DNA of 64,000 nucleotides from Agarophyton chilense (lineage: Eukaryota; Rhodophyta; Florideophyceae; Gracilariales; Gracilariaceae), in contig JARGXX010000098.1 of NCBI GenBank assembly GCA_030374765.1, positions 930,001 to 994,000 of the forward strand, given 5' to 3'. The notes beneath the pieces were generated by a model. It saw nothing but the letters and a program-made list of their open reading frames with translations, did not search any database and was not told the DNA's origin. Position numbers and translations under genes: made by a program. Position 1 is the first letter of the stretch. Each line of letters starts with the position of its first letter. Shown here piece after piece: positions 1-64,000 of this stretch.

Positions 1-8
1 AGTTGTAG

Positions 9-1712
9 GACGCCCCGGTGCGGGGAGTCGCCGATGACCTTCGTACCCTGAGGAGGGATGTGAACTCCCTTTTGGAAAGCTTTGGTACCCCTGGGGTCTT
101 TATCCAGGAGTACCGGAGCCTCGTGGAGGAACACCGCGTGCAAGCGGAACGCTTCTGAGCTCGGCTGGACACCCTCGGGGCCATTATCCGTATGGGCGGA
201 GACGCAGAAGCCTCGAAGGATAAACCCGACGTTTCAGAAGACGAAGAACACCGCTCCGCTAAACGAGACCGCCGCAAGTCCAAGAAGAGGGTTCACCTCC
301 AAGAGGATTTATCGGATTCCGATCCCAATCGCTTGCCATCGAGTTCGTCCTCCGAATCTTTGGATAGTGAAGATGAACGCCGGTCATCCCGGGCGACTCG
401 GTCGAAGGCTACTTACACCTCTCAAGGGGCAATCCGTACCCGGAAGAAGGGTAGGAAACACCTTGGATTTAGGGAGCTGAAGCCGACGAATCCTCTCTAT
501 CGGAAGCTGCTATCGTACCGCTTTTACCGGTTGGATAACCCTTCGGGAGATCGAACATCCCGCGGAACGGGTAAGGTCAAGGACTACATCAAAAGGCTGA
601 GCATCACCCTACAGAAGGGGGAGTTCACAGGAACAGACCCAATTCTGGTGCTCGATTTCCTTGCGAGGTTCGTCCAGGAGGCTGACATCCTCGGTATGAG
701 TGAAGCGCAAGCGTATCTTGCATTACCCTATTTCTTAAAGGGAATGGCTGAAGACCAGTTCAACTCCGTCCGTGGATCATCTCGAGCCTCGGAAGGGGGA
801 GTCACGTGCTGGCCCGAAGCGGTGCAGTACCTCTTGAGGTCATACGCTACTGGAAATGCGATTCAGGAAGCAATCCTTGCATTAAGGGATACGCGGCAGA
901 AGCCGATGGAAACCGAAACGGTGTATTCAACTCGCTTGAATAAAGCGTTTCACCGATGCGGGAATGTATTCCCCGCCTACGAGAGATGCTCCATGTTTGT
1001 GGATGGTTTAGACCCCTCGATAAGGGCATTGGTTGCCCGACATCGGGAAGAGAAGCGCAAGCTGACCTACTTGGAACTGGTTCAGTACGCCCAGGCTGAG
1101 GGGGATACTCTCCGTGCCCGGCAGAACCGAAAGAGTCGGCCGACACGTGCACTCCTCGCCGATGGAGGTAACTCGTCTTTGTCACTCGCAGGAGGCCCTG
1201 CCCCTGAGCGGGTCAATGATAACATTCACTTCATGATAAGTAACCCCGAATCTATGGGTACGTCTGAGTTGCCGTCGACATCCACTCCGACTACGGATGA
1301 AGACCCTGCGCTCTATACCCACGGACGGAGGGTGCCAGCCGCATCGCTACCTTTTGCAAATACCGCCGCTCGGTTCTCTCGCCCCGGATGGAGGGATACA
1401 GTACCACGTCGCGTGGATTCACGTCCACAACCGAACCCGGCAGAGCTGATTTGCTATTTGTGTTACCTCCGTGGTCACAAAGCACCAGACTGCACATTTC
1501 CCCTGCGGGAGGGTTCACGAATTATCGCTCAGTACAAGGCTCTGACCCCTGAGGAGAAAGCTCGAGTCCCGAGTAGGTCCTATGAGGAACAAAGGATACT
1601 CCGAGCTCACCTTGCTGACAGGGATACAGAACTTGTACCCGCGAACGGGGAACAACCGGTCCCCTTCGAGGCAGCTGCACCGAATTCGGTGGGGTCCGCT
1701 TCGAAAAACTAA
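9..1712 (+). pseudogene. gag: gag of element 1 (nucleocapsid zinc knuckle)
   Basis: This is the structural polyprotein that packages element RNA. The frame has a stop at 6-8 and a TGA at 156-158, and is open from there to the TAA at 1710-1712. The visible start at ATG 192 gives 506 residues. The N-terminal stretch is acidic, serine-rich and basic by turns. The middle resembles retrotransposon gag capsid regions and aligns with the gag of element 2. A CX2CX4HX4C knuckle lies near 1450-1495 (CYLCYLRGHKAPDC). The sequence 5' of 156 reads as a heptad-like helix in the same frame and aligns loosely with the coiled-coil part of the element 2 gag. The true start is probably outside the window. Confidence 0.8.
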
Positions 1713-1736
1713 ACTTGGGAGTCTCCCCTGCGGGAG
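1703..1736 (+). promoter_or_regulatory. Candidate -1 frameshift site at the gag/pol junction of element 1
   Basis: The gag codons end TCG AAA AAC TAA. The pol frame is -1 relative to gag and is open across this point. A hairpin CTCCC-ctgc-GGGAG lies at 1723-1736, 13 nt after the AAC codon. Element 2 (GAA AAC TAA) and element 4 (GAA AAC GCC TAG) have the same arrangement with pol again in -1. The heptamer is not the canonical X XXY YYZ, so slippage is an inference. Confidence 0.5.
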
Positions 1737-4700
1737 GGGCGTCTTCTAAGCCGGAGTTGAAGACGCCCGAGGCGCTCCAGCTTCGCTCCCCAGCTGTGAC
1801 TATCCTTTCAAGGAGAACGGCTGACACCGACGTTAACTCGGGATACTTTAGTGTCCTCCGTCGCCCGTGGATACGGTCCCGTAATCTCCGTATTCCGGAT
1901 CGAGTTATGGTAATGGCCAAGCGGAATTATAAAGTATTCGCCGACTTCGGCCTGTCCAACCAGTTTATGGTTCGTCAAATATCTGTCCTGGATACAGGAG
2001 CCGCTCCTAACTTAATTCATGTTGAATTGTTACCCCCGCTGCTCCGGGTTCAAGTTCGTACCGGTCCACGTTTAGATATCGCCGATGCGAACAACAACCC
2101 GCTACGGACACTGGGTACAATTTGCCTCATGGTGAGGTTAGGCTCCTATCTCGTTCAACTAGAGTTTATTGTATGCAAGTCACTTCCAGCACCAGTCAAA
2201 CTGGGTTGTGACTTTTGCAACCGCTTCGTGGAAGCCATCCGTCCTCGGAATAGAACTGTGGAACTCGAAGACGGGTCTACGATCCCAATCGTTCGTAAAC
2301 CCTTACAGGGAGCAGCGCGAACACGCGTTCTTCTCCTTGTCGCGCAGGAATCTGTGACGAAGGACCCGGTGTCTACACGGGTAAAGGTTGCGAAGTCAGT
2401 GGCTATCCCGCCAGAAACCCAGGTTTGGGTCACAGTTGTTACCAAGCAAATTGGTGTGCATGTGGTACAACCGAACCCGTCTCTGTATACGCGGCGTCAA
2501 CTCGCCCTTGCGAATGGGGTTGTCTCCGTGGAACCGGATAAACCTTTCAAGGTTTTGGTAGCCAACTTTGGAAAGACAACGCAGCATTTGGTCAAACACC
2601 AGATCCTGGGTTCTGTTCTTCCACACCCGCATGCGGTCGTACCTACAAAGATCTCTATCGCAGAGGTCTTTGGTGTGGCGGACCCTAAGGAGGGGGAGGA
2701 CACTGCCGAAATCGCGGAAGACGGTGAGCATACGACTGCAGCTCCACACGCTGAACACTTTAAACCTCAGAAGGTTACGGCCCCTATCACTGGAGCAGAC
2801 CAGACGGATCCTGTTCAGGAATTGGAGAAATGGGATCTCAACCATGTAACCGCATCTCATCGGGAGAAGCTGAGGCACATGCTTTGTGAATTTACCCCCA
2901 TGTGGGATGGTTCCCTTGGAACTATTGGGATTACAGAACACCGCATCGACTTGTTACCGAACACTCGGCCTCTTGCCCAACACCCTTACAGGGCTGGACC
3001 GAAAGCTCGGGAAGAGGAGAAATCTCAGGTGGAGAAGATGCTTAAAGCGGGCGTAATTGAACCTGCCCAGTCCGTTTGGGCCTCACCAGTGGTGTAAGTT
3101 CCGAAACCGGATGGATCGTGGCGTTTCTGCATCGATTACAGACGCCTGAACGAGGTAACCATTAAGGATGTGTACCCGATCCCTCGGATGGACGAATACA
3201 TCGACTCCCTTGGGAGCGCTACTGTTTTCTCTACCCTCGACGCCAATTCGGGCTACTGGCAAGTCCTTATTAGAGAGGAAGATCGAGACAAAACGGATTT
3301 CGTGTGTCATCAAGGACTTTTCCGATTCCGGAGGATGCCTTTTGGGTTGACAAATGCCCCCGCAACGTTTCAACGGGCGGTAGACATTCTGTTGACTCCC
3401 TTCCAGTGGAGGACGTTTCTAGTGTATTTAGACGACATTATTGTCTTCTCCAACAACCTGGATGACCACCTCGAACACGTCAGGGACGTAATGAAGATAC
3501 TCCGCGACGCGGGAATCACCTTGAAACTCAAGAAGTGCGAGTTTTTCACCGATTCGGTTAAGTATCTGGGTCATATCATCCGTCCCGGACAGCTTTCAAT
3601 CGATGAAGTACGAGTGAAATCCTTGAAGGAAGCAAAACACCCGAAAACTCAAACGGAGTTGCGATCCTTCTTAGGTCTGTGTAACGTGTATCGCCGATTC
3701 GTCCCGAACTTTGCGGATATTGCCACCGCCCTCAACAGGCTCCTGACGAAGGGACAACCAGTTGAACTGGAACCTTTTGGCGACGCGGAAGCGTCTGCCT
3801 TCACGGCACTGGTGAATGCCGTAACATCACCGCCAATCTTGGCTCTACCCAATCCTGGGCTCCCTTACGAAGTGGACACCGATGCTAGTGCAAACCAAGT
3901 AGGGTGTGCACTGTTCCAATCCTCTGAGGATGGTGAACGTCACCCTATTGGGTACTGGTCACGTTCCCTGAATGTCCATGAAAGGAACTACTCGGTCTCC
4001 GAGAAAGAATGTTTAGCCGTTGTGTGGGCCTTAGCTACACTTCGCCCCTATCTGATGGGTACTCGTTTCAAAGTCCATACGGACCACGAATGCTTGCGTT
4101 GGCTCCTGGAGATCTCCGAACCCTCGGGCCGCCTTATGCGCTGGCGTCTCCGACTGTCGGAATTCGACTTTGAGATCCTGTACAAGAAAGGGAAGCTGAA
4201 CACTCACGCTGATGCACTATCCCGCTTGGGAACCACAGCGGAAACGGAACCCTACGAGGACGATGACATCCCATGTTTTATGGTATCGGACCTCGAGGGA
4301 GGAGCTCAACTGCTGACGGATGATGTTTGTGACGATATACTCGTCAACGAGAGTCTGGATTCGCCGACCGGCTCTTTTATACCTATCTCTCCAAAGGAGA
4401 TGATACGCGAGTAACAGCTCGACCCATTCTGTACACGGATTCGGGCTAGCCTCAACGGAAGATTTCAGTTACCTTTCGAGGACGACGATCAGGGTTACCT
4501 AATCAGGACCGTTGGACCTCGCCCGAGGATAGTGGTGCCGCACACCCTACAACAGAGGGTATTACACCTCACTCACTATGTGAAGGTTGGCGCCCACCCC
4601 GGGGGAAGAAAACTGTACCTCACGTTGAGAAGGGACTTTTACTGGCCGGCAATGGCATTCGATTGTTACGCCGTCAGACGGGCCTGCGCCAATTGCGCCA

Positions 4701-6247
4701 AGAATGACGTCAAACTTCGGAAGCACTCAAAGAAGTTGACGCTGTTCCCGGCACGGGCTCCACTCGAATTCGTGGCCATAGACATCCTAGGGGAGTTTAT
4801 CAGGACGCCCCGAGGTCATCGGTATCTGCTTGTCATTTCTGACAGATTCTCTAAGCTAACGAGAACTGTGCCGCTGAAGCGGATCACCGCCGCTACCGTC
4901 GCGCAAGCGTTCGTGACCCATTGGGTGTTCGTATATGGACCGCCGGTGCAGTTGTTATCCGACAACGGAGGGCAATTCGCATCAAAGTTCTTTCAGGATG
5001 TATGTCGAATCCTTGATGTAAGGAATTTATTTGTTACTACGTATCACCCTCAGGAGAATGGCCGTTTGGAGAGGTTCAACCGCACGATACTCAACGCTTT
5101 GAGATCGTATGTTGCGGATCACCCCAAAAATTGGGACTTGTACACAGACGCTATCACGTATGCATACAACACCCAGGTACATTGGGTTACATCGTTATCC
5201 CCATTCGAACTGGTACTGTCGAGGACACCGCCGCCGGTCGCCATCGAGGCTCAACCGACGCTGTCGACATACCCGTCACCGGGATTGTACCGAGAAGCCT
5301 GGAAGGAGTGGCTTACGAAGATGGTGCCGATAGCCCGGAAAGCAATGGACAAAGCTCAACGCGCCCACAAGAATGACTTTGACAATCGGGTTCGCAAACC
5401 TCTACCTCAAGTGGAGCCTGACGACTTCGTCTCCCTTCGAAAGGAATACTACAATCCTGAAAAGGAACGTAGGCACAAGCTTTCGCCAATTGTGGACGGA
5501 CCCTATCGGGTGGTTTCTGTAGACCCGGACACGGTGGTATTGGATATCGCTAACCGCCACGAACGGATCTCCAGGGACCGCATCACACGAGCGCCCAACC
5601 CAAATGTGGAAGTGGTATCGGCACCAACGCCCTCCACAGGGGATGATTCAACGGAAGTTAACCCGTCAGGCGGAGATTCGAACACCCGCCCCGTTATACT
5701 TCCGCACCCGGAACGTGGTTTAACAGACCTACCGGAAACTTCGGATACTCCCGAACCTGGGCCCGCTCCCTCAAGGGCCCAGTCAACGAACTCTTACAGA
5801 GTTACTCCCCCACCGGAGGTGATCAAGCCTCCTGGCTCTCCGCCTAAGGAGGGGGAGGAGGACTTAGTTCCTTCGCAGGACGATATTTCGGCGTCAGCCA
5901 GTCGCCCTAACGGGGAATCTAGTTCTCGCAGTGAGATGGCGAGCCCGACCGAGCCGGCGACAGAGAAGTCACAACCCCAGCGTATGGGTAGCGACATCAC
6001 CGCCGACCCAGCCGAGCACGACGTCAGAAAAGATGACGAAAACCCGCCTAGGGAGAGTCGTGTGGAGAACTCCGCACCCGGAACGCCTACAGAGCCGACG
6101 ATCACCCGCCGCCGCGGACGAGACACTGAGGTGTCGCACACTCAAACCCCGCTTTCTCGGGAACGAGCTGTGTCAGTGGACGCGCACGGGGAAGATCTCG
6201 ACGACGAGGTTGACCAAATTTGGCTCTCCGTTATGGAATGGGAATAG
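1713..6247 (+). pseudogene. pol: pol of element 1: protease, RT, RNase H, integrase
   Basis: One reading frame runs through 4.5 kb with only two stops, TAA 3095-3097 and TAA 4412-4414. The aspartic protease motif VLDTGAAPN lies near 1985. The RT starts around 2930. The first stop falls between WASPVV and VPKPDG in its N-terminal part, and the polymerase box YLDDI is near 3427. RNase H lies near 3870-4220 (VDTDAS, DHECLRW, THADALSRL). The second stop is in the RNase H-integrase linker. The integrase has an H2C2 finger near 4565-4700 and a DDE core (AIDILG, LSDNGG, ENGRLERFN). A GPY/F-type module (GPYRVVSV) is near 5500. A long proline- and acid-rich tail ends at 6247. The only other disruption is the frame change before the chromodomain. 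Confidence 0.9.
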
Positions 6248-6746
6248 GAACTGCTATAGAGACACTCGAACCCTCAGGAATGGGAAAGAAATGAGTGAGA
6301 CCCGTCGGTGACAGCTCAGGAGAGTGCTAGCGCGTGTCGAAAGCGCCACCTCACATCCGCTTGCGGAGTGGCAGCCGGCGCCCGCGCATTTATGTGGCAC
6401 ACGTCGAATGGCACCGAGCCAATCAAAAGGCTCTGACGACCAACCGTCGCGCAAACCGCCTCCGTCGCACGGCGCATTGCACAATAGCAACCTTCGTCCC
6501 CGTAGCTCTGGTTGACGTTGAAGTCTTACCCCCCTGAGATTGGAGACGCTACTCCGTCGCGGTTTCTCAACCGTGACAAAATCTAAGAACACCGTTGTTA
6601 TCGGAAAGATCTAAGCTTTAAGAAGAACCCAAAAGTGAGCCGTTTTGACTCCGTAGACGGAAGTTACAACGTAGCCCACAGGCCATTCGGCGCCGTTCGG
6701 ACGAAGTGCTAAGACCCAATCGCAACACGGAAAAGAACCCACCGGG
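6248..6746 (+). other. Broken linker between integrase tail and chromodomain, element 1
   Basis: No long ORF in the pol frame crosses this 0.5 kb. By position it matches the low-complexity Pro/Ser/Thr/Arg linker seen in element 3 at about 12009-12700, so it was probably coding and is now frameshifted. It holds at about 6352-6388 a stretch nearly identical to one in the antisense ORF at 7579-7618. Confidence 0.5.
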
Positions 6747-7037
6747 GTGTGTCTAGACCCTACGTTGACACCCTCAAGGGAACTAGAGCGTTCCAAGATG
6801 GAACAGAAGCCCGAAAAGGGAAAAGTGTACCCGCAGGAATTCGTTATCGATCGCATCGTGCGTCACATCTACACCCCCGAAGGAGAAGTCCGCTACCAAG
6901 TCCGATGGTACGGATTCTCGCCTGATGAGGATACAGTGGAACCCATTGAGCACCTTTCGAGGTCTAAGGTTTTATCCTATCACCGACGCGCTCGGGTAAC
7001 CTTGCCTCCAAATCTGGATCGTGCCCAAGTCGGGTAA
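6747..7037 (+). pseudogene. Chromodomain end of element 1 pol
   Basis: The peptide FVIDRIVRHIYTPEGEVRYQ followed by VRWYGFSPDEDTVEPIEHL has the chromodomain pattern of three strands (R-Y-x-V-R-W-x-G), W/V-E-P and a C-terminal helix. Chromodomains at the integrase C-terminus define chromoviruses and are thought to guide integration into modified chromatin. The frame differs from the main pol frame, so it is a displaced pol end rather than a separate gene. It ends DRAQVG-stop, like the element 3 copy. Confidence 0.8.
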
Positions 7038-7395
7038 GCCACCACGGGAACTGGTGTGGATGCGACCTCGAAGTGAGGAAGATGTTAGACCTCTGAAGAG
7101 GAATTGAGGAGAGTATCCCGAAGAACACGTATTGAGAGGGAATGTCTACTGGCCCTCGGCCTAGGGCCGTTAACCGGGGAACACAGCACCGGTTATCGGG
7201 ACAGTTTATGATGAAAAAAAAGAAAAAAAGAAGACCCACGAAGTGGAGAAGAAGATTAAGAAGAAGATTGGACCCTAGGAAGGGAAGAAGATGAAGACGA
7301 AAATGAAGAAGATGCTAAGAAGGAAGAAGCAAAGAAGTAGAAGTTAAGATCCTAGGAAGGAAGAAGAAAAAAGTTATGCAAATATCAGAAGTTTA
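7038..7395 (+). other. Purine-rich (GA) tract between pol and the convergent antisense ORF
   Basis: The + strand is strikingly rich in AAGAAG-like triplets from about 7205 to 7370, with almost no pyrimidine runs. It lies exactly where the sense pol transcript and the antisense ORF meet tail to tail. Elements 3 (about 12990-13100 +) and 2 (about 43795-43900, pyrimidine-rich on + because the element is on -) have the same feature. No convincing ORF is present. Confidence 0.6.
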
Positions 7396-7440
7396 CTATT
7401 GTCGCCAAGCTATGGACTCCACAATTGCCCGAAGGCGGAA

Positions 7441-9297
7441 CTACGGGAAGCCCGAGGAGGGACCCGCCCCACCGTTGGGATTCTGACCCTGATGGTACGC
7501 CGAGGCGAAAGCCAACATCTGGCTCACATCCGTCATACCCTGGGGAATCGGAATGCCCGCGTTCACGAGGCCTTGTCGCACACTATCCGCTTGCGGAGTG
7601 GCAACCGGCGCCTGCGCAAGGGTGTTCACACCCCACCCGGGGGGAGCAGATGGACCGCCACTGGATGCATTCGCCGCCGCAGTTGAGGTCGTTCCCACTG
7701 GTTGGAAGGGTGCAGATGGCTCCACAGGGAGTACTCCACTAGGAGCTGGCATGTCGTTATCCAACGCTGGATCGTCCAGGTCTACTGGAGGCTCGTACTC
7801 GTAATCGTCGGTATAAATGAACCCCGTCGGGTGTCCCACCGGCATCGGTCGAGGCGAGTCAATCAGCGCCCGTGCTTGCGCCGCGCTGATGCGAACCCCT
7901 TCGAAGGGATTGTAATAGACCCAGTTACCGGAGCCCGGATCGTACCGGCCAGGAGACTTGTCTCGCGCGGATCCTTCCCCTGCGGGCTGATTCGCCACTG
8001 GAACTCGATCCCACTGGGTGTTGTCGATCACGTCTAAGATTGGATACAGGTCCTGCACGTTGCTGGCCGAACCCAACGCTGGGACAAGGTCGATCTGACG
8101 CATGATGGTCCGTAGCATCGGAGGAATATACCAGATACGGAAATGGTCATGAGCATCCCAGAGGAGGTGCGCCGCTACGCGGGCTGCCCACTCGGCTGCA
8201 ACGAGGGCCCAGTATCCCGAGTTCGGGTCGTGCATCAAACGAGACCCGATATAGTAGATACATGGGGGCAGTTCAGCAAAGCACCCTCGGGGGACCTCGA
8301 CCTTACTCTACCAAGCTGGAAGGGGCACGAATCGCCCAACCTTCGCCTTGTTACGGATACGCTTCAGTTCCACGTGAGGATACGGGACAAGGAACCCGAA
8401 ACGGGAGCGCGAGCGGCGCTCGAATCGCACGCGTCGATCGAACCCATACTGGGTAAACTGCCGTTGAAGGTACCTGAATTCAGCCCGAAGGATGGGACGA
8501 CTCCATTGGAGCATATCTTCTCGGAGAGGAAAACCCGGTCCGCAGAACTCGGCTTCGGGAAAGGCTGCCAGGTTATCCCCGTAGGAGACCTCACCGTACG
8601 TGCGGTAATAGGCGACATCGAACCCGTACTCCGGGGGAACCAGATGGTCAAAGCGTGACCTCTCCAATCGCTGGTAGGACAGAGCCGCCATCGCTGCGCG
8701 CGCCTTGTCCAGGGACTCCCCGCGACTGCGGTATAGATACTGAGGCTCTATGGCTACCCGTGCCCTCCAATCGGGAGAACGTACAACCTCAACAGGTAGG
8801 ACACCCGGCAATAGGCCGTCCTCCACGTAGGAGTTGATGAGCTCATCGTCGCGAACCGCTGTCGGATGGAACCACGGAGCGCGGGAATATATCACCGGAT
8901 CGGTAAGGGGACTCCACCTTCGAAAGGATTCGTTTGAGATCCAACCTCTGGAGTTTGCTACCAAGGGCATCGCATGAGCGGAGTTCCACGCCACCGCGGT
9001 GATGGCCAAATCCTCCTGAGGATGTCGGTTGCCCGCCGAGGCGGAAGGTTCGGTACCTGACGGAGCCGCATCCAAACCGGAGAAATATCCACCCTGCTGG
9101 GGAGCTTCGTTGTCCGCCGTCGCGGAGGCCGATGGCCCCGAGAGTGGGTTGAGGACGTATGGGTTCATTCCCTTGAGAGGGTTGGTTGAGACTTCTGTTG
9201 CAAGAAGTTGCTTATCGCCGGAAGTCGGAGGAGTAGGAGAAAGTTGTACCGATGTGCCGGTTTTGTGGCGATCCCCAGAAGTGGTGAAGGACCCCAT
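7441..9297 (-). pseudogene. Antisense accessory ORF of element 1 (aORF)
   Basis: This is a long ORF opposite to gag-pol, of unknown function. From ATG 9297 it reads about 618 codons with one stop, TAG 8308-8310. Its start lies about 80 bp inside the 3' LTR, with TATATATA at 9309-9316 on the correct strand just upstream. The N-terminal third is Ser/Pro/Ala-rich. The conserved core has APWFHPTAVRDDEL, YQRLERSRF, a basic RRSRSRFGFLVPY block, then a second block around DPNSGYW and LWDAHDHFRIWYIPP. An acidic Pro-rich tail and a short terminal helix follow. The same protein is found at 13183-15051 (-) and 41905-43731 (+), always convergent with pol. I recognise no known family. A capsid, envelope or silencing-suppressor role would be a guess. 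Confidence 0.75.
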
Positions 9298-9365
9298 TGG
9301 GAGAGCAGTATATATAGGGACCGGAACGCGAGACACCCGCGGCTTGGAATGTTCTTCCTCGTCTT

Positions 9366-9378
9366 AAGGAGGGGGAGA
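9366..9378 (+). promoter_or_regulatory. Polypurine tract of element 1
   Basis: AAGGAGGGGGAGA immediately precedes the TG of the 3' LTR, the expected primer site for plus-strand synthesis. The element 3 LTR at 15087 is preceded by AAGGAGGGGGATA, which supports both LTR starts. Confidence 0.75.
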
Positions 9379-10292
9379 TGTAGAGCAACGCCCAGTTAGG
9401 GGATACTTGAAGATGCAACTCATAGAATGAGGATTGAACCCTCCGAGGGTTATGATTATGATCCCCTCTAAGGTGTGCTGAGGTGGCACTGTTTTCTGGT
9501 TAGAATTCGTCTATAAGGGAAAATTCGGATGGCCCATGGTTGGATTGGCCCCGTGATACACGTGGCTTAATTTTGGCACCGAATTTCGGATATTTGTAGA
9601 ACGTTGGACTTTTGGGCCCTGACAGTTGGATCTTCACGTGTATGGCCCTGAGCAGGTGTGCACTACTGTAGAGTTTAGTTAGTGGGCCCTACTTAGGGAG
9701 ATGAGATCTGACAGTCCGAAGCTCAAAGTAAATGGGAACCAAGGTTGGTCTTCGATACCTTTATAGGTTCTTCGTCGCCATCGCTTCGGCCTTACAACCC
9801 GGAACGGGCTCTGGTTAGCAACGCCTGCGTAGGGACACGACTCCACTTGGAGAGTGCCCACGTTTGGGTTCCGTGCAACCACCCCCTTGGGACCGCTCAG
9901 ACGACCTGCGTGCACGATACCCCGTGGGGGTTCTGCTTACTTGTTGCGTGCTTTTTGTGTTTCCTTTCGAGGACAGGTTTTCGCCCCTGTATTGGGTTTC
10001 TTTTGTTGTTTCGCCCCTTTTCTGGTTCTCGGGTCCGGTGCCTGTTAGTGCCCGACCCTCGCCTCGTTTTTCCTCTTCGCCGGATTTTCCCCCATCCTTT
10101 GGGATACCCATACCCATTCCCGATCCAACGGTTTCTACCCCTCACCTCCGTCGGTACTGCCGGAATCCCCCGTGGGAGTTACACCCCACACTACGGGTGG
10201 AACGGAGGGCTCTGTCTCTGAGTCCGCCTCCCCCAGGGAGCAAGGCTTCGAACACCTTGAGAGCACTTCCCGTCGCCGGGTTTTGCTCCACA
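9379..10292 (+). repeat. 3' LTR of element 1 (914 bp)
   Basis: It starts TGTAGAGC and ends GCTCCACA, an 8-bp terminal inverted repeat with one mismatch. It follows a polypurine tract and is related along its length to the LTR at 15087-15974; both contain a T-rich block with GTTTCGCCCCTGT-like sequence. Integrase homology of element 3 begins directly after 10292. The ORFs inside it are not shared with other proteins and look fortuitous. Confidence 0.72.
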
Positions 10293-12507
10293 AATGGAGG
10301 AAGTACTCTCCCCTTTCAGGTGAATGACGCCGGATACCTTGTACGGACCTTCGGATCGCACCCAATAATCGTGGTACCACATAACCTCCAGTCGAGAGTA
10401 TTGCGGATGTCATACTACTCCAAACTGAGTGGCCACGTCGGGGGACGGAAACTTTACCTCACCCTACGCCGTAACTTCTACTGGCCAACCATAGCAGTGG
10501 ACTGCTACGCAACGGTGCGGTTTTGTACCGATTTCGCTCGGAACCGTGTCAAACTCCGCCGTCATGCGACGAAGTTGAAGCTGTTCCCAGCTCGCGCTCT
10601 ATTGGAGTTTGTGGCCATCGATATACTCGGTCCCTTCCTTACCACTAAGCGGAATTACAAGTTCTTACTCGTAATTACGGATCGCTTCTCCAAGCTGGTC
10701 CGGACCGTACTGTTATGGAAGATCTTCGCTATGAGTGTAGTATCCGCTCTAACGGAGATAGCAGTTACCTGCGACAGCGTTCGGACTGCCGATGGGTCGC
10801 TTGCGGCGAAGTAAAAGGGGTGGTAGAGCTACAACACCAGCGAGCTGGAAGTGGGGTGTAAGGCCACTACTCGCCAGCGAGGGTGAAAAGTGCAACTGTA
10901 AAACGTTGATGGAACGTAGGTACGAGACGGCTCCTGAAGTGGTTGGGGGCTGACTATCTATTACAGCTCGTCGGAATCTCCGGTTAAGGAATCCTAAGCG
11001 AGGAACAGAATAGTCATGATGCCAATGTTGTCTCCATTACTTGGAGTCGGCGCTCACCTCTGGTAGACTATATACTGTGTGCCAGGGTGAGTGCCCAAAT
11101 AAATATATAAATAATACCCAGTGGTCAGCCACTTAGCCAAACCACTGTATGGGTATGGTCCCTAATGGACGTCTAGCTACAAAAAGGTAGTAAAACCAGC
11201 CACGTGGATCGCCACTACATGAGCCGTTGCAAGCCACTCCACTCGTGATGCCACGTGTTCGAACAATGTACCCTGCCTCCTGGCATCCTACGCGGTGTGC
11301 CGTTTCATATCACAATGCTGATGATATCACTCACTTATGAGTTCCAACCGCGACTTCGCGAAAAATCATCCTATCGGATTCCCTGACATAGTCGAATACT
11401 ACAATGAGCGTGGCTCAAGCCTTCGTCGTACACTGGGTCTTCGTCTACGTCCCACCGGTCAACCTCCTCTCCGATAACGGGAGACAGTTCCCCTCTCGTT
11501 TCTTCGAGGATGTGTGTCGCATCTTGGACATTAAGATCCTGTTCACGGCCACTTACCACCCCCAAACTAATGGGCAGGCCGAACGGTTCAACCGGACATT
11601 ACTTGCGACACTCCGTTCATACGTTGCAGACCACCCCAAAGATTGGGACTTGTTCACTGATGTGCTCACCTTTGCATACAATACGCAGGTGCACAGAACC
11701 ACTGGATTAACGCCCTTCGAGCTGGTACTGACCCGTACCCCACTGCTCGTGGCGCTGGAATCACAGCCCACGCTGGATACCTTTCCGTCACCGACTGCTT
11801 ACAGCGAAGCGTGGAAAACTTGGCTCCGCGATCGCGTGGTATCGGCTCCTCCGCCGTTAACCTCTCAACCTAATGGTGGTACTGCTCCCGTTGAAACGGA
11901 TTCCTCAACCCCCTTACCCCAGGTCCACCCGCGTCCCTACGCGTTACCACACCCATCTCGGGGTTTGTCTGACCTTCGCTACCCGCGGCGCCCAACCCAC
12001 AAGGAATCGTGTCGCGCATTCGTCGCTCTTCCCCAGTCCACCCGACGGACACAAACTCCGGTGCATCGTCTAAGAAGAGGGAGACGCCCGACAGCCGTAG
12101 TAATCCAGTCGATACCGTCGCTAGAACCGCCGCACCGTCGCGTGTCATTCTTCGCCCATCAGGGGTGCCTGATACCGACGTCCTCCACGACTCGACGCAG
12201 CCGCTATCCAAGCCTCAGAACGCAGCTGCGGATAACGCCACCAACACTCGCCGAGGTGTCACCACACGTGCAACACGGAATACAAATGCGCTCGACGCAC
12301 TGCAGCCTGATACAGTACGAGTGGACGACGCACCGCGAAGTACCCCGCACGGGGAGGCGGATACATCCACGGCGCCGACGCCGGACAGCCAGCCATTGGA
12401 ACCCTCACGTGACTACACGAAACCTCGCCGTGGGACAGAGAGGTGTGACAATGCGCCACCGCCCCAGCGAATCTCACCGCCGAAGCGAGCTTCACCACGC
12501 CGATTAG
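10293..12507 (+). pseudogene. pol: Integrase region of element 3 pol, split by a solo LTR
   Basis: The left part (10293-10735) carries the RNase H-integrase linker and the H2C2-like finger. One finger cysteine appears changed, since FCTDFARN replaces the usual CxxC spacing. It also holds the first catalytic Asp (AIDILG). The right part (11404-12507) has the second Asp (LLSDNGRQF) and Glu (NGQAERFN). Removing 10736-11403 and one ATGAG copy rejoins the frame exactly. About 75 codons equivalent to the GPY/F module of element 1 are missing after EAWKTWL near 11825. A frameshift follows near 12000. Confidence 0.8.
10736..11403 (-). repeat. Solo LTR of the element 2 family (668 bp)
   Basis: It is bounded by a perfect 8-bp inverted repeat, TGTAGTAT and ATACTACA, and flanked by ATGAG at 10731-10735 and 11404-11408. 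It closely matches the LTRs of element 2 at 41214 and 51207 in the same written orientation. Since element 2 lies on the - strand, the parent element was on the - strand here too. An AT-rich TATA-like block AAATAAATATATAAATAA lies near 11097-11114. A solo LTR arises by recombination between the two LTRs of a full element. Confidence 0.93.
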
Positions 12508-12971
12508 CGGAATAACCACCCGGTTTACCCGCTGGTGTGGGCCCTCCAACCGGAGTGGGAAGCGCCGAAACAAGCCCGGCACTTGGGGACAATGAACCGC
12601 CGAAGTCGGGTCGACATTCTACTCAGCCGAGGACTGCCTTGCGTGCTACACGGTCCGACCGGAGCGAAGCCGCCCAACGCGTGATCACTTCAGTACCCCC
12701 TGGCTCAGGATGGGTACCACCCGGAAATAGTGACACCGTCATACGGGATGGCCGGGAAGTGTACCGACAAGAGTTCGTGGTCGGACGCATTTTGGAGCAC
12801 TCCTACCACCCAAAAGGGTATATCCAATACTTGGTCCGTTGGTACGCGTACGGCCCCGAATGGGATTCAGACGAACCGATAGAGCACATAACTCGGTCCA
12901 GGGTGGTACAGTATCATCGTCGTACTGTAACGGCTTTGCCGGCTACCATAGACCGAGCCCAAGTTGGATAA
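12009..12971 (+). pseudogene. Linker and chromodomain end of element 3 pol
   Basis: One frame is interrupted by a single stop at 12513-12515. The first 230 codons are low complexity, rich in Pro, Ser, Thr and Arg. The end holds a chromodomain: EFVVGRILEHSYHPKG, then YLVRWYAYGPEWDSDEPIEHI, ending DRAQVG-stop as in element 1. It is out of frame with the upstream integrase because of the frameshift near 12000. Confidence 0.78.
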
Positions 12972-13130
12972 GAAGACACCCGATGGGGATAAAGGAACAG
13001 AAGATCTGGATAAGGACCCTTGGAAGAAGGAGAAGATGCACAGAAGACCTGGAGAAGGACACTCAGGAGAAGTGGAAGAGAAGAAAAAAACAAATACGTC
13101 ATAGACCGAAGCAGTTTACTATTTTCGAAG
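12972..13130 (+). other. Purine-rich tract, element 3
   Basis: This is a GA-rich sense strand between the chromodomain stop and the 3' end of the antisense ORF, the same position as in element 1. On the antisense strand an AATAGTAAAC motif (13111-13120) follows the ORF stop. The same motif is found after the element 1 antisense ORF and may serve 3'-end formation. Confidence 0.5.
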
Positions 13131-13182
13131 TTGCTGCCCACACTACCGCACAGCGGGATATACTAACCAAGATCCCAAGGGA

Positions 13183-15051
13183 TCAGTTGGAAGAACCCGG
13201 ATTACCGTGCGCGCCAGCCGAATCGCTAGCGGAGTTACTCCCGCCGGCCAGGCGTGCCACGAGGGCGTCTCTCATTGTACCGATGTCACCGCTCGCCGCT
13301 TGTGCGTTCAGTCCGACACCCCGAAGGAACTGGGAGATCACGGCCGCCTCTGGGTGTATGGGAACCTCGATAACTTCCTGTTCGTCCGGCAAAGCCGCCG
13401 CCACTGGATCGACCACTGCACCTGCGTGAGTCGCTCCCTGCGCCGGCTGCGCTGTTGAATCGGCACCATCGGGGTCGCCCACGTCTTCCATGACCTCTTC
13501 GCCACGGTATTCGCCCTCCTCCTCCGGGAGATCATCACCGCCATAGGCGTAGTAGAAGTCATCCGAGTTGACAAACCCCAGGGGGTGCCCGTATGGTATG
13601 CCTCGTGGAGCCATCCGGAGTGCCGATGTCTCCGCCTCGGAGGTCTCTTGCTGCTCCCATGGGTTAAAGAAGATGAAATCTCCCGCCAATGGCATGCGAC
13701 GCCCCGGAGACCGATCAGCCCCACCGGCTTCTTGACCACGGCCGCTCTGCCGGACAGGCACGACAGCCCAGTCGACACGCCCAATGATGTCGATGAGCTC
13801 CTGAGCTTCATCAGCGTTATTGACACCTCCAAGAGGGAGTTGAAGGTCCAGCTGCCGGATGTAACCACGCAAACGCGGAGGAAGATACCACAGTCGATAC
13901 TGGTCGTAGGCTTCCCACAAGATGTACGCCGCGGCGCGTACTGCCCATTCGGTTAGGACCACGGACCATAAGACGGAGTGCGGATCCTCGATGAGGTACG
14001 AGCCCGGATAGGAGACGACGGGAGGAAACTCCACGTAACATCCCCGGCACACTTCGACGGAGGACCACCACCCAGGCAGGGGAACGTATCGCCCGAACTG
14101 ATAGAAGGGACTAATCCGGTTTATCTCCGTGTTCTGATAAGGGACAAAGAACCCAAAGCGGGATCTGCCCCGACGCTCCTCGCGGATGAAGTTCTGTAAC
14201 CACCGATATCGGGACTCACGACGAAGGTGACGGAACTAGGCACGACTGATCGGACGGACCCAGCAGATCGCTTCTTGATGCGCTCGCGGTTTACCGCGCC
14301 ATGCGTAAGTTTCCAACGCCGCAAGGCGGTCACAATAGCCGATCTCACCATGAGTCCAGTACATCCGTAGGTCGAAGCCGAATTCGTCGGGGATGGGGTA
14401 TTGAAAGTTCGCCCGGTTGATCCGTGAATAGCCGATGCGGACATATATGCAGTGCGCCTCCTCCGCCGACTCGCGCCTTTGCCGCAGGATCGCGTGAACG
14501 GGAACCGCCACACGACGTCGCGAATCCCACGAGGTGGTGATCAAAGCCGGCAGCTAGCCCGGGAGACGCGCATTGCCATCAGCATACGACGCCACGAGTT
14601 CTTCGTCGAAGACCGCTGTCGGATGGAACCACGGAGCTCTCCGGAGAATCACCGCCTGTTGACGCGGGTTTAACCTGACGAGTTCGTCGTAACTGGGCCA
14701 GGTGTTCTCCGCAGGAGTGATGTGGCTTGAAGCTTCAACGGGACCCCGGGATCAGCTCGGCGCGGTTGACGAGGCACTCCCCCGCAGAAGGGGAGCCGAA
14801 TGGAAACCGGAGAAGTAACCCCAGCGGGGATTGTAACCACCGTTCATCGGAAATACTGGTCGCCGAGGTATCGGGATGTGTTCGCTGGAAGTTGGCGTAC
14901 GATGCGGAAGAACGCTCGAAGTTCGAGGAGTGGTTATCGCGTTGGTGCGTTTGTCGTTCGGTTGTGCAGCTCTGCCTTCGACAGTGGAGTGGTCGCTGGA
15001 CGCGTTACGCGGCTCGCTCTTATGCCGGTTGGACCGTTGCCTCCCCGCCAT
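13183..15051 (-). pseudogene. Antisense accessory ORF of element 3 (aORF)
   Basis: It is the same protein family as 7441-9297 (-). The frame from ATG 15051 carries three stops, at 14752-14754, 14554-14556 and 14236-14238, but no evident frameshift over 1.87 kb. The diagnostic blocks are WGYFSGFHSAP, APWFHPTAVFDEEL, RRGRSRFGFFVPYQ, VEVCRGCYVEFPPVVSY, LWEAYDQYRLWYLPPRLR and a terminal ISQFLRGVGL helix. It converges on the chromodomain ORF of element 3. The function is unknown. Confidence 0.75.
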
Positions 15052-15073
15052 GTCGACGGCGTGTTCGTCACCT

Positions 15074-15086
15074 AAGGAGGGGGATA
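15074..15086 (+). promoter_or_regulatory. Polypurine tract of element 3
   Basis: AAGGAGGGGGATA lies directly before the LTR start TGAAGGAC, matching the tract before the element 1 LTR. Confidence 0.7.
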
Positions 15087-15974
15087 TGAAGGACAATGCC
15101 CTTCAAGGGGGTTTCTTCCCAGGACTTTGAGATTTCGCTCGCTTGAGGACTAGCTTAGTCTATGACAAGCTATACCGCTATTGCGTGCCGACGGCCGGTT
15201 AGGACCGGAGGTGCACACTGGTGGAACACGTGGACTGCACGGATGCCGACGCTCGAGTGCGAGGCGTGCCACACGTAACCCGGATTCTACCTAATGGTTA
15301 TTATTGTTTAGTAATGTTCAGTATTTATTTAGCTACGCTATCGCTATTTAGTGTCTATTTTTTGGGCGCGCGCCCACTGTCAGGGGCCGCGCGCCACACT
15401 ACTTAGGAGGTTGAGCACTGCTCCCCAGTAAACACCCTCTTTGGAGATCTCAAGGAGGGAGTCTTGGCTCTGAACTCTTCGCCTTCGGCGCGTCTTCACC
15501 GCAAACTGGGTGAGCGCCCGTCGCACGTTAGTTCATCCACTCCTCTGTCGACCAGAGAGCTACCACCACCGTGGGTTCATATTTAATCGCCGACACTTGT
15601 CGTAGTCTCGCCTCTGTATAGGGTTTCGCCCCTGTTTTCTTCTTGTTCTCCTTTTTGGCTCTCGTGAGTGGCTGCCTCGCTCACCTCGCTCGTCCACCTC
15701 ACACGAGTGTTTCCTCGCTCCTTTTCCGACAATCGCTGTGGTACCACTCCGCCTAGGATTGGTCACACCCCCGACTGTGCCGTGCTCACCTAAACACTCT
15801 AAGTATATCCCGCGGGATTGGCCTCGGTCTTACACCCGACGTCGTCGTGCCTTTACAGAGTGGCTCTGTTTCTGTGCTCCGCTGGGACGCGTCTTCTACG
15901 CCTGAGGCGTGTCTTTCAAGAGAGGAAGATCCGGAACATCTTCGTGATGTCTCCGCTCCAAGCGTTGTCCTACA
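15087..15974 (+). repeat. 3' LTR of element 3 (888 bp)
   Basis: It starts TGAAGGAC and ends GTCCTACA, an 8-bp inverted repeat with one mismatch. It follows a polypurine tract. It contains a T-rich section with TTTCGCCCCTGT, shared with the LTR at 9379. CTAAT follows and would be the right target duplication; the left copy is not in the window. Confidence 0.72.
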
Positions 15975-15993
15975 CTAATGAGTTAAGGCTAAG

Positions 15994-16318
15994 TTACGTC
16001 CAAACGTCCGTTGCCTTCAGGTACTCGCACTCCTTCGCCAATCGTCGGTCTCGGGAGCTGAGTTTGACTAGGAAGAAGATCTGAGGTGGCCTGAAGTACC
16101 CCATGTGCGTGATGGACACATGAAAACCTCGCCAAAACACATTACCTTCTCTCACCAACTTAGCAGAGTTAAGATTAGTAACCGTGTTGCCATAGTCGCG
16201 CGGCTCGGGCTTTGCGGTCGCCCAAGCGGCATGCACAGAGACGGCAAGATCTAGGCCTGCTGCGCCAACAGCACTTGATATGATGTTTCCGTCGTCATAT
16301 ATTTTCGCCTTAGCACTC
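15994..16318 (-). other. Orphan coding-like fragment
   Basis: Reading - from about 16318 to the stop at 15994-15996 gives about 105 codons with protein-like composition. It includes KIYDDGNIISSAVGAAGLDL, VHAAWATAKPEPRDYGN and MGYFRPPQIFFLV. There is no clear start codon, and the fragment lies between the right end of element 3 and a Tc1 remnant. It could be an exon of a host gene broken by the insertions, or a piece of another element. I do not recognise the family. Confidence 0.3.
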
Positions 16319-16432
16319 TGGGTGTGCTACAGTGCATTTCAAAAACATATCCCTTTACAAGAAATGCGCCAAAAAATCATTTCACATACTGTAGAGCACA
16401 TTTCACAGCAAATAAAAACCACCAAGTCAATA

Positions 16433-17520
16433 ACACTGTTTCAAAAGTATATCCTTAATACAATCATTAGCTCAATTGTGGCTCGTGGCACACCTCTGAC
16501 AAGTTCTGAACAGCTGCAAATCATGGAACCACTAGGTCAAAGTATGATTCCAGCAGATATAGGCTGAAAACTAAAGCGCAGCCCGAAGAGAATCAGGAAC
16601 TTCATAAAAAAACCCCGCTACATGCAGAACAAAGAGTTCAACTAGCCATCCTACATCACTTTTCTCGATAGATAAGCGTAAAAGTAAGCGAGAACTCTAC
16701 CGTAACACTTCGTCTTGCGGAAAAGTTGTCCAAAATCTAAATTGCCTCTATCAAGATCTACTATATGGCGTGAAGTTATCCCTCAAAAGTTGTTCAAGTA
16801 CTCAATAATGATGAAGAATTTTTTAAAAGATAATCACAAGAAGAAGCGTGTAGAATGATGTGCTCAAAAAGCATATTGAAAAACGGAATGAAATAATGTT
16901 ACCTTTTCCGACGAAAAAAAGTTTAACATTGATGGCTCAGACTGCTTTAAATTTTATTGGCATGATCTACGAAAAAAAGAAATAATTTGTGAGTAGGCAT
17001 TCAGAAGACGCATGAGTAATGGTTTAGGCTGGAATTTATTCGAAAAAAGCAATTAATTTGGCTGTTGTTGAAACTACTATGACTTTTGAGAAGTATGATG
17101 AGGTTCTAGAAAACTATCTTCTACCTTTTGCATAGTGTATACAAGGAAAAGAATTCATTTTTCAGCCGGATAATGCACCTGTGCATAAGTGTAATTTTAT
17201 GAAACAGTGGTTCAATAGTCTTAATATATTGGTTATGGAATGGTCTGCGCGCTGTTCTATCCTCAACCCTATGGAAAACATTTGGGGAATGTTGGCCCGA
17301 ATGTTTTATGGGATAAAAAGGCAGTTTGGTACAGTTTTTGATCTATAAAATTGTATCAAAGATTGCTTGGAAAAAATTGTCTGGAATGCTATTAATTCTA
17401 TTATTGAATTATAGCCAAAGCGTTTCATAAGTGTTATACAGGCTAAAGGAGCAAATTTAAACTACTGAACTCGCGTTAGAATAAAAAGGATGCGATAAAC
17501 GTTATCTTTTTGAAACAGTA
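16433..17520 (+). mobile_element. Degenerate Tc1-type DNA transposon
   Basis: This 1.09 kb region is AT-rich, unlike its neighbours. Its ends form an imperfect inverted repeat: ACTGTTTCAAAAGTATATCC at 16434 against the complement of 17501-17519. The transposase is frameshifted. Near 16904 the first catalytic Asp is in FSDEKKFNIDG. From 17163 the sequence QPDNAPVH leads to NPMENIWG with 34 residues between Asp and Glu, the DD34E spacing of Tc1 transposases. TA follows the right end. Confidence 0.75.
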
Positions 17521-18054
17521 TTTTTACTTGAAAATTTTTACAGACTGATTTTGGTAGTTTTACTATAGCCAAAACGTCGGTTTTTGGAAAATATGCGCGA
17601 GGGATTTGATTTTGAAACCTTTATCTAGAACCTGTCACCGCCTCTTGCGTTGAGGGGAATTTCTCTGTGATCAGAGAAATAGGCATTCCCAGCACATCGG
17701 GGGAGACAGCTGCACCTCTGACCCCCCCGATTATCAAGGTGACGCTCGGGTGACCATGTGTCGACGTGGCCACTCGCTATTTCAAGAAGAGCTTCACCCG
17801 CATACACTAGTGTATACAGACGCCAAAAATGCGCATTCTGTGAGTGAAGGCACTAACCTCTTTACATCACAGTCGTCGTCTGGTCTAGCTTATGTACTGT
17901 CTGTTCATTCATTTCGGTGTGATCTCAACTATCTTTCAGCACATAGAAATTGCTGGCAAGTCATTCCCCGAACCCACACGTGTCCACGCACGGCAACAAC
18001 GCCGCCGCCCGCGTGCAGCACACCGCGCGTACGCTCGCCCCTCAGCTGGTTGCG
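17521..18054. other. Non-coding stretch with a strong hairpin
   Basis: No ORF here looks real. A perfect 9-bp stem ATTTCTCTG-tgat-CAGAGAAAT lies at 17659-17680, flanked by GGGGA and a CATTCCC stretch that nearly extend it. Base composition changes from AT-rich near the transposon to GC-rich towards the next gene. Confidence 0.4.
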
Positions 18055-19248
18055 ATGCACAACAATCGTTGTTCTTGTCTCACGTTGACGCGCTCCATAC
18101 TTACGCCGCGGCACTCCACCGCCGCCCGAGGGCCATGCCGCGCGAGTCATCACCCTCAAATGCCCCTCCCATCCACCACGCGCCCTTCCACACAAACGCT
18201 GACAAAGCTGTGCCAAGCCTGGCAGCGCCTCGTTCAGAAAGGCATTCCATGCCACAACCGTCGCCTATCGCTCTCCCGCGTCCTGGCAATATGGGCCCTC
18301 ACGCTCCTCTGCATCCACATCATCAACCTTCTGCTCCGCGCTACAACCCCTCGTCAAGGCGCCCCGCCCTATAGAACAAAGTCCTCTTTCCAGGCTGACA
18401 CCCACTTTTGGCATCACAGGCATCTCATTTTCTGCGTTTCTCCCGGTCGATCCGGATCCAAATATCTTCGAAACGTGCTCAATGTTGCCGAGAACATCAT
18501 CTCGCGACATGAGCCCGAGCCAAAGATGACTGACACCCATCTACAGCGCGTCATTCTACAAGGCATGCGACGCGAAACGTTTCATCAAAGAGCCCAATTA
18601 AAGCTCGCTGCCATTCGCCAGGCCTTGGAGGCCACCACCCCCAACGTTGCATACGCCGAAACCACTCACATGTTTGTCAAGACCTTTGCAGACGTTGTTT
18701 TGGAGCATTTGGCCGATAGCGCCAACATTTCCATCGTCATCTTACACAGACCCGCCAGAGATTCAATCTGGAGTCAGCTTCGTCTGGGCTGGTTTTCGCC
18801 CGCTCACTCGGGCAAGAACGTGTGGTACTACGACATTAACGATGTTCACCAAACAGAAAAACAACTCTCCTACTCCACAAATTCATCCAACCCCATCGAT
18901 TCCTTGATCGGATACAATGCCGACGTTCTGCAAAGAGCCATAGAACTCAACGCACAAATTAAACGTCGACAACGTCAGGGAGCATGGAAAAACGTTCGTG
19001 TGATTGAAACGTGGCTAAAAGCTGTTTCTGAAACTGACGATGGCGTGAAAAACTTTCTGTCCACCTTGGGACTGAAAACTGATCTGCGAAGACTTGCGCA
19101 ACTCAAAACATTAGATATCAACGCGAGGGACGTCAAGAAGGACAAGTTCGTCACCACGGCTACTATTCACGATGTAGACGCGCGCATTCAATACATGCTC
19201 AACAAACTGCCCTTGCCGCGACAAGCCCTACAACCTCCTCCCGTCTAA
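18055..19248 (+). CDS. Type II membrane carbohydrate sulfotransferase-like protein
   Basis: It is predicted to transfer sulfate from PAPS to a glycan in the Golgi lumen; in a red alga the substrate could be a sulfated galactan. Starting at ATG 18055 it has 397 residues; a second candidate is ATG 18160. One membrane segment (VLAIWALTLLCIHIINLLL, about residues 76-94) follows a basic cytoplasmic stretch, which fits a type II anchor. The 5'-phosphosulfate loop is SPGRSGSKYL (about 128-137) and the 3'-phosphate region is HRPARDSIWSQLRLGW (about 231-246). The frame is open further 5' without an ATG. No intron is visible. The fold call is good; the substrate is not determined by the sequence. Confidence 0.75.
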   Translation: MHNNRCSCLTLTRSILTPRHSTAARGPCRASHHPQMPLPSTTRPSTQTLTKLCQAWQRLVQKGIPCHNRRLSLSRVLAIWALTLLCIHIINLLLRATTPRQGAPPYRTKSSFQADTHFWHHRHLIFCVSPGRSGSKYLRNVLNVAENIISRHEPEPKMTDTHLQRVILQGMRRETFHQRAQLKLAAIRQALEATTPNVAYAETTHMFVKTFADVVLEHLADSANISIVILHRPARDSIWSQLRLGWFSPAHSGKNVWYYDINDVHQTEKQLSYSTNSSNPIDSLIGYNADVLQRAIELNAQIKRRQRQGAWKNVRVIETWLKAVSETDDGVKNFLSTLGLKTDLRRLAQLKTLDINARDVKKDKFVTTATIHDVDARIQYMLNKLPLPRQALQPPPV

Positions 19249-19450
19249 CATAACACAGCCTCACTGCTTCACTAACTTCCGCCCGTGCCGGCGCAACAAA
19301 TCGACCATGTTTATCCGTCATCGTTACGCGCTCTCATGGCACCAGATCAGGCGCTTGTGAATGATAGCGGCAGGTATCTTTCACAAGCACTTGCGTTCTG
19401 CGTTTCTTTTTGTGAAACCTGAGATTTCTTTTCGAGTCGCCAAAAGACGA

Positions 19451-20677
19451 TCAGTCCTGCTTGACAACGCTCTCAATGGCGTCCTTCATCGCATCAGCGA
19501 CGTAATCAACAGTACTTTCTGTCAGACCGGCCATGGACATTCGCCCATTAGTGGTCATGTAGATATGGTACCTGTCTCGCATGAACGCAACTTGCTGACT
19601 CGTCAATCCTGTAAAACTGAACATGCCAATCTGGTTCACAATGTGATCCCAGTTTCCAGGTGCGCCATTCCTGTTCAAGGCGTCTCTCAGCCGACATCTC
19701 ATGGCATGGATGCGAGCTGACATCTTTTCCAGTTCCAGTTCCCACTTCCGGAAAGCATCTTCATCCGACAAGATTGCAGCCGCGATGCGAGCTCCATGTA
19801 AAGGAGGACTACTATACATGGCTCGTATCAACTGTTTTAACTGACTCCTAACTGCAGCAACTGACTTTGGGGACGACGATACCACGTTGAGTGCCCCAAC
19901 CCGTTCTCCGTACATTCCCATATTTTTTGCATATGATTGAGCGACTAACACATCGATTCCAGAGTTTACAAACAGCCTAGTGGACCATGCATCTGTGTTC
20001 AAGTCCCCAGATGCAAAGCCCTGGTACGCGTTATCAAAGAATGGAACAAGTTTCCTTGATTTTACAACTGCAAGAATGCGTTGCCATTCAGCTCTTGAAG
20101 GATCAGCGCCAGTAGGGTTGTGAGCGCATCCATGAAACACGACGATAGATCCTTCAACAGCAGAGCTCAAGTCCACCAGCAGTCCTTCGATGTCGACGCC
20201 TCGCGTGTTGGGGTCAAAGTAACGATAGTTTTCGGTTGGGGGTAATCCAGCTTGTGGAACAACGTTTCGATGATTTGACCAGGTAGGGTTTGGGATGTAC
20301 ACAAGACGCTGTCCAATAAAATTAGCGATGAATGCAAATCCAATGCGCAGGGCACCAGTTCCTGAAAGAGCCTGCACGGTGACGACGCGATTCTGTTTGA
20401 GGGCCGCACTATCAGGGCCGAGTATGAGACGAGCGGAAAGATTGTTAAACTCTGTCAACCCATCTTGTGGTAAATATTCATGGGTGATACTAGGATCATT
20501 GGCGAATTGTCTTTCAAACTCCTTCACAATCGGTAGCACATAAGGTGCGCCATCATCCGTGCGATATGCTCCAACTCCGAGATTGATTTTCTTTGGGGAC
20601 GGATCTGCTCGATAAGCGGCGGACACGGCGAGAATGGGATCAGGTGGGGCCTGTGGCACTTGGTCGAAGATGGACAT
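19451..20677 (-). CDS. Aspartate aminotransferase (class I, PLP-dependent)
   Basis: It interconverts aspartate plus 2-oxoglutarate and oxaloacetate plus glutamate. From ATG 20677 it has 408 residues, the full length of the eukaryotic type. PLP and substrate motifs are HNPTG (186-190), DNAYQG (215-220) and SYAKNMGMYGERVG with the Schiff-base Lys251. The frame stays open upstream to 20944 with an Arg/Ser-rich, transit-peptide-like sequence but no ATG. A mitochondrial or plastid isoform would therefore need an upstream exon; from 20677 the product would be cytosolic. It converges with the sulfotransferase gene, with 202 bp between stops. Confidence 0.93.
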   Translation of the reverse strand: MSIFDQVPQAPPDPILAVSAAYRADPSPKKINLGVGAYRTDDGAPYVLPIVKEFERQFANDPSITHEYLPQDGLTEFNNLSARLILGPDSAALKQNRVVTVQALSGTGALRIGFAFIANFIGQRLVYIPNPTWSNHRNVVPQAGLPPTENYRYFDPNTRGVDIEGLLVDLSSAVEGSIVVFHGCAHNPTGADPSRAEWQRILAVVKSRKLVPFFDNAYQGFASGDLNTDAWSTRLFVNSGIDVLVAQSYAKNMGMYGERVGALNVVSSSPKSVAAVRSQLKQLIRAMYSSPPLHGARIAAAILSDEDAFRKWELELEKMSARIHAMRCRLRDALNRNGAPGNWDHIVNQIGMFSFTGLTSQQVAFMRDRYHIYMTTNGRMSMAGLTESTVDYVADAMKDAIESVVKQD

Positions 20678-21305
20678 TTTGCTCACTGTGGTGAAGCCCG
20701 GAAGTGCGCTGGGGTTGACGGCTATATGCGAAAAGCTTCGTGTTCGACCGTTCTCAGAGTGCGATCGTCGTTGAAAAGATCTACGGGATAGCGACGATGA
20801 GAGATTGTTGGTTCGTGCCGGAGCGACCGTCACAGCAGTGCTGCTGTTCAAAAAAAGCGTTGACTCGCATATGTACAGTACGAAGGGAATGTGAATCAAA
20901 GTTCCCTCGCCCGCGATTGTTGTTTTTTGGGAAAATGCTTCCACAAAACTTATAGGCCTACTACTCTAGCTAGTAGAGAGGCTTGCTGACAGCCGGTACA
21001 TCTCTTGAGATACGGTGCTCCTCAACTGCGCTATGATACATATGCCTGACGATTCAGACTACAACGACATTCTGCATATCGCTGAAAAGTCAAGAGGGTG
21101 AGGGTTAACCCAAAGTCTCGTCGCTCTTCCTCCCTGAGGATGTCGATCAAGCCAAAAGGCAGCGAATCGGGCAATAGGTAGAGATTCTGAAGAGGGGTGT
21201 GAGAGAAACCGCACTCTTTGCAGACAGCATCGAAACGCCATCAATGTGAAGAAAACATATTTACAACAGTTCTCCAGACACAACCCTCCCCCCATTGACA
21301 TCACC

Positions 21306-23381
21306 CTATGAGTTCCCAGTCGATCGCACCTTCACTCCAGTATTCCCATCGGCATTCTTAATTCTCATCTTCTCAACCAAAACCTTTAGCACCGCAATAT
21401 CAGCAGGATTGACCCCTCCGATGCGAGCTGCCTGTCCAATTGTCTCTGGACGAATCTTCGCCAGCTTTTCCCTCGCCTCAAGTCTCAATCCGTTTACACG
21501 CGAATAATCAAGATCAGGCAATCGTTTAGAAAACGCCTTCTTTGTCTTTTCAATTTCATCAAACTGCCGTTTTATATATCCTTCATACTTGACTTCGGTC
21601 TCCACACGCTCTCTTTCGTACGCATTTTGAAGGTGCCCACCAAGCCCGGCTTGCCTCAAACAGCTGTAGTGGAGCGCGGGTTGTTTCAGCACGTCTGCCA
21701 AAGTTGAGCTCTGTTTAATCGTCGCTCCTTTCCTACGAAGTTGTTCGGCATCTTCACTGCTCCCACTCACACGCGTTTGATACAATCTCTTCATCTCGCT
21801 CTCAACTCGTTTCGATTTCTCTTCAAATATCTTCCACCTATAATCATCAATCATTCCGATTGACCTGCCCAACGGCGTCATGCGACTATCGGAATTATCC
21901 GCTCTCAAAATCAGGCGATATTCTGACCGCGACGTGAGCACACGATATGGCTCTCTCAATGGCTTTGTACAAAGGTCATCAATCATAGTACCAATAAAAG
22001 AGCTTTCTCTCGACAAGGAAATCATGTCCATACCAAGCGCACTTCTCGAGGCGTTTATACCCGCAATGAGCCCCTGTGACGCAGCTTCTTCGTAGCCAGT
22101 GGTACCACAAACTTGCCCAGCAAAGAACAATCCGTCCACATTTTTGCTCATCAAGGTAGTATGCAGCTGCGTAGCAGGAATGTAATCATAGTCAACACTG
22201 TACGCAGGGCGCACCATGGTAGCATTTTCCAAGCCCGGAATGGTACGAAGAACTTCAAGTTGAATATCTTCCGGAAGACCCGTACTGAACCCTTGTATGT
22301 AAAGCTCCGGTATGGTTCGACCCTCAGGTTCGATAAAGATTTGATGTGAAAGCTTATCGGTGAATCTAACGATCTTATCTTCGATACTAGGACAGTAACG
22401 GGGTCCAGTAGAATCCATAAAACCACCGTACTTGGGTGTGAGATGTATGTTTTCTTTTATCATTTTATGAGTGCTCGACGACGTTCGCGTGAGATAACAG
22501 GGCATGGTTTGGCGTGGTTTCCATTCAGACGGATCAAAGCTAAACCAATGATCCTGTTGATCGGATGGCTGTGGCTGCATTACGGAATAGTTAACAGAGC
22601 GAGAATCGACTCGAGGCGGGGTTCCTGTTTTCAATCTGCCAGTTTCAAAGCCCAAATCATTGAGGGTTTGTGTGATTCCAAGCGCAGGAAGTTCACCCGC
22701 GCGCCCTGCAGGCATGCTCCGCGCGCCAACCCATATAGTGCCCTGTAGAAACGTGCCAGTGGTAATGACGACGCATTTGGTTCGAAAGGCAGCTCCGAAG
22801 AAGGTTGTGACACCCACCACATCGTCATTATCGCCTATGATTAAATCGTGTACCATGCCTTCCCTGATATCAAGAAACGGGGTAAGGGAACGCTGATGCA
22901 ACACACTGGTCATCATCTGTGAATACTCTCTCTTGTCGGTTTGAGCTCGCAACGCCCAGACGGCTGGCCCCTTTGAGCGGTTAAGTATGCGGCGTTGCAA
23001 ATAAGTCCTATCTGCAATGCGGGCAATCCAGCCGCCCAAGGCGTCTGTCTCGTGCACCAGGGTGGACTTGGCGGGGCCGCCGACGGCCGGGTTACACGGC
23101 TGCCAGGCGATTTTGTCGAGATTCATGGTAAGCAAAAGGGTTTTCGCTGAGAGGTTTGAGGCGGCTAAAGCGGCTTCGCAGCCGGAATGGCCAGCGCCTA
23201 TGACGATTACATCGTAGGTTGTCGGGTGCCAGTTTATCGCGTGGCGCGACGAGCGAAGAAGCGCTGTGGTGGGCGGCTTTCGCTTGCGCGGGGAGTGTGA
23301 GAAGGGGCGAAACTTGACGGTGAGGATATTCCGGGGAGGGGCGCGGCTGCTAAGAGGGAGCGGGGAGATGAAAGAGATCAT
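21306..23381 (-). CDS. MTO1: Mitochondrial tRNA uridine-5 carboxymethylaminomethyl-type modification enzyme (MnmG/GidA/MTO1)
   Basis: This FAD protein acts with MnmE/GTPBP3 to modify the wobble uridine of certain tRNAs. From ATG 23381 it has 691 residues. A basic, Ser/Arg-rich leader of about 45 residues looks like a mitochondrial transit peptide. The FAD motif [17 protein letters not shown] follows, then [37 protein letters not shown], and the C-terminal MnmG helical domain ([20 protein letters not shown]). An in-frame ATG at 23525 is an alternative but would place extra sequence before the leader. It is divergent from the glycosyltransferase gene with about 715 bp between starts. Confidence 0.94.
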
Positions 23382-24095
23382 TTGCAGGCGACCGAGATGG
23401 GCGGCGCAGTGTCGGTGAGCTGCCGGGTGCGCGCTGAAAGTACGAAGGTAGGTGAGCAGGTTGATCTGGAAGATCAATTGACGATTACAAAATGTATTCG
23501 TAACACAATTACAGCACGTGGCCATGCATGGCGAAGCGGCACGGCTGTGTTGCTCACTGCGCACACATATCTACGTCACGTGTAATGCATCTGCGAGATA
23601 TTTGATAAGTCGCCGGTAGACCTTTCCAAAGCAACTTATCGTGAACCAAAGGCTAAGTGCTTCCTCCGCGCAGTAAACGTTGAATTCAACACCGTTCGTA
23701 ACTTATCGACAGGAGATAAACATAAACTTAGATATATCCAGCTGTCCCATGGCACCTGGCTGTCTTCTCTGTTCAGGACCTGAACTTCAGGCCCAACGCG
23801 GACTGGCGCGCAGTGCGCTGTCGCCAACGGCGGCGAAACACAGCGTGCAGATTCACTGCGTCTTTGCAGCAAAGCGTCCACATGCTCCGCCTCGCGCTCA
23901 TTGGACATTGCCCACAACTGCCAAAATAAAGCTTCCCCCGCTGTCGAACCAAACACAATCGGCACACTTGCGCCTCATGCCGCCGCTTCTTATCGCCGCC
24001 GTCACCCTCCCCACTTCCTTTCTACAGCCCACGCCTAGCTAGCTAGCTAGCGGCCTGTTGAGCCCGAGCGCCCTTCACCGTCCGTCTCGCTCACC
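23382..24095. other. Divergent intergenic region between MTO1 and the glycosyltransferase gene
   Basis: It probably holds both promoters. No convincing ORF is present. A short (CTAG)n run lies at about 24036-24050, 45 bp before the glycosyltransferase ATG. Confidence 0.5.
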
Positions 24096-27000
24096 ATGAC
24101 GCTTCGCGAGCGCGTGCGTCGCACTCCCGTCCACTCTCGCGTCTCGAAGAAGCGACCTGCCCGTCGTGCCGTCGCCACCGCTCCTCTTCTTGCCGCTCTG
24201 TTTACTTTGCCTCTTTTGACATATCTCGCACCGTCCAGCGTGCTACCCTCATCCCCTGTTGCCCGCACTTCTTCCGAACACTCCCGTTCTTCACACAATG
24301 CCTCATCAACTAACTCCCATCCAAGGTGGCAACCCTCTGCCCCAATCCACGCACAACCGCGCCTGTCGAATCACTCTTTGGTTGCCGTTCGCCACCAGAT
24401 GCCCCTCGAGAATCACCCTTCTCTGCATGCTGTTTTCGTCTGTCAGACCCCCTGTTGTACCAAACTGCTCCACTCTTCCTTAACAGCTCTCGTCCGACAG
24501 ACGTTTGTTCCCACCGTGTTAACCGTGCTTCACGCCTGCGAACCGTCTGCGCATTCTGCCCTGCTTCACGCCGTGCGACGTGCAATAGCTGACGACGCAA
24601 AAGTTTCCACCAGTTACACCTTACGCCCAGAGCTTACCACCCACCACTGCTCCCCGCGCACCTACGCTACTTGCGTTTTGTCTTATCTTGCCCGCTCTGG
24701 TCAGCGTGACGATGGCTTCGGCCTGTTTTTGGACGAAGGCGTTATCTTTGAACCCACCGCTGTGGAAAAGGCATACCTTTCGCTGATGCATCGACCCGGC
24801 ACGTCGGCCATTCGAATGTTATCATACAATTATCATTCACTTTTGAAGTCGTACCAGCTGCGAGATCCTCTATCGGTGCGCCGTGTCCTGCCACACAATA
24901 TTTCTGCTCAAGCGCACGCCATTGTCCCGTTCCCTCTGTTTTACGCCATATCGTCGTATCAACGAGCAGTCACGCAGTCTTATCATGTTCCTTCCTCGTT
25001 TTCCCAATGGGCGCCCTTGATCTCCGTTCTCGCGCAGTCGTCATTGCTGCGAGAGGCCCTTTTTACCCGTACCCACAAACATGTCACCCTATCGCTGGAG
25101 CTCTTCCCCAAGTCCTCCGTATTGCTTCCGGCGCACCTCCACTCCGAGCTGGCCTTCTACAAGTGGTCCGCGCGGAACGAGGAGTCTGAAATGTACCGGT
25201 ATGATGTGTTCGACATGTCCAACTCGTTCGCGACGGTGGACTTGTCGCCGATTCCGTTCTGGCCCATTGGCAACCGCAAGCAGCATCACATCATGTTCCT
25301 GTTGCCATGGTTACAAATGGGCGGCAGTGAGAAATGCATGCTGGACATTGCCGAGAAAGCGCTTTCGCTGGACTGGCACATCACGTTTGTGCTGACGATG
25401 CCATTCTGGTCGGAAGACTCTTTCGGAGAAATGTCGTTGCAGCACCAGTGGCTGGACCGCGCGCTGCAGCTCACACCGGATACATTTGACCTGCTTCAGC
25501 TGGCTCCTCACCAACACTCATCGCGGTTGCTCCGCCACTTGCTGGAATCGCGGCGACCAGACTTGGTGCTGATGGCCAACTCGCGGTGGGCATATTCGCA
25601 TGCTTCCTTGATCAACGCAGTGCTTCCCACTGCAGTGGTAGCGGACTACAACCATATGATCCACACAAGCTGGGAAGGAGGCGGGATGCCTCGTTTCGGG
25701 GCGAACAACACACGCCGCTTTGATCTACATCTGACGGCCTCACACGACGTGGAGAACGCGATGCGAAAGTGGATTGCACCTGACGTACTGGCGGGCAATC
25801 GACAGAAAGTGCGCACCTGTTATATCGGTACGGAGCCGCACCTGCTGTGCAGTGGTGCTGAGCGTGCGAAGGTGCGGTCGGAAATGCGTGCGAAACACGG
25901 AATATCGGAACAGACGACGGTTGTGTTATATGCGGGACGATTCATTGTAGAAAAGGGTATCGATATTGTGGCAGACATTGCCAGAATTGCTGCGAACGAC
26001 GCGAAGCTGGGGTCAAGGTTGACATTTTTGTTCGTCGGAAGCGGACCAGAGTTATCGCGGTTAGAGGCGCTTCCGGAGCAGGGTGCGGACGGGGGTCGTT
26101 TGGTGATCGTGGAGCCTCCCGCGTATGGGTTGGAGGAAATGAGAAAGTACTATGCGATGTCGGACATCTTCTTGTTGCCTTCTGTGAACGAGGGGATCGC
26201 ATTGGTTTTGTATGAAGCAATGGCCTCAGGGATGCTTGTCATGTCGACGGATGTTGGGGGACAGCGCGAACTGATCACGGAGGAGACCGGAGTACTGTTG
26301 ACTAACCACCAAAGCTATTCCAAGATGCTCAACCACACTCTGAATAAGCTTGAAGAGGTTCTGGATCACCCTGAACGATACGCAAACGTAGCATCTGCAG
26401 GAACGCGACGTGTGCGAGACAAGTTTACCACAAAAAGGTTCAGCGACTGCGTAATACGAAGGCTGGACGAAGCGTACCGAAGGAAAGAGAAACAAGATCT
26501 ATCGTCTAGGGAGCACTGGGAAGACGCCACTGTGATCCAAAAGCGAGTTGATGACATATCAGACTATATTTTGGACGGAGTGGCCGTTGAACGTTTCCAT
26601 GGGCTGTACAACCGTGAAAGAGTGGAGCGGTCAATCGAGGGGTTCCTTACAATTGGAATCAAGACGTACGTCTGCGATGTTACCATCACAGGGCAGGTTG
26701 AAAACCTAGTTCGTTCGATACGTGTGCATTATCCGAAGGTACGAGTTATATTGGCCAATGACGGCCCCATGTCGCTGGATAACGAGGAATTTCTTAAAGA
26801 CGATCCTTTCACAGAGGAGCATGCATTGCCAGCCGACAGCGGAATTTCGTACGGCCGGAATCACATGGTGAATGCGACCACTACTCGGTACTTTCTTCTC
26901 CTGGACGATGACCATGTGTTCGATGATACGACGAACTTGACGGTGCTTTTAAACGCGATTCACAAGGAGGATTTTGACATTGTTGGGCTACGCGTCAGAA

Positions 27001-27476
27001 ACCTTCCAGGCATCGATGAATTGGAGCGCATCGGTATTCTCATACCTCGTTATGTCGGAAATATCACCAGCTTTGAAGACCGAGAAGTAACCCTTTGTGT
27101 ATGGAACGAGAATGATGGCCCCAGTGTGTACGGTATCACGCATGCGTTTCAAGTCGATGTCTTGCACAATGCTTTCATAGCGAGAGTCGATGTGCTTCGC
27201 AAACATGGGTGGAGAAACGAGCTGAAGGTCAACGAGCATATGACCTTTTTCTTGGATGCTAAAGACGCTGCCTTGAAGGTGGGGTACCTTCCGAGCGTGT
27301 TTGTACATCACAGAGCAAGAGATTACTCAGATTGTTACTTCAGCGTGCGCTTTAGGGAAGACAAGTATGCCGAGCTCCTACCGTACAACGACCAATTCTT
27401 ATGGGACATTCCATGTCAGCGACGGTTTCCTGGACGGATTCGGGACCACATAATTGAACGAGAGCTATCGGATTAG
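24096..27476 (+). CDS. Multi-domain membrane glycosyltransferase (GT2-like / GT4 / GT2-like)
   Basis: The protein has 1126 residues and starts at ATG 24096 in an ACCATGA context. A single N-terminal membrane segment lies at about residues 28-48. A GT2-like region (about 95-380) has LFLDEGVIFEP where a DxD would be expected. A GT4 domain (about 395-780) starts PWLQMGGSEKCMLDIA, has YAGRFIVEKG near 612 and the nucleotide-sugar loop PSVNEGIALVLYEAMASG near 693. A C-terminal GT-A domain (about 845-1120) has FLLLDDDHVF near 933, like animal and algal N-acetylgalactosaminyltransferase-type domains. A Golgi enzyme building a complex cell-wall or matrix polysaccharide is likely. The donor sugars are unknown. 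Confidence 0.88.
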   Translation: MTLRERVRRTPVHSRVSKKRPARRAVATAPLLAALFTLPLLTYLAPSSVLPSSPVARTSSEHSRSSHNASSTNSHPRWQPSAPIHAQPRLSNHSLVAVRHQMPLENHPSLHAVFVCQTPCCTKLLHSSLTALVRQTFVPTVLTVLHACEPSAHSALLHAVRRAIADDAKVSTSYTLRPELTTHHCSPRTYATCVLSYLARSGQRDDGFGLFLDEGVIFEPTAVEKAYLSLMHRPGTSAIRMLSYNYHSLLKSYQLRDPLSVRRVLPHNISAQAHAIVPFPLFYAISSYQRAVTQSYHVPSSFSQWAPLISVLAQSSLLREALFTRTHKHVTLSLELFPKSSVLLPAHLHSELAFYKWSARNEESEMYRYDVFDMSNSFATVDLSPIPFWPIGNRKQHHIMFLLPWLQMGGSEKCMLDIAEKALSLDWHITFVLTMPFWSEDSFGEMSLQHQWLDRALQLTPDTFDLLQLAPHQHSSRLLRHLLESRRPDLVLMANSRWAYSHASLINAVLPTAVVADYNHMIHTSWEGGGMPRFGANNTRRFDLHLTASHDVENAMRKWIAPDVLAGNRQKVRTCYIGTEPHLLCSGAERAKVRSEMRAKHGISEQTTVVLYAGRFIVEKGIDIVADIARIAANDAKLGSRLTFLFVGSGPELSRLEALPEQGADGGRLVIVEPPAYGLEEMRKYYAMSDIFLLPSVNEGIALVLYEAMASGMLVMSTDVGGQRELITEETGVLLTNHQSYSKMLNHTLNKLEEVLDHPERYANVASAGTRRVRDKFTTKRFSDCVIRRLDEAYRRKEKQDLSSREHWEDATVIQKRVDDISDYILDGVAVERFHGLYNRERVERSIEGFLTIGIKTYVCDVTITGQVENLVRSIRVHYPKVRVILANDGPMSLDNEEFLKDDPFTEEHALPADSGISYGRNHMVNATTTRYFLLLDDDHVFDDTTNLTVLLNAIHKEDFDIVGLRVRNLPGIDELERIGILIPRYVGNITSFEDREVTLCVWNENDGPSVYGITHAFQVDVLHNAFIARVDVLRKHGWRNELKVNEHMTFFLDAKDAALKVGYLPSVFVHHRARDYSDCYFSVRFREDKYAELLPYNDQFLWDIPCQRRFPGRIRDHIIERELSD

Positions 27477-28194
27477 GTTTAGTACATGGAGAGCTCTGGA
27501 CGAAGCCGAAGTGTACATAAAGCAAGAATCGGTTCAGGAAGAGCGATGAGGCTCAGCCACCCATTTCGTTTCTAGCTAGCAGTGAGCGAGGAGCTACGCT
27601 TTTTGATGTTACAGCGCAGTGCTTTATAATACCAGCGTTCAGCGTCTCCCACTTTACTCACGCTTGACCGACATGAAAGTCTTCCGGAAGCGGCGCTTGC
27701 TCTACGAGGTCGGCGTCACTTATTCAGGACAAAATCGTACGGCGTCAAGCGTGAGCAGTAGCAAGTCACGAAGATTTGACATTTGTGGACATTGGTAGTC
27801 TTCGGTCGTTGCAACGGAAGCACTCTCGAAATCCTTTGTACTGCCTGCATGCCCGTATCTACGGTCGTGTCTTGCACATGAAGAACGGTGTTGTCAACAG
27901 CATTTGGATTTTCGAAGCAGGAGTCGTTGGGCGAATCAAACGCAGCGCGCGTAGGTGACATGTTGTCGTGCATAGCAGGTAGTGCTTCCATCGTGCGTAA
28001 ATTGACTTGGCCTCCGTGTGCGAAAACGAGGTTACGGAAGGTACGAAGGTACAGTCCTTCTTTTCGCTCCCAAACTTTCTCTTCATTTCACATCACCCAA
28101 CGAATGTGGCTTTCCAGGCTCCATCGTGCTTTTCGTTTGGGAAGCATTCTGCCTCTACCCACCAAACAACGCAAAATCTAGCCTCCCCCACCGA
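27477..28194. other. Intergenic region before the NB-ARC gene
   Basis: I see no supported gene. The NB-ARC frame is open back to 28018 without an ATG, so its 5' leader or an upstream exon may lie here. Confidence 0.4.
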
Positions 28195-31100
28195 ATGGAA
28201 GTTGCCGTGGCATCTGGCCAGCTCCTGTTACAAGTGCTCGTCAAGGTTGAAACAATTGCGAACAAGTGGTACGAGCGTCGAGACATTAAGGATGACAATC
28301 TCAATGCCTTTCATCGAGTGACTCGGCAGTACAAAGACGTATTCGATGTACTAGAAGCACCTCCCGCTTTTGCCTCGACTGATCGTTTCACCAACACAAG
28401 AATAGACCAGTTTGAGACATGCTTGCGGCAGAATGCAGAAGCGTTGGAAGCATGGGGAAAAAGAATAGAAGAAGGTAGTGAAATAGACAGGGTGAAGAGA
28501 ATGAAGCAAATCCTCGACAAATGCGAAAAGGATGCTACGAGCTTTTACGACTTTCTTCTTACTCACGTGTCCCCGGGTGTGCACAGTGCGGTAAATGTAC
28601 AGCCCAATAAGTATGTATCGGGAAGCAATGTTCCACAAAATCCACCGCGATTGACGCATGAGTACTGGAACCCGGATACTAGCGAAGCAAAACTGAAAGC
28701 AGCCGTGCTGGACCGGTGTAGCGCAGGGATTGTCGCCGTCGTGGCCTTCGGGAAGGGTGGAGTGGGTAAAACATGCGCCCTTCGCGGGTTGGCTTTTGAA
28801 ATGGACGTCAAGAGCGCATTTCCTGGTGGTACGCTGTACCTTCAGCTCGGGAACGAGTCGCATTTGTCAAATGTAATCAAAGGAATCGCGAGAATTGTGC
28901 GCTGCACGGGAGGTGCGAGTGTAGCAAACAAGATTGAAAACGTGAGACATCTCCAGGATGCATGTGACGAGGCATCTGTTTGGTTCCGGCCGCATGAATG
29001 TCTCCTGTTAATCGATGACATTTGGTGGGTGAATGGAATCGATATGGAAGTCTTAAATGCTCTATGCACAATGCTTAACGAAAGGAGCAGAATGGTGTTC
29101 ACCTCGAGAGATAGACGTTTTTTGGGCGGGGCTGGTTCAGTGATTGAGTTTAATGAGATTGAGGCCCGTGGCAAACTGGCACGCCGCATGTTGATGAACC
29201 ATGGTGGCTTTGGTGAAGAGGACGAACTTGACCAGATGAATGAAGCCGCGTTTGAAGCTATCCTTGACCTCTGCCAAGGCCTTCCCCTCGCACTTGGGAT
29301 AGCTGGTGCATCTGTTCTGCAGAATCGAATGAGAAAGCGTGCCGAAAATAAGCAAAGCGCTTGGTCTGATTTCTATGAGGACGTAGTGTCGAAGCGGAAG
29401 GACTTTTTTGATCTACCCGACGCCTCGAATGGAAGAGACAAGCTGCCAAAGATTGTCGGTCTTTCTCTACAAGTACTAGAAAGACGCGAGGACGGGAGGA
29501 ACTACCAGCAGATCTTCAGGGCTCTGTGTGTTATTGAAAAGCATCAGACAGTTCCGGTTCATATGCTCCGAAAGCTGTGGGACATGGAGGGGAACAGTGA
29601 AGCTGAAGAAGTTGTCGAACTGTTAGATACTGTGTCGGTAGTTCAAATGCGGCAAGAGTACGGCTGTATATCGATACAGCTTCATGACTTGATCTTGGAT
29701 ATCGCCATTCGCCAGGCCTCCGAGAAGTTTGAGACTCAAAACTTTTTCCGAACCTTGGTGTGCAACTACATTCCCAACGCAGAGCGGAATAATGCGACAC
29801 AGTCTCAGAAGAGTTTTGCAAAAGAGAAGCGTCTGGGAATTGATCCGGTCAAGAAATATGGCTTCTGGAAGAAACTGTGTTGTGTATCGAGTACAAGCGA
29901 TGAAGACAAGATTATTGAGACCGAGAGGATGCGCCTCACACCCTGCAGCTTGTTCCGAGCGTGGTGGGACTCTGCAGATGATGGGTATTTGTATGGAAAT
30001 CTGTGCCGGCTTCTTGAACGGGCAGGATACGCTGTGGAGCTGATGTGGCTACTGTCAAAACCGCAATGGATCGTGAAACGGCTGCAGATGAGCGGAATAT
30101 ACGGCGTGGAAGGCGATATTGAATACGGGACATGCGCGATGCGCTTGCAGGGTCGTAACGACTGTGCCCTGGGGAAGCATCTTGAAGTACTTGGCAAAGC
30201 TGCGCGCATGAGCTGCGCAACAGTGACGGAAAACCCATACGAAGCATGGTTTCAGTTATACGGCCGTTTGGGGTGGTATGCGAAGCAATGCGGCAGGACG
30301 CGACGATTCATCAAAGAGTTGGAGCGTCATGCGCCGAGGCCATGGGTGAAAGCATCTGCCGGGTTCTTGCAGCCTGCCGGGGGGGCAGGGATAGATTTGA
30401 TACACACCCGTGGCGAAGTTACGGCTGTATCCTGGGCTGGGGAAAATGTTGTATTTAGCGTCCACGGAGCTGGAGGAGTCAGTGTGGCGCGGTACAATCC
30501 GAAAACTGGGACATGCATGACGAAAGAGTTTGGATCTGGAGAGATGGTTGTAGTTTCGAATCACGCCTGTGCCTTGTTCTCACGAGATGACAGAAGATTG
30601 GCCACAGGTCACAAAGACGGGAGAATTGCAAGTTATGACTTTGACGCCAATATCGCACGAATTCTTGTAGGGCACACTGGCGTCGTGCGGTGTGTCGCAT
30701 TCAGTGCGGACGGAACTCGAGTGGTGTCCGGATCAGAGGAGGGGACTGTTCGCGTTTGGGACGCGCGGAGCGTGGAGGCAGTGGGACAGCCCTATGTTGG
30801 TCACAATGACGCGGTGTGGTGTGCGGCGTTCAGTGCTGACGGCGCTCGAGTGGTGTCCGGGTCACAGGACAAGACTGTTTGCATTTGGGGCGCGCGTAGC
30901 GGAGAGGCGGTGGGGGAGCTCTTTGTTGGTCACACTGATATGGTGAAGTGTGCGGCGTTCAGTGCGGACGGCGCTCAAGTGGTGTCTGGGTCATGGGACA
31001 GGACTGTTCGCGTTTTGGACTCGAATGACACGTCTTGGCGCTCGACGATTGACGCGCTAGAGCTGAAATGGTCGGGATACCACGCGTCATGGGGTGACTA

Positions 31101-31245
31101 TATTCCGGAGCCGCGCGATGACGGTGTCGAACCTGTACTGGCTACATTCGACCAACCAGCAAATTTGGTCGGCGACCGATGGTGCATACGTGGAAGCGGT
31201 TTCCCTGAATTCTGTGAGGTTGTGCGGAAGTTGGCATGTCACTGA
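28195..31245 (+). CDS. NB-ARC ATPase with C-terminal WD40 repeats (STAND/Apaf-1-like)
   Basis: This is a signal-transducing ATPase of the class that includes Apaf-1 and plant NLRs. From ATG 28195 it has 1016 residues. The N-terminal 170 residues are helical. The NB-ARC domain has the P-loop FGKGGVGKTC (about 184-193), kinase-2 LLLIDDIWW (about 270), VFTSRDR (about 300), GLPLAL (about 361) and a winged-helix HDL motif (about 497). Three WD40 blades with 43-residue spacing start GHTGVVRC, GHNDAVWC and GHTDMVKC (about 826-945), after two weaker blades. The last 70 residues lose the WD40 pattern. A neighbouring frame from about 31120 reads LYWLHSTNQQIWSATDG and looks more protein-like, so a late frameshift is possible. 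An immune or cell-death role is inference. Confidence 0.9.
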   Translation: MEVAVASGQLLLQVLVKVETIANKWYERRDIKDDNLNAFHRVTRQYKDVFDVLEAPPAFASTDRFTNTRIDQFETCLRQNAEALEAWGKRIEEGSEIDRVKRMKQILDKCEKDATSFYDFLLTHVSPGVHSAVNVQPNKYVSGSNVPQNPPRLTHEYWNPDTSEAKLKAAVLDRCSAGIVAVVAFGKGGVGKTCALRGLAFEMDVKSAFPGGTLYLQLGNESHLSNVIKGIARIVRCTGGASVANKIENVRHLQDACDEASVWFRPHECLLLIDDIWWVNGIDMEVLNALCTMLNERSRMVFTSRDRRFLGGAGSVIEFNEIEARGKLARRMLMNHGGFGEEDELDQMNEAAFEAILDLCQGLPLALGIAGASVLQNRMRKRAENKQSAWSDFYEDVVSKRKDFFDLPDASNGRDKLPKIVGLSLQVLERREDGRNYQQIFRALCVIEKHQTVPVHMLRKLWDMEGNSEAEEVVELLDTVSVVQMRQEYGCISIQLHDLILDIAIRQASEKFETQNFFRTLVCNYIPNAERNNATQSQKSFAKEKRLGIDPVKKYGFWKKLCCVSSTSDEDKIIETERMRLTPCSLFRAWWDSADDGYLYGNLCRLLERAGYAVELMWLLSKPQWIVKRLQMSGIYGVEGDIEYGTCAMRLQGRNDCALGKHLEVLGKAARMSCATVTENPYEAWFQLYGRLGWYAKQCGRTRRFIKELERHAPRPWVKASAGFLQPAGGAGIDLIHTRGEVTAVSWAGENVVFSVHGAGGVSVARYNPKTGTCMTKEFGSGEMVVVSNHACALFSRDDRRLATGHKDGRIASYDFDANIARILVGHTGVVRCVAFSADGTRVVSGSEEGTVRVWDARSVEAVGQPYVGHNDAVWCAAFSADGARVVSGSQDKTVCIWGARSGEAVGELFVGHTDMVKCAAFSADGAQVVSGSWDRTVRVLDSNDTSWRSTIDALELKWSGYHASWGDYIPEPRDDGVEPVLATFDQPANLVGDRWCIRGSGFPEFCEVVRKLACH

Positions 31246-31570
31246 TGTGAGCACTGTTCCACTCCTTGTGCACCGCCATGTCCATCGGTGTGAAGATGAA
31301 GTCGTCTCGGGCCGTTGCCCGCGAGCTCGTGGGCTGTGACGATCGTCACCGGTCATCCGGTGGGTCACCACTTGGCCACTTCCGTGTAGCACGCTGCAGT
31401 GAGTTCATATCCCGGTGAGCGAGGCTAGAGTAGTATGGGATCAGTTTCTTTCTATATCGGTGTTTGACTACCTTGACTACCTTGACTTGCGTCTTTGTGT
31501 TATCAGCATTGGTGATTGTGTCGGGCACCTACAGTGCGGTGCAAAAACTGGTTGAAAATCGTACCAAAAA

Positions 31571-31617
31571 TCAATGTCGGAGATATATCTCGCTTCGAGC
31601 GATATTTCCGACACCGA
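31571..31617. repeat. Long imperfect hairpin
   Basis: The arms AATCaaTGTCGGA...ATATCTCGCT and AGCGATAT...TCCGACAccGATT pair with small bulges around the loop TCG. It lies 325 bp after the NB-ARC stop. Confidence 0.6.
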
Positions 31618-31632
31618 TTCCTAGTACAACAC

Positions 31633-31668
31633 ACACAAGATCGAGAGTCCCGAGTCTCGGTCTTGTGT
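31633..31668. repeat. 14-bp stem hairpin
   Basis: ACACAAGATCGAGA at 31633-31646 pairs with TCTCGGTCTTGTGT at 31655-31668. There is one non-Watson-Crick position and an 8-nt loop. It sits 15 bp after another hairpin. Confidence 0.7.
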
Positions 31669-32644
31669 TTGTTGATGTCGTAGCCTGAGACTTCGAAGCC
31701 ATGTTACTCCACAAGGTCCGAGAAAAACGAAACGCGCATCAGCGGCGGGGCGGCGACGCCAGAGAATTGCCAAAGATGCAGTCCTTTATTTGAAGTTGCG
31801 AATGTATCGCATAACGAGCACTAAGAGCCCAACTTGAGTGTGCAGGGTCCCCGAGTGCTGTCGCCAATAGGACTGGCAGAGCTCGGGGCAAATGAACAGA
31901 AGCGGTTGGTGGAGATCGAGTAGCCGACCGAACCTAGACGCAGTGTAAGAGAAGTAGAGCTCGGAACGGGAGGGAGGGAGAAGCGATTGCCTGCCGGAGT
32001 TCTCTTCCCCAGCAGCGTCACACAGCCACCGTATTTCGATAGGCGACCGGACTGTGGCGTAACTGACGTCAACACGTTCACAAATCCCCTCGCGTTGCTG
32101 CGGCATACGTATTATTTGGTCCTATCGTAAAAGAGGGTGTAGCGTCTGATAGGTCATCAGACCTCTGTCCACATTCAAACATGTTCACTGAGAAGCGGTA
32201 CCGCAGCACTTGGAAACAAATATACATCTCTTCGCCTCGAAGAAACGGGGCAAATGTTTTGGTCGAGCGGTATGTTCTGGAGAAGGAAAGCGCCATCAAC
32301 GGTGGATGATCAAGCAAAGATTACGGCTAGGCCCAAATCGGGAAGAGAGGAGCGTGGTACGGGATGGGCCGGTCTCCTCTAGCTCGCTAGTCGTGTATGG
32401 TTGGGGGTGTTTCCATTGCAGCATTGGGTACGGAGATGGGCAGAACAATGCTTGCTCTTACACGCCAACTCACAACCCTGGTAGAAAGTCAGCCGACAGC
32501 AACGATTCGCTAGTTCTATTCCAGTAGGGGTTTTGTTTGAGATATTCTAACCGGTGATTTGGATAATTCATGATGTCAAAGTTGTTTCTTCATCTAAAGT
32601 GATAGAGAAGTTTTTGACCCGAAGTGCTCCCGTCACCTGTAACA

Positions 32645-32706
32645 TTGCACGGTACACTAATACCGTGTAAGACTGCACGGGACACTACTAGTACCGTGCA
32701 CTGCTA
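32645..32706. repeat. Paired short hairpins built on GCACGG
   Basis: CACGGTA-cactaa-TACCGTG is followed by TGCACGG...CCGTGCA, both with perfect 7-bp arms. The related sequences suggest a duplicated unit. No gene lies nearby. Confidence 0.5.
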
Positions 32707-33569
32707 CTATAAACTAGTAAGTTCGGTGCGATATGAGCGGTACGTAACGGAAGCATTCGACTGACAGTAATGACGGTGACGGGTTTCTTTGTATACAACG
32801 CATATCTGTACAAGTTCCGCTGCAGCTTGCATCATGACGTAAACGCAATACTTCTTCAGAGAAAAGGGTTAACCTCTACCCTTCGTACCGATCAGTCATT
32901 ATTTGGCTGAGTGAATTGAAAGGCTTACTTTTTTCAGTATGTTTCGGTGTTTCAGTTTGACAACTGAACTTCGATCGTCGTCTATGTGAGAGGCGTGCAG
33001 CTACGTCTGCGACGCACCAAACATCCAACTGCCCCGTTGACCCTGATTGCTTACGCTACATCGCCATATACGAATCATAGCACGTGGTTCTGATGTGAAT
33101 CGCGAGATCAGACAAATCTGTTCGACCGCCCCTAGTTGCTTAGCGACGGTTAGATTTGCGTTTCCGACTCTCAAAGATCTCCAAAGATTGCCGTCAAAGA
33201 CCGTTTCTTATAACATCGAGACTGCCTCCCCTTGATTAACGTTTCAAGGACCTTGTACTGGTTGGAAACATTCCAACGTTCTTCACTCGGCTCTTTGTGC
33301 TTCGCTGACAACTTGCTCAGCTTTTTGTTTTTTTTTACTGCAGTTTGGCGATTTCGTTTTCAGTTAACTTTGTCCGGAGGACTGAGAGTCTATCGGTTCC
33401 ATCGCTTGGGCATGCCATCCTTGTATTGCTTTCTGTCCCCATATCCTCAAGTTAACCCAGTGCCTCTCGTCGCTGCTGGATGATGTCTTGAGTTACTATA
33501 TCCTTTGCTTGAACGCTTCCGGGTCCCTCGTTGAAACAAGTCCTTTCAGAAAGGACTACTATGTTGTGA

Positions 33570-34946
33570 ATGTCTTTCATACTTCACTACTTCTTCCGTT
33601 TCGTTTTTAACGCCAGAATTGTGTCTGTAGCCGGTTTTGGGACACAAAGGTGCACGACTAATTTACTGTTGTCGTCAACAGGGTTACCCCGTGGTTCCGG
33701 TGCGCTTCTGTTGTTCTACTTTATCCTTCGCAGAATCCTATCCAACATGAAAAGTCTATTACTGCAAGGTTTCATAAGGCTCTTCGGCTCAAGTGTTGAC
33801 GGTTCTTCATCACGTCTAACTCAGTCAACCCCGAAAACCCCAATTCCTTCTCTCTTGAGTTCAGTGAGCACTGGAACCCCTTCTCCGAGCACCTTTTCAG
33901 AGGTGGAGTCTTCGACTCACCTTCCGGAATCAAACGTCACGATAGAAGAAAACGTTAGGGAACCGTTCCAGAGCGGCAACGACTGCCTCGACTGTTCCAA
34001 GATATCTCTTCTGGGTACTGCTAGTACAAACGGCAGTGGATCTGTTCTATCACGCTCTACATCATCAAGAACTTTCGAGACAATTATTCAATACAGGGCT
34101 TCTCATCAATCGCAGTGTGACTGGGAGACCGTGGAAAGCCAGAACGAATGCGAACCAAATTGGGAAGGAACAATCACATCGCTCTTTCGCCGGTTTTGCT
34201 ACGGACAAGCGGTGGTGATTGGGAAACTTCCAATGATACTTCCGAAAGGACACATCTATGTCATATCACGTGATGAAGATGTTCAGCCGTATTGCTGGCA
34301 TGTGCGATGCGGGCAGGATCCGGAGGAGTGGCCTACAGAATTGGCGCTGATGGGGTTCGATTGGCGGGAGAGTACGGTTTGGCTCTTGCGGATGCAAAAT
34401 GTGTCGGACGCTGTCTTATTGCAGCAACTTAAGGCGGTGGCGACAATGAGCGCGCCCTGTAGCGTAGTCCTGTTGGTGTCGTGGTCGCCGATAGCGGTAG
34501 AGGTAGCAGACGAGGCTGGATTCTCAATGGGCGTCGAGCAGCATGGCAAGCCGCTGTACCTATTAAGAAGGAAAGTGCGTCAAGCTCGTTGTGACAACAC
34601 GGACGATTCGCCACTTGAGCCCGCATTTGATGGGTGGGTAGTAAGATTTGATCTTGATGCGGACGAGATGCCCACCCAGGATCAGGATTTGCTGATTACT
34701 GGATGTGCGAAGGTGATAGGGAGTTGCAAGGCATTGGGGGAATGGGACTTCAGGCGGGGTGTTGTTCTGGAAGAGTCCGGAGGCTCTCTGATAGCTGAGG
34801 TTCTAATCGAGAGAGGAGGCAGAGTGGAATACAAGTATGTGATTGAGGGTAAAGAAGGCGTGGTCGTGTGGGAGTGTGGCAAGAATCGATGCCTGCCAGA
34901 CATGGATGGGATCAGTATGTGGTTGGAAGATTGCTGGAAGAGCTAA
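33570..34946 (+). CDS. Protein with C-terminal CBM20 starch-binding domain
   Basis: It has 458 residues from ATG 33570; an alternative start is ATG 33747 (399 residues). The first 59 residues include a hydrophobic run LLLFYFILRRIL that may be a membrane anchor or may be untranslated. Residues about 65-190 are Ser/Thr-rich and probably disordered. A globular middle (about 195-345) includes FCYGQAVVIGKLPMILPKGH and matches nothing I recognise. The C-terminus (about 354-458) is a CBM20: VIGSCKALGEWDF, VEYKYVIEGKEG and VWECGKNR match the starch-binding consensus. In red algae starch is cytosolic, so a role in floridean starch metabolism or scaffolding is reasonable. No catalytic motif is visible. 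Confidence 0.8.
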   Translation: MSFILHYFFRFVFNARIVSVAGFGTQRCTTNLLLSSTGLPRGSGALLLFYFILRRILSNMKSLLLQGFIRLFGSSVDGSSSRLTQSTPKTPIPSLLSSVSTGTPSPSTFSEVESSTHLPESNVTIEENVREPFQSGNDCLDCSKISLLGTASTNGSGSVLSRSTSSRTFETIIQYRASHQSQCDWETVESQNECEPNWEGTITSLFRRFCYGQAVVIGKLPMILPKGHIYVISRDEDVQPYCWHVRCGQDPEEWPTELALMGFDWRESTVWLLRMQNVSDAVLLQQLKAVATMSAPCSVVLLVSWSPIAVEVADEAGFSMGVEQHGKPLYLLRRKVRQARCDNTDDSPLEPAFDGWVVRFDLDADEMPTQDQDLLITGCAKVIGSCKALGEWDFRRGVVLEESGGSLIAEVLIERGGRVEYKYVIEGKEGVVVWECGKNRCLPDMDGISMWLEDCWKS

Positions 34947-36098
34947 AAAAGATTTGTCTGTAACAGAATAAATGGCTTGAGCGAAAATGTTTAACAGATA
35001 TCGATAGCGTTCTGTTGTCCGAAGAAGAGTAGTGGACCCGAAATTAACTTGAAACTGAAATCGAAAACTGGTCAAGTTGCCGACCATGTCTAATTCTCTG
35101 AATCACGAACTCATATGGCACGATATTTGAAACCCAGGGGTGGGTATAATACCGCACGATTTCTCTGGAATGCTTAGCTTGAAATCAACCGCCGCAATTG
35201 CAGTCTATATTGTTCGTTCCGAAGAAATCGAGGTTTGGTTGGACGCAGTAGTGGAGCGGGGTGGCCCTGCAAGCAGCTGCTTCATTGAGCAATCAGTTCC
35301 AGTGAATTATGAACACGTCATTCACCCTCTGACATTTGCAATTCCAATCAAAAACACAAACCGCCGTTCCAAAGAACTTATTCTGTGTATGGGCTATAAT
35401 ATATGACCGTTTGCAAAACCAGCCCTATGATACGTTTGCACATAGTTCACAGCGGTCCCTGGTTTACTTTAACTTGTGACAGTGTCACAGTAGATAGGTT
35501 TGGAATAAGATTTTGGTAGACAATGGCGTCTTTGCTGTCGAATCGAGCATCGTTGCATTTAATGAAACGAAAACTTCTCCTGGCACCGGCGCCTGCGGTT
35601 TTATTTAAGCGACTGAAGACAACAATACGCATAACTGTTGCAGTATTCTTAGTTTTTGAGGCAGCAGCAATCTCATATTTGCGGGGTGAGCGTAGAGTTT
35701 TTGGCAAAATTCTCCTTTGCAGCTGGTCCGGCAAAAACACCCCCTAAAACATTCAAACAATTGTATCAAATATTTCCTCTCATTGACTACATGACAGCTC
35801 GCTGCGCTCGTACTATAACGCTTCGCATTTTTTAACTAATATTGACGAGGCAAAAAAAATTTTTTTTGGCAACATTTCAATTTTTAATACGAAGCTATAG
35901 TGTTTTAAACTACCACGCGATGGCATCCGAGCGATTTAACCAAAAAACAATTAAATCCCAGCCAGCTCACCCCCAATCACAAAAAAACCAATCCTAGACC
36001 AAAACCCATTAAATTCCTACAACCAAGTCCACTACTACTATCTAAACTAAACTTCCTTCTGATATAGCTTCCAAGCTCTAAGTTGATATTGTAGGACA
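34947..36098. other. AT-rich intergenic region
   Basis: I see no supported gene. It contains an A8T8 palindrome near 35851-35866 and mostly simple AT-rich sequence after 35760. Confidence 0.5.
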
Positions 36099-36177
36099 CA
36101 GTTTTCTGTTATAACCTTTTTTCCAGAAAACTGATTCCGAGTGTCAGAATTCTGCAAGTTGAGTGCAGAATTCTGAC
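36099..36177. repeat. Two adjacent perfect hairpins next to a DIRS-type recombinase
   Basis: CAGTTTTCTG (36099-36108) pairs perfectly with CAGAAAACTG (36124-36133). GTCAGAATTCTGCA (36143-36156) pairs perfectly with TGCAGAATTCTGAC (36164-36177) around a 7-nt loop. They lie 175-255 bp beyond the 3' end of the tyrosine recombinase frame. They may be part of the terminal repeats of that element. Confidence 0.75.
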
Positions 36178-36351
36178 GAAATGACTTAAACAAAAACGAT
36201 TTTCGGATTAAGTTTCCACATGATAATCCCATTCACCAGCCCATTCTGGAGGCGGTACGTTGAAAGATGTGAATTTCCTGGTGTTAATCCTCTCAAATGA
36301 CTGACTTTGGGCCGGGAATAATTCGTTTAGCGCTTGGTATGATTTATGTGG

Positions 36352-37209
36352 TTAAATATATCCCTTAAAATTCTTATCGCTTTGCCAACGTCCTCGCCAT
36401 TTAATATTCTGGTCGGCGAGGCGAGCATAAAGCTCATTGGTGGTCGCCCCGCCGTACCTAAGCATTTGTGAAGAAATTGGGAATGGAATCCTTAGACGTT
36501 CGACGGCTCTTCAGAAACCGGCCCGAAACCGAACCGATTGATACGGGAAGAGAACTTTTGCTTCTGCAAACGTCTTACTTCTAACCAACTTGTTCAAGAA
36601 TACCGCCAAAACATACGGCTTTATCCTGACGGATTCGTTTTGGCCACGTTTTCCTAACGCAATATTGAGCATCCCATAGTGCGGCCGCTTTTCGGTTAGC
36701 GGCAACATGGCGATATCCAATACTCTTAGCTGCATTAAATCCTTTAGCCTGAGATACCCATCAAACAGCAGCAACAATCCTACCCCCAGATCTGGATCCC
36801 CGTGCTATTAAAGATCCAATGCATATCCGTATACAACTATTTCCGGACACACTCCAAAAAGAAGGTTAGGGCTCGATGCTGTCCAGCCCCGTATACTTTT
36901 ATTTACCAATACCAATTTCATGCTGAGATCGGGTAGAAAACATTCCAGAGCCAATTTTGCCTGAGCTAAACCTCCTGCCTTCAATTGCTGATTACCATTA
37001 AAAAGATCAATGCAACACCTCGTGAACAATTTATCAACTTTTTCTGCGTTCCTACATCGACGGCGAGTGACTGGTTGTGGCGCCAGCCACTCCACGAAAT
37101 AAACAAGGTTCTTACGGTATCCCTGCAGTGTTGCCGCTTTTACCCGTCGGTGAACTAAATCAAAAAGCCCGTGACAGTTCATCGGCTGGATTTTTCTCGC
37201 TAGGGACAT
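36352..37209 (-). pseudogene. DIRS-type tyrosine recombinase
   Basis: DIRS retrotransposons integrate with a tyrosine recombinase instead of a DDE integrase. One frame reads from about 37209 to the TAA at 36352-36354, with stops at 36808-36810 and 36511-36513. An N-terminal SAM-like region has ATLQGYRKNLVYFVEWLA. The first catalytic Arg is in GYLRLKDLMQLRVLD. The second block is SQMLRYGGATTNEL, where the usual H-x-x-R position lacks the His. WRGRWQSD and the terminal Tyr in FKGYI follow. The 5' end overlaps the RNase H frame, as in DIRS elements. Confidence 0.78.
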
Positions 37210-37339
37210 AAACGTAATCCATTGTTAGTTTATCAACGAGTAACAACGCGGCAGCACGCCTGCAGATCCCGTTAAAGCTTCGCTTACTGCTACGTCCTTT
37301 TAGCAAAGCTCCAAGAAGCGACTGGTTATCAATAAACTT
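37160..37339 (-). pseudogene. C-terminal part of a DIRS-type RNase H
   Basis: About 60 codons include DNQSLLGALLKGRSS, ICRRAAALLLVDKL and YVPSEKNPADELSR, the typical end of a DIRS/retroviral-type RNase H. It overlaps the recombinase frame. Upstream, where RT should be, the sequence changes abruptly at about 37339 into gag of the element 4 family. Confidence 0.7.
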
Positions 37340-38274
37340 TCGAGTCGGTCTTTTCGGTTGAGGCCGAATCGGAATCACTCGTGTCCGAACGGTCTCTTCT
37401 TTTACTTTTTCTGTTCTTCTTTCGCCTACAGTTGCTTCTTTTCTTCTTTTCAGCGGAGTAGGGACCTTAAGGATCGATCTCTCTATCAGATCCGATGGAG
37501 CCATGAGGTCGCTGTACCTCATATAATCCGTCGAATGGAACAAGCGGTCTTTCTTCTAGACGCGGAGCTTCTCTTCTGCTCCTAGATTGTCCCACCATGG
37601 GTTTTTCCTGATGGTATTCCGGGCGAGGGGCAGATAATTCCGCCGCTCCTGGGAGTTCGGTAGGGGGTTTCCATATGGAGACCGGATGATTAATTTGTGG
37701 TGGGGTGGTCGTAAGGACCAAATTGCCTGCCTGGCGGGTGGCGGCTCCTTGAACGGCCTGTAGGAGGGAGTCTATGAATAAGTCAGACTCCAATACCTTA
37801 GGGACGATTCGCGCGATGAGGTAGTCCGTATGGTCAGCGATCGCCGTAGCGAGTCGCATGTCCATAATGGAATCCACGTGGGCTGGGCAGAGCTCAAGGA
37901 GACGGGGTCAGAGAAGGTCGGCAAGCCCTGCGGGCATGTTTTCTCGAATTCCTTCGGTCTGGGGGGTTTCTCCTTGAGGTGTCCCTGGCCTGCAGGTGGC
38001 CCTGGTGAGGCGTTCTCGTAAACGCGCTGCCACCGTGGGTTCTCGGCGAATCCTTACAGGGTTATCCGGTGGGGTCAGTACTTCTTGCGGCTGGCTCATT
38101 GTGCTCCTGCGGTCGCTAGCGGTATCAACCTGAGGGTCAGGCGACATCGCCGGCTTTTTAGTCGCACTTTGTCCTGCCGTAGGAGTCCTATGGTCGGGTC
38201 GGTTGGGTGTGTTTCTTGCATCCATAGTGGCGGTTGCTTCTGTACTTCAGGTCCGTTGGGGAATTAAACCAAAG
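37340..38274 (-). pseudogene. gag: gag N-terminal fragment of the element 4 family
   Basis: It matches the gag start at 58450-59370 (-), with shared blocks NTPNRPDHRTPTAG and RREPTVAARLRERLTRA and the Arg/Lys-rich stretch read at 37360-37460. The frame starting near ATG 38222 has a stop at 37908-37910 and continues in the same frame to 37467. The gag is cut at about 37339, where DIRS sequence begins. Confidence 0.75.
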
Positions 38275-38334
38275 CTTAAAATCCGGATAATTCTTCGTCC
38301 TAGTGGTCCGTTCAATTATTCAAAAGGTTACTAA

Positions 38335-38346
38335 GTCGGGAGACCA
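38335..38346 (-). promoter_or_regulatory. Primer-binding site next to LTR A
   Basis: On the - strand TGGTCTCCCGAC lies 3 nt inside the LTR end. It would pair with a tRNA ending GTCGGGAGACCA. Elements 2 and 4 carry nearly the same site. Confidence 0.7.
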
Positions 38347-38349
38347 AAA

Positions 38350-38798
38350 TGTTACGCAATGACTGGTTAAATTAGCGCACGGGTCTCGACCGGTGGTAGC
38401 GTGGTAGAGCGAGTCCTAAGGTTCGAATCCTTGAATGCGGCACTCCCAGAGTACTTCATGCAATGGGCTGGCGTTTACTGCGTAGTCCTACAGGTTGGAG
38501 CTACGGAAACGATGGCTTGAAGACCAAAGGGTGGAACTAAAATACCAAAGGGGGTTATTTAGTATCCTAACGGTGCCTACCGTACTGTAAGGGAGAGGCG
38601 TCACTCGTGCCAAGTAAATAGTACTGGCGAGGTGATGAGACGTCCCTGGAACTGTAGTGTTAATCTATTACACTAATTAAATTAAACTAATAATCTACCT
38701 GAGTCCACCTGAGGTCGACCCGTACACGTGTCATATGCAAGATCCTTCAGGGCCCGCCGGCTTACAGGGCTCAACCGCTATCACCGCTGCTTCGCACA
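38350..38798 (-). repeat. LTR A of the element 4 family (449 bp)
   Basis: It starts TGTTACGC on the + strand and ends TTCGCACA by alignment with the LTRs at 39008 and 59447. It is the 5' LTR of the truncated gag copy to its left. At 38397-38432 it holds tRNA-like D-arm and T-arm sequences (TAGCGTGGTAGAGC and AAGGTTCGAATCCTT) on the + strand. Confidence 0.75.
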
Positions 38799-39007
38799 TC
38801 TACATTCTGTCAAACCGCTTTTAGAGACCGACGTGTTCTACCTACTTATAAGACATCGTTTTCTTCTCCAGTAACTTTGAAGACTACTGCACCAATGTTT
38901 GGGACGTGATGACTCTTCTGCAGGGCTCAATGGTGACCCTCAAGCTCAGGAAGAACGATTTTTTGATCGATATTGTACAGTATCTGAGACAAAACAGCTT
39001 GCCTGGG
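38799..39007 (+). pseudogene. Small reverse transcriptase fragment between two LTRs
   Basis: About 70 codons on the + strand align with Ty3/gypsy RT across the catalytic box. HILSNRF precedes a decayed YLDDI box with a stop at the first Asp, then DIVFFSSNFEDY, VTLKLRKNDF and LPGC follow. It is opposite in strand to element 4 and too short to assign to a family. Confidence 0.65.
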
Positions 39008-39456
39008 TGCAAGGCAATGACCGGTGGGTCAGCGTACGGGTCTCAACCGGGGGTAGCGTGGTAGAGCGGGTCCTAAGGTTCGTATCCTTGAGGGCGGCAT
39101 TCCCTGAGTACGTGGTGCAATAAGCTGGCGTTTACCGTAGGTCTACAGGTCGGAGCTACGGAAACGATGGCTTGAAGACCAATTGGTGGAACTAATGTAC
39201 CAAAGAGGGTAGTTTAGTATCCTAGCGGTGCTTACCTGATTGTAAGGGAGAAGCTTCACTCGAGCCAAGTAAGTAACAATGGCGAGGCGCTGATATGTCC
39301 CTGGCTCTTTAATGCTATTTTATCACACTAAGTAAAATAAAATAAAATAATCATCTAACTATGTCCAGCGAAGTTTGGCCAGTCCACGTGTCGCTTGTAA
39401 GGTACCTCAGGCCCCGGTGGCTTACGGGGCCTAACCGTTATCTTTTCTCCTTCACA
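39008..39456 (-). repeat. LTR B, proposed 3' LTR of element 4 (449 bp)
   Basis: It starts TGCAAGGC and ends TTCACA on the + strand. It is closely related to LTR A and to the LTR at 59447. On the - strand a purine-rich stretch GAGGAAGATA directly precedes the LTR start, as expected for a polypurine tract. Confidence 0.7.
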
Positions 39457-39911
39457 TATCTTCCTCGTTAGGATTCGACCGTCACGGCGAAGTCCAGATG
39501 GCCTCATGATTCACCCAGGGGCCGTGAACACTTAGTTGCTCCCAATACCATTGAGCGCGGCGGGAAGTTGCGTCTTCATCACCTGCGGGGGTACGAGGAA
39601 GTGTTACCTGACAATTGGCGCCGGAGTGGCAATGAATTCGACTAAGGACTGGAACTCAAGCGCGACGTGAGCGCTGGCCATAGTTGCATCGCCGGTGCAT
39701 TTCTCGTGTCGCGTTGGCGAGATCGTTCTTTGGCCTAAACCCTCCCGACGGTCATTGGGGCTTTCTTAGTGTTTGCTCTTCTTTTGGCGACCCTCTGGGC
39801 TTTGTCAATCGTGGTTGACGTCCGTCAGTCCGCTCAGGTCAATTCTGTCGTCTCGTCTTCTCATCGAGGTACTTTTCCATTGGTCGCGCGCGATGCCGCA
39901 CTAGTTTTATA
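39457..39911. other. Spacer between LTR B and the accessory ORF of element 4
   Basis: I see no clear ORF. By analogy with elements 1 and 2 it should hold the promoter and leader of the accessory ORF on the + strand. Confidence 0.35.
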
Positions 39912-41213
39912 AGCCCGTCGGGTACGCTCTTCTCCCTCCGGACTTTGTCGCTTCCGTCGGCTTTCCTATCCATTTCCCGGCGGACCAACCTGTGGGCAGC
40001 AGCACCATGGCTTCGAACAACCAAGCGAAAACCTGCTCGGGGTACCAAGTGGCCTATGAACGCACCGGGGACCGCTATGGCCATACCATCATACGGAACC
40101 CACGTGCGGTGCGCCATGCGATTCTTCCCTCCTCTGTGGAATAATACAAGAGATTCTGTCATATTTCTCTCGACGCCCGAAGGTTTGCCAAGATACCCGA
40201 TTTCCGGAGGGGCAGTAAGAACGCACGCAGCGTTTCGTGGTATAACCAGCGGTTGCATTGTACTGTGGATCCGGCGACGCGCTGTGGCACCCTCATCCGA
40301 TCGTACATGCAGTACGTCCGCTGCAAAGAGGAAGCCGAGTATCAGTTCAGGGTGAACAAACTCCTTTCGGACCTCTACACAGACTTCATCTCGCCTCATG
40401 TGAGATTTCCTCCGCCGGGTCACAACCTCTTGGCGCTCTTGTGCTTCCGTCCGCCGTATGCCCGCCTGTTATTGATGTTGAATAAAGTCTATTAGATCGA
40501 GATGCAACGAGCCCGATGGTCGTTTACGTCAATCTCTGGAGTTCTTATTCTGCTGGCCCCAGGTGGAGTTTCACGACATGAGCCCAGACAAAAGTCCTCC
40601 TTTATATCTCTCGCTGCCCCGTGTAGATGAAAACCAATGGGCTATGTATTGGCGTGTCTCGCCTCTCCTTTTGGTCCCCACGCCGTTTGCGGTGACGTAT
40701 CATTCGTCCCGACTCATGGGCGACGACAATGACAGAAGGTTTTGGTTGTCCTGGCAGGTACTCTTCGTTGCGTTCGGAGTGATTTCCCTTATGACCTTTC
40801 TGGATACCGCGAAGTACGGAGTCCGTGGTAATGTCCGTTCGGATGATTGGAGGGTATGGCACGACGAGAAAAGACCCGGTCCTCGAGGTCTTCTAGTTCC
40901 GCTCCTGGACATCATGATCCGTTTCCTAAAGAACCTGGGCATCCAGAATATCGTCCGTGGGACCCAGCTAGACGTCAAGGAGGCCAAGGCCCTTTTGGAG
41001 CATGTCCTACAGGTTGAGTCGGGCAATAATTCTGGGTTCCTTTGGTATGACCACGATATCGACTCTTACACGCCGAATCCGCTACATTCGCAGGGTCGAG
41101 ACGACGCTCGTGCCTATCCTGTAAAGCATTTGAGGAATCAACCATCGTACATCCCGAGGCGTCATGTGTCCGACTACTAACCAAAGGGCATTGGTTTCGA
41201 TCTCCTGTCCTTA
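39912..41213 (+). pseudogene. Accessory ORF of element 4, N-terminal part (cut by element 2)
   Basis: It is antisense to element 4 pol. One frame (visible ATG 40007) runs to 40495 with a stop at 40142-40144. After a frameshift near 40490 the frame continues to the TAA at 41178-41180 and beyond to 41213. RLMGDDNDRRFWLSWQ and a later GFLWYDHDID match, by order and pattern, RLMHDPNSGYWALVAAEW and NWVYYNPFE of the element 1 antisense ORF. It is therefore a distant member of the same protein family. Element 2 begins at 41214. Confidence 0.55.
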
Positions 41214-41880
41214 TGTATTATCCGCTCTAACGGAGAGAGCAGACACCTGTGACAGCGTTCGGACTGCCGATGGGTCGCTTGCGGCGAAGGAAAAGGGGTG
41301 GTAGAGCTACAACACCAGCGAGCTGGAAGTGGGGTGTAAGGCCACTACTCGCCAGCGAGGGTGAACAGTGCAACTGTAAAACGTTGAGGGAACGTAGGTA
41401 CGAGACGGCTCGTGAAGTGGTTGGGGGCTGACTATCTATTATAGCTCGTCTAGATCTCCGGTTAAGGAATCCTAAGCGAGGAACAGAATAGTCATGATGC
41501 CCATGTTGTCTCCTTTACTTGGAGTCGGCGCTCACCTCTGGTGCACTATATACTGCGTGCCAGGGTGAGTGCCCAAATAAATATATAAATAATACCCAGT
41601 GGTCAGCCACTTAGCCAAACCACTGTATGGGTTTGGTCCCTAATGGACGTCTAGCTACAAAGGGTAGTAAACCCTGCCACGTGGATCGCCACTACATGCG
41701 CCATTGCAAGCCAGTCCACACGTGATACCAAGTGTTCCACTAATGTACCCTGCCTCCTGGCATCCTACGCGGTGTGCCGTTTCATATCACAAGTTTGATG
41801 ACATCACTCACTTATGAGTTCAAACCGCGACTTCGCGAAAAATCATCCTATCGGATTCCCCGACATATTAGAATACTACA
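41214..41880 (-). repeat. 3' LTR of element 2 (667 bp)
   Basis: It runs from TGTATTAT to ATACTACA and is very similar to the solo LTR at 10736 and the 5' LTR at 51207. A TATA-like AT-rich block lies near 41575. On the + strand it encodes near its right end a short ORF from ATG 41814 (MSSNRDFAKNHPIGFPDI), also preserved in the other two copies. Confidence 0.93.
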
Positions 41881-41904
41881 TACACCCCTCGTTAAGCGCG
41901 AACC

Positions 41905-43731
41905 ATGGGGGACGCAAGAAGCGTTTATACGCAGTCGGACCGGTGTTCCGGGTACTCATCGTCATCACGAATTCCTCGCTGCACGACCAACTCTTACAGT
42001 TCTCAACAGCATTCTGTTCCTCACCACTCTTCAGCTCGATCTCTCGCGATGGATCCGAACGCCGGGTCCAACCCGTTTCAGCCCTCCTCTGAGGATGTGC
42101 CTTCTGGGGCTCCGTCAAACACTGCTGGTTCTGCGTCGCAGCCTACTGCTAAACTCGGTCCATACCGTTCGTTCCCCACCCCGTACACCGGATTCCGGTC
42201 GGTACCGTTACCTCAGCCAACCGTGGCTCCGATGCCGAACGCGGCTTACGTCGCCTCTGCGGGTGTGATTCGAGCTCCTTCTCGTCATGCTCAGCGGAGC
42301 TACCCGCACCCTGCGGATTTCTATGGACGAGATCCTTTCGACAACGTTGAACTTTTCGCGCAAGCGCCCTGGTTTGATCCAGTTGCTATCCGCGATGACA
42401 CGTTGATACAACAGTATGTACACGGTAGGTACTTCCCTGACGGTATTCCGGAACACGCGATTTATAGCGACGACTGGGCGAGCCATATTGCTTTGCCAGA
42501 CAACTCGATTGCGCGATATTCAACGGAAACCTTGTCCGAAGCCCGTACGTGGTTCACCAAGCTGATTTACCAGCGTCTTCACCGATTTATCAGTACGGTT
42601 CTCCTCCCGCAGGACTGGGAACTAGATACCTGGAAAGCCCGTACCGACGGTGAAGGTTACTCGTATATCGAGACACTCGTTGAAGTCGATGTTAGCGGTT
42701 GGCGCGGTGTGCGCGGTGTGCGTGATGCAGCTCTCTGCTTTCAGCAACCTCTTCTCCGTGAGGAGTTCCGCTTCCTTCGAAAGTGTGACATTCCCTATTG
42801 GGATTATCCCCGTTGGGAACGTCGTACTCGATCACGCTTGGGCTATTTGGTGCCGTATCAAATGATCGAGATTGACTGCATCCGGCGGAACGCGCGCTTC
42901 GGGCGCTACATCGGTATTCCGGAGCATTGGGCGGCGATCGAGAGTCCTCGTGGTTGCCCTGTGGAGCTCTCACCGGCGATCTCCTACATCGGGTCCGCGT
43001 TGGTTAACGACCCGTTCTCGGGATATTGGACGGTGGTTTATACCTAATTTATCGCCAAGACGGCCGTCTTCATCCTGTGGGATGCTTATTATACCTTTAG
43101 AGTTTGGTACATGTCGCCCAGAGCGCGAAAGTATGCGAGAAAACTCGATATTTCCCTTGTCCTGGGATCCCGTGCGAACCATGCCGACTTCCTCCATCTT
43201 GAAGATGTAATCGACAGTGTCGACTGGTCTGGCGTGCCAGCTGATCAATCCGCTCGCGGAACCCGTGCAAGACACTACGACCATTCTCCTGGGCGAACAG
43301 CAAGTGCTGGAGATTTCGTTTGGTACGACCCCTGGACGCGCCAGTTGATCACGTCCGAGCAGGCTCGCTTTCTTCGGTAGAACCGGCGTGACATGCCACC
43401 GAACCAGCTTACTGGATACGTGTACGATGCTACTCCATCCGAGAACGGAGAGAAACCGTATGAGGAAGCGCCGGGATCTGAGGCTGAACTCGGTTACGAG
43501 GACGAGCTAGAGCTCGCAGGCGTAGCGACTTCCGTCGATCAATCTGCAGCGGCGGGAGTTGCTCAAGAGTACTCTCATGGGTTTACCCAACAACCGAGTG
43601 CAGTGCCGGTCGAAGATCCAGGCTTGGATCCGCTGAGGCAGTTCCTCTTAGATGCAGGCTTTCCCGTGGACCAAGTTGAGGGTGATCGCGCACAGCTTCT
43701 TGCGAACCTGCGTGCTCGCACGTCTCTTTGA
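41905..43731 (+). pseudogene. Antisense accessory ORF of element 2 (aORF)
   Basis: It starts at ATG 41905 (ACCATGG context), 25 bp after the LTR; ATG 42049 is an alternative. It keeps one frame for 609 codons with two stops, at 43045-43047 and 43378-43380. The blocks match elements 1 and 3: APWFDPVAIRDDTLIQQYV, YQRLHRF, LLREEFRFLRK, RRTRSRLGYLVPYQ, SPRGCPVELSPAISYIGS, DPFSGYW, LWDAYYTFRVWYMSPRAR, SPGR and GDFVWYDPW. An acidic region and a terminal helix LRQFLLDAGF follow. AATAAA follows at 43784. Transcription from the LTR into this ORF is plausible. The function is unknown. Confidence 0.78.
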
Positions 43732-43783
43732 TAATCCTATAAAAGACTCCTAGTCAACACCCTTGCGGTGATATCTTGATACC

Positions 43784-43789
43784 AATAAA
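43784..43789 (+). terminator. Polyadenylation signal after the element 2 antisense ORF
   Basis: AATAAA lies 53 bp after the stop at 43731, on the antisense-ORF strand, just before the pyrimidine-rich tract. Confidence 0.45.
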
Positions 43790-44002
43790 CTCTGGTGACT
43801 TCGTGTCTTCACGTTCCCTTCTTTTCTTCTAGTCTTCATCTCTCCTCGCTTCTCGAGTTCTTAACTTCTTCTTCTCGCTTCTCGAGTTCTTCCTAGGTGA
43901 TAATCAGTAAATGTCCTGTGCTTGCGTGTTTTCACTTTTCCTTTTCATGATTTTTTGTATTCTTCTGGCCTTTCGAGTTTTTACTACCTTTGTAGCCCAT
44001 AC
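43790..44002 (-). other. Purine-rich (- strand) tract between pol and the antisense ORF, element 2
   Basis: The + strand is rich in CTTCTT-like sequence from about 43797 to 43990, so the sense strand of element 2 is purine-rich. The location matches the tracts in elements 1 and 3. Confidence 0.5.
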
Positions 44003-47000
44003 TTAGAAGGGGGATGTGCCCATGAGCCCGACTATCGAGGAGTCGATCTCCCTGGAGAGTGGTAATCGAATGCGTCGATGATATCGCACGAGTTTCCAAT
44101 GGGGGATATGAGCTATAGGTTCCCACGTATCCGCTTCTGGAGGAAAACCGTACCAACGGACTCGGTACAGTAATTCTCTGGTATCTTCATGTTCGCCATG
44201 TTCACATATGTGATCCATAACATATTCCTGGGCGTTTCCCAATGCTTTCGCTGTTGGCGCGAGACTCCTGTTGACAGGTTTGAAATGCCTTAGGGCTGAC
44301 CCAAGCTTCTCTATGTTAGCAGCCTCCGCGTCGCTAAGCGTTCGCTCGTCGACTAACTGTCGTTCTGCCCGCAGGGGCAGTTTACTCATTCCTTGAGAAC
44401 CTTTCTCAGATAAAGAGCTATCCTGTTTTCCAGGTTCCATAGAAGCGTACTTCTTGCTACTTCTCAATTCCATTCGTGGATGAAATTCCTTCAGTTTATC
44501 CGATTCTGGTTGCTGTTGGGTGGATGATGGTGCTTGCACCACGACAGGAGGCGATACCTCTTCTTCTTCCTGCCCACGAGGGAGTGGAGCCGATATCGGC
44601 GGAACAGCGAGTGGCGCTACACCTGACGGTTCAGCCTGAAGCGGCAACGGCGCGTGTTCGCGTGCACTCGTTTCCAAGTCCTTGAGGCCAAATTAAAAAA
44701 CATATTTCCTGCTTTCAGGTTCCATTTCTGTACTTACGGGTGTGTGCGTGCCACGGGGCATATCCCGATATTTCGGAAGCTGTCCTTGATTGTCGTACGC
44801 AACCGCAGGCGGTGGGAGATCAGGAGCTTTCTCCTCCGCTCGAGCCATTGGTGGCGTTTCACTCTCCCCAGAGTCACTTGGGCTTTTGCCTTGACGTTCC
44901 GTTGCACTTGCCTCCTAAGTTCTACCAGATACCTAAACTTCCAATTGCGGGTCAGGCGCGACTTCAACACGATCGCGCGATACACGTTCAACGTCCTCAC
45001 CGGTCTTGATGACCTCTGTATGTTCATCAAGGTCCACCACTTTGAAGGGTCTAGCCGCTATCGGCAACAACTTATGACGAGATTCTTCTTGTTTGTCCGG
45101 TCTTTCAACTGGCACGAAGACCTGACCTCCTACTCGGATTGCCGGGTTTCCTCTTCGCCTTCTGGCGTCATAGTTTCGCTTATAGCGAGCTTGCTTTTTC
45201 GATAACTCTTTAGCGGCTTTTTCCGCTCTGGCCTTCAGGTCATTCCTCCATTTCAGATGGTACTTAGCCGGGGTCGGCGCGTCCAATTCTGTCTCGTCGT
45301 CCAGCGCAACCGGTAAAGCCGGAGGGTTACGTGAGAGCACGAGGTCGAATGGTGCCGTCTTTGTAGAGGTATGCACTTTCGTATTGTACGCGTAGCACAG
45401 AGTATCTGTAAACATGTCCCATTCTTTCGGGTGGTCCGCGATGTAGTGTCGTAATGCTGCTATCAGCGTGCGGTTGAAACGCTCCACCTGACCGTTGCAT
45501 TGCGGATGATAGGTCGTGGTAAACACGTTTCGAATTCCCATAATGCGGCAAACATTCTGGAAGAACTTCGCAACGAATTGCTTCCCATTATCTGATAACA
45601 GAACTTCTGGTGGTCCGTATATAAATACCCAGTGTTTGATAAAAGCCTGTGCCATTACGGTTGCGGTTATCCACTTCAGCGGCACAGTCCGCACTAGCTT
45701 CGAGAAGCGGTCGGTGATTACCAATAGGTAGCGATACCCTCGCCTTGAGCGATTCAATTCCCCTAGGATGTCGATACCGACGTATTGTAAAGGCGCCTGG
45801 AATAACTTCATCGGTTTCCGCTTCCTGTAAAGCTTCACGCGATTCTTCGCACATGTTGTACATAACCTCACTGTAGCATGGCAGTCCATTGCCAAAGTAG
45901 GCCAGTAAAAATCTCTTCTTAGATTCATGAACAACTTCGTTCCTCCTGGATGACTAGACAATCTGCTGTAGTGTGCGAGATGGAATACTCGACTGTTCAA
46001 GGCGTGTGGAATCACGATTTGATCATGCTTTTAGACATGTCTTAACAGTATTCCTCGTGAATCGAGTGAAAAGGGGAGCTCCTCCCCCCCGTTAAGACGA
46101 GAGCGTATCGACGCACAAAACGTATCGGCGTGTTGCTCATTGAGGAGCTCAGCGCACGAGATTCGCTCGAGTTGAACTGAAGGGTCAGTGTCTGCTAATG
46201 CAAGGAAAGGGTCTGCATCCGAATAATCATCAAGGGTCTCTTGTTCCTCTTCTTCAAAAGATGGTGAATGGATTTCCATGTAGAAGCAATATATCTCTTC
46301 ATCGATTTCGCCTTGGGTTTCGCCCAGTGTTTTGAGTCGCGATAGCGAGTCAGCTTGGACATTGGCCAATCCCTTCTTATACTTCACTTCGAAATCGAAT
46401 TCAGAAAGGCGTAAGCGCCATCGTGTGAGACGACCAGACGGGTCTGTAATGGACAGTAACCATCGTAGAGACGAATGATCCATGTTGACGGTAAAACGTT
46501 CTCCATGGAGATACGGTCGCAATGTGGTTAGAGCCCAAACAACTGCATGGCATTCCTTTTCTGAAACTGAATACTTCTTCTCAGCTGCGTTCAGCGATCT
46601 TGACCAGTAACCAATGGGTTTGCGTTCACCATCAGGGTGTGTTTGAAAAAGGGCACATCGTACTTGGTACTTGCTAGAGTCGGTATCCACTGAGTATGGC
46701 AGGTTGGGGATGGGCAGCGCCAAGACTGGGGCTGTAATAATCTTTGTCTTCAGCGTGTCGAACGCTTCCGCTTCAGCTTGTCTGAATTGTTCCAGCTGTA
46801 CTGGTTGTCCTTTACGCGGCTTTGCGTTGAGCAGTGCCGCTATATGCGAGTATCGTGACACGAATCGTTGGTAGACGTTGAAAAAGCCGAGGAAAGAACG
46901 CAATTGCTTCTGTGTCGACGGAGGTTGTACTTCGCGGAGAGCCGCTGTTTGTGCCTCTTGAATGGCAAGCTGTCCCGGTTTGATCACATGTCCTAAGTAC

Positions 47001-48810
47001 CAGACGGTGCCAGCAAACCATTCGCATTTCTTGAACTTCAAGGTGATACCTGCGCTCTCTAGTGGTTTGAGGATCTCCTCGACATGCCGTAAATGGCTTT
47101 CCACATCCTGGGAAAAAATGATCACATCGTCCAAATAGACTAAACAAGTCTTCCACTTGTATCTTTAGAGCAAGATGTCCAGAGTACGCTGGAAAGTAGC
47201 CGGTGCATTCGTTAAGCCAAAAAGCATCCTTTTGAAACGGTGGAGACCGGCGTGACACGCAAATGCGGTTTTGTCTTGGTCTTCTTCCGCTACAGGCACC
47301 TGCCAATAGCCAGAGTTGGCGTCCAACGTGGTGAACACGTTCGCTTCTCCTAAGCTGTGAATACATTCGTCCACTCGAGGCAACGGGTATGTATCTCGAA
47401 CTGTAACTGCGTTCAGTTTTCGATAATCGATACAGAATCGCAAAGAACCATCAGGTTTTGGAACCAGCACCACTGGTGAGGCCCAAGCAGTTTGAGCTGC
47501 TTCGATTATTCCTTCTTCCCGCATTTTGCTGACATTCTCCTCCTCGATTTGAAGAGTTCGCGGACCCGTTCTGTAGGGTGGTTGGGAGATGGGTCGTGAC
47601 CCTGGGACCGAATCAATGTGGTCTTCCGTAGCGGAGATCTCTTCTAGTTTTCCACTCCACATGGATGTATACTTCTTCAGCATAGACCTGATCTTCGTTC
47701 TGTAGTGTTCCGACACATGTGCTAAGTCTAGCTCATCGACCAGGCTCTCTGGATCCTTTGCCATTTGCAATTGGTCTCCAGACGGCGTTTGCAGTTCTTC
47801 ATCTGTGTCACCGACATGGGTTTATTCCAATACTTCTGCAATAGAAATATGAGTATGGACCACCACTGTGGGATGAGGCAAAGCTGTTGCAACAACCTGA
47901 TTCTTCGGTCTCTGATAATCGATATCGGTGAAGTTACTCACTAGTATCCAAAAGGGGCTACCAGGATCAACGTGAACAATGCCATTAGCGACTAGCAATC
48001 CACAGGATTCGTACATCCGAGTATTCGGTTGAACTACCACAAGTCCGTGTCGTTCTGTTCTTACTTGAACCCAAGTTTGGGTTTGCGCCTTCAGCATGGC
48101 ACTCTTCGCTACTCGAATCCTCGGCGAGACACGTCCTCGGGATTTCCCGTATTCCATAGACGGTGGAAGTGGAGGTGCTTCAGAGCAACGACGCATTGGC
48201 TTGCGAACAATTGGTACCATTGATCCATCATCTAGTTCCACTAGTTTTCTTCGCGGGCGAATGGCTTCGACAAACTTGTTGCAATAATCACATTCCAGTA
48301 CCACTGGTGCAGCTAACGTCTTACAGACGATGAAGTCGAATAGGACTATAAAGCGTCCCAAACGCACCACGAGTCGAACTGTTCCCAGTGTCTTCACAGG
48401 ATTTTTGTTGGCATCCCGGATGTCCGGTAAAGGACCGTATCGAATACGTTCTAAGTCAGCAGGAGCGAGCTCCGATTCCCGTATAAAGTTCGGACCAGCA
48501 CCTGTGTCCAGGATAATCAATCGACGAGATAACAGATTCCTGTCAGAGCCAATATCGGCATAGACCTTATAGTTTCTTTTAGACATTACCATGAGGTAAC
48601 TTTCCCGTTTTGACGGACAAGTATAACGTCTCCAAGGACGATGTAACTCACAGTCAAACTGTACTAGCTTTCCGTCCGGCGGATTGATTCTGTACGGCGG
48701 AAATTTGGGAGGCCTCAAGAGAATCTTGGCCTTCTAAGCGCGGGGGCAGGGAGGCGAGCTCTCCCTGGTCAGCACTACGGGATCGACTAGTGCCGACCCC
48801 ATAGGGGCTC
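44003..48810 (-). pseudogene. pol: pol of element 2: protease, RT, RNase H, integrase, chromodomain
   Basis: A single frame, -1 relative to gag, runs through all domains with stops at 48734-48736, 47822-47824, 47165-47167, 46031-46033 and 44933-44935. No frameshift was found. Protease: ILDTGAGPN near 48500. RT: CIDYRKLNAV near 47425 and YLDDVIIF near 47125. RNase H: VDTDSS near 46685, NVQADSLSRL near 46350. Integrase: H2C2 finger near 45850-45980, IDILGEL, LLSDNGKQF near 45590 and NGQVERFN near 45485. Chromodomain near 44080-44230: EYVMDHICEHGEHEDTRELL, YRVRWYGFPPEADTWEPIAH. Apart from the stops the domains look complete. Confidence 0.92.
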
Positions 48811-48826
48811 CCTCACTTAGTTTTCC
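48797..48826 (-). promoter_or_regulatory. Candidate -1 frameshift site of element 2
   Basis: On the - strand, CCG GAA AAC TAA ends gag, and CCCC-tat-GGGG forms a tight hairpin 12 nt after the AAC. The pol frame read from here begins GKLSEG, compared with EKLNLG in element 1 and GKRLEG in element 4. Confidence 0.5.
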
Positions 48827-50991
48827 GGTTGCACCGGCTCATTCGCCTCAAAGGCGCCTCTTCTTACTGGGGTTCCGGGTTGTAACACTTCAGCATTCTG
48901 AGCAACCCGCTTGTCCGTCCGGCGCATTGGTATCTGAGAAAACCAACTTTTGGCTTTCCAATACATGCCTGCCGGTACGCGGCTCCTTCCCTCTTCTGAG
49001 AGTGCTTCATAATTCGTCATGATACGACTCAGATCCTTTGCAGGAAGCGTGCATTCTGCACTCAAACGGTGTGTTCCATAACATGAATAACACATCAAAC
49101 CGTCATGACGGTTGGTCAACATAGGTTGTGAACTGTATGTCGTGCGAGTATCCACCCATCCGTGTTTCCCGTTCTTAAAACCTCCTTGTGGAGGCACCGT
49201 ATAAGGACGGTACATAGGGCGACGGCCCTCCATAGCCATTAGGGCTTCCTCGTCCTGAGACTTCGAGTGTGGGAGATCCACTGTAGGTACAGAAGAGTCC
49301 GTAAATTCCATTAAATGGACCGCCTCCTCATGCGACTCACTCCCTTTGGGTGCCAACGACGAATCTCGCGAGTGCACTGGAGATTCCAGAAGTAGCAGTT
49401 TACTGCGCTGATTAACTCGGGCTGAGATCTTCTCCTTACCCATTGAGGTTCCAAAAGCCACTGAACGACGGGGGCTACCACGCGCTCTGGCCGCGTCTCC
49501 TTCAGCTTTCGCAAACTGAACTAACTCCAAAAAGGAGACTCTTCCATGCTTCTCTCGATATCGCGCTACCAACGACTTGATGCTCGGGTCCAGCCCGTCG
49601 ATGTACAAGGTAATCTTGTCCTCCGTCGAGTGGACGTTTCCACAGCGGACTGAAGCTTTGGTAAGCCTTGAGCTGTACTCAGCTTCGCCCTCCTCAGGCT
49701 TTTGGGTCACATCCCTTAGGTCCAGGATCTCCTGACGTATCGCGTTTGAAGTCGCGTAACTGCGCAGCAAATACTGCACTGCCTCTGGCCATGAGATAAT
49801 GCCGCCTTCATCGGCTGTCACTGATCCGCATACGGAACGATATTGCTCTAAAGCAAAACCCTTCAGGAAGTGTGGTAAAGACACAAATGCCTGTGGTTCA
49901 CTCATATCTACAGTGTCTGCTTCGGCAACGAGTCGAGTGAGAAACTCGATAACGAGAATGGGGGTTTTCCCATCAAATGTTACATCATTGAGGCCGATCT
50001 TCATTCGTTCGATGTGATCCTTCACCTTCGCGGTTTCGCGCCCTGAGCGCTTCTTTCTCTCCACCTTCAGACGGTAGTACCTCTAATTCAGGACCTTTTG
50101 ATAAAGCGGATTCGTGCACGGGAGCATCTTCAATCCTCTGTAAGGTGAGCCTTTTTTTCTCATTAACCACGAAGACGTGTTCTTCTTCCGAGACCGGGGC
50201 CTTTGATGACCATCATCACTGTCGTCGTCATCTGACGTATCTGAATCATCAGAATCATCAGTACTGGAACTGAGGCCCTCCGAACTTGACGATTCATCAC
50301 TCGAATCACGTGCGGACTTCCGCTTCTTACGTCGTGACTTCGACCTCTTCGAACGAGCTTCCTCCAAAGGAGATCCTTCCTCTTCCAGCACGACTGGTTT
50401 AGCAGCAGTCTGTGCATGAACTGCCGCCTCCAGGCGTTGAACTGCCGCCTCCAGGCGTTCTAAACGAAGGTTAACTCGAGTGAGGACGTCCTCTACATCC
50501 ACGGTTAAGCCGGGTAGCGCATCGGGCGTATTCCCGTACCTCTCCAGTAAATGGTTCAAATCCACACGTAGTGTTTTCACTGATGTAGAGACCTGCTTCT
50601 CATCGTCTTGACGAACGAGTGCTTGGTGCGCACTGCGTAATTTTTCGACATCAGCGATATGAGCAGCGATCTGCAATTCAAACGCAACCATGCGCACACG
50701 CGAAGCGCTTGACTCAGACTTGAGACGACGCACTTCCCTGTGCAAATCATCCTCTTCTTGAGGTCCGACGACCCCAGGGTCAACTACGGCTTCTGTGGTG
50801 GGCGTGACTGCCGCTTCCACAGGGGCCGGTACATCCGAGAGATCTCGTTCATCATTCACCGAGCGTGAGCGCGACATCGCTTGACGATACAGCCGCTCTC
50901 TGGCTTCAACAGATGAGGCGAGCCTCGGTTTCGGGGGTGGTCCCGCAGGACCGGGTCGACCAGTACTCGACTGGCTTCGGGTCTTCGGCAT
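48817..50991 (-). pseudogene. gag: gag of element 2
   Basis: It starts at ATG 50991 (MPKTRSQSST) and is interrupted once, by TAG 50083-50085, which replaces the Tyr-type position of NPLYRKLLSYRFYRL in element 1. The N-terminal third is Pro-rich, then a long helical, coiled-coil-like stretch (about residues 80-190), then an acidic serine run. The capsid-like middle aligns with element 1. The knuckle CYSCYGTHRLSAEC has spacing CX2CX3HX5C instead of CX2CX4HX4C. The ORF ends QPEN-stop. Confidence 0.85.
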
Positions 50992-51191
50992 CCTAGACCA
51001 AACCGGAGTCGAGGTGCTAACCAAATGGTGTCTTCGACATCTCGACCACTTGTTCAACCACGATGAATTCTGCAATTGCCGGAGGTGGTTCGATATACAA
51101 TAACTGTAGTGATTCCACTTCTTTCAAGTATCGATATCGATTCCACGTTCCAGGAACGAATTGTTTAGTGCAGCTGACCACAGTGGTTCTA

Positions 51192-51204
51192 CGTCGGGAG
51201 ACCA
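51192..51204 (-). promoter_or_regulatory. Primer-binding site of element 2
   Basis: On the - strand TGGTCTCCCGACG lies 2 nt after the 5' LTR. It fits a tRNA 3' end of CGTCGGGAGACCA, so the acceptor stem would start with C1:G72, the hallmark of eukaryotic tRNA-Tyr. Confidence 0.75.
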
Positions 51205-51206
51205 CT

Positions 51207-51926
51207 TGTAGTATCCGCTCTAACGGAGAGAGCAGACACCTGCGACAGCGTTTGGACTGCCGATGGGTCGCTTGCGGCGAAGAAAAGGGGGTGGTAGAGC
51301 TACAATACCAGCGAGCTGGAAGTGGGGTGTAAGGCCACTACTCGCCAGCGAGGGTCAACAGTGCAACTGTAAAACGTTGATGGAACGTAGGTACGAGACG
51401 GCTCGTGAAGTGGGTGGGGGCTGACTATCTATTATAGCTCGTCCGGTTCTCCGGTTAAGGAATCCTAAGCGAGGAACAGAATAGTCATGATGCCCATGTT
51501 GTCTCCTTTACTTGGAGTCGGCGCTCACCTCTGGTACAGTACACTATATACTCTATACCAGGGTGAGTGCCCAAATAAATATATAAATAATACCCAGTGG
51601 TCAGCCACTTAGCCAAACCACTGTATGGGTATGGTCCCTAATGGACGTCTAGCTACAAAGGGTAGTAAAGCCCTCCACGTGGATCGCCACTACATACGCC
51701 GTTGCCAATATGGCATTCCCCTAGGAAGGGTCGCAACTATGCGCGCGCCGTGGTAAGCCACTCGACCCATGACGCCACGTGTTCCACTAAGACATTGGCT
51801 TCTAGGCATCCTATGCGGGATGCCGCTTCATATCACAATGCTGATGATAACACTCACTTATGAGTTCCAACAGCGACTTCGCGAAAAACCAACCTATCGG
51901 ATTCCCCGACATACTAGAATACTACA
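51207..51926 (-). repeat. 5' LTR of element 2 (720 bp)
   Basis: It runs from TGTAGTAT to ATACTACA. It has about 50 extra bases near 51704-51753 compared with the 3' LTR and the solo LTR, which accounts for the length difference. The conserved + strand short ORF starts at ATG 51860 and runs out of the LTR into the accessory ORF of element 4. Confidence 0.92.
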
Positions 51927-51931
51927 ACTTA

Positions 51932-52354
51932 GAACGTGACGTGGAAACCACGCTGTTGGTTCCAGTTGTTATGTCTGATCAAGAATCCTTGTGGGAAGAT
52001 CCCTTCGTTCTGCCCGTAGAAGGCGTCAATTCTTCGGTCGAGTCCCCTGTTCTGCTTCCGACCGCTTCTCCTCCTCCATCTCCTTCGGGCGCTGCTCCTC
52101 AGGTTGAACTCTCATATGAGCAGCCCGTCGCCAAAGTGGAAATCCTTCCTATAGAAGTTACTGTGGGAGCCGAGAGTCCTATAGGTGGCGCGATGGCTCA
52201 GATGCCCACTATAGGCGTCGATATCGTTCCGTACTCTCCGTTGCTGCAGTTTCCCGCTTCGGTCAAGGCAGCAGCCGCAGATCTCCATCATGTCTGCCGT
52301 ACATTTGGTATTACTGCATCGATGGACATTACGACAGTTCTGAGTGAAGCTTGA
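51932..52354 (+). pseudogene. Accessory ORF of element 4, C-terminal part
   Basis: It continues, in phase, the frame interrupted at 41213. After excision the junction reads GFDLLS-LERDVETT. The region is acidic and Pro/Ser-rich (LWEDPFVLPVEGVNSS), and ends with a helical VCRRTFG-like segment at VCRTFGITASMDITTVLSEA. This position matches the terminal helix of the element 1-3 antisense ORFs. The stop is at 52352-52354. Confidence 0.55.
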
Positions 52355-52860
52355 TCCTGGGCGCGTCATTCAGCGCGCTACGCCGCGGTTGTCCAATAGG
52401 GTCAGGATCTGACGACCACTATGGTCAATATCCTGCAGCAGAATGCAGAAATGATGTCCCAGAGAGTTACTGCCGACTTGAGTTCCCGGTATGATTGAAA
52501 TTTGAGCGACCAGGAGGCTTCCGATGGTGACGATAGTTCCTCAGGCGAATCTCCGCCGAAGAAGCGAGCTCGTGTCGCTGGTGCCGGTCCAAGTGGTACA
52601 GTATGCTCCTCGGGTGACCCTAATCCCCATTTCGCTACTACAGGTGCCAATGAGCACGAAGGAGTTACTCCTGCGCCACCCAAGTAAGTCCTGTTAGTGT
52701 TCGGATCGCTTTCAAAAACCTTGAGGTCATGGAGAGGTCTGTTAGGCCTTTTATAGTTAATCAAATAATGTAAAGCTTGTGCTTTGCCAAGGTCGCTCCT
52801 GCATCTCAAACGTGCGTGCTGTGGGACAGCGTCTAACCTTGAGAGCGTCTCAGGTCTTTC
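52355..52860 (+). other. Region between accessory ORF and chromodomain of element 4
   Basis: A short frame at 52502-52687 (no ATG start, KKRARVAGAGPSG near its middle) may be a displaced tail of the accessory ORF. No purine-rich tract as strong as in the other elements is visible. Confidence 0.35.
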
Positions 52861-53400
52861 TCAGGTCTCGCCTGAGGACTGACTGTATTCCCTGATGCGG
52901 GCGCTACGGCGAACGGTCGTGTCGGGAGGCGTTTCGAGAGGCATTTTGTTATTATTCGGGCCCATGGTTGCCCCCTCCTGAAGGCTGCGCTCCGTGCTGC
53001 CGATTTTGCGCCAAGAGCGGGCGATAAAATTAGCCGGAGTGGTTTGAGGATCTTGCCAAGTGCCTTTGTCAGGTGTGTAGCCGAACCAGCGGACGCGATA
53101 GCGCATACTTCCATCTTCTCCCTGACCGGCGGAGATGATACCCTCAATCACGTATTCCGATTAGTATTCATTCTCTGGAAGGAGAGTGTAGTATAGTAGT
53201 ACAGAGGGGCGAATCCATCGGAGTCGGTTGGAAGAGATGGATCATCGTCATGGGCATGGGCTATCGAGTTCATGGGGCTAGTAAGGTCCGCAGAAACTGC
53301 CTTAGGGGGTCTGGGGACTTGAGCGTCGACCTGAGGTCGTAGTGATTTCGTTGGGCTAGTGGACTGGGACTTTGGTGTTTTGGGGGAGCTGGGGGCCCGT
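52861..53400 (-). pseudogene. Linker and chromodomain of element 4 pol
   Basis: The - strand frame at 53163-52861 reads EYVIEGIISAGQGEDGSMRY then RVRWFGYTPDKGTW, a chromodomain, followed by a basic tail. The preceding Pro/Ser-rich linker (53405-53148) is in another frame, so a frameshift separates them. Confidence 0.75.
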
Positions 53401-53480
53401 CCCACCCGATAAATCGATACTATGTCCTGCAGGCCATCAATTAGTAACGTAATGGTGTGTTGATTGGCCTTCAGGACTTA

Positions 53481-54554
53481 TTATGGTCCCGTAGAGCGGG
53501 GTAAGAGCTTCCGCGTAGTGTCCTCGAGTTCCTCACTGTCTTTCGGTGGCCGGTCCGGGTTTTCCACTTTCCCAAAATTAGGTGTGTTCCAGACGGCTTC
53601 ATCGAAATTGACCTTGTGGCACCGCTGGGCTTCGGTCAGTACAGCTCTAGGCGATTTGAAGATGCGGTGGACGCGTCGGCGCGAGTAGCGCTTCGCCTGG
53701 GTAGGAGTCATTCCTTCGGTTATGTCCTGGGGTATAATAGATTCCTGAAGGTCAACAGCTACCGGCGGTGGCGATCTCGTCAGCGTTAAGTCAAAAGGTG
53801 TTGTCCCCGTTGGTGCTTGCACTTGTGTGTTATAGGCATAAACCAGTGGCTCAACGTAGTCGTCCCAGTCCAGTTGGTGCTCTGATACGTAGTGTGCCGA
53901 TCAGTCCAGAAGAGCACTGTTGAAGCGTTCGGCTTGGCCATTGGTTTGCGGGCGGTACGCCGTGGTGGTCACATGTTTGATACCTAAGGTAGCGCAGACA
54001 TGCGAGAAGAATTTGGATACAAACTGGCTGCTGTTATCTGTAAGGAGGTAGAGTGGCATGCCATATGGATATACCCAGTGGGACAAAAACGCCCTGGCGA
54101 CATCCGTGGTCGTTGTATTTTCTAGGGGTAGGGCTCGGGTAAGTTTGGTAAACCTATCGGTTATAACCAAGACAAAACGTTTCCCATGGGACGACTTAGT
54201 CAAAAACCCAAGTATATCCATTGCGACAAAGACCATCGGGCCTGTGGCGGGGAAAAGCTTCAATTTGGTCTGATGGTTGGCGCGAGCCCCTCGGATTTGT
54301 GCGCACGAAGTACAGCTCCGGGCGGTTTGCCCTGGGTCCTGCGCCATTAGTGACCAATAAAAGAACTTCCTTAGGGTCTGGTACATTCGTCTGCCTTTAG
54401 GGTGACCAGCCAAGCGAGGGAAATGGGCGAAGTAAACGAATCGCGCCCTTAGTGGACTTGGTATTATCCGTTGGAGTGCGTCATCCAATGGTGAGCGGTA
54501 ACACAGTAGTCCAAATCGGTCATTGTCGAATAGACATCCAGGGGTTGCTACCAA
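53481..54554 (-). pseudogene. Integrase of element 4
   Basis: An H2C2 region includes HFPRLAGHPKG and CTSCAQ. The DDE core has AMDILGFL, LLTDNSSQF and NGQAERFN. The frame has a stop near 53901 and then continues in the same frame to 53481 (GTTPFDLTLTRSPP). It aligns with the integrases of elements 1-3 but is clearly more diverged. Confidence 0.85.
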
Positions 54555-56600
54555 TTGGGCTGTTTCCTTGCAGTACTCGTCTTAGACCTGCCCCTGTAGG
54601 GGTTCCTCAATAGTTATAGGGAGGAGCTCTTTTTCCTCTGAGGCTATCACGCTAACCTGAGGTGGTGTCGAATTGGGCGGTACTTTCTCCCAGTCCAATG
54701 GGTATAATTTATTCTCCTTTACCTCAGGATCATCTTCTTTGACCTTACCCATAAGGTAATCCTTTTCCGCACAAGCCTGAGGTCCATCATCTGCGAAGGG
54801 AGTAGGAATGAGGTCGTCCAATGGTGTGTCACCAGTTCCGTTGGTAATGATTCGAGAGAATGCATCTGCTGCCTGGTGCTTGATGCCTGGCCTATAGGTT
54901 ATCGCTTAATCACATACTGACAGCCTGAGGCGCCACCGAGCGAGGCGACTTGATGCATCGGTCATATTGAGCAACCAGCAAAGTGAATCGTGGTCTGTCC
55001 AAATGGTAAACCTAGTTCCCTCGATGTATAGACAGAGTGCCAACACGCACCATACGATGGCTAATCATTCCTTTTTCGTACTGCTGCAGTTTCGCTCCGC
55101 GCTGGTGAGCGTTCGGCTTCAATATCCAATAGGTCGATAGTCCGTCGGCGACTCCTGTTCCTGTAGTAGTGCCCAGCCCACTTGGATATTTCAGGCCTCG
55201 GTGTCAGGACAAAAGGCCTATTTGATTTTGGTAAAGCCAATATAGGTGGGTTCAGCAAATTGTCCTTTTGGGTGTCAAATATCTCGTACTGGTCCTTGGT
55301 AAGGGCCGCAAACCCCGGAGGTGTTACCTTCTTCAGCATGGCGTTGAGAGGGGCCGAGATTTTGGTAAACCCTCGGACGAAACGTCGGTAAACATTGCAA
55401 AAGCCCACGAAGGATCGTATTTCCATGTTGGTCCTGGGAGGTCTAGCCTGATGGATCGCATTCGTGCTTGTTGTGGCTACCATTAGCTTTCCCGGAAGGA
55501 CGCTGTGACCGAGATAGTCCACTGAGGCTTGAAAGAAAGCGCTTTTTCGGAGTTTCAGTGTTACTCTGGCGTCCTGGAGGTGTGTTAGCACCTTCCTCAC
55601 GTGGCTTAGGTGTTCTTTCACAGTTCGTGAGAAGATTATCACGTCACAGAAATAGACCAAGGCGAACTTCTATTTGACTCTGGACAATATGATGTTCATT
55701 ACCCGTTGAAAAGTTGCTGGCGCACTCCTTAAACCAAAGAGCATACGAGTAAATCTGAACAGACCTTCATGGGTGGTGAAAGTTGTCAGCGCTCTCGCAT
55801 CTTCGGCGAAAGGGATTTGCCAATATCCAGAGTTATCGTCCAGTGTGGTATATACGACAGCTTCGCCTAAGGAATCTAGACATTCATCCATACAGGGTAT
55901 CGGGTATGATTCCCTCATGATTACTGCGTTCAGCTTCTCGTAATATACACAGAACCTGAAGGAGCCATCCTTCTTCGCCACGAGGACAAGGGGACTAGCC
56001 CATTAGGATTGATTAGGAGGCGCCGGCTCTATGAAGTGAGCTCTGCGCATTTTGTCCAACTGCTCGGCGACAATTTCCCTACCCATCAGGCCTGTACAGT
56101 ATGGGTGTTGGAACTGTGGTCTAGCATCATCCTGAAGATCAATGCGCTGTAAAGTGGCTCGGATTTTTCCCAATCTTTCTGACCAAATGGCCTGGTATTC
56201 CTTGAGGAGATCAAGTACCTGGGGCCTATAAGATTCGAATTCTGTGCCGATAGCGACTTTCCCCTCTCAAGAGTCGACTTCCTCGTTGAGAGTTCGCGTT
56301 GAAAGGTTATCCATTTGGGTTTCCATGATGGCCATGGGCGCAGGTAGAGTGATGCCATTCAATGTATCTTGACGTAACTGTACGGGTTTATCTCTGAAGG
56401 TGCTGATTGTGACCAAGAGGGGCCTGATGGGGTAGATGCCCATTACCTCATTGGGCATTAAGGTAAGGTGATTCAGAACCGTTTTTGGATGCCTCTGAAT
56501 CGTTACGAGACCTAATGACTGAGAATGGACCGATACAGTGATTTGAGTCATCGGGGGTATGATCTTGGACAAGGGAACCTTATTGGACTTCGTGTTTTTG
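54555..56600 (-). pseudogene. RT and RNase H region of element 4
   Basis: RT blocks are FCVYYEKLNAV near 55950, GYWQIPFAED near 55820 and LFGLRSAPATFQR near 55730. The catalytic box reads YFCDVIIF near 55655, so the first Asp is lost. YLGHSVLPGKL is near 55510. RNase H decays after LTPRPEISKWAG near 55190, where the frame shifts. The region upstream (56572-56267) is the protease-RT linker. Several stops and frameshifts make this inactive. Confidence 0.8.
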
Positions 56601-56626
56601 GAGACAATCGCTCGTTTGCAGGTAGC

Positions 56627-57200
56627 TTATGGCCCTGGGGTGGAGCCATTTATGGAGATGGAAGGTGCGCGATAGAAAGCGACTTTCTTAAGGCATGGAT
56701 AAATAGCCTTAACGTATCGATCGATAAAGGAGGTCCCGAGGATTGCCTCAGTGCCCAAGTGAGGACATACAAGAAACCACGTGCGGAATTTGAATTGTTC
56801 TGCCTGGAGGTAAAGTGGTACTATCCCTTTAATATCCATTGGTCTACGAGACGCATCTGTAATCCTTGGGGTCTGCCTTGCCTGAACGTAATCTTGCCAA
56901 CCCAGCGGGAGCAGCTTAGGATGGACCAAGTTGGGACCAGCGCCTGTGTCCAATACAGCTGTGGTCACTCGAGAATTGTTGGAACGAAGTCCTATGGTTA
57001 CTTGAACTTTAAAGTTCTCTTTCCTGAGGATACAGACGGGGTCGTTACTGTGTTCCAATTTTGGTTCGTCCTGAGAGGTCCATTGTGGGTGGTTTGTATT
57101 GGAAGGTGAGGAGCTCTTTGGCTCATGACCGTCCAATTGGTTGAGGCAGGGGCTTAAAGAGGGGGGATTTGCCTCGAGTCGTCCCTCTAGGCGTTTTCCG
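56627..57200 (-). pseudogene. Protease of element 4 with gag/pol junction
   Basis: VLDTGAGPNLVHPKLLP near 56950 is the aspartic protease active site. The frame is -1 relative to gag and is open from the GAA AAC motif at 57193-57198 (- strand) into the protease. A stem CCTAGAG/CTCGAGG follows almost at once, closer than in elements 1 and 2. Confidence 0.75.
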
Positions 57201-59328
57201 ATGGGGTTTCCGTTTCTTCCCGAGGATAAGATTCTTCTTCGGGGTCGTCCGTAGGATCTACAATGGCGTCGACCTGTGGGGCCTTGATCGGAGTGTCCGG
57301 AGGCGTGTCATAACTTGAGGTTCCAGGGGTCCCTGTGGTTCGTTGCCGTGACCTGTTAAACATTCCTTCGGATCTCCGCACACGGTAATTCTCTTCCCTG
57401 AGGGCTAGGAGGTTTTTCCGTGCGTCCTCAGGTAGATGTATCTTGCAGTCACAAGGTAGAGCTATTGAAAGGCAGAGGAAGCAAGCCCTTGGGGCGCGAA
57501 CAAAAACGTCCTTGCCGGGCGGAAAGGGAGAATACTTCGGCGTGGGTGGTCCAGTGGTCGCTTTAGTTTTCTGGGAGGTGTATGACGGGGGCCCGGATGG
57601 AGGAGCACTGAAATTAACCGCGGGGACATCTCCCGAGTCGGCGTAATGGAGTGATGCATCAATGTCCGATTCCGAGGAGCTAACCAAATTGACTTGGTTG
57701 GGTTTGTGCAATGGAGTTGCGTGTTCTCTGGACATCCCAGAATTTCGTCTGGAATTCCTGTAGGTTTTTCCATAACCTAAAGCGTAGGTGACGAGCCTTC
57801 GAAAAGAGTATTGTGGGTTTTCCCTGTGGTAATTGCGGACATGTGTCTGAATGGCAGGAAGTAATCCCGTGATGAAGTGACGTTTAAGCCGTCCTTCGGA
57901 GAACACGTTTCCACATCGGTAAGCCTTCTTCCATACGTCATCTACGAAAATAGATTCGGTCATGGTGAAGCTTTGCCTAAAAGGTATAACTTCCTGGTGG
58001 GCATCCATTATAACGTCATCCATGGCGTAAGTTTCCAAGAGATAATGAACAACCTGAGGGTATGGCCTGAAAAGCTCACGGTCTTGAGCATACAATAGGT
58101 CAGTTGTGCCAGATATATTCGAAACCACTCGGTCACGCGCCATTCCTGTAAGGAAGAATTGGAAAAGGTACAGAGCGGCGCCCTCGTGCACACCGTTCTC
58201 ATCGCAAGCCGTACGAAACAAACTGAGAAACCTAAGAACAGAAATGAGATCGGAACCCGAAAACTTGTCCGAAATGGTTAGTTACATCCGTTTTGCCCAT
58301 TCGGCGACTCTTCGACCCACCGAACCAGAAAATTGCGGGGACCTGTCGGCCAGCCGGAAATTCCGGTAGTCTAGAACCTTTAGGAAAATATCGTTAGTTG
58401 TTGTCAATGATTTGAGGCCTCGAACGGCCGCCTCATCCACTTTCGAGTTGGTCGTTTCGGTTGAGGCCGAATCGGAATCACTCGTGTCCGAACGGTCTCT
58501 TCTTTTACTTTTTCTGTTCTTCTTTCTCCGGCGGTTACTTTTTATCTTTCCAGCGGAATTGGGACTTAAACAATCGACCACTCTATCAGATCCGATGGAG
58601 ACCTGAGGTCGCTGTACCTCATAATGTCCTTTGTGTAGGGCAATCTGTCTCTCTTCTAGACACGGAGCCTCTCTTCTGCTCCTATATTGGCCTTCCATTG
58701 GATTTTACTGATTTTTTTCCCGGAAAGGGGCGGGTAATGCCGCCACTCCTGGTGGTTCGGTAGGGGATTGCCATATGGAAGCCGAATGGTTAACTTGTGG
58801 AGTGGTCCTAGGGACCGCGTTGCCTAGCTGGCTGGTGAGTGCTCCTTGAACGGCCTGAATGAGGGATTCAATGAATAGCTCAGACTCCCTGGCCATGGGG
58901 ACAATTTGCGTATCGAGGTAATCAGTATGGACAGCGATCGCCGTAGCGAGTCACATGTCCACAATGGAATCCACATGGGCTGAACAGAGCTCACGAAGAC
59001 GGTGCCAGATAAGGTCGCCAAGCCCTGCGGTAATGTGCTCTCCCATTCCTTCGGCCTTACGGGGTTCTCCTTGGGTTGTTTCTGGCCTAGAGATGGCCCT
59101 GGTGAGGCGTTCTCGTAAACGCGCTGCTACCGTGGGTTCTCGGCGAATCCTTTCAGGGTTGTCCAGGGCAGTCAGTACTCCTTGCGGCTGGCCTCTCGTG
59201 CTCCTGCAGTCGCTAACAGTATCACCCTGTGGTTCAGGCGACATCGTTGGCGTTGCAGAGGCAACTGGTCCTGCCGTAGGAGTCCTATGGTCTGGTCGGT
59301 TGGGTGTGTTTTCTGCATCCATAATGGC
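57187..59328 (-). pseudogene. gag: gag of element 4
   Basis: A single frame runs from ATG near 59322 (MDAENTPNRPDHRTP) to TAG 57187-57189. It has stops near 58951, 58705 and 58282 and reads about 710 codons. The capsid-like part (58230-57700) aligns in pattern with elements 1 and 2 (YLFQFFLTGMARDR, YRCGNVFSEGRLKRHFITGL). The knuckle region CFLCLSIALPCDC has lost its His. An acidic tail follows. The N-terminal part is duplicated at 37340-38274. Confidence 0.8.
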
Positions 59329-59431
59329 GTTGCTTCTGTACTTCTGGTCCGTTGGGGAATTAAACAAAAGGTTAGAATCCGGATAATTCTTCGTGTAAGT
59401 AGTCCGTTCAATTATACTTAGAGGATTCTAA

Positions 59432-59443
59432 GTCAGGAGACCA
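59432..59443 (-). promoter_or_regulatory. Primer-binding site of element 4
   Basis: On the - strand TGGTCTCCTGAC follows the LTR after 3 nt. It differs by one base from the sites of element 2 and of LTR A. Confidence 0.7.
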
Positions 59444-59446
59444 AAA

Positions 59447-59892
59447 TGTAATGCAATGACTGGTGGGTCAGCGTACTGGTCTCAACCGGGGGTAGCGTGG
59501 TAGAGTGGACCCTAAGTTTCGTATCTTTGACGGCGGGAATCCCAGGGTACTTGACGCAATGGTCTGGCGTTTCCTGCGTAGTCCTACAGGTCGGAGCTAC
59601 GGAAACAATGGATTGAAGACCAATTGGAAAAACTAATGTACCAAAAGGGGTAATTTAGATTCCTAACGGTGCCTACCTTACTCTACGGGAGAACCGTCAC
59701 TTGAGCCAAGTAAGTAGAAATGGAGAGGCGCTGGGATGTCCCTGGCACTATAGTGATAATCTATTACACCAAATAAAATAAAACAAAAGTCTAAATGGGC
59801 GCAGCTGAAGTGTGCCATTTCACGTGGCGTCTGTAAGATACCTGAGGCCCGGGCGGCTTACAGGGCTCAACCGTTATCGTTGCTCTTTCACA
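59447..59892 (-). repeat. 5' LTR of element 4 (446 bp)
   Basis: It runs from TGTAATGC to TTTCACA on the + strand, related to LTR A and LTR B. The tRNA-like arms are present but more worn (TAGCGTGGTAGAGT, TTTCGTATC). Element 5 homology starts at 59893. Confidence 0.78.
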
Positions 59893-62800
59893 GAAACCGT
59901 CTCAGATAAACAGTGGTCCTTTTTTCTAGGTTCGATAGAAATGTACTTCTTTCTACCTCTTAATTCCATTCTTGGATGCCATCTCTTCGGTTGATCTGAT
60001 TTTGACTCGTGGTGGGTGGGGACCGCTGTCACTGTGTGGTTGTTCATCTGTCGGTGCTTTAGAACCACGTGGACCAAAAATAAGTTCTCCAAAAGATAGC
60101 GGCGTTCAACTTTAAATGGCTACTTTCGGGTCGGTCTTCACTTTTGTTTTCTGCGCCATTGATTCCACAGTCCTTTGTTCCTCACCAGAGGGGTAATTTC
60201 TTCCGCTTTTGGGCGTCGTAGCCCAGTTAGCTTTGATGGAAGGCTTTCCAAACAAAGCTGCTTGCCCCATGACAGGAGGCGATACTTCTTCTACTTGGTA
60301 TTCTTGCTGTCAAGGGGTTGGAGGCTGTATCGGCGGAATAGCAAGTGGTGCTTCACTTGACGGCTTAGCCCAAAGCGGCAGCGACTCATTGTTTCGTGCA
60401 ATTGTCTCCCACGCAATGGAGCCAAATCTTAAAACTTTTTTCTTATTCCAGGTTCCATGTCGACTTTTACGGGTGTTCGCATTCCACGGGGCCTATCCTG
60501 ATAATTCGGAGGCTGTCCGTGATTGGTGTAAAAAACTGCTGGCGGTGGGAGATCAAGAGATTTCTCCCCCGACATAGCCATCGGTTGTGGTTCACTGTCT
60601 TCAGGATCACTTAGGGTGTTCCCTTGCTGGTTTGACGCATATGCGATATCAGCTCGACCAAATATCTAGATTTTTCTTGCGACTCAGGCGCGACTTCAAC
60701 GCGATCGCGCGATACATGTTCTACGTTTTCACCTGCTTTGATGAGTACGGCGTCATCATTAGGTTCAGCCACCTCGAAGGGGTGGGCCGCTATCGGCAAT
60801 GGCTTATGACACGATTCTTTCTCCGTGTCAGGTCTTTTGAAGGGCACGAAAACTTGAAATTTTACTTGGATTTCCGAACTTCTTTTTCTCGTTTAAGCGT
60901 CATTATTTCGCTTCTAGCAAGCCTGCGATTTAGATATCCCCTTAGATGCTTCTGCCGCTCTGCCCTCTATTTCAGAGGGTACTTAGCTGGCATCGGCGTA
61001 TACAGTCCTCTCTCATGACTGACTGCAACCGGCAAGCCAGGAGGGCTGCATGAGAGCACGAGGTCGAACGGTGCTGTGCTCGTAGGGGTATGAAAATTCG
61101 TATTCTATGCATAGCACAGATTATCTGTAAACACCTCTCAGTTCTTCGAGTGATCTGCGATTTAGTGCGCTAGTGTTGCTATCAGCGTACGGTTGAACAG
61201 CACTACCTGAGAATTGCGTTGTGGATGGTAGACAGTAGTTAACACGTTATGAAAGCACATACTGTGGCAAACGTTCTGAAAAAACTTATCAACGAATTGC
61301 TTTCGACTATCTGATATTCAAACTTCCAGTGGCTCCTATACAACAACCCAGTGTTTTATGAAAGCCTGCGCTATTCAGGCTCTGGTCATCTGCTTCAGCG
61401 GTACAGTCTGCAGTAGCTTTGAGAAGCGGTTGGTGATTACGAATCGGTACCGATAGCCTCGCCTTGAGCGAATCAATTCCCCAAGGGTGTCAATACTGAC
61501 GTATTGTAGAGGCATTTTTTCCTTGAAAACCTTTATCGGCTTTCGCTCCCTGTAGAGCTTCACTCGATTTGTTGCCCATGTTTTTCACAACTTCGCTGTA
61601 GCATGGCAGTCCATTTCCAAGATAGTTGAGTTAAAATCTCTTCTTAGAATGAAAAACAACTTTGTTTCTCCTGAATGACCAGAAAATCTACTCCAGTTCC
61701 CCAGTTGTAGTTCTCGGCCCTTCAAGATGGGAAAAATAACGATTTGATCACGCTTTTTGGCATGTTCTAACCGTATTTCTTGTGAATCGTGTAAAAAATG
61801 GAGCATCTTCCCTCCGTTAACACCAGAGCGTATCGATGCTCAAAATGTATCATTTGCTGCTCGTTAAAGAGCACTGTGCACAAGGTTCGCTCGAGCTGAC
61901 CTGAAAAGTCATTATCTGCTTAGGCAATAATGATTCTGCTTTCGTATAATCACCAAATCTTTCCTGTTCCTCTTCTTGAGAAGGTTGTGAATGAACGTCT
62001 ATGAAAAAGCAAGGTACCTTTTCATCGAGTACTTCTTGGGTTTCGCCAGATGTCTTGAGTCGCGATAGCACATTAGCTTCGACATTAGCCAATCCCTTCT
62101 TGTAATTCACTTAAAAATGGAATTCAGAAAGGCGTAGGCGCCATCGTGTGAGACGAACTGATCGGTCAGTGATTGACGAAAACCATCACAGAAACGAATG
62201 ATACGTATTGAAAGTAAAACCTTCTCCCTCTAGATACTATCTCAAAGTGGCTAGGGCCCAGACGACTACAAGGCAATAATTTCTTGAATCTGGAAATTTC
62301 CTTTCATCTGTGTTCAGCGATCTTGACCGGTATTCATTGGGGTTGCATTCACAATCATAGCGTGTTTGCAAGAGGTAACACCCTACTTGGTAGTCGATAG
62401 AGTCAATAGCCATTGAAAATGGTAGGTTAGAGATGGACAACGCCAAGACGGGAGCTGCAATAACCGTGGTTTTCGGTAAATCGAACGCTTCCCATTCAGG
62501 CGGTCTAAACTGTTTCAGCAGTATCGGATGTCTCTTACGAAACTTTGCGTTGAGCTGTGTCCTTTATGCAAGTATCGCAGTAAGAATAGTCAGTAGACTT
62601 TGAAAAAGCCTAGGAAAGGACCGAATCGTTTCTTTGTATACGGCGGCTGAACCTCGCGAAGAGACGCTGTTCGTACTTCCTGAATAGCGATTTTTTCCGG
62701 CTTGATCAACTGTCCCAAGTACTTGACGGTGCTAGCGAACTATTCGAAGTTTTTGAAATTCAAGGTGATACCTACGGTCTGCAGTACTTTGAGAATATCT

Positions 62801-64000
62801 TCGACATATCGTAAATGGCGTTCCACATCTTGGTAAAAGATGATCAAATATTTCAAATAGACTAAAAACGTCTTTTACTTACAACTTCAGAGCAATATGT
62901 CCATGGTACGCTGGACAGTAGCTGTTGTGTTCGTTACGCCATAGGTTATTCTTTTGAAACGGTGGAGACCCGCGTGTCACACAGATGCGGTCCTATTCTA
63001 GTTTTACTTCGCAACAGCCACCGGCCGATAGCCAGGGCTGGCGTCCAACGTGGTTAAATCATTCTTTTCTCGTGATTTGTCAATATATTCGGCCATGCGA
63101 GGCAACATCAATGGGTATGTATCACGAACTGTAACTGCGTTCAGATTTCGATAGTAGATAGAGAATCGTAAAGAATCTTCCGGTTTTGGAACCAGAACTA
63201 CTTATGAGGCCTAAGCATATTGAGCTGCTTCTATAACCCCCTTTTTCAGAATTTTTTGACGCTTTCCCCCTGTATTTGACGACTATGCAACCACGCTATG
63301 TAGGGTGGTTGTACTATGGGGCGAGACCCTAGAACTGAGTCTATGTGATGTTTCGTAGCAGATATCTCGCCTAACTCTCCACTCAATGTAGAGGCGTCCT
63401 TCTTCAGCATTGATAAGATCTTTGTTCTGTAGTGTTCCGATAAATGTGCTAAATCTGGCACATCAACCAGGCTTTCTGGAACCTATGCAGCTTGGCAATG
63501 ATCTCCAGACGGAGGCTGCAGCTCTTCTTCTGTGTCACAGACATCGGTTAGTCCCAAAATTTTGTGGCAGAAAAATGAGTAGTGTCCACCATTGTGAGAT
63601 GAGACAAAGCTATGGAAACAACCAGATTCTTCGGTATCTGATGATCATTATCGATAAAGGCACTCAAGAGTATCCGAAGAATTCAAACGGGTTCTCCTGA
63701 ACAATGCACCTAGCGAATAGCAATCCACGCGATTTGTATACCCGATTGTTCGATTAAAATACCGCGAGCCTGTGTCGCTCTGTCGTTTGTTGTACCCACG
63801 TATGTTTGGGTCTGAGCTTTCAGTACTGCCCCCTTCGCAATCCGAATCTTCTGTAAGACACGTCCTTAAAGGTTACCATACTTCCCAGATGGTGGAAGAA
63901 GAGGTGTCTAAAGGCAACGACGCGGCTGCTTGCGAACAAATGGGACTGTGGATCCATCATCTAGTTCCAATAGTTTCCTTCGTGGACGAATTTATTCGAC
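59893..64000 (-). mobile_element. Element 5: decayed relative of element 2, continuing past the window
   Basis: It can be aligned along its length with 44390-48310 (-) of element 2. Pieces seen are the linker (59893-60600), integrase C-terminus (60611-61018), integrase core and finger (61375-61806, with YVSIDTLGELIRSRRGYRYR), RNase H (61850-62446), RT (about 62500-63460) and protease-side sequence to 64000. Many frameshifts and stops mark an old copy. Its left side is cut at 59892 by the LTR of element 4. Confidence 0.8.

What the first reader, a model, noticed from the sequence alone, without database searches (positions are those of the whole stretch)
7441..9297. A conserved long antisense gene in red-algal-type chromoviruses
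Seen: elements 1, 2 and 3 each carry a 600-620 codon ORF on the strand opposite gag-pol. It lies between the chromodomain and the 3' LTR, at 7441-9297 (-), 41905-43731 (+) and 13183-15051 (-). Shared blocks are APWFxPxAxxDxxL, RSRxGxxVPY, SxIGSxLxxDPxSxxW and LWxAYDxxRxWYxPP, plus a C-terminal helix, in the same order. Known: antisense ORFs have been reported in some plant Ty3/gypsy elements and in retroviruses. I recognise no such protein in chromoviruses. Inference: an element-encoded accessory factor under selection.
Basis: partly seen in the sequence, partly recalled or inferred. Interest (0 to 1): 0.93.

Follow-up and report, generated by a model that had tools for sequence, protein, structure and literature searches.

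The report
Antisense gene in seaweed jumping elements
Several families of copy-and-paste jumping elements in a red seaweed genome carry, on the strand opposite their own replication genes, an extra protein gene of unknown function that selection has kept for a long time; such backward genes are known from elements of plants and fungi, but this protein family appears to be new.

Summary
The antisense ORF is real and selected, but the window's three copies are not open: they carry 1, 2 and 3 internal in-frame stops. Copies without stops exist elsewhere in the genome in each family. Between families (one copy each) the protein is 36-39% identical while third codon positions are near chance, and only this frame lacks stops. 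A fourth, more distant family with a chromodomain-like match carries a likely relative in the same place; in the window it is split by element 2 (profile score 47 against a shuffle maximum of 26.7). In one copy of each of four families an AATAAA/AGTAAA hexamer lies 43-79 nt past the antisense stop and none lies inside the ORF, which suggests a separate antisense mRNA. No credible Pfam, PHROGs or PDB relative was found. The host is a red alga, probably Gracilariales. [quoted passage not shown] The protein family and the red-algal chromodomain setting appear new. Function is unproven; I favour a nuclear regulator. No structure prediction completed.

The parts
7441..9297 (-). antisense ORF of element 1 (family 1), one internal stop at codon 330; possible starts at 9297 (ATG) or 9168 (ATG of MNPY, matching the start of homologue P0004)
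41905..43731 (+). antisense ORF of element 2 (family 2), internal stops at codons 381 and 492
13183..15051 (-). antisense ORF of element 3 (family 3), internal stops at codons 100, 166, 272
40145..41213 (+). first part of the antisense gene of element 4 (family 4; two matches in different frames that meet at 40503-40510), profile positions 1-358
51926..52684 (+). second part of the antisense gene of element 4, profile positions 357-609; element 2 lies between the two parts
9379..10297 (+). 3' LTR of element 1, 98.3% identical to the 5' LTR just before the window; target duplication AATGG (edge read by eye)
9366..9378 (+). polypurine-like tract of element 1 (sense strand), between the antisense ORF and the 3' LTR; a like tract of element 3 is at about 15071-15086
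   Evidence: naming as polypurine tract is inference
9309..9316 (-). TATATATA upstream of the first ATG of the family-1 antisense ORF; exact in 5 of the 7 other copies shown; possible core promoter
7392..7397 (-). AGTAAA 43 nt after the antisense stop (family 1), poly(A)-signal-like; exact in 6 of 7 other copies printed
43784..43789 (+). AATAAA 52 nt after the antisense stop (family 2); exact in 15 of 15 other copies printed
13115..13120 (-). AGTAAA 62 nt after the antisense stop (family 3); exact in 4 of 4 other copies printed
6675..7037 (+). open stretch with the chromodomain of element 1 (Pfam Chromo, E 9.1e-9)
44003..44677 (-). ORF with the chromodomain of element 2 (Pfam Chromo, E 3.9e-7)
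41214..41880 (-). 3' LTR of element 2 (partner 51207-51926, 85% identical); the antisense ATG lies 25 nt from its inner edge
192..6247 (+). gag, protease, RT/RNase H and integrase frames of element 1 (pol frame broken), orientation opposite to the antisense ORF
59447..59892 (-). presumed 5' LTR of element 4; related stretches at 39008-39456 (80.5%) and 38350-38782 (79.2%)

Best explanation
A group of red-algal Ty3/Gypsy elements with chromodomains carries a third gene, antisense to gag-pol, between the chromodomain and the polypurine tract. It is written as its own mRNA: started from the antisense side of the 3' LTR or just inside it, and ended at its own poly(A) signal just past the stop. Because it lies on the opposite strand, that signal cannot cut short the genomic RNA. 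The protein has a conserved core between two poorly conserved tails. It most likely acts in trans on the element's own cycle in the nucleus, as a regulator of transcription, RNA handling or integration. Steps: protein-coding and selected: shown between families (about 0.95). Old, and inherited with the element lineage: well supported (about 0.85). Own antisense mRNA: inferred from signals (about 0.65). Nuclear regulatory action: inferred by analogy and from a basic PKKR stretch in family 4 (about 0.35).
For: Between families 1, 2 and 3 (L002, L011, L043; 408-410 codons): amino-acid identity 36-39%; identity at codon positions 1/2/3 is 0.51-0.53/0.55-0.63/0.27-0.35, chance for the third 0.27; 0 stops in this frame against 4-24 in each of the other five. 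Matches without a stop: 40 of 71 scored for fam1, 13 of 80 for fam3 with a 543-aa query, 19 of 115 for fam4 with a 352-aa query, often over about 300 residues; counted by hand, each list includes the query's own locus and holds only the best-scoring copies, so intact ones are favoured. Open fam3 and fam4 frames of 633-698 aa, some reaching the edge of the fetched stretch. One homologue, 48% identical over 91% of the query, on a 21,947-base ENA contig. Family 4: same place; profile score 47.2, E 4.5e-5, against maxima of 26.4 in 200 column shuffles and 26.7 in 200 block shuffles. Hexamer 43-79 nt past the stop in one copy of each of 4 families, shuffle probability 0.019-0.080 each. Families 1 and 3 are the closest pair and family 4 the most distant in both integrase and antisense protein.
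Against: No expression data and no structure. Within families the dN/dS-like signal is weak: near 1 in fam2, not clear in fam1. Shared against singleton changes point to selection only in fam3 (OR 0.41, p 0.012); another frame of fam3 differs the other way (OR 2.92, p 0.023); fam1 had only 6 shared changes; 18 tests, no correction. One opposite-strand frame also shows 30-35% amino-acid identity, though with 18-24 stops. Profile comparison: the program's own probability is only 53-69%, and its global mode gives E 0.22. The hexamers were noticed after the fact; with ATTAAA allowed too the chance is 0.040-0.123 per family; fam1 and fam3 share AATAGTAAA, so may not be independent; fam1 L008 and fam4 L046 lack the exact hexamer. 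TATA-like site looked at in fam1 only. PKKR stretch seen in fam4 only. For the orders of pairs 1-2 and 2-3, integrase and antisense protein disagree by small margins.
Confidence: 0.55

Rival explanations
1. The gene encodes a self-limiting factor: made from the antisense strand as copies accumulate, it restrains the element (copy-number control), in the manner of restriction factors made by some yeast elements (recalled, not tested).
For: Many candidate places in the genome (416-493 first-look candidates with the fam1-3 DNA; 1163 with the fam4 protein; candidates are not confirmed copies), and many matches without stops. Antisense orientation makes dose-dependent feedback easy (inference).
Against: Nothing in the sequence points to a capsid or integrase fragment; no Pfam family.
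Confidence: 0.2
2. The useful product is the antisense RNA (regulation by pairing or small RNAs); the open frame is incidental.
For: Antisense non-coding transcripts of retroelements are described (PMC7264820, passages).
Against: Third positions are near chance and the other frames hold 4-24 stops; profile similarity to family 4.
Confidence: 0.04
3. A structural or envelope-like protein that helps particles form or leave, encoded antisense.
For: [quoted passage not shown]
Against: Env-like aORFs are described in sense orientation (PMC7264820, passages). No strong membrane segment in fam1-3: maximum 19-residue Kyte-Doolittle mean 0.93-1.33 in 8 proteins; 1.36-1.82 in 4 fam4 proteins, of which three (1.68-1.82) could still be a membrane helix. 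No signal-peptide program was run.
Confidence: 0.12
4. A captured host gene or a nested smaller element that came in antisense and was kept.
For: Antisense orientation would fit a captured transcription unit with its own poly(A) signal (inference).
Against: No other relative among 5.8 billion proteins at this sensitivity (only 8000 candidates scored each time); same place in four families, so any capture is old.
Confidence: 0.3

Closest known systems
Retand lineage of plants, antisense ORF with TRP28 domain
   Same: [quoted passage not shown] function unknown, regulatory role proposed (PMC11963269: abstract, Background and Discussion read)
   Different: Retand is non-chromovirus and found in flowering plants; no Pfam match here
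Grande gene23 and RIRE2 (grasses)
   Same: Antisense gene between pol and 3' LTR; Grande's is written from its own promoter and its protein is nuclear (PMC7264820, passages and section 5)
   Different: Other host lineage; protein sequences not compared here beyond Pfam
Boty-like elements of Botrytis, gene brtn
   Same: Additional antisense gene in a Gypsy element (title of Zhao et al. 2011 seen in a reference list; PMC8365987 passages; PMC7264820 section 5)
   Different: Fungal host; sequence not compared; chromodomain status not checked
HTLV-1 HBZ
   Same: Antisense gene; antisense promoter in the 3' LTR; nuclear protein (as stated in PMC7264820 passages and PMC11963269 Background)
   Different: Retrovirus; no sequence comparison made; analogy only

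Membership tests
Ty3/Gypsy chromovirus (carrier element) | gag, then protease, RT, RNase H, integrase in this order | tested here: met
   element 1: Retrotrans_gag (22.3 bits, cut-off 24.1), RVT_1, RT_RNaseH, rve; the protease frame has no Pfam hit and is placed by order only
Ty3/Gypsy chromovirus (carrier element) | chromodomain at the end of pol | tested here: met
   above cut-off in elements 1 and 2; family 4 (L048) below it (21.2 against 25.1 bits); family 3 not scanned
Ty3/Gypsy chromovirus (carrier element) | RT phylogeny within chromoviruses | not tested
   no reference tree was built
antisense aORF between pol and 3' LTR (aORF-3R) | ORF antisense to gag-pol between pol and 3' LTR | tested here: met
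antisense aORF between pol and 3' LTR (aORF-3R) | present in most copies of the family | tested here: inconclusive
   Full-length matches are many, but the searches start from the ORF, so copies that lack it are not counted; one copy with it largely deleted was seen (L047)
antisense aORF between pol and 3' LTR (aORF-3R) | antisense transcript | not testable with these tools
   no RNA data
Retand TRP28 proteins | Transposase_28 (PF04195) domain | tested here: not met
   no family up to E 5 in five proteins of fam1-4; one fragment of fam3 gave only DUF6127 at E 0.19
HBZ-like antisense regulators | bZIP domain | tested here: not met
   no Pfam match (that HBZ has a bZIP is recalled)
Env-like proteins | membrane segment and signal peptide, sense orientation | tested here: inconclusive
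   orientation antisense (not met); hydropathy as; no signal-peptide program

The most novel reading that the evidence does not exclude
An ancient antisense gene, older than the split of at least four chromodomain element families of red algae, encodes a previously undescribed nuclear protein family made from its own mRNA, which these very successful elements need or use to control their own spread. It would be a case, far from plants, fungi and retroviruses, of the same solution: a regulatory gene on the back strand with its own terminator.
Probability: 0.35. Interest if true: 0.75.

Novelty: new variant of a known kind. Interest (0 to 1): 0.6.

Why it matters
Antisense accessory genes of retroelements have been reported in scattered families, with unknown origin and function. 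Here one protein family can be followed across three, probably four, diverged element families with many open copies in one genome, so selection, expression and function become testable. It also means that 'unnamed' proteins of this kind in red-algal annotation (four are listed under Agarophyton chilense) are better read as element genes than as host genes.

Tried and rejected
Rejected: chance ORF. Sense-strand coding across the same stretch (stops in each other frame). Element 4 as a family that lacks the gene: at first the layout around 59.9 kb looked like chromodomain joined to LTR; copies elsewhere showed a long region with an antisense frame, split in the window by element 2. Env-like protein: less likely.

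Led nowhere: PHROGs with the fam1 and fam2 proteins; PDB (nothing; 103 one chance-level match, E 2.5); viral contigs and GTDB contigs. The other protein-family libraries were not searched. The contig of P0004 was not found in the collections scanned. Naive pairwise pN/pS did not single out this frame in fam2. The HMM of fam1-3 did not reach family 4 (E 0.36); the profile comparison did. A paper look-up with a two-letter term failed, redone.

Literature: no description of this gene in red algae in the listings (open-licence PMC only); this does not show that none exists.

Full report
Setting. The window lies in a 79.8-Mb genome in 135 contigs. It has phycobilisome linker domains (13 matches over the cut-off, several in one gene), which fits a red alga. 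Four relatives of the family-4 antisense protein are annotated Agarophyton chilense, order Gracilariales. A published G. chilensis assembly has 76.07 Mb in 138 contigs (PMC10388701, passages). I take the host to be that species or a near relative; this is inference.

Elements. Element 1 (family 1) runs from before the window to about 10297. Its LTRs are 98.3% identical, with target duplication AATGG (edges read by eye). Element 2 (family 2, minus strand) lies between LTRs 51207-51926 and 41214-41880, 85% identical. Element 3 (family 3) is a partial copy whose integrase is broken by a solo LTR of family 2 with target duplication ATGAG. Element 4 (family 4, minus strand) has a presumed 5' LTR at 59447-59892, and element 2 lies inside it. 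Amino-acid identity between elements 1 and 2: gag 41%, protease frame 48%, RT/RNase H 55%, integrase 53%, chromodomain 46%. Integrase of element 4 is 46-48% identical to those of elements 1 and 2.

Check of the observation. The stops differ between copies, and other copies have none. Among loci cut out, window copies included, fam1 3 of 8 and fam2 7 of 30 have no internal stop. Four of the fam2 loci agree at 99.98-100% over 4827 bases with their flanks, so 4 of 27. In fam3 0 of 7; two open ones were then picked from a search table and fetched. In protein searches of the genome, 40 of 71 scored fam1 matches had no stop, 13 of 80 fam3 and 19 of 115 fam4, counted by hand. These lists hold only the best-scoring copies and the query's own locus, so they favour intact ones.

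Coding test. With one copy of each of families 1-3 (L002, L011, and the open 543-codon part of L043) aligned by protein over 408-410 codons, protein identity is 36-39%. Identity at positions one and two is 0.51-0.63; at the third it is 0.27-0.35 against 0.27 by chance; four-fold sites agree in 0.21-0.36. The antisense frame has 0 stops and the others 4-24. One opposite-strand frame shows 30-35% amino-acid identity, which would follow from sharing the conserved positions, but it has 18-24 stops. This is the pattern of a protein kept by selection after silent sites were saturated. Within families the picture is mixed. With a mutation-matched null the omega-like value is 0.54-1.05 in fam1 (3 pairs), 0.97-1.25 in fam2 (3 pairs), 0.64-0.69 in fam3 (3 pairs) and 0.49-0.78 in fam4 (6 pairs). 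In the comparison of shared with singleton changes over six frames, this frame stands out only in fam3 (OR 0.41, p 0.012); another frame of fam3 departs the other way (OR 2.92, p 0.023). Many copies decay after insertion, which dilutes the signal. The fam2 result on its own gives no support.

A fourth family. In one copy of element 4 elsewhere (L046) about 3.4 kb lie between integrase and 3' LTR. This stretch, in L046 and L048, holds a long antisense reading frame with stops; in L047 most of it is deleted. A chromodomain match in L048 is below the Pfam cut-off. Two other copies, L049 and L050, are open for 687 and 698 codons. The profile of families 1-3 against that of family 4 scores 47.2 over 200 columns, E 4.5e-5. 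Maxima in 200 column shuffles and 200 block shuffles are 26.4 and 26.7, and the reversed profiles give 17.2 and 18.1. The program's own probability is 53-69%, and its global mode gives E 0.22. I call the homology likely, not certain. In the window, family-4 profile positions 1-358 lie at 40145-41213 and 357-609 at 51926-52684, meeting at the two ends of element 2.

Signals. If the first ATG is used, the ORF starts 25 nt (family 2), 82 nt (family 1) and about 36 nt (family 3; LTR edge inferred) from the 3' LTR. The homologue P0004 begins at a residue that matches the later MNP start. Family 1 has TATATATA just upstream, exact in the window copy and in 5 of the 7 other copies shown. After the stop, AATAAA (fam2, fam4) or AGTAAA (fam1, fam3) lies 43-79 nt downstream in one copy of each family. 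Shuffles put one in the first 110 nt with probability 0.019-0.080 per family, or 0.040-0.123 if ATTAAA is allowed too. The four ORFs tested have none on either strand. Among the copies printed, tested copies included, the exact hexamer is kept in 6 of 7 (fam1), 15 of 15 (fam2), 4 of 4 (fam3) and 4 of 5 (fam4). That these are poly(A) signals is inference; red-algal poly(A) signals were not looked up. On the antisense strand such a terminator does no harm to the genomic RNA. Family 4 has a conserved basic stretch, PKKR followed by basic residues, near its end in the four copies, like a nuclear import signal (recalled); families 1-3 show basic runs in the core but no equally clear signal.

What is it. 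Pfam shows nothing but one chance-level match, PHROGs nothing, PDB nothing but one chance-level match. The protein collection gives one relative of families 1-3 and four of family 4. Closest in plan are the antisense aORFs of plant Grande, RIRE2 and Retand and of fungal Boty; a nuclear or regulatory role is proposed for the plant ones (PMC11963269 abstract, Background and Discussion; PMC7264820 passages and section 5; PMC8365987 passages). So the kind is known; the protein family and its red-algal chromodomain setting appear new. Chromoviruses in red algae as such are mentioned in print (abstract of PMC3605345 in a search listing), while a 2012 survey found no retrotransposon chromodomains in three red algae (PMC3350952, passages).

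Verdict. A real, selected, old antisense accessory gene; function inferred only; no structure could be obtained.

Noticed in passing
28018-31245 (+): Large ORF with an NB-ARC domain and WD40 repeats, an immune-receptor-like layout in a red alga; its end holds repeats about 80% alike at 30666-31018.
   Followed up: no
10736-11404: Solo LTR of family 2 inside the integrase of element 3, with target duplication ATGAG.
   Followed up: partly
about 41209-51931: Element 2 sits inside the antisense gene of element 4, which is thereby split.
   Followed up: yes
6355-6388 and 7585-7618: A 34-nt direct repeat, 94% identical, links the stretch between integrase and chromodomain of element 1 with the 3' part of its antisense ORF.
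   Followed up: no
about 7210-7370, 12930-13095, 43815-43905: Stretches rich in purines on the sense strand lie between the chromodomain side and the antisense stop in families 1-3 (read by eye).
   Followed up: no
L011, L012, L013, L014: One family-2 copy with its flanks is present four times (99.98-100% over 4827 nt), two of them near contig starts: segmental or assembly duplication.
   Followed up: partly
L047: A family-4 copy with most of the antisense gene deleted, so some copies persist without it.
   Followed up: no
19451-20944 (-), 21306-23564 (-): Host genes: a class I/II aminotransferase and a GidA/MnmG-like protein.
   Followed up: no
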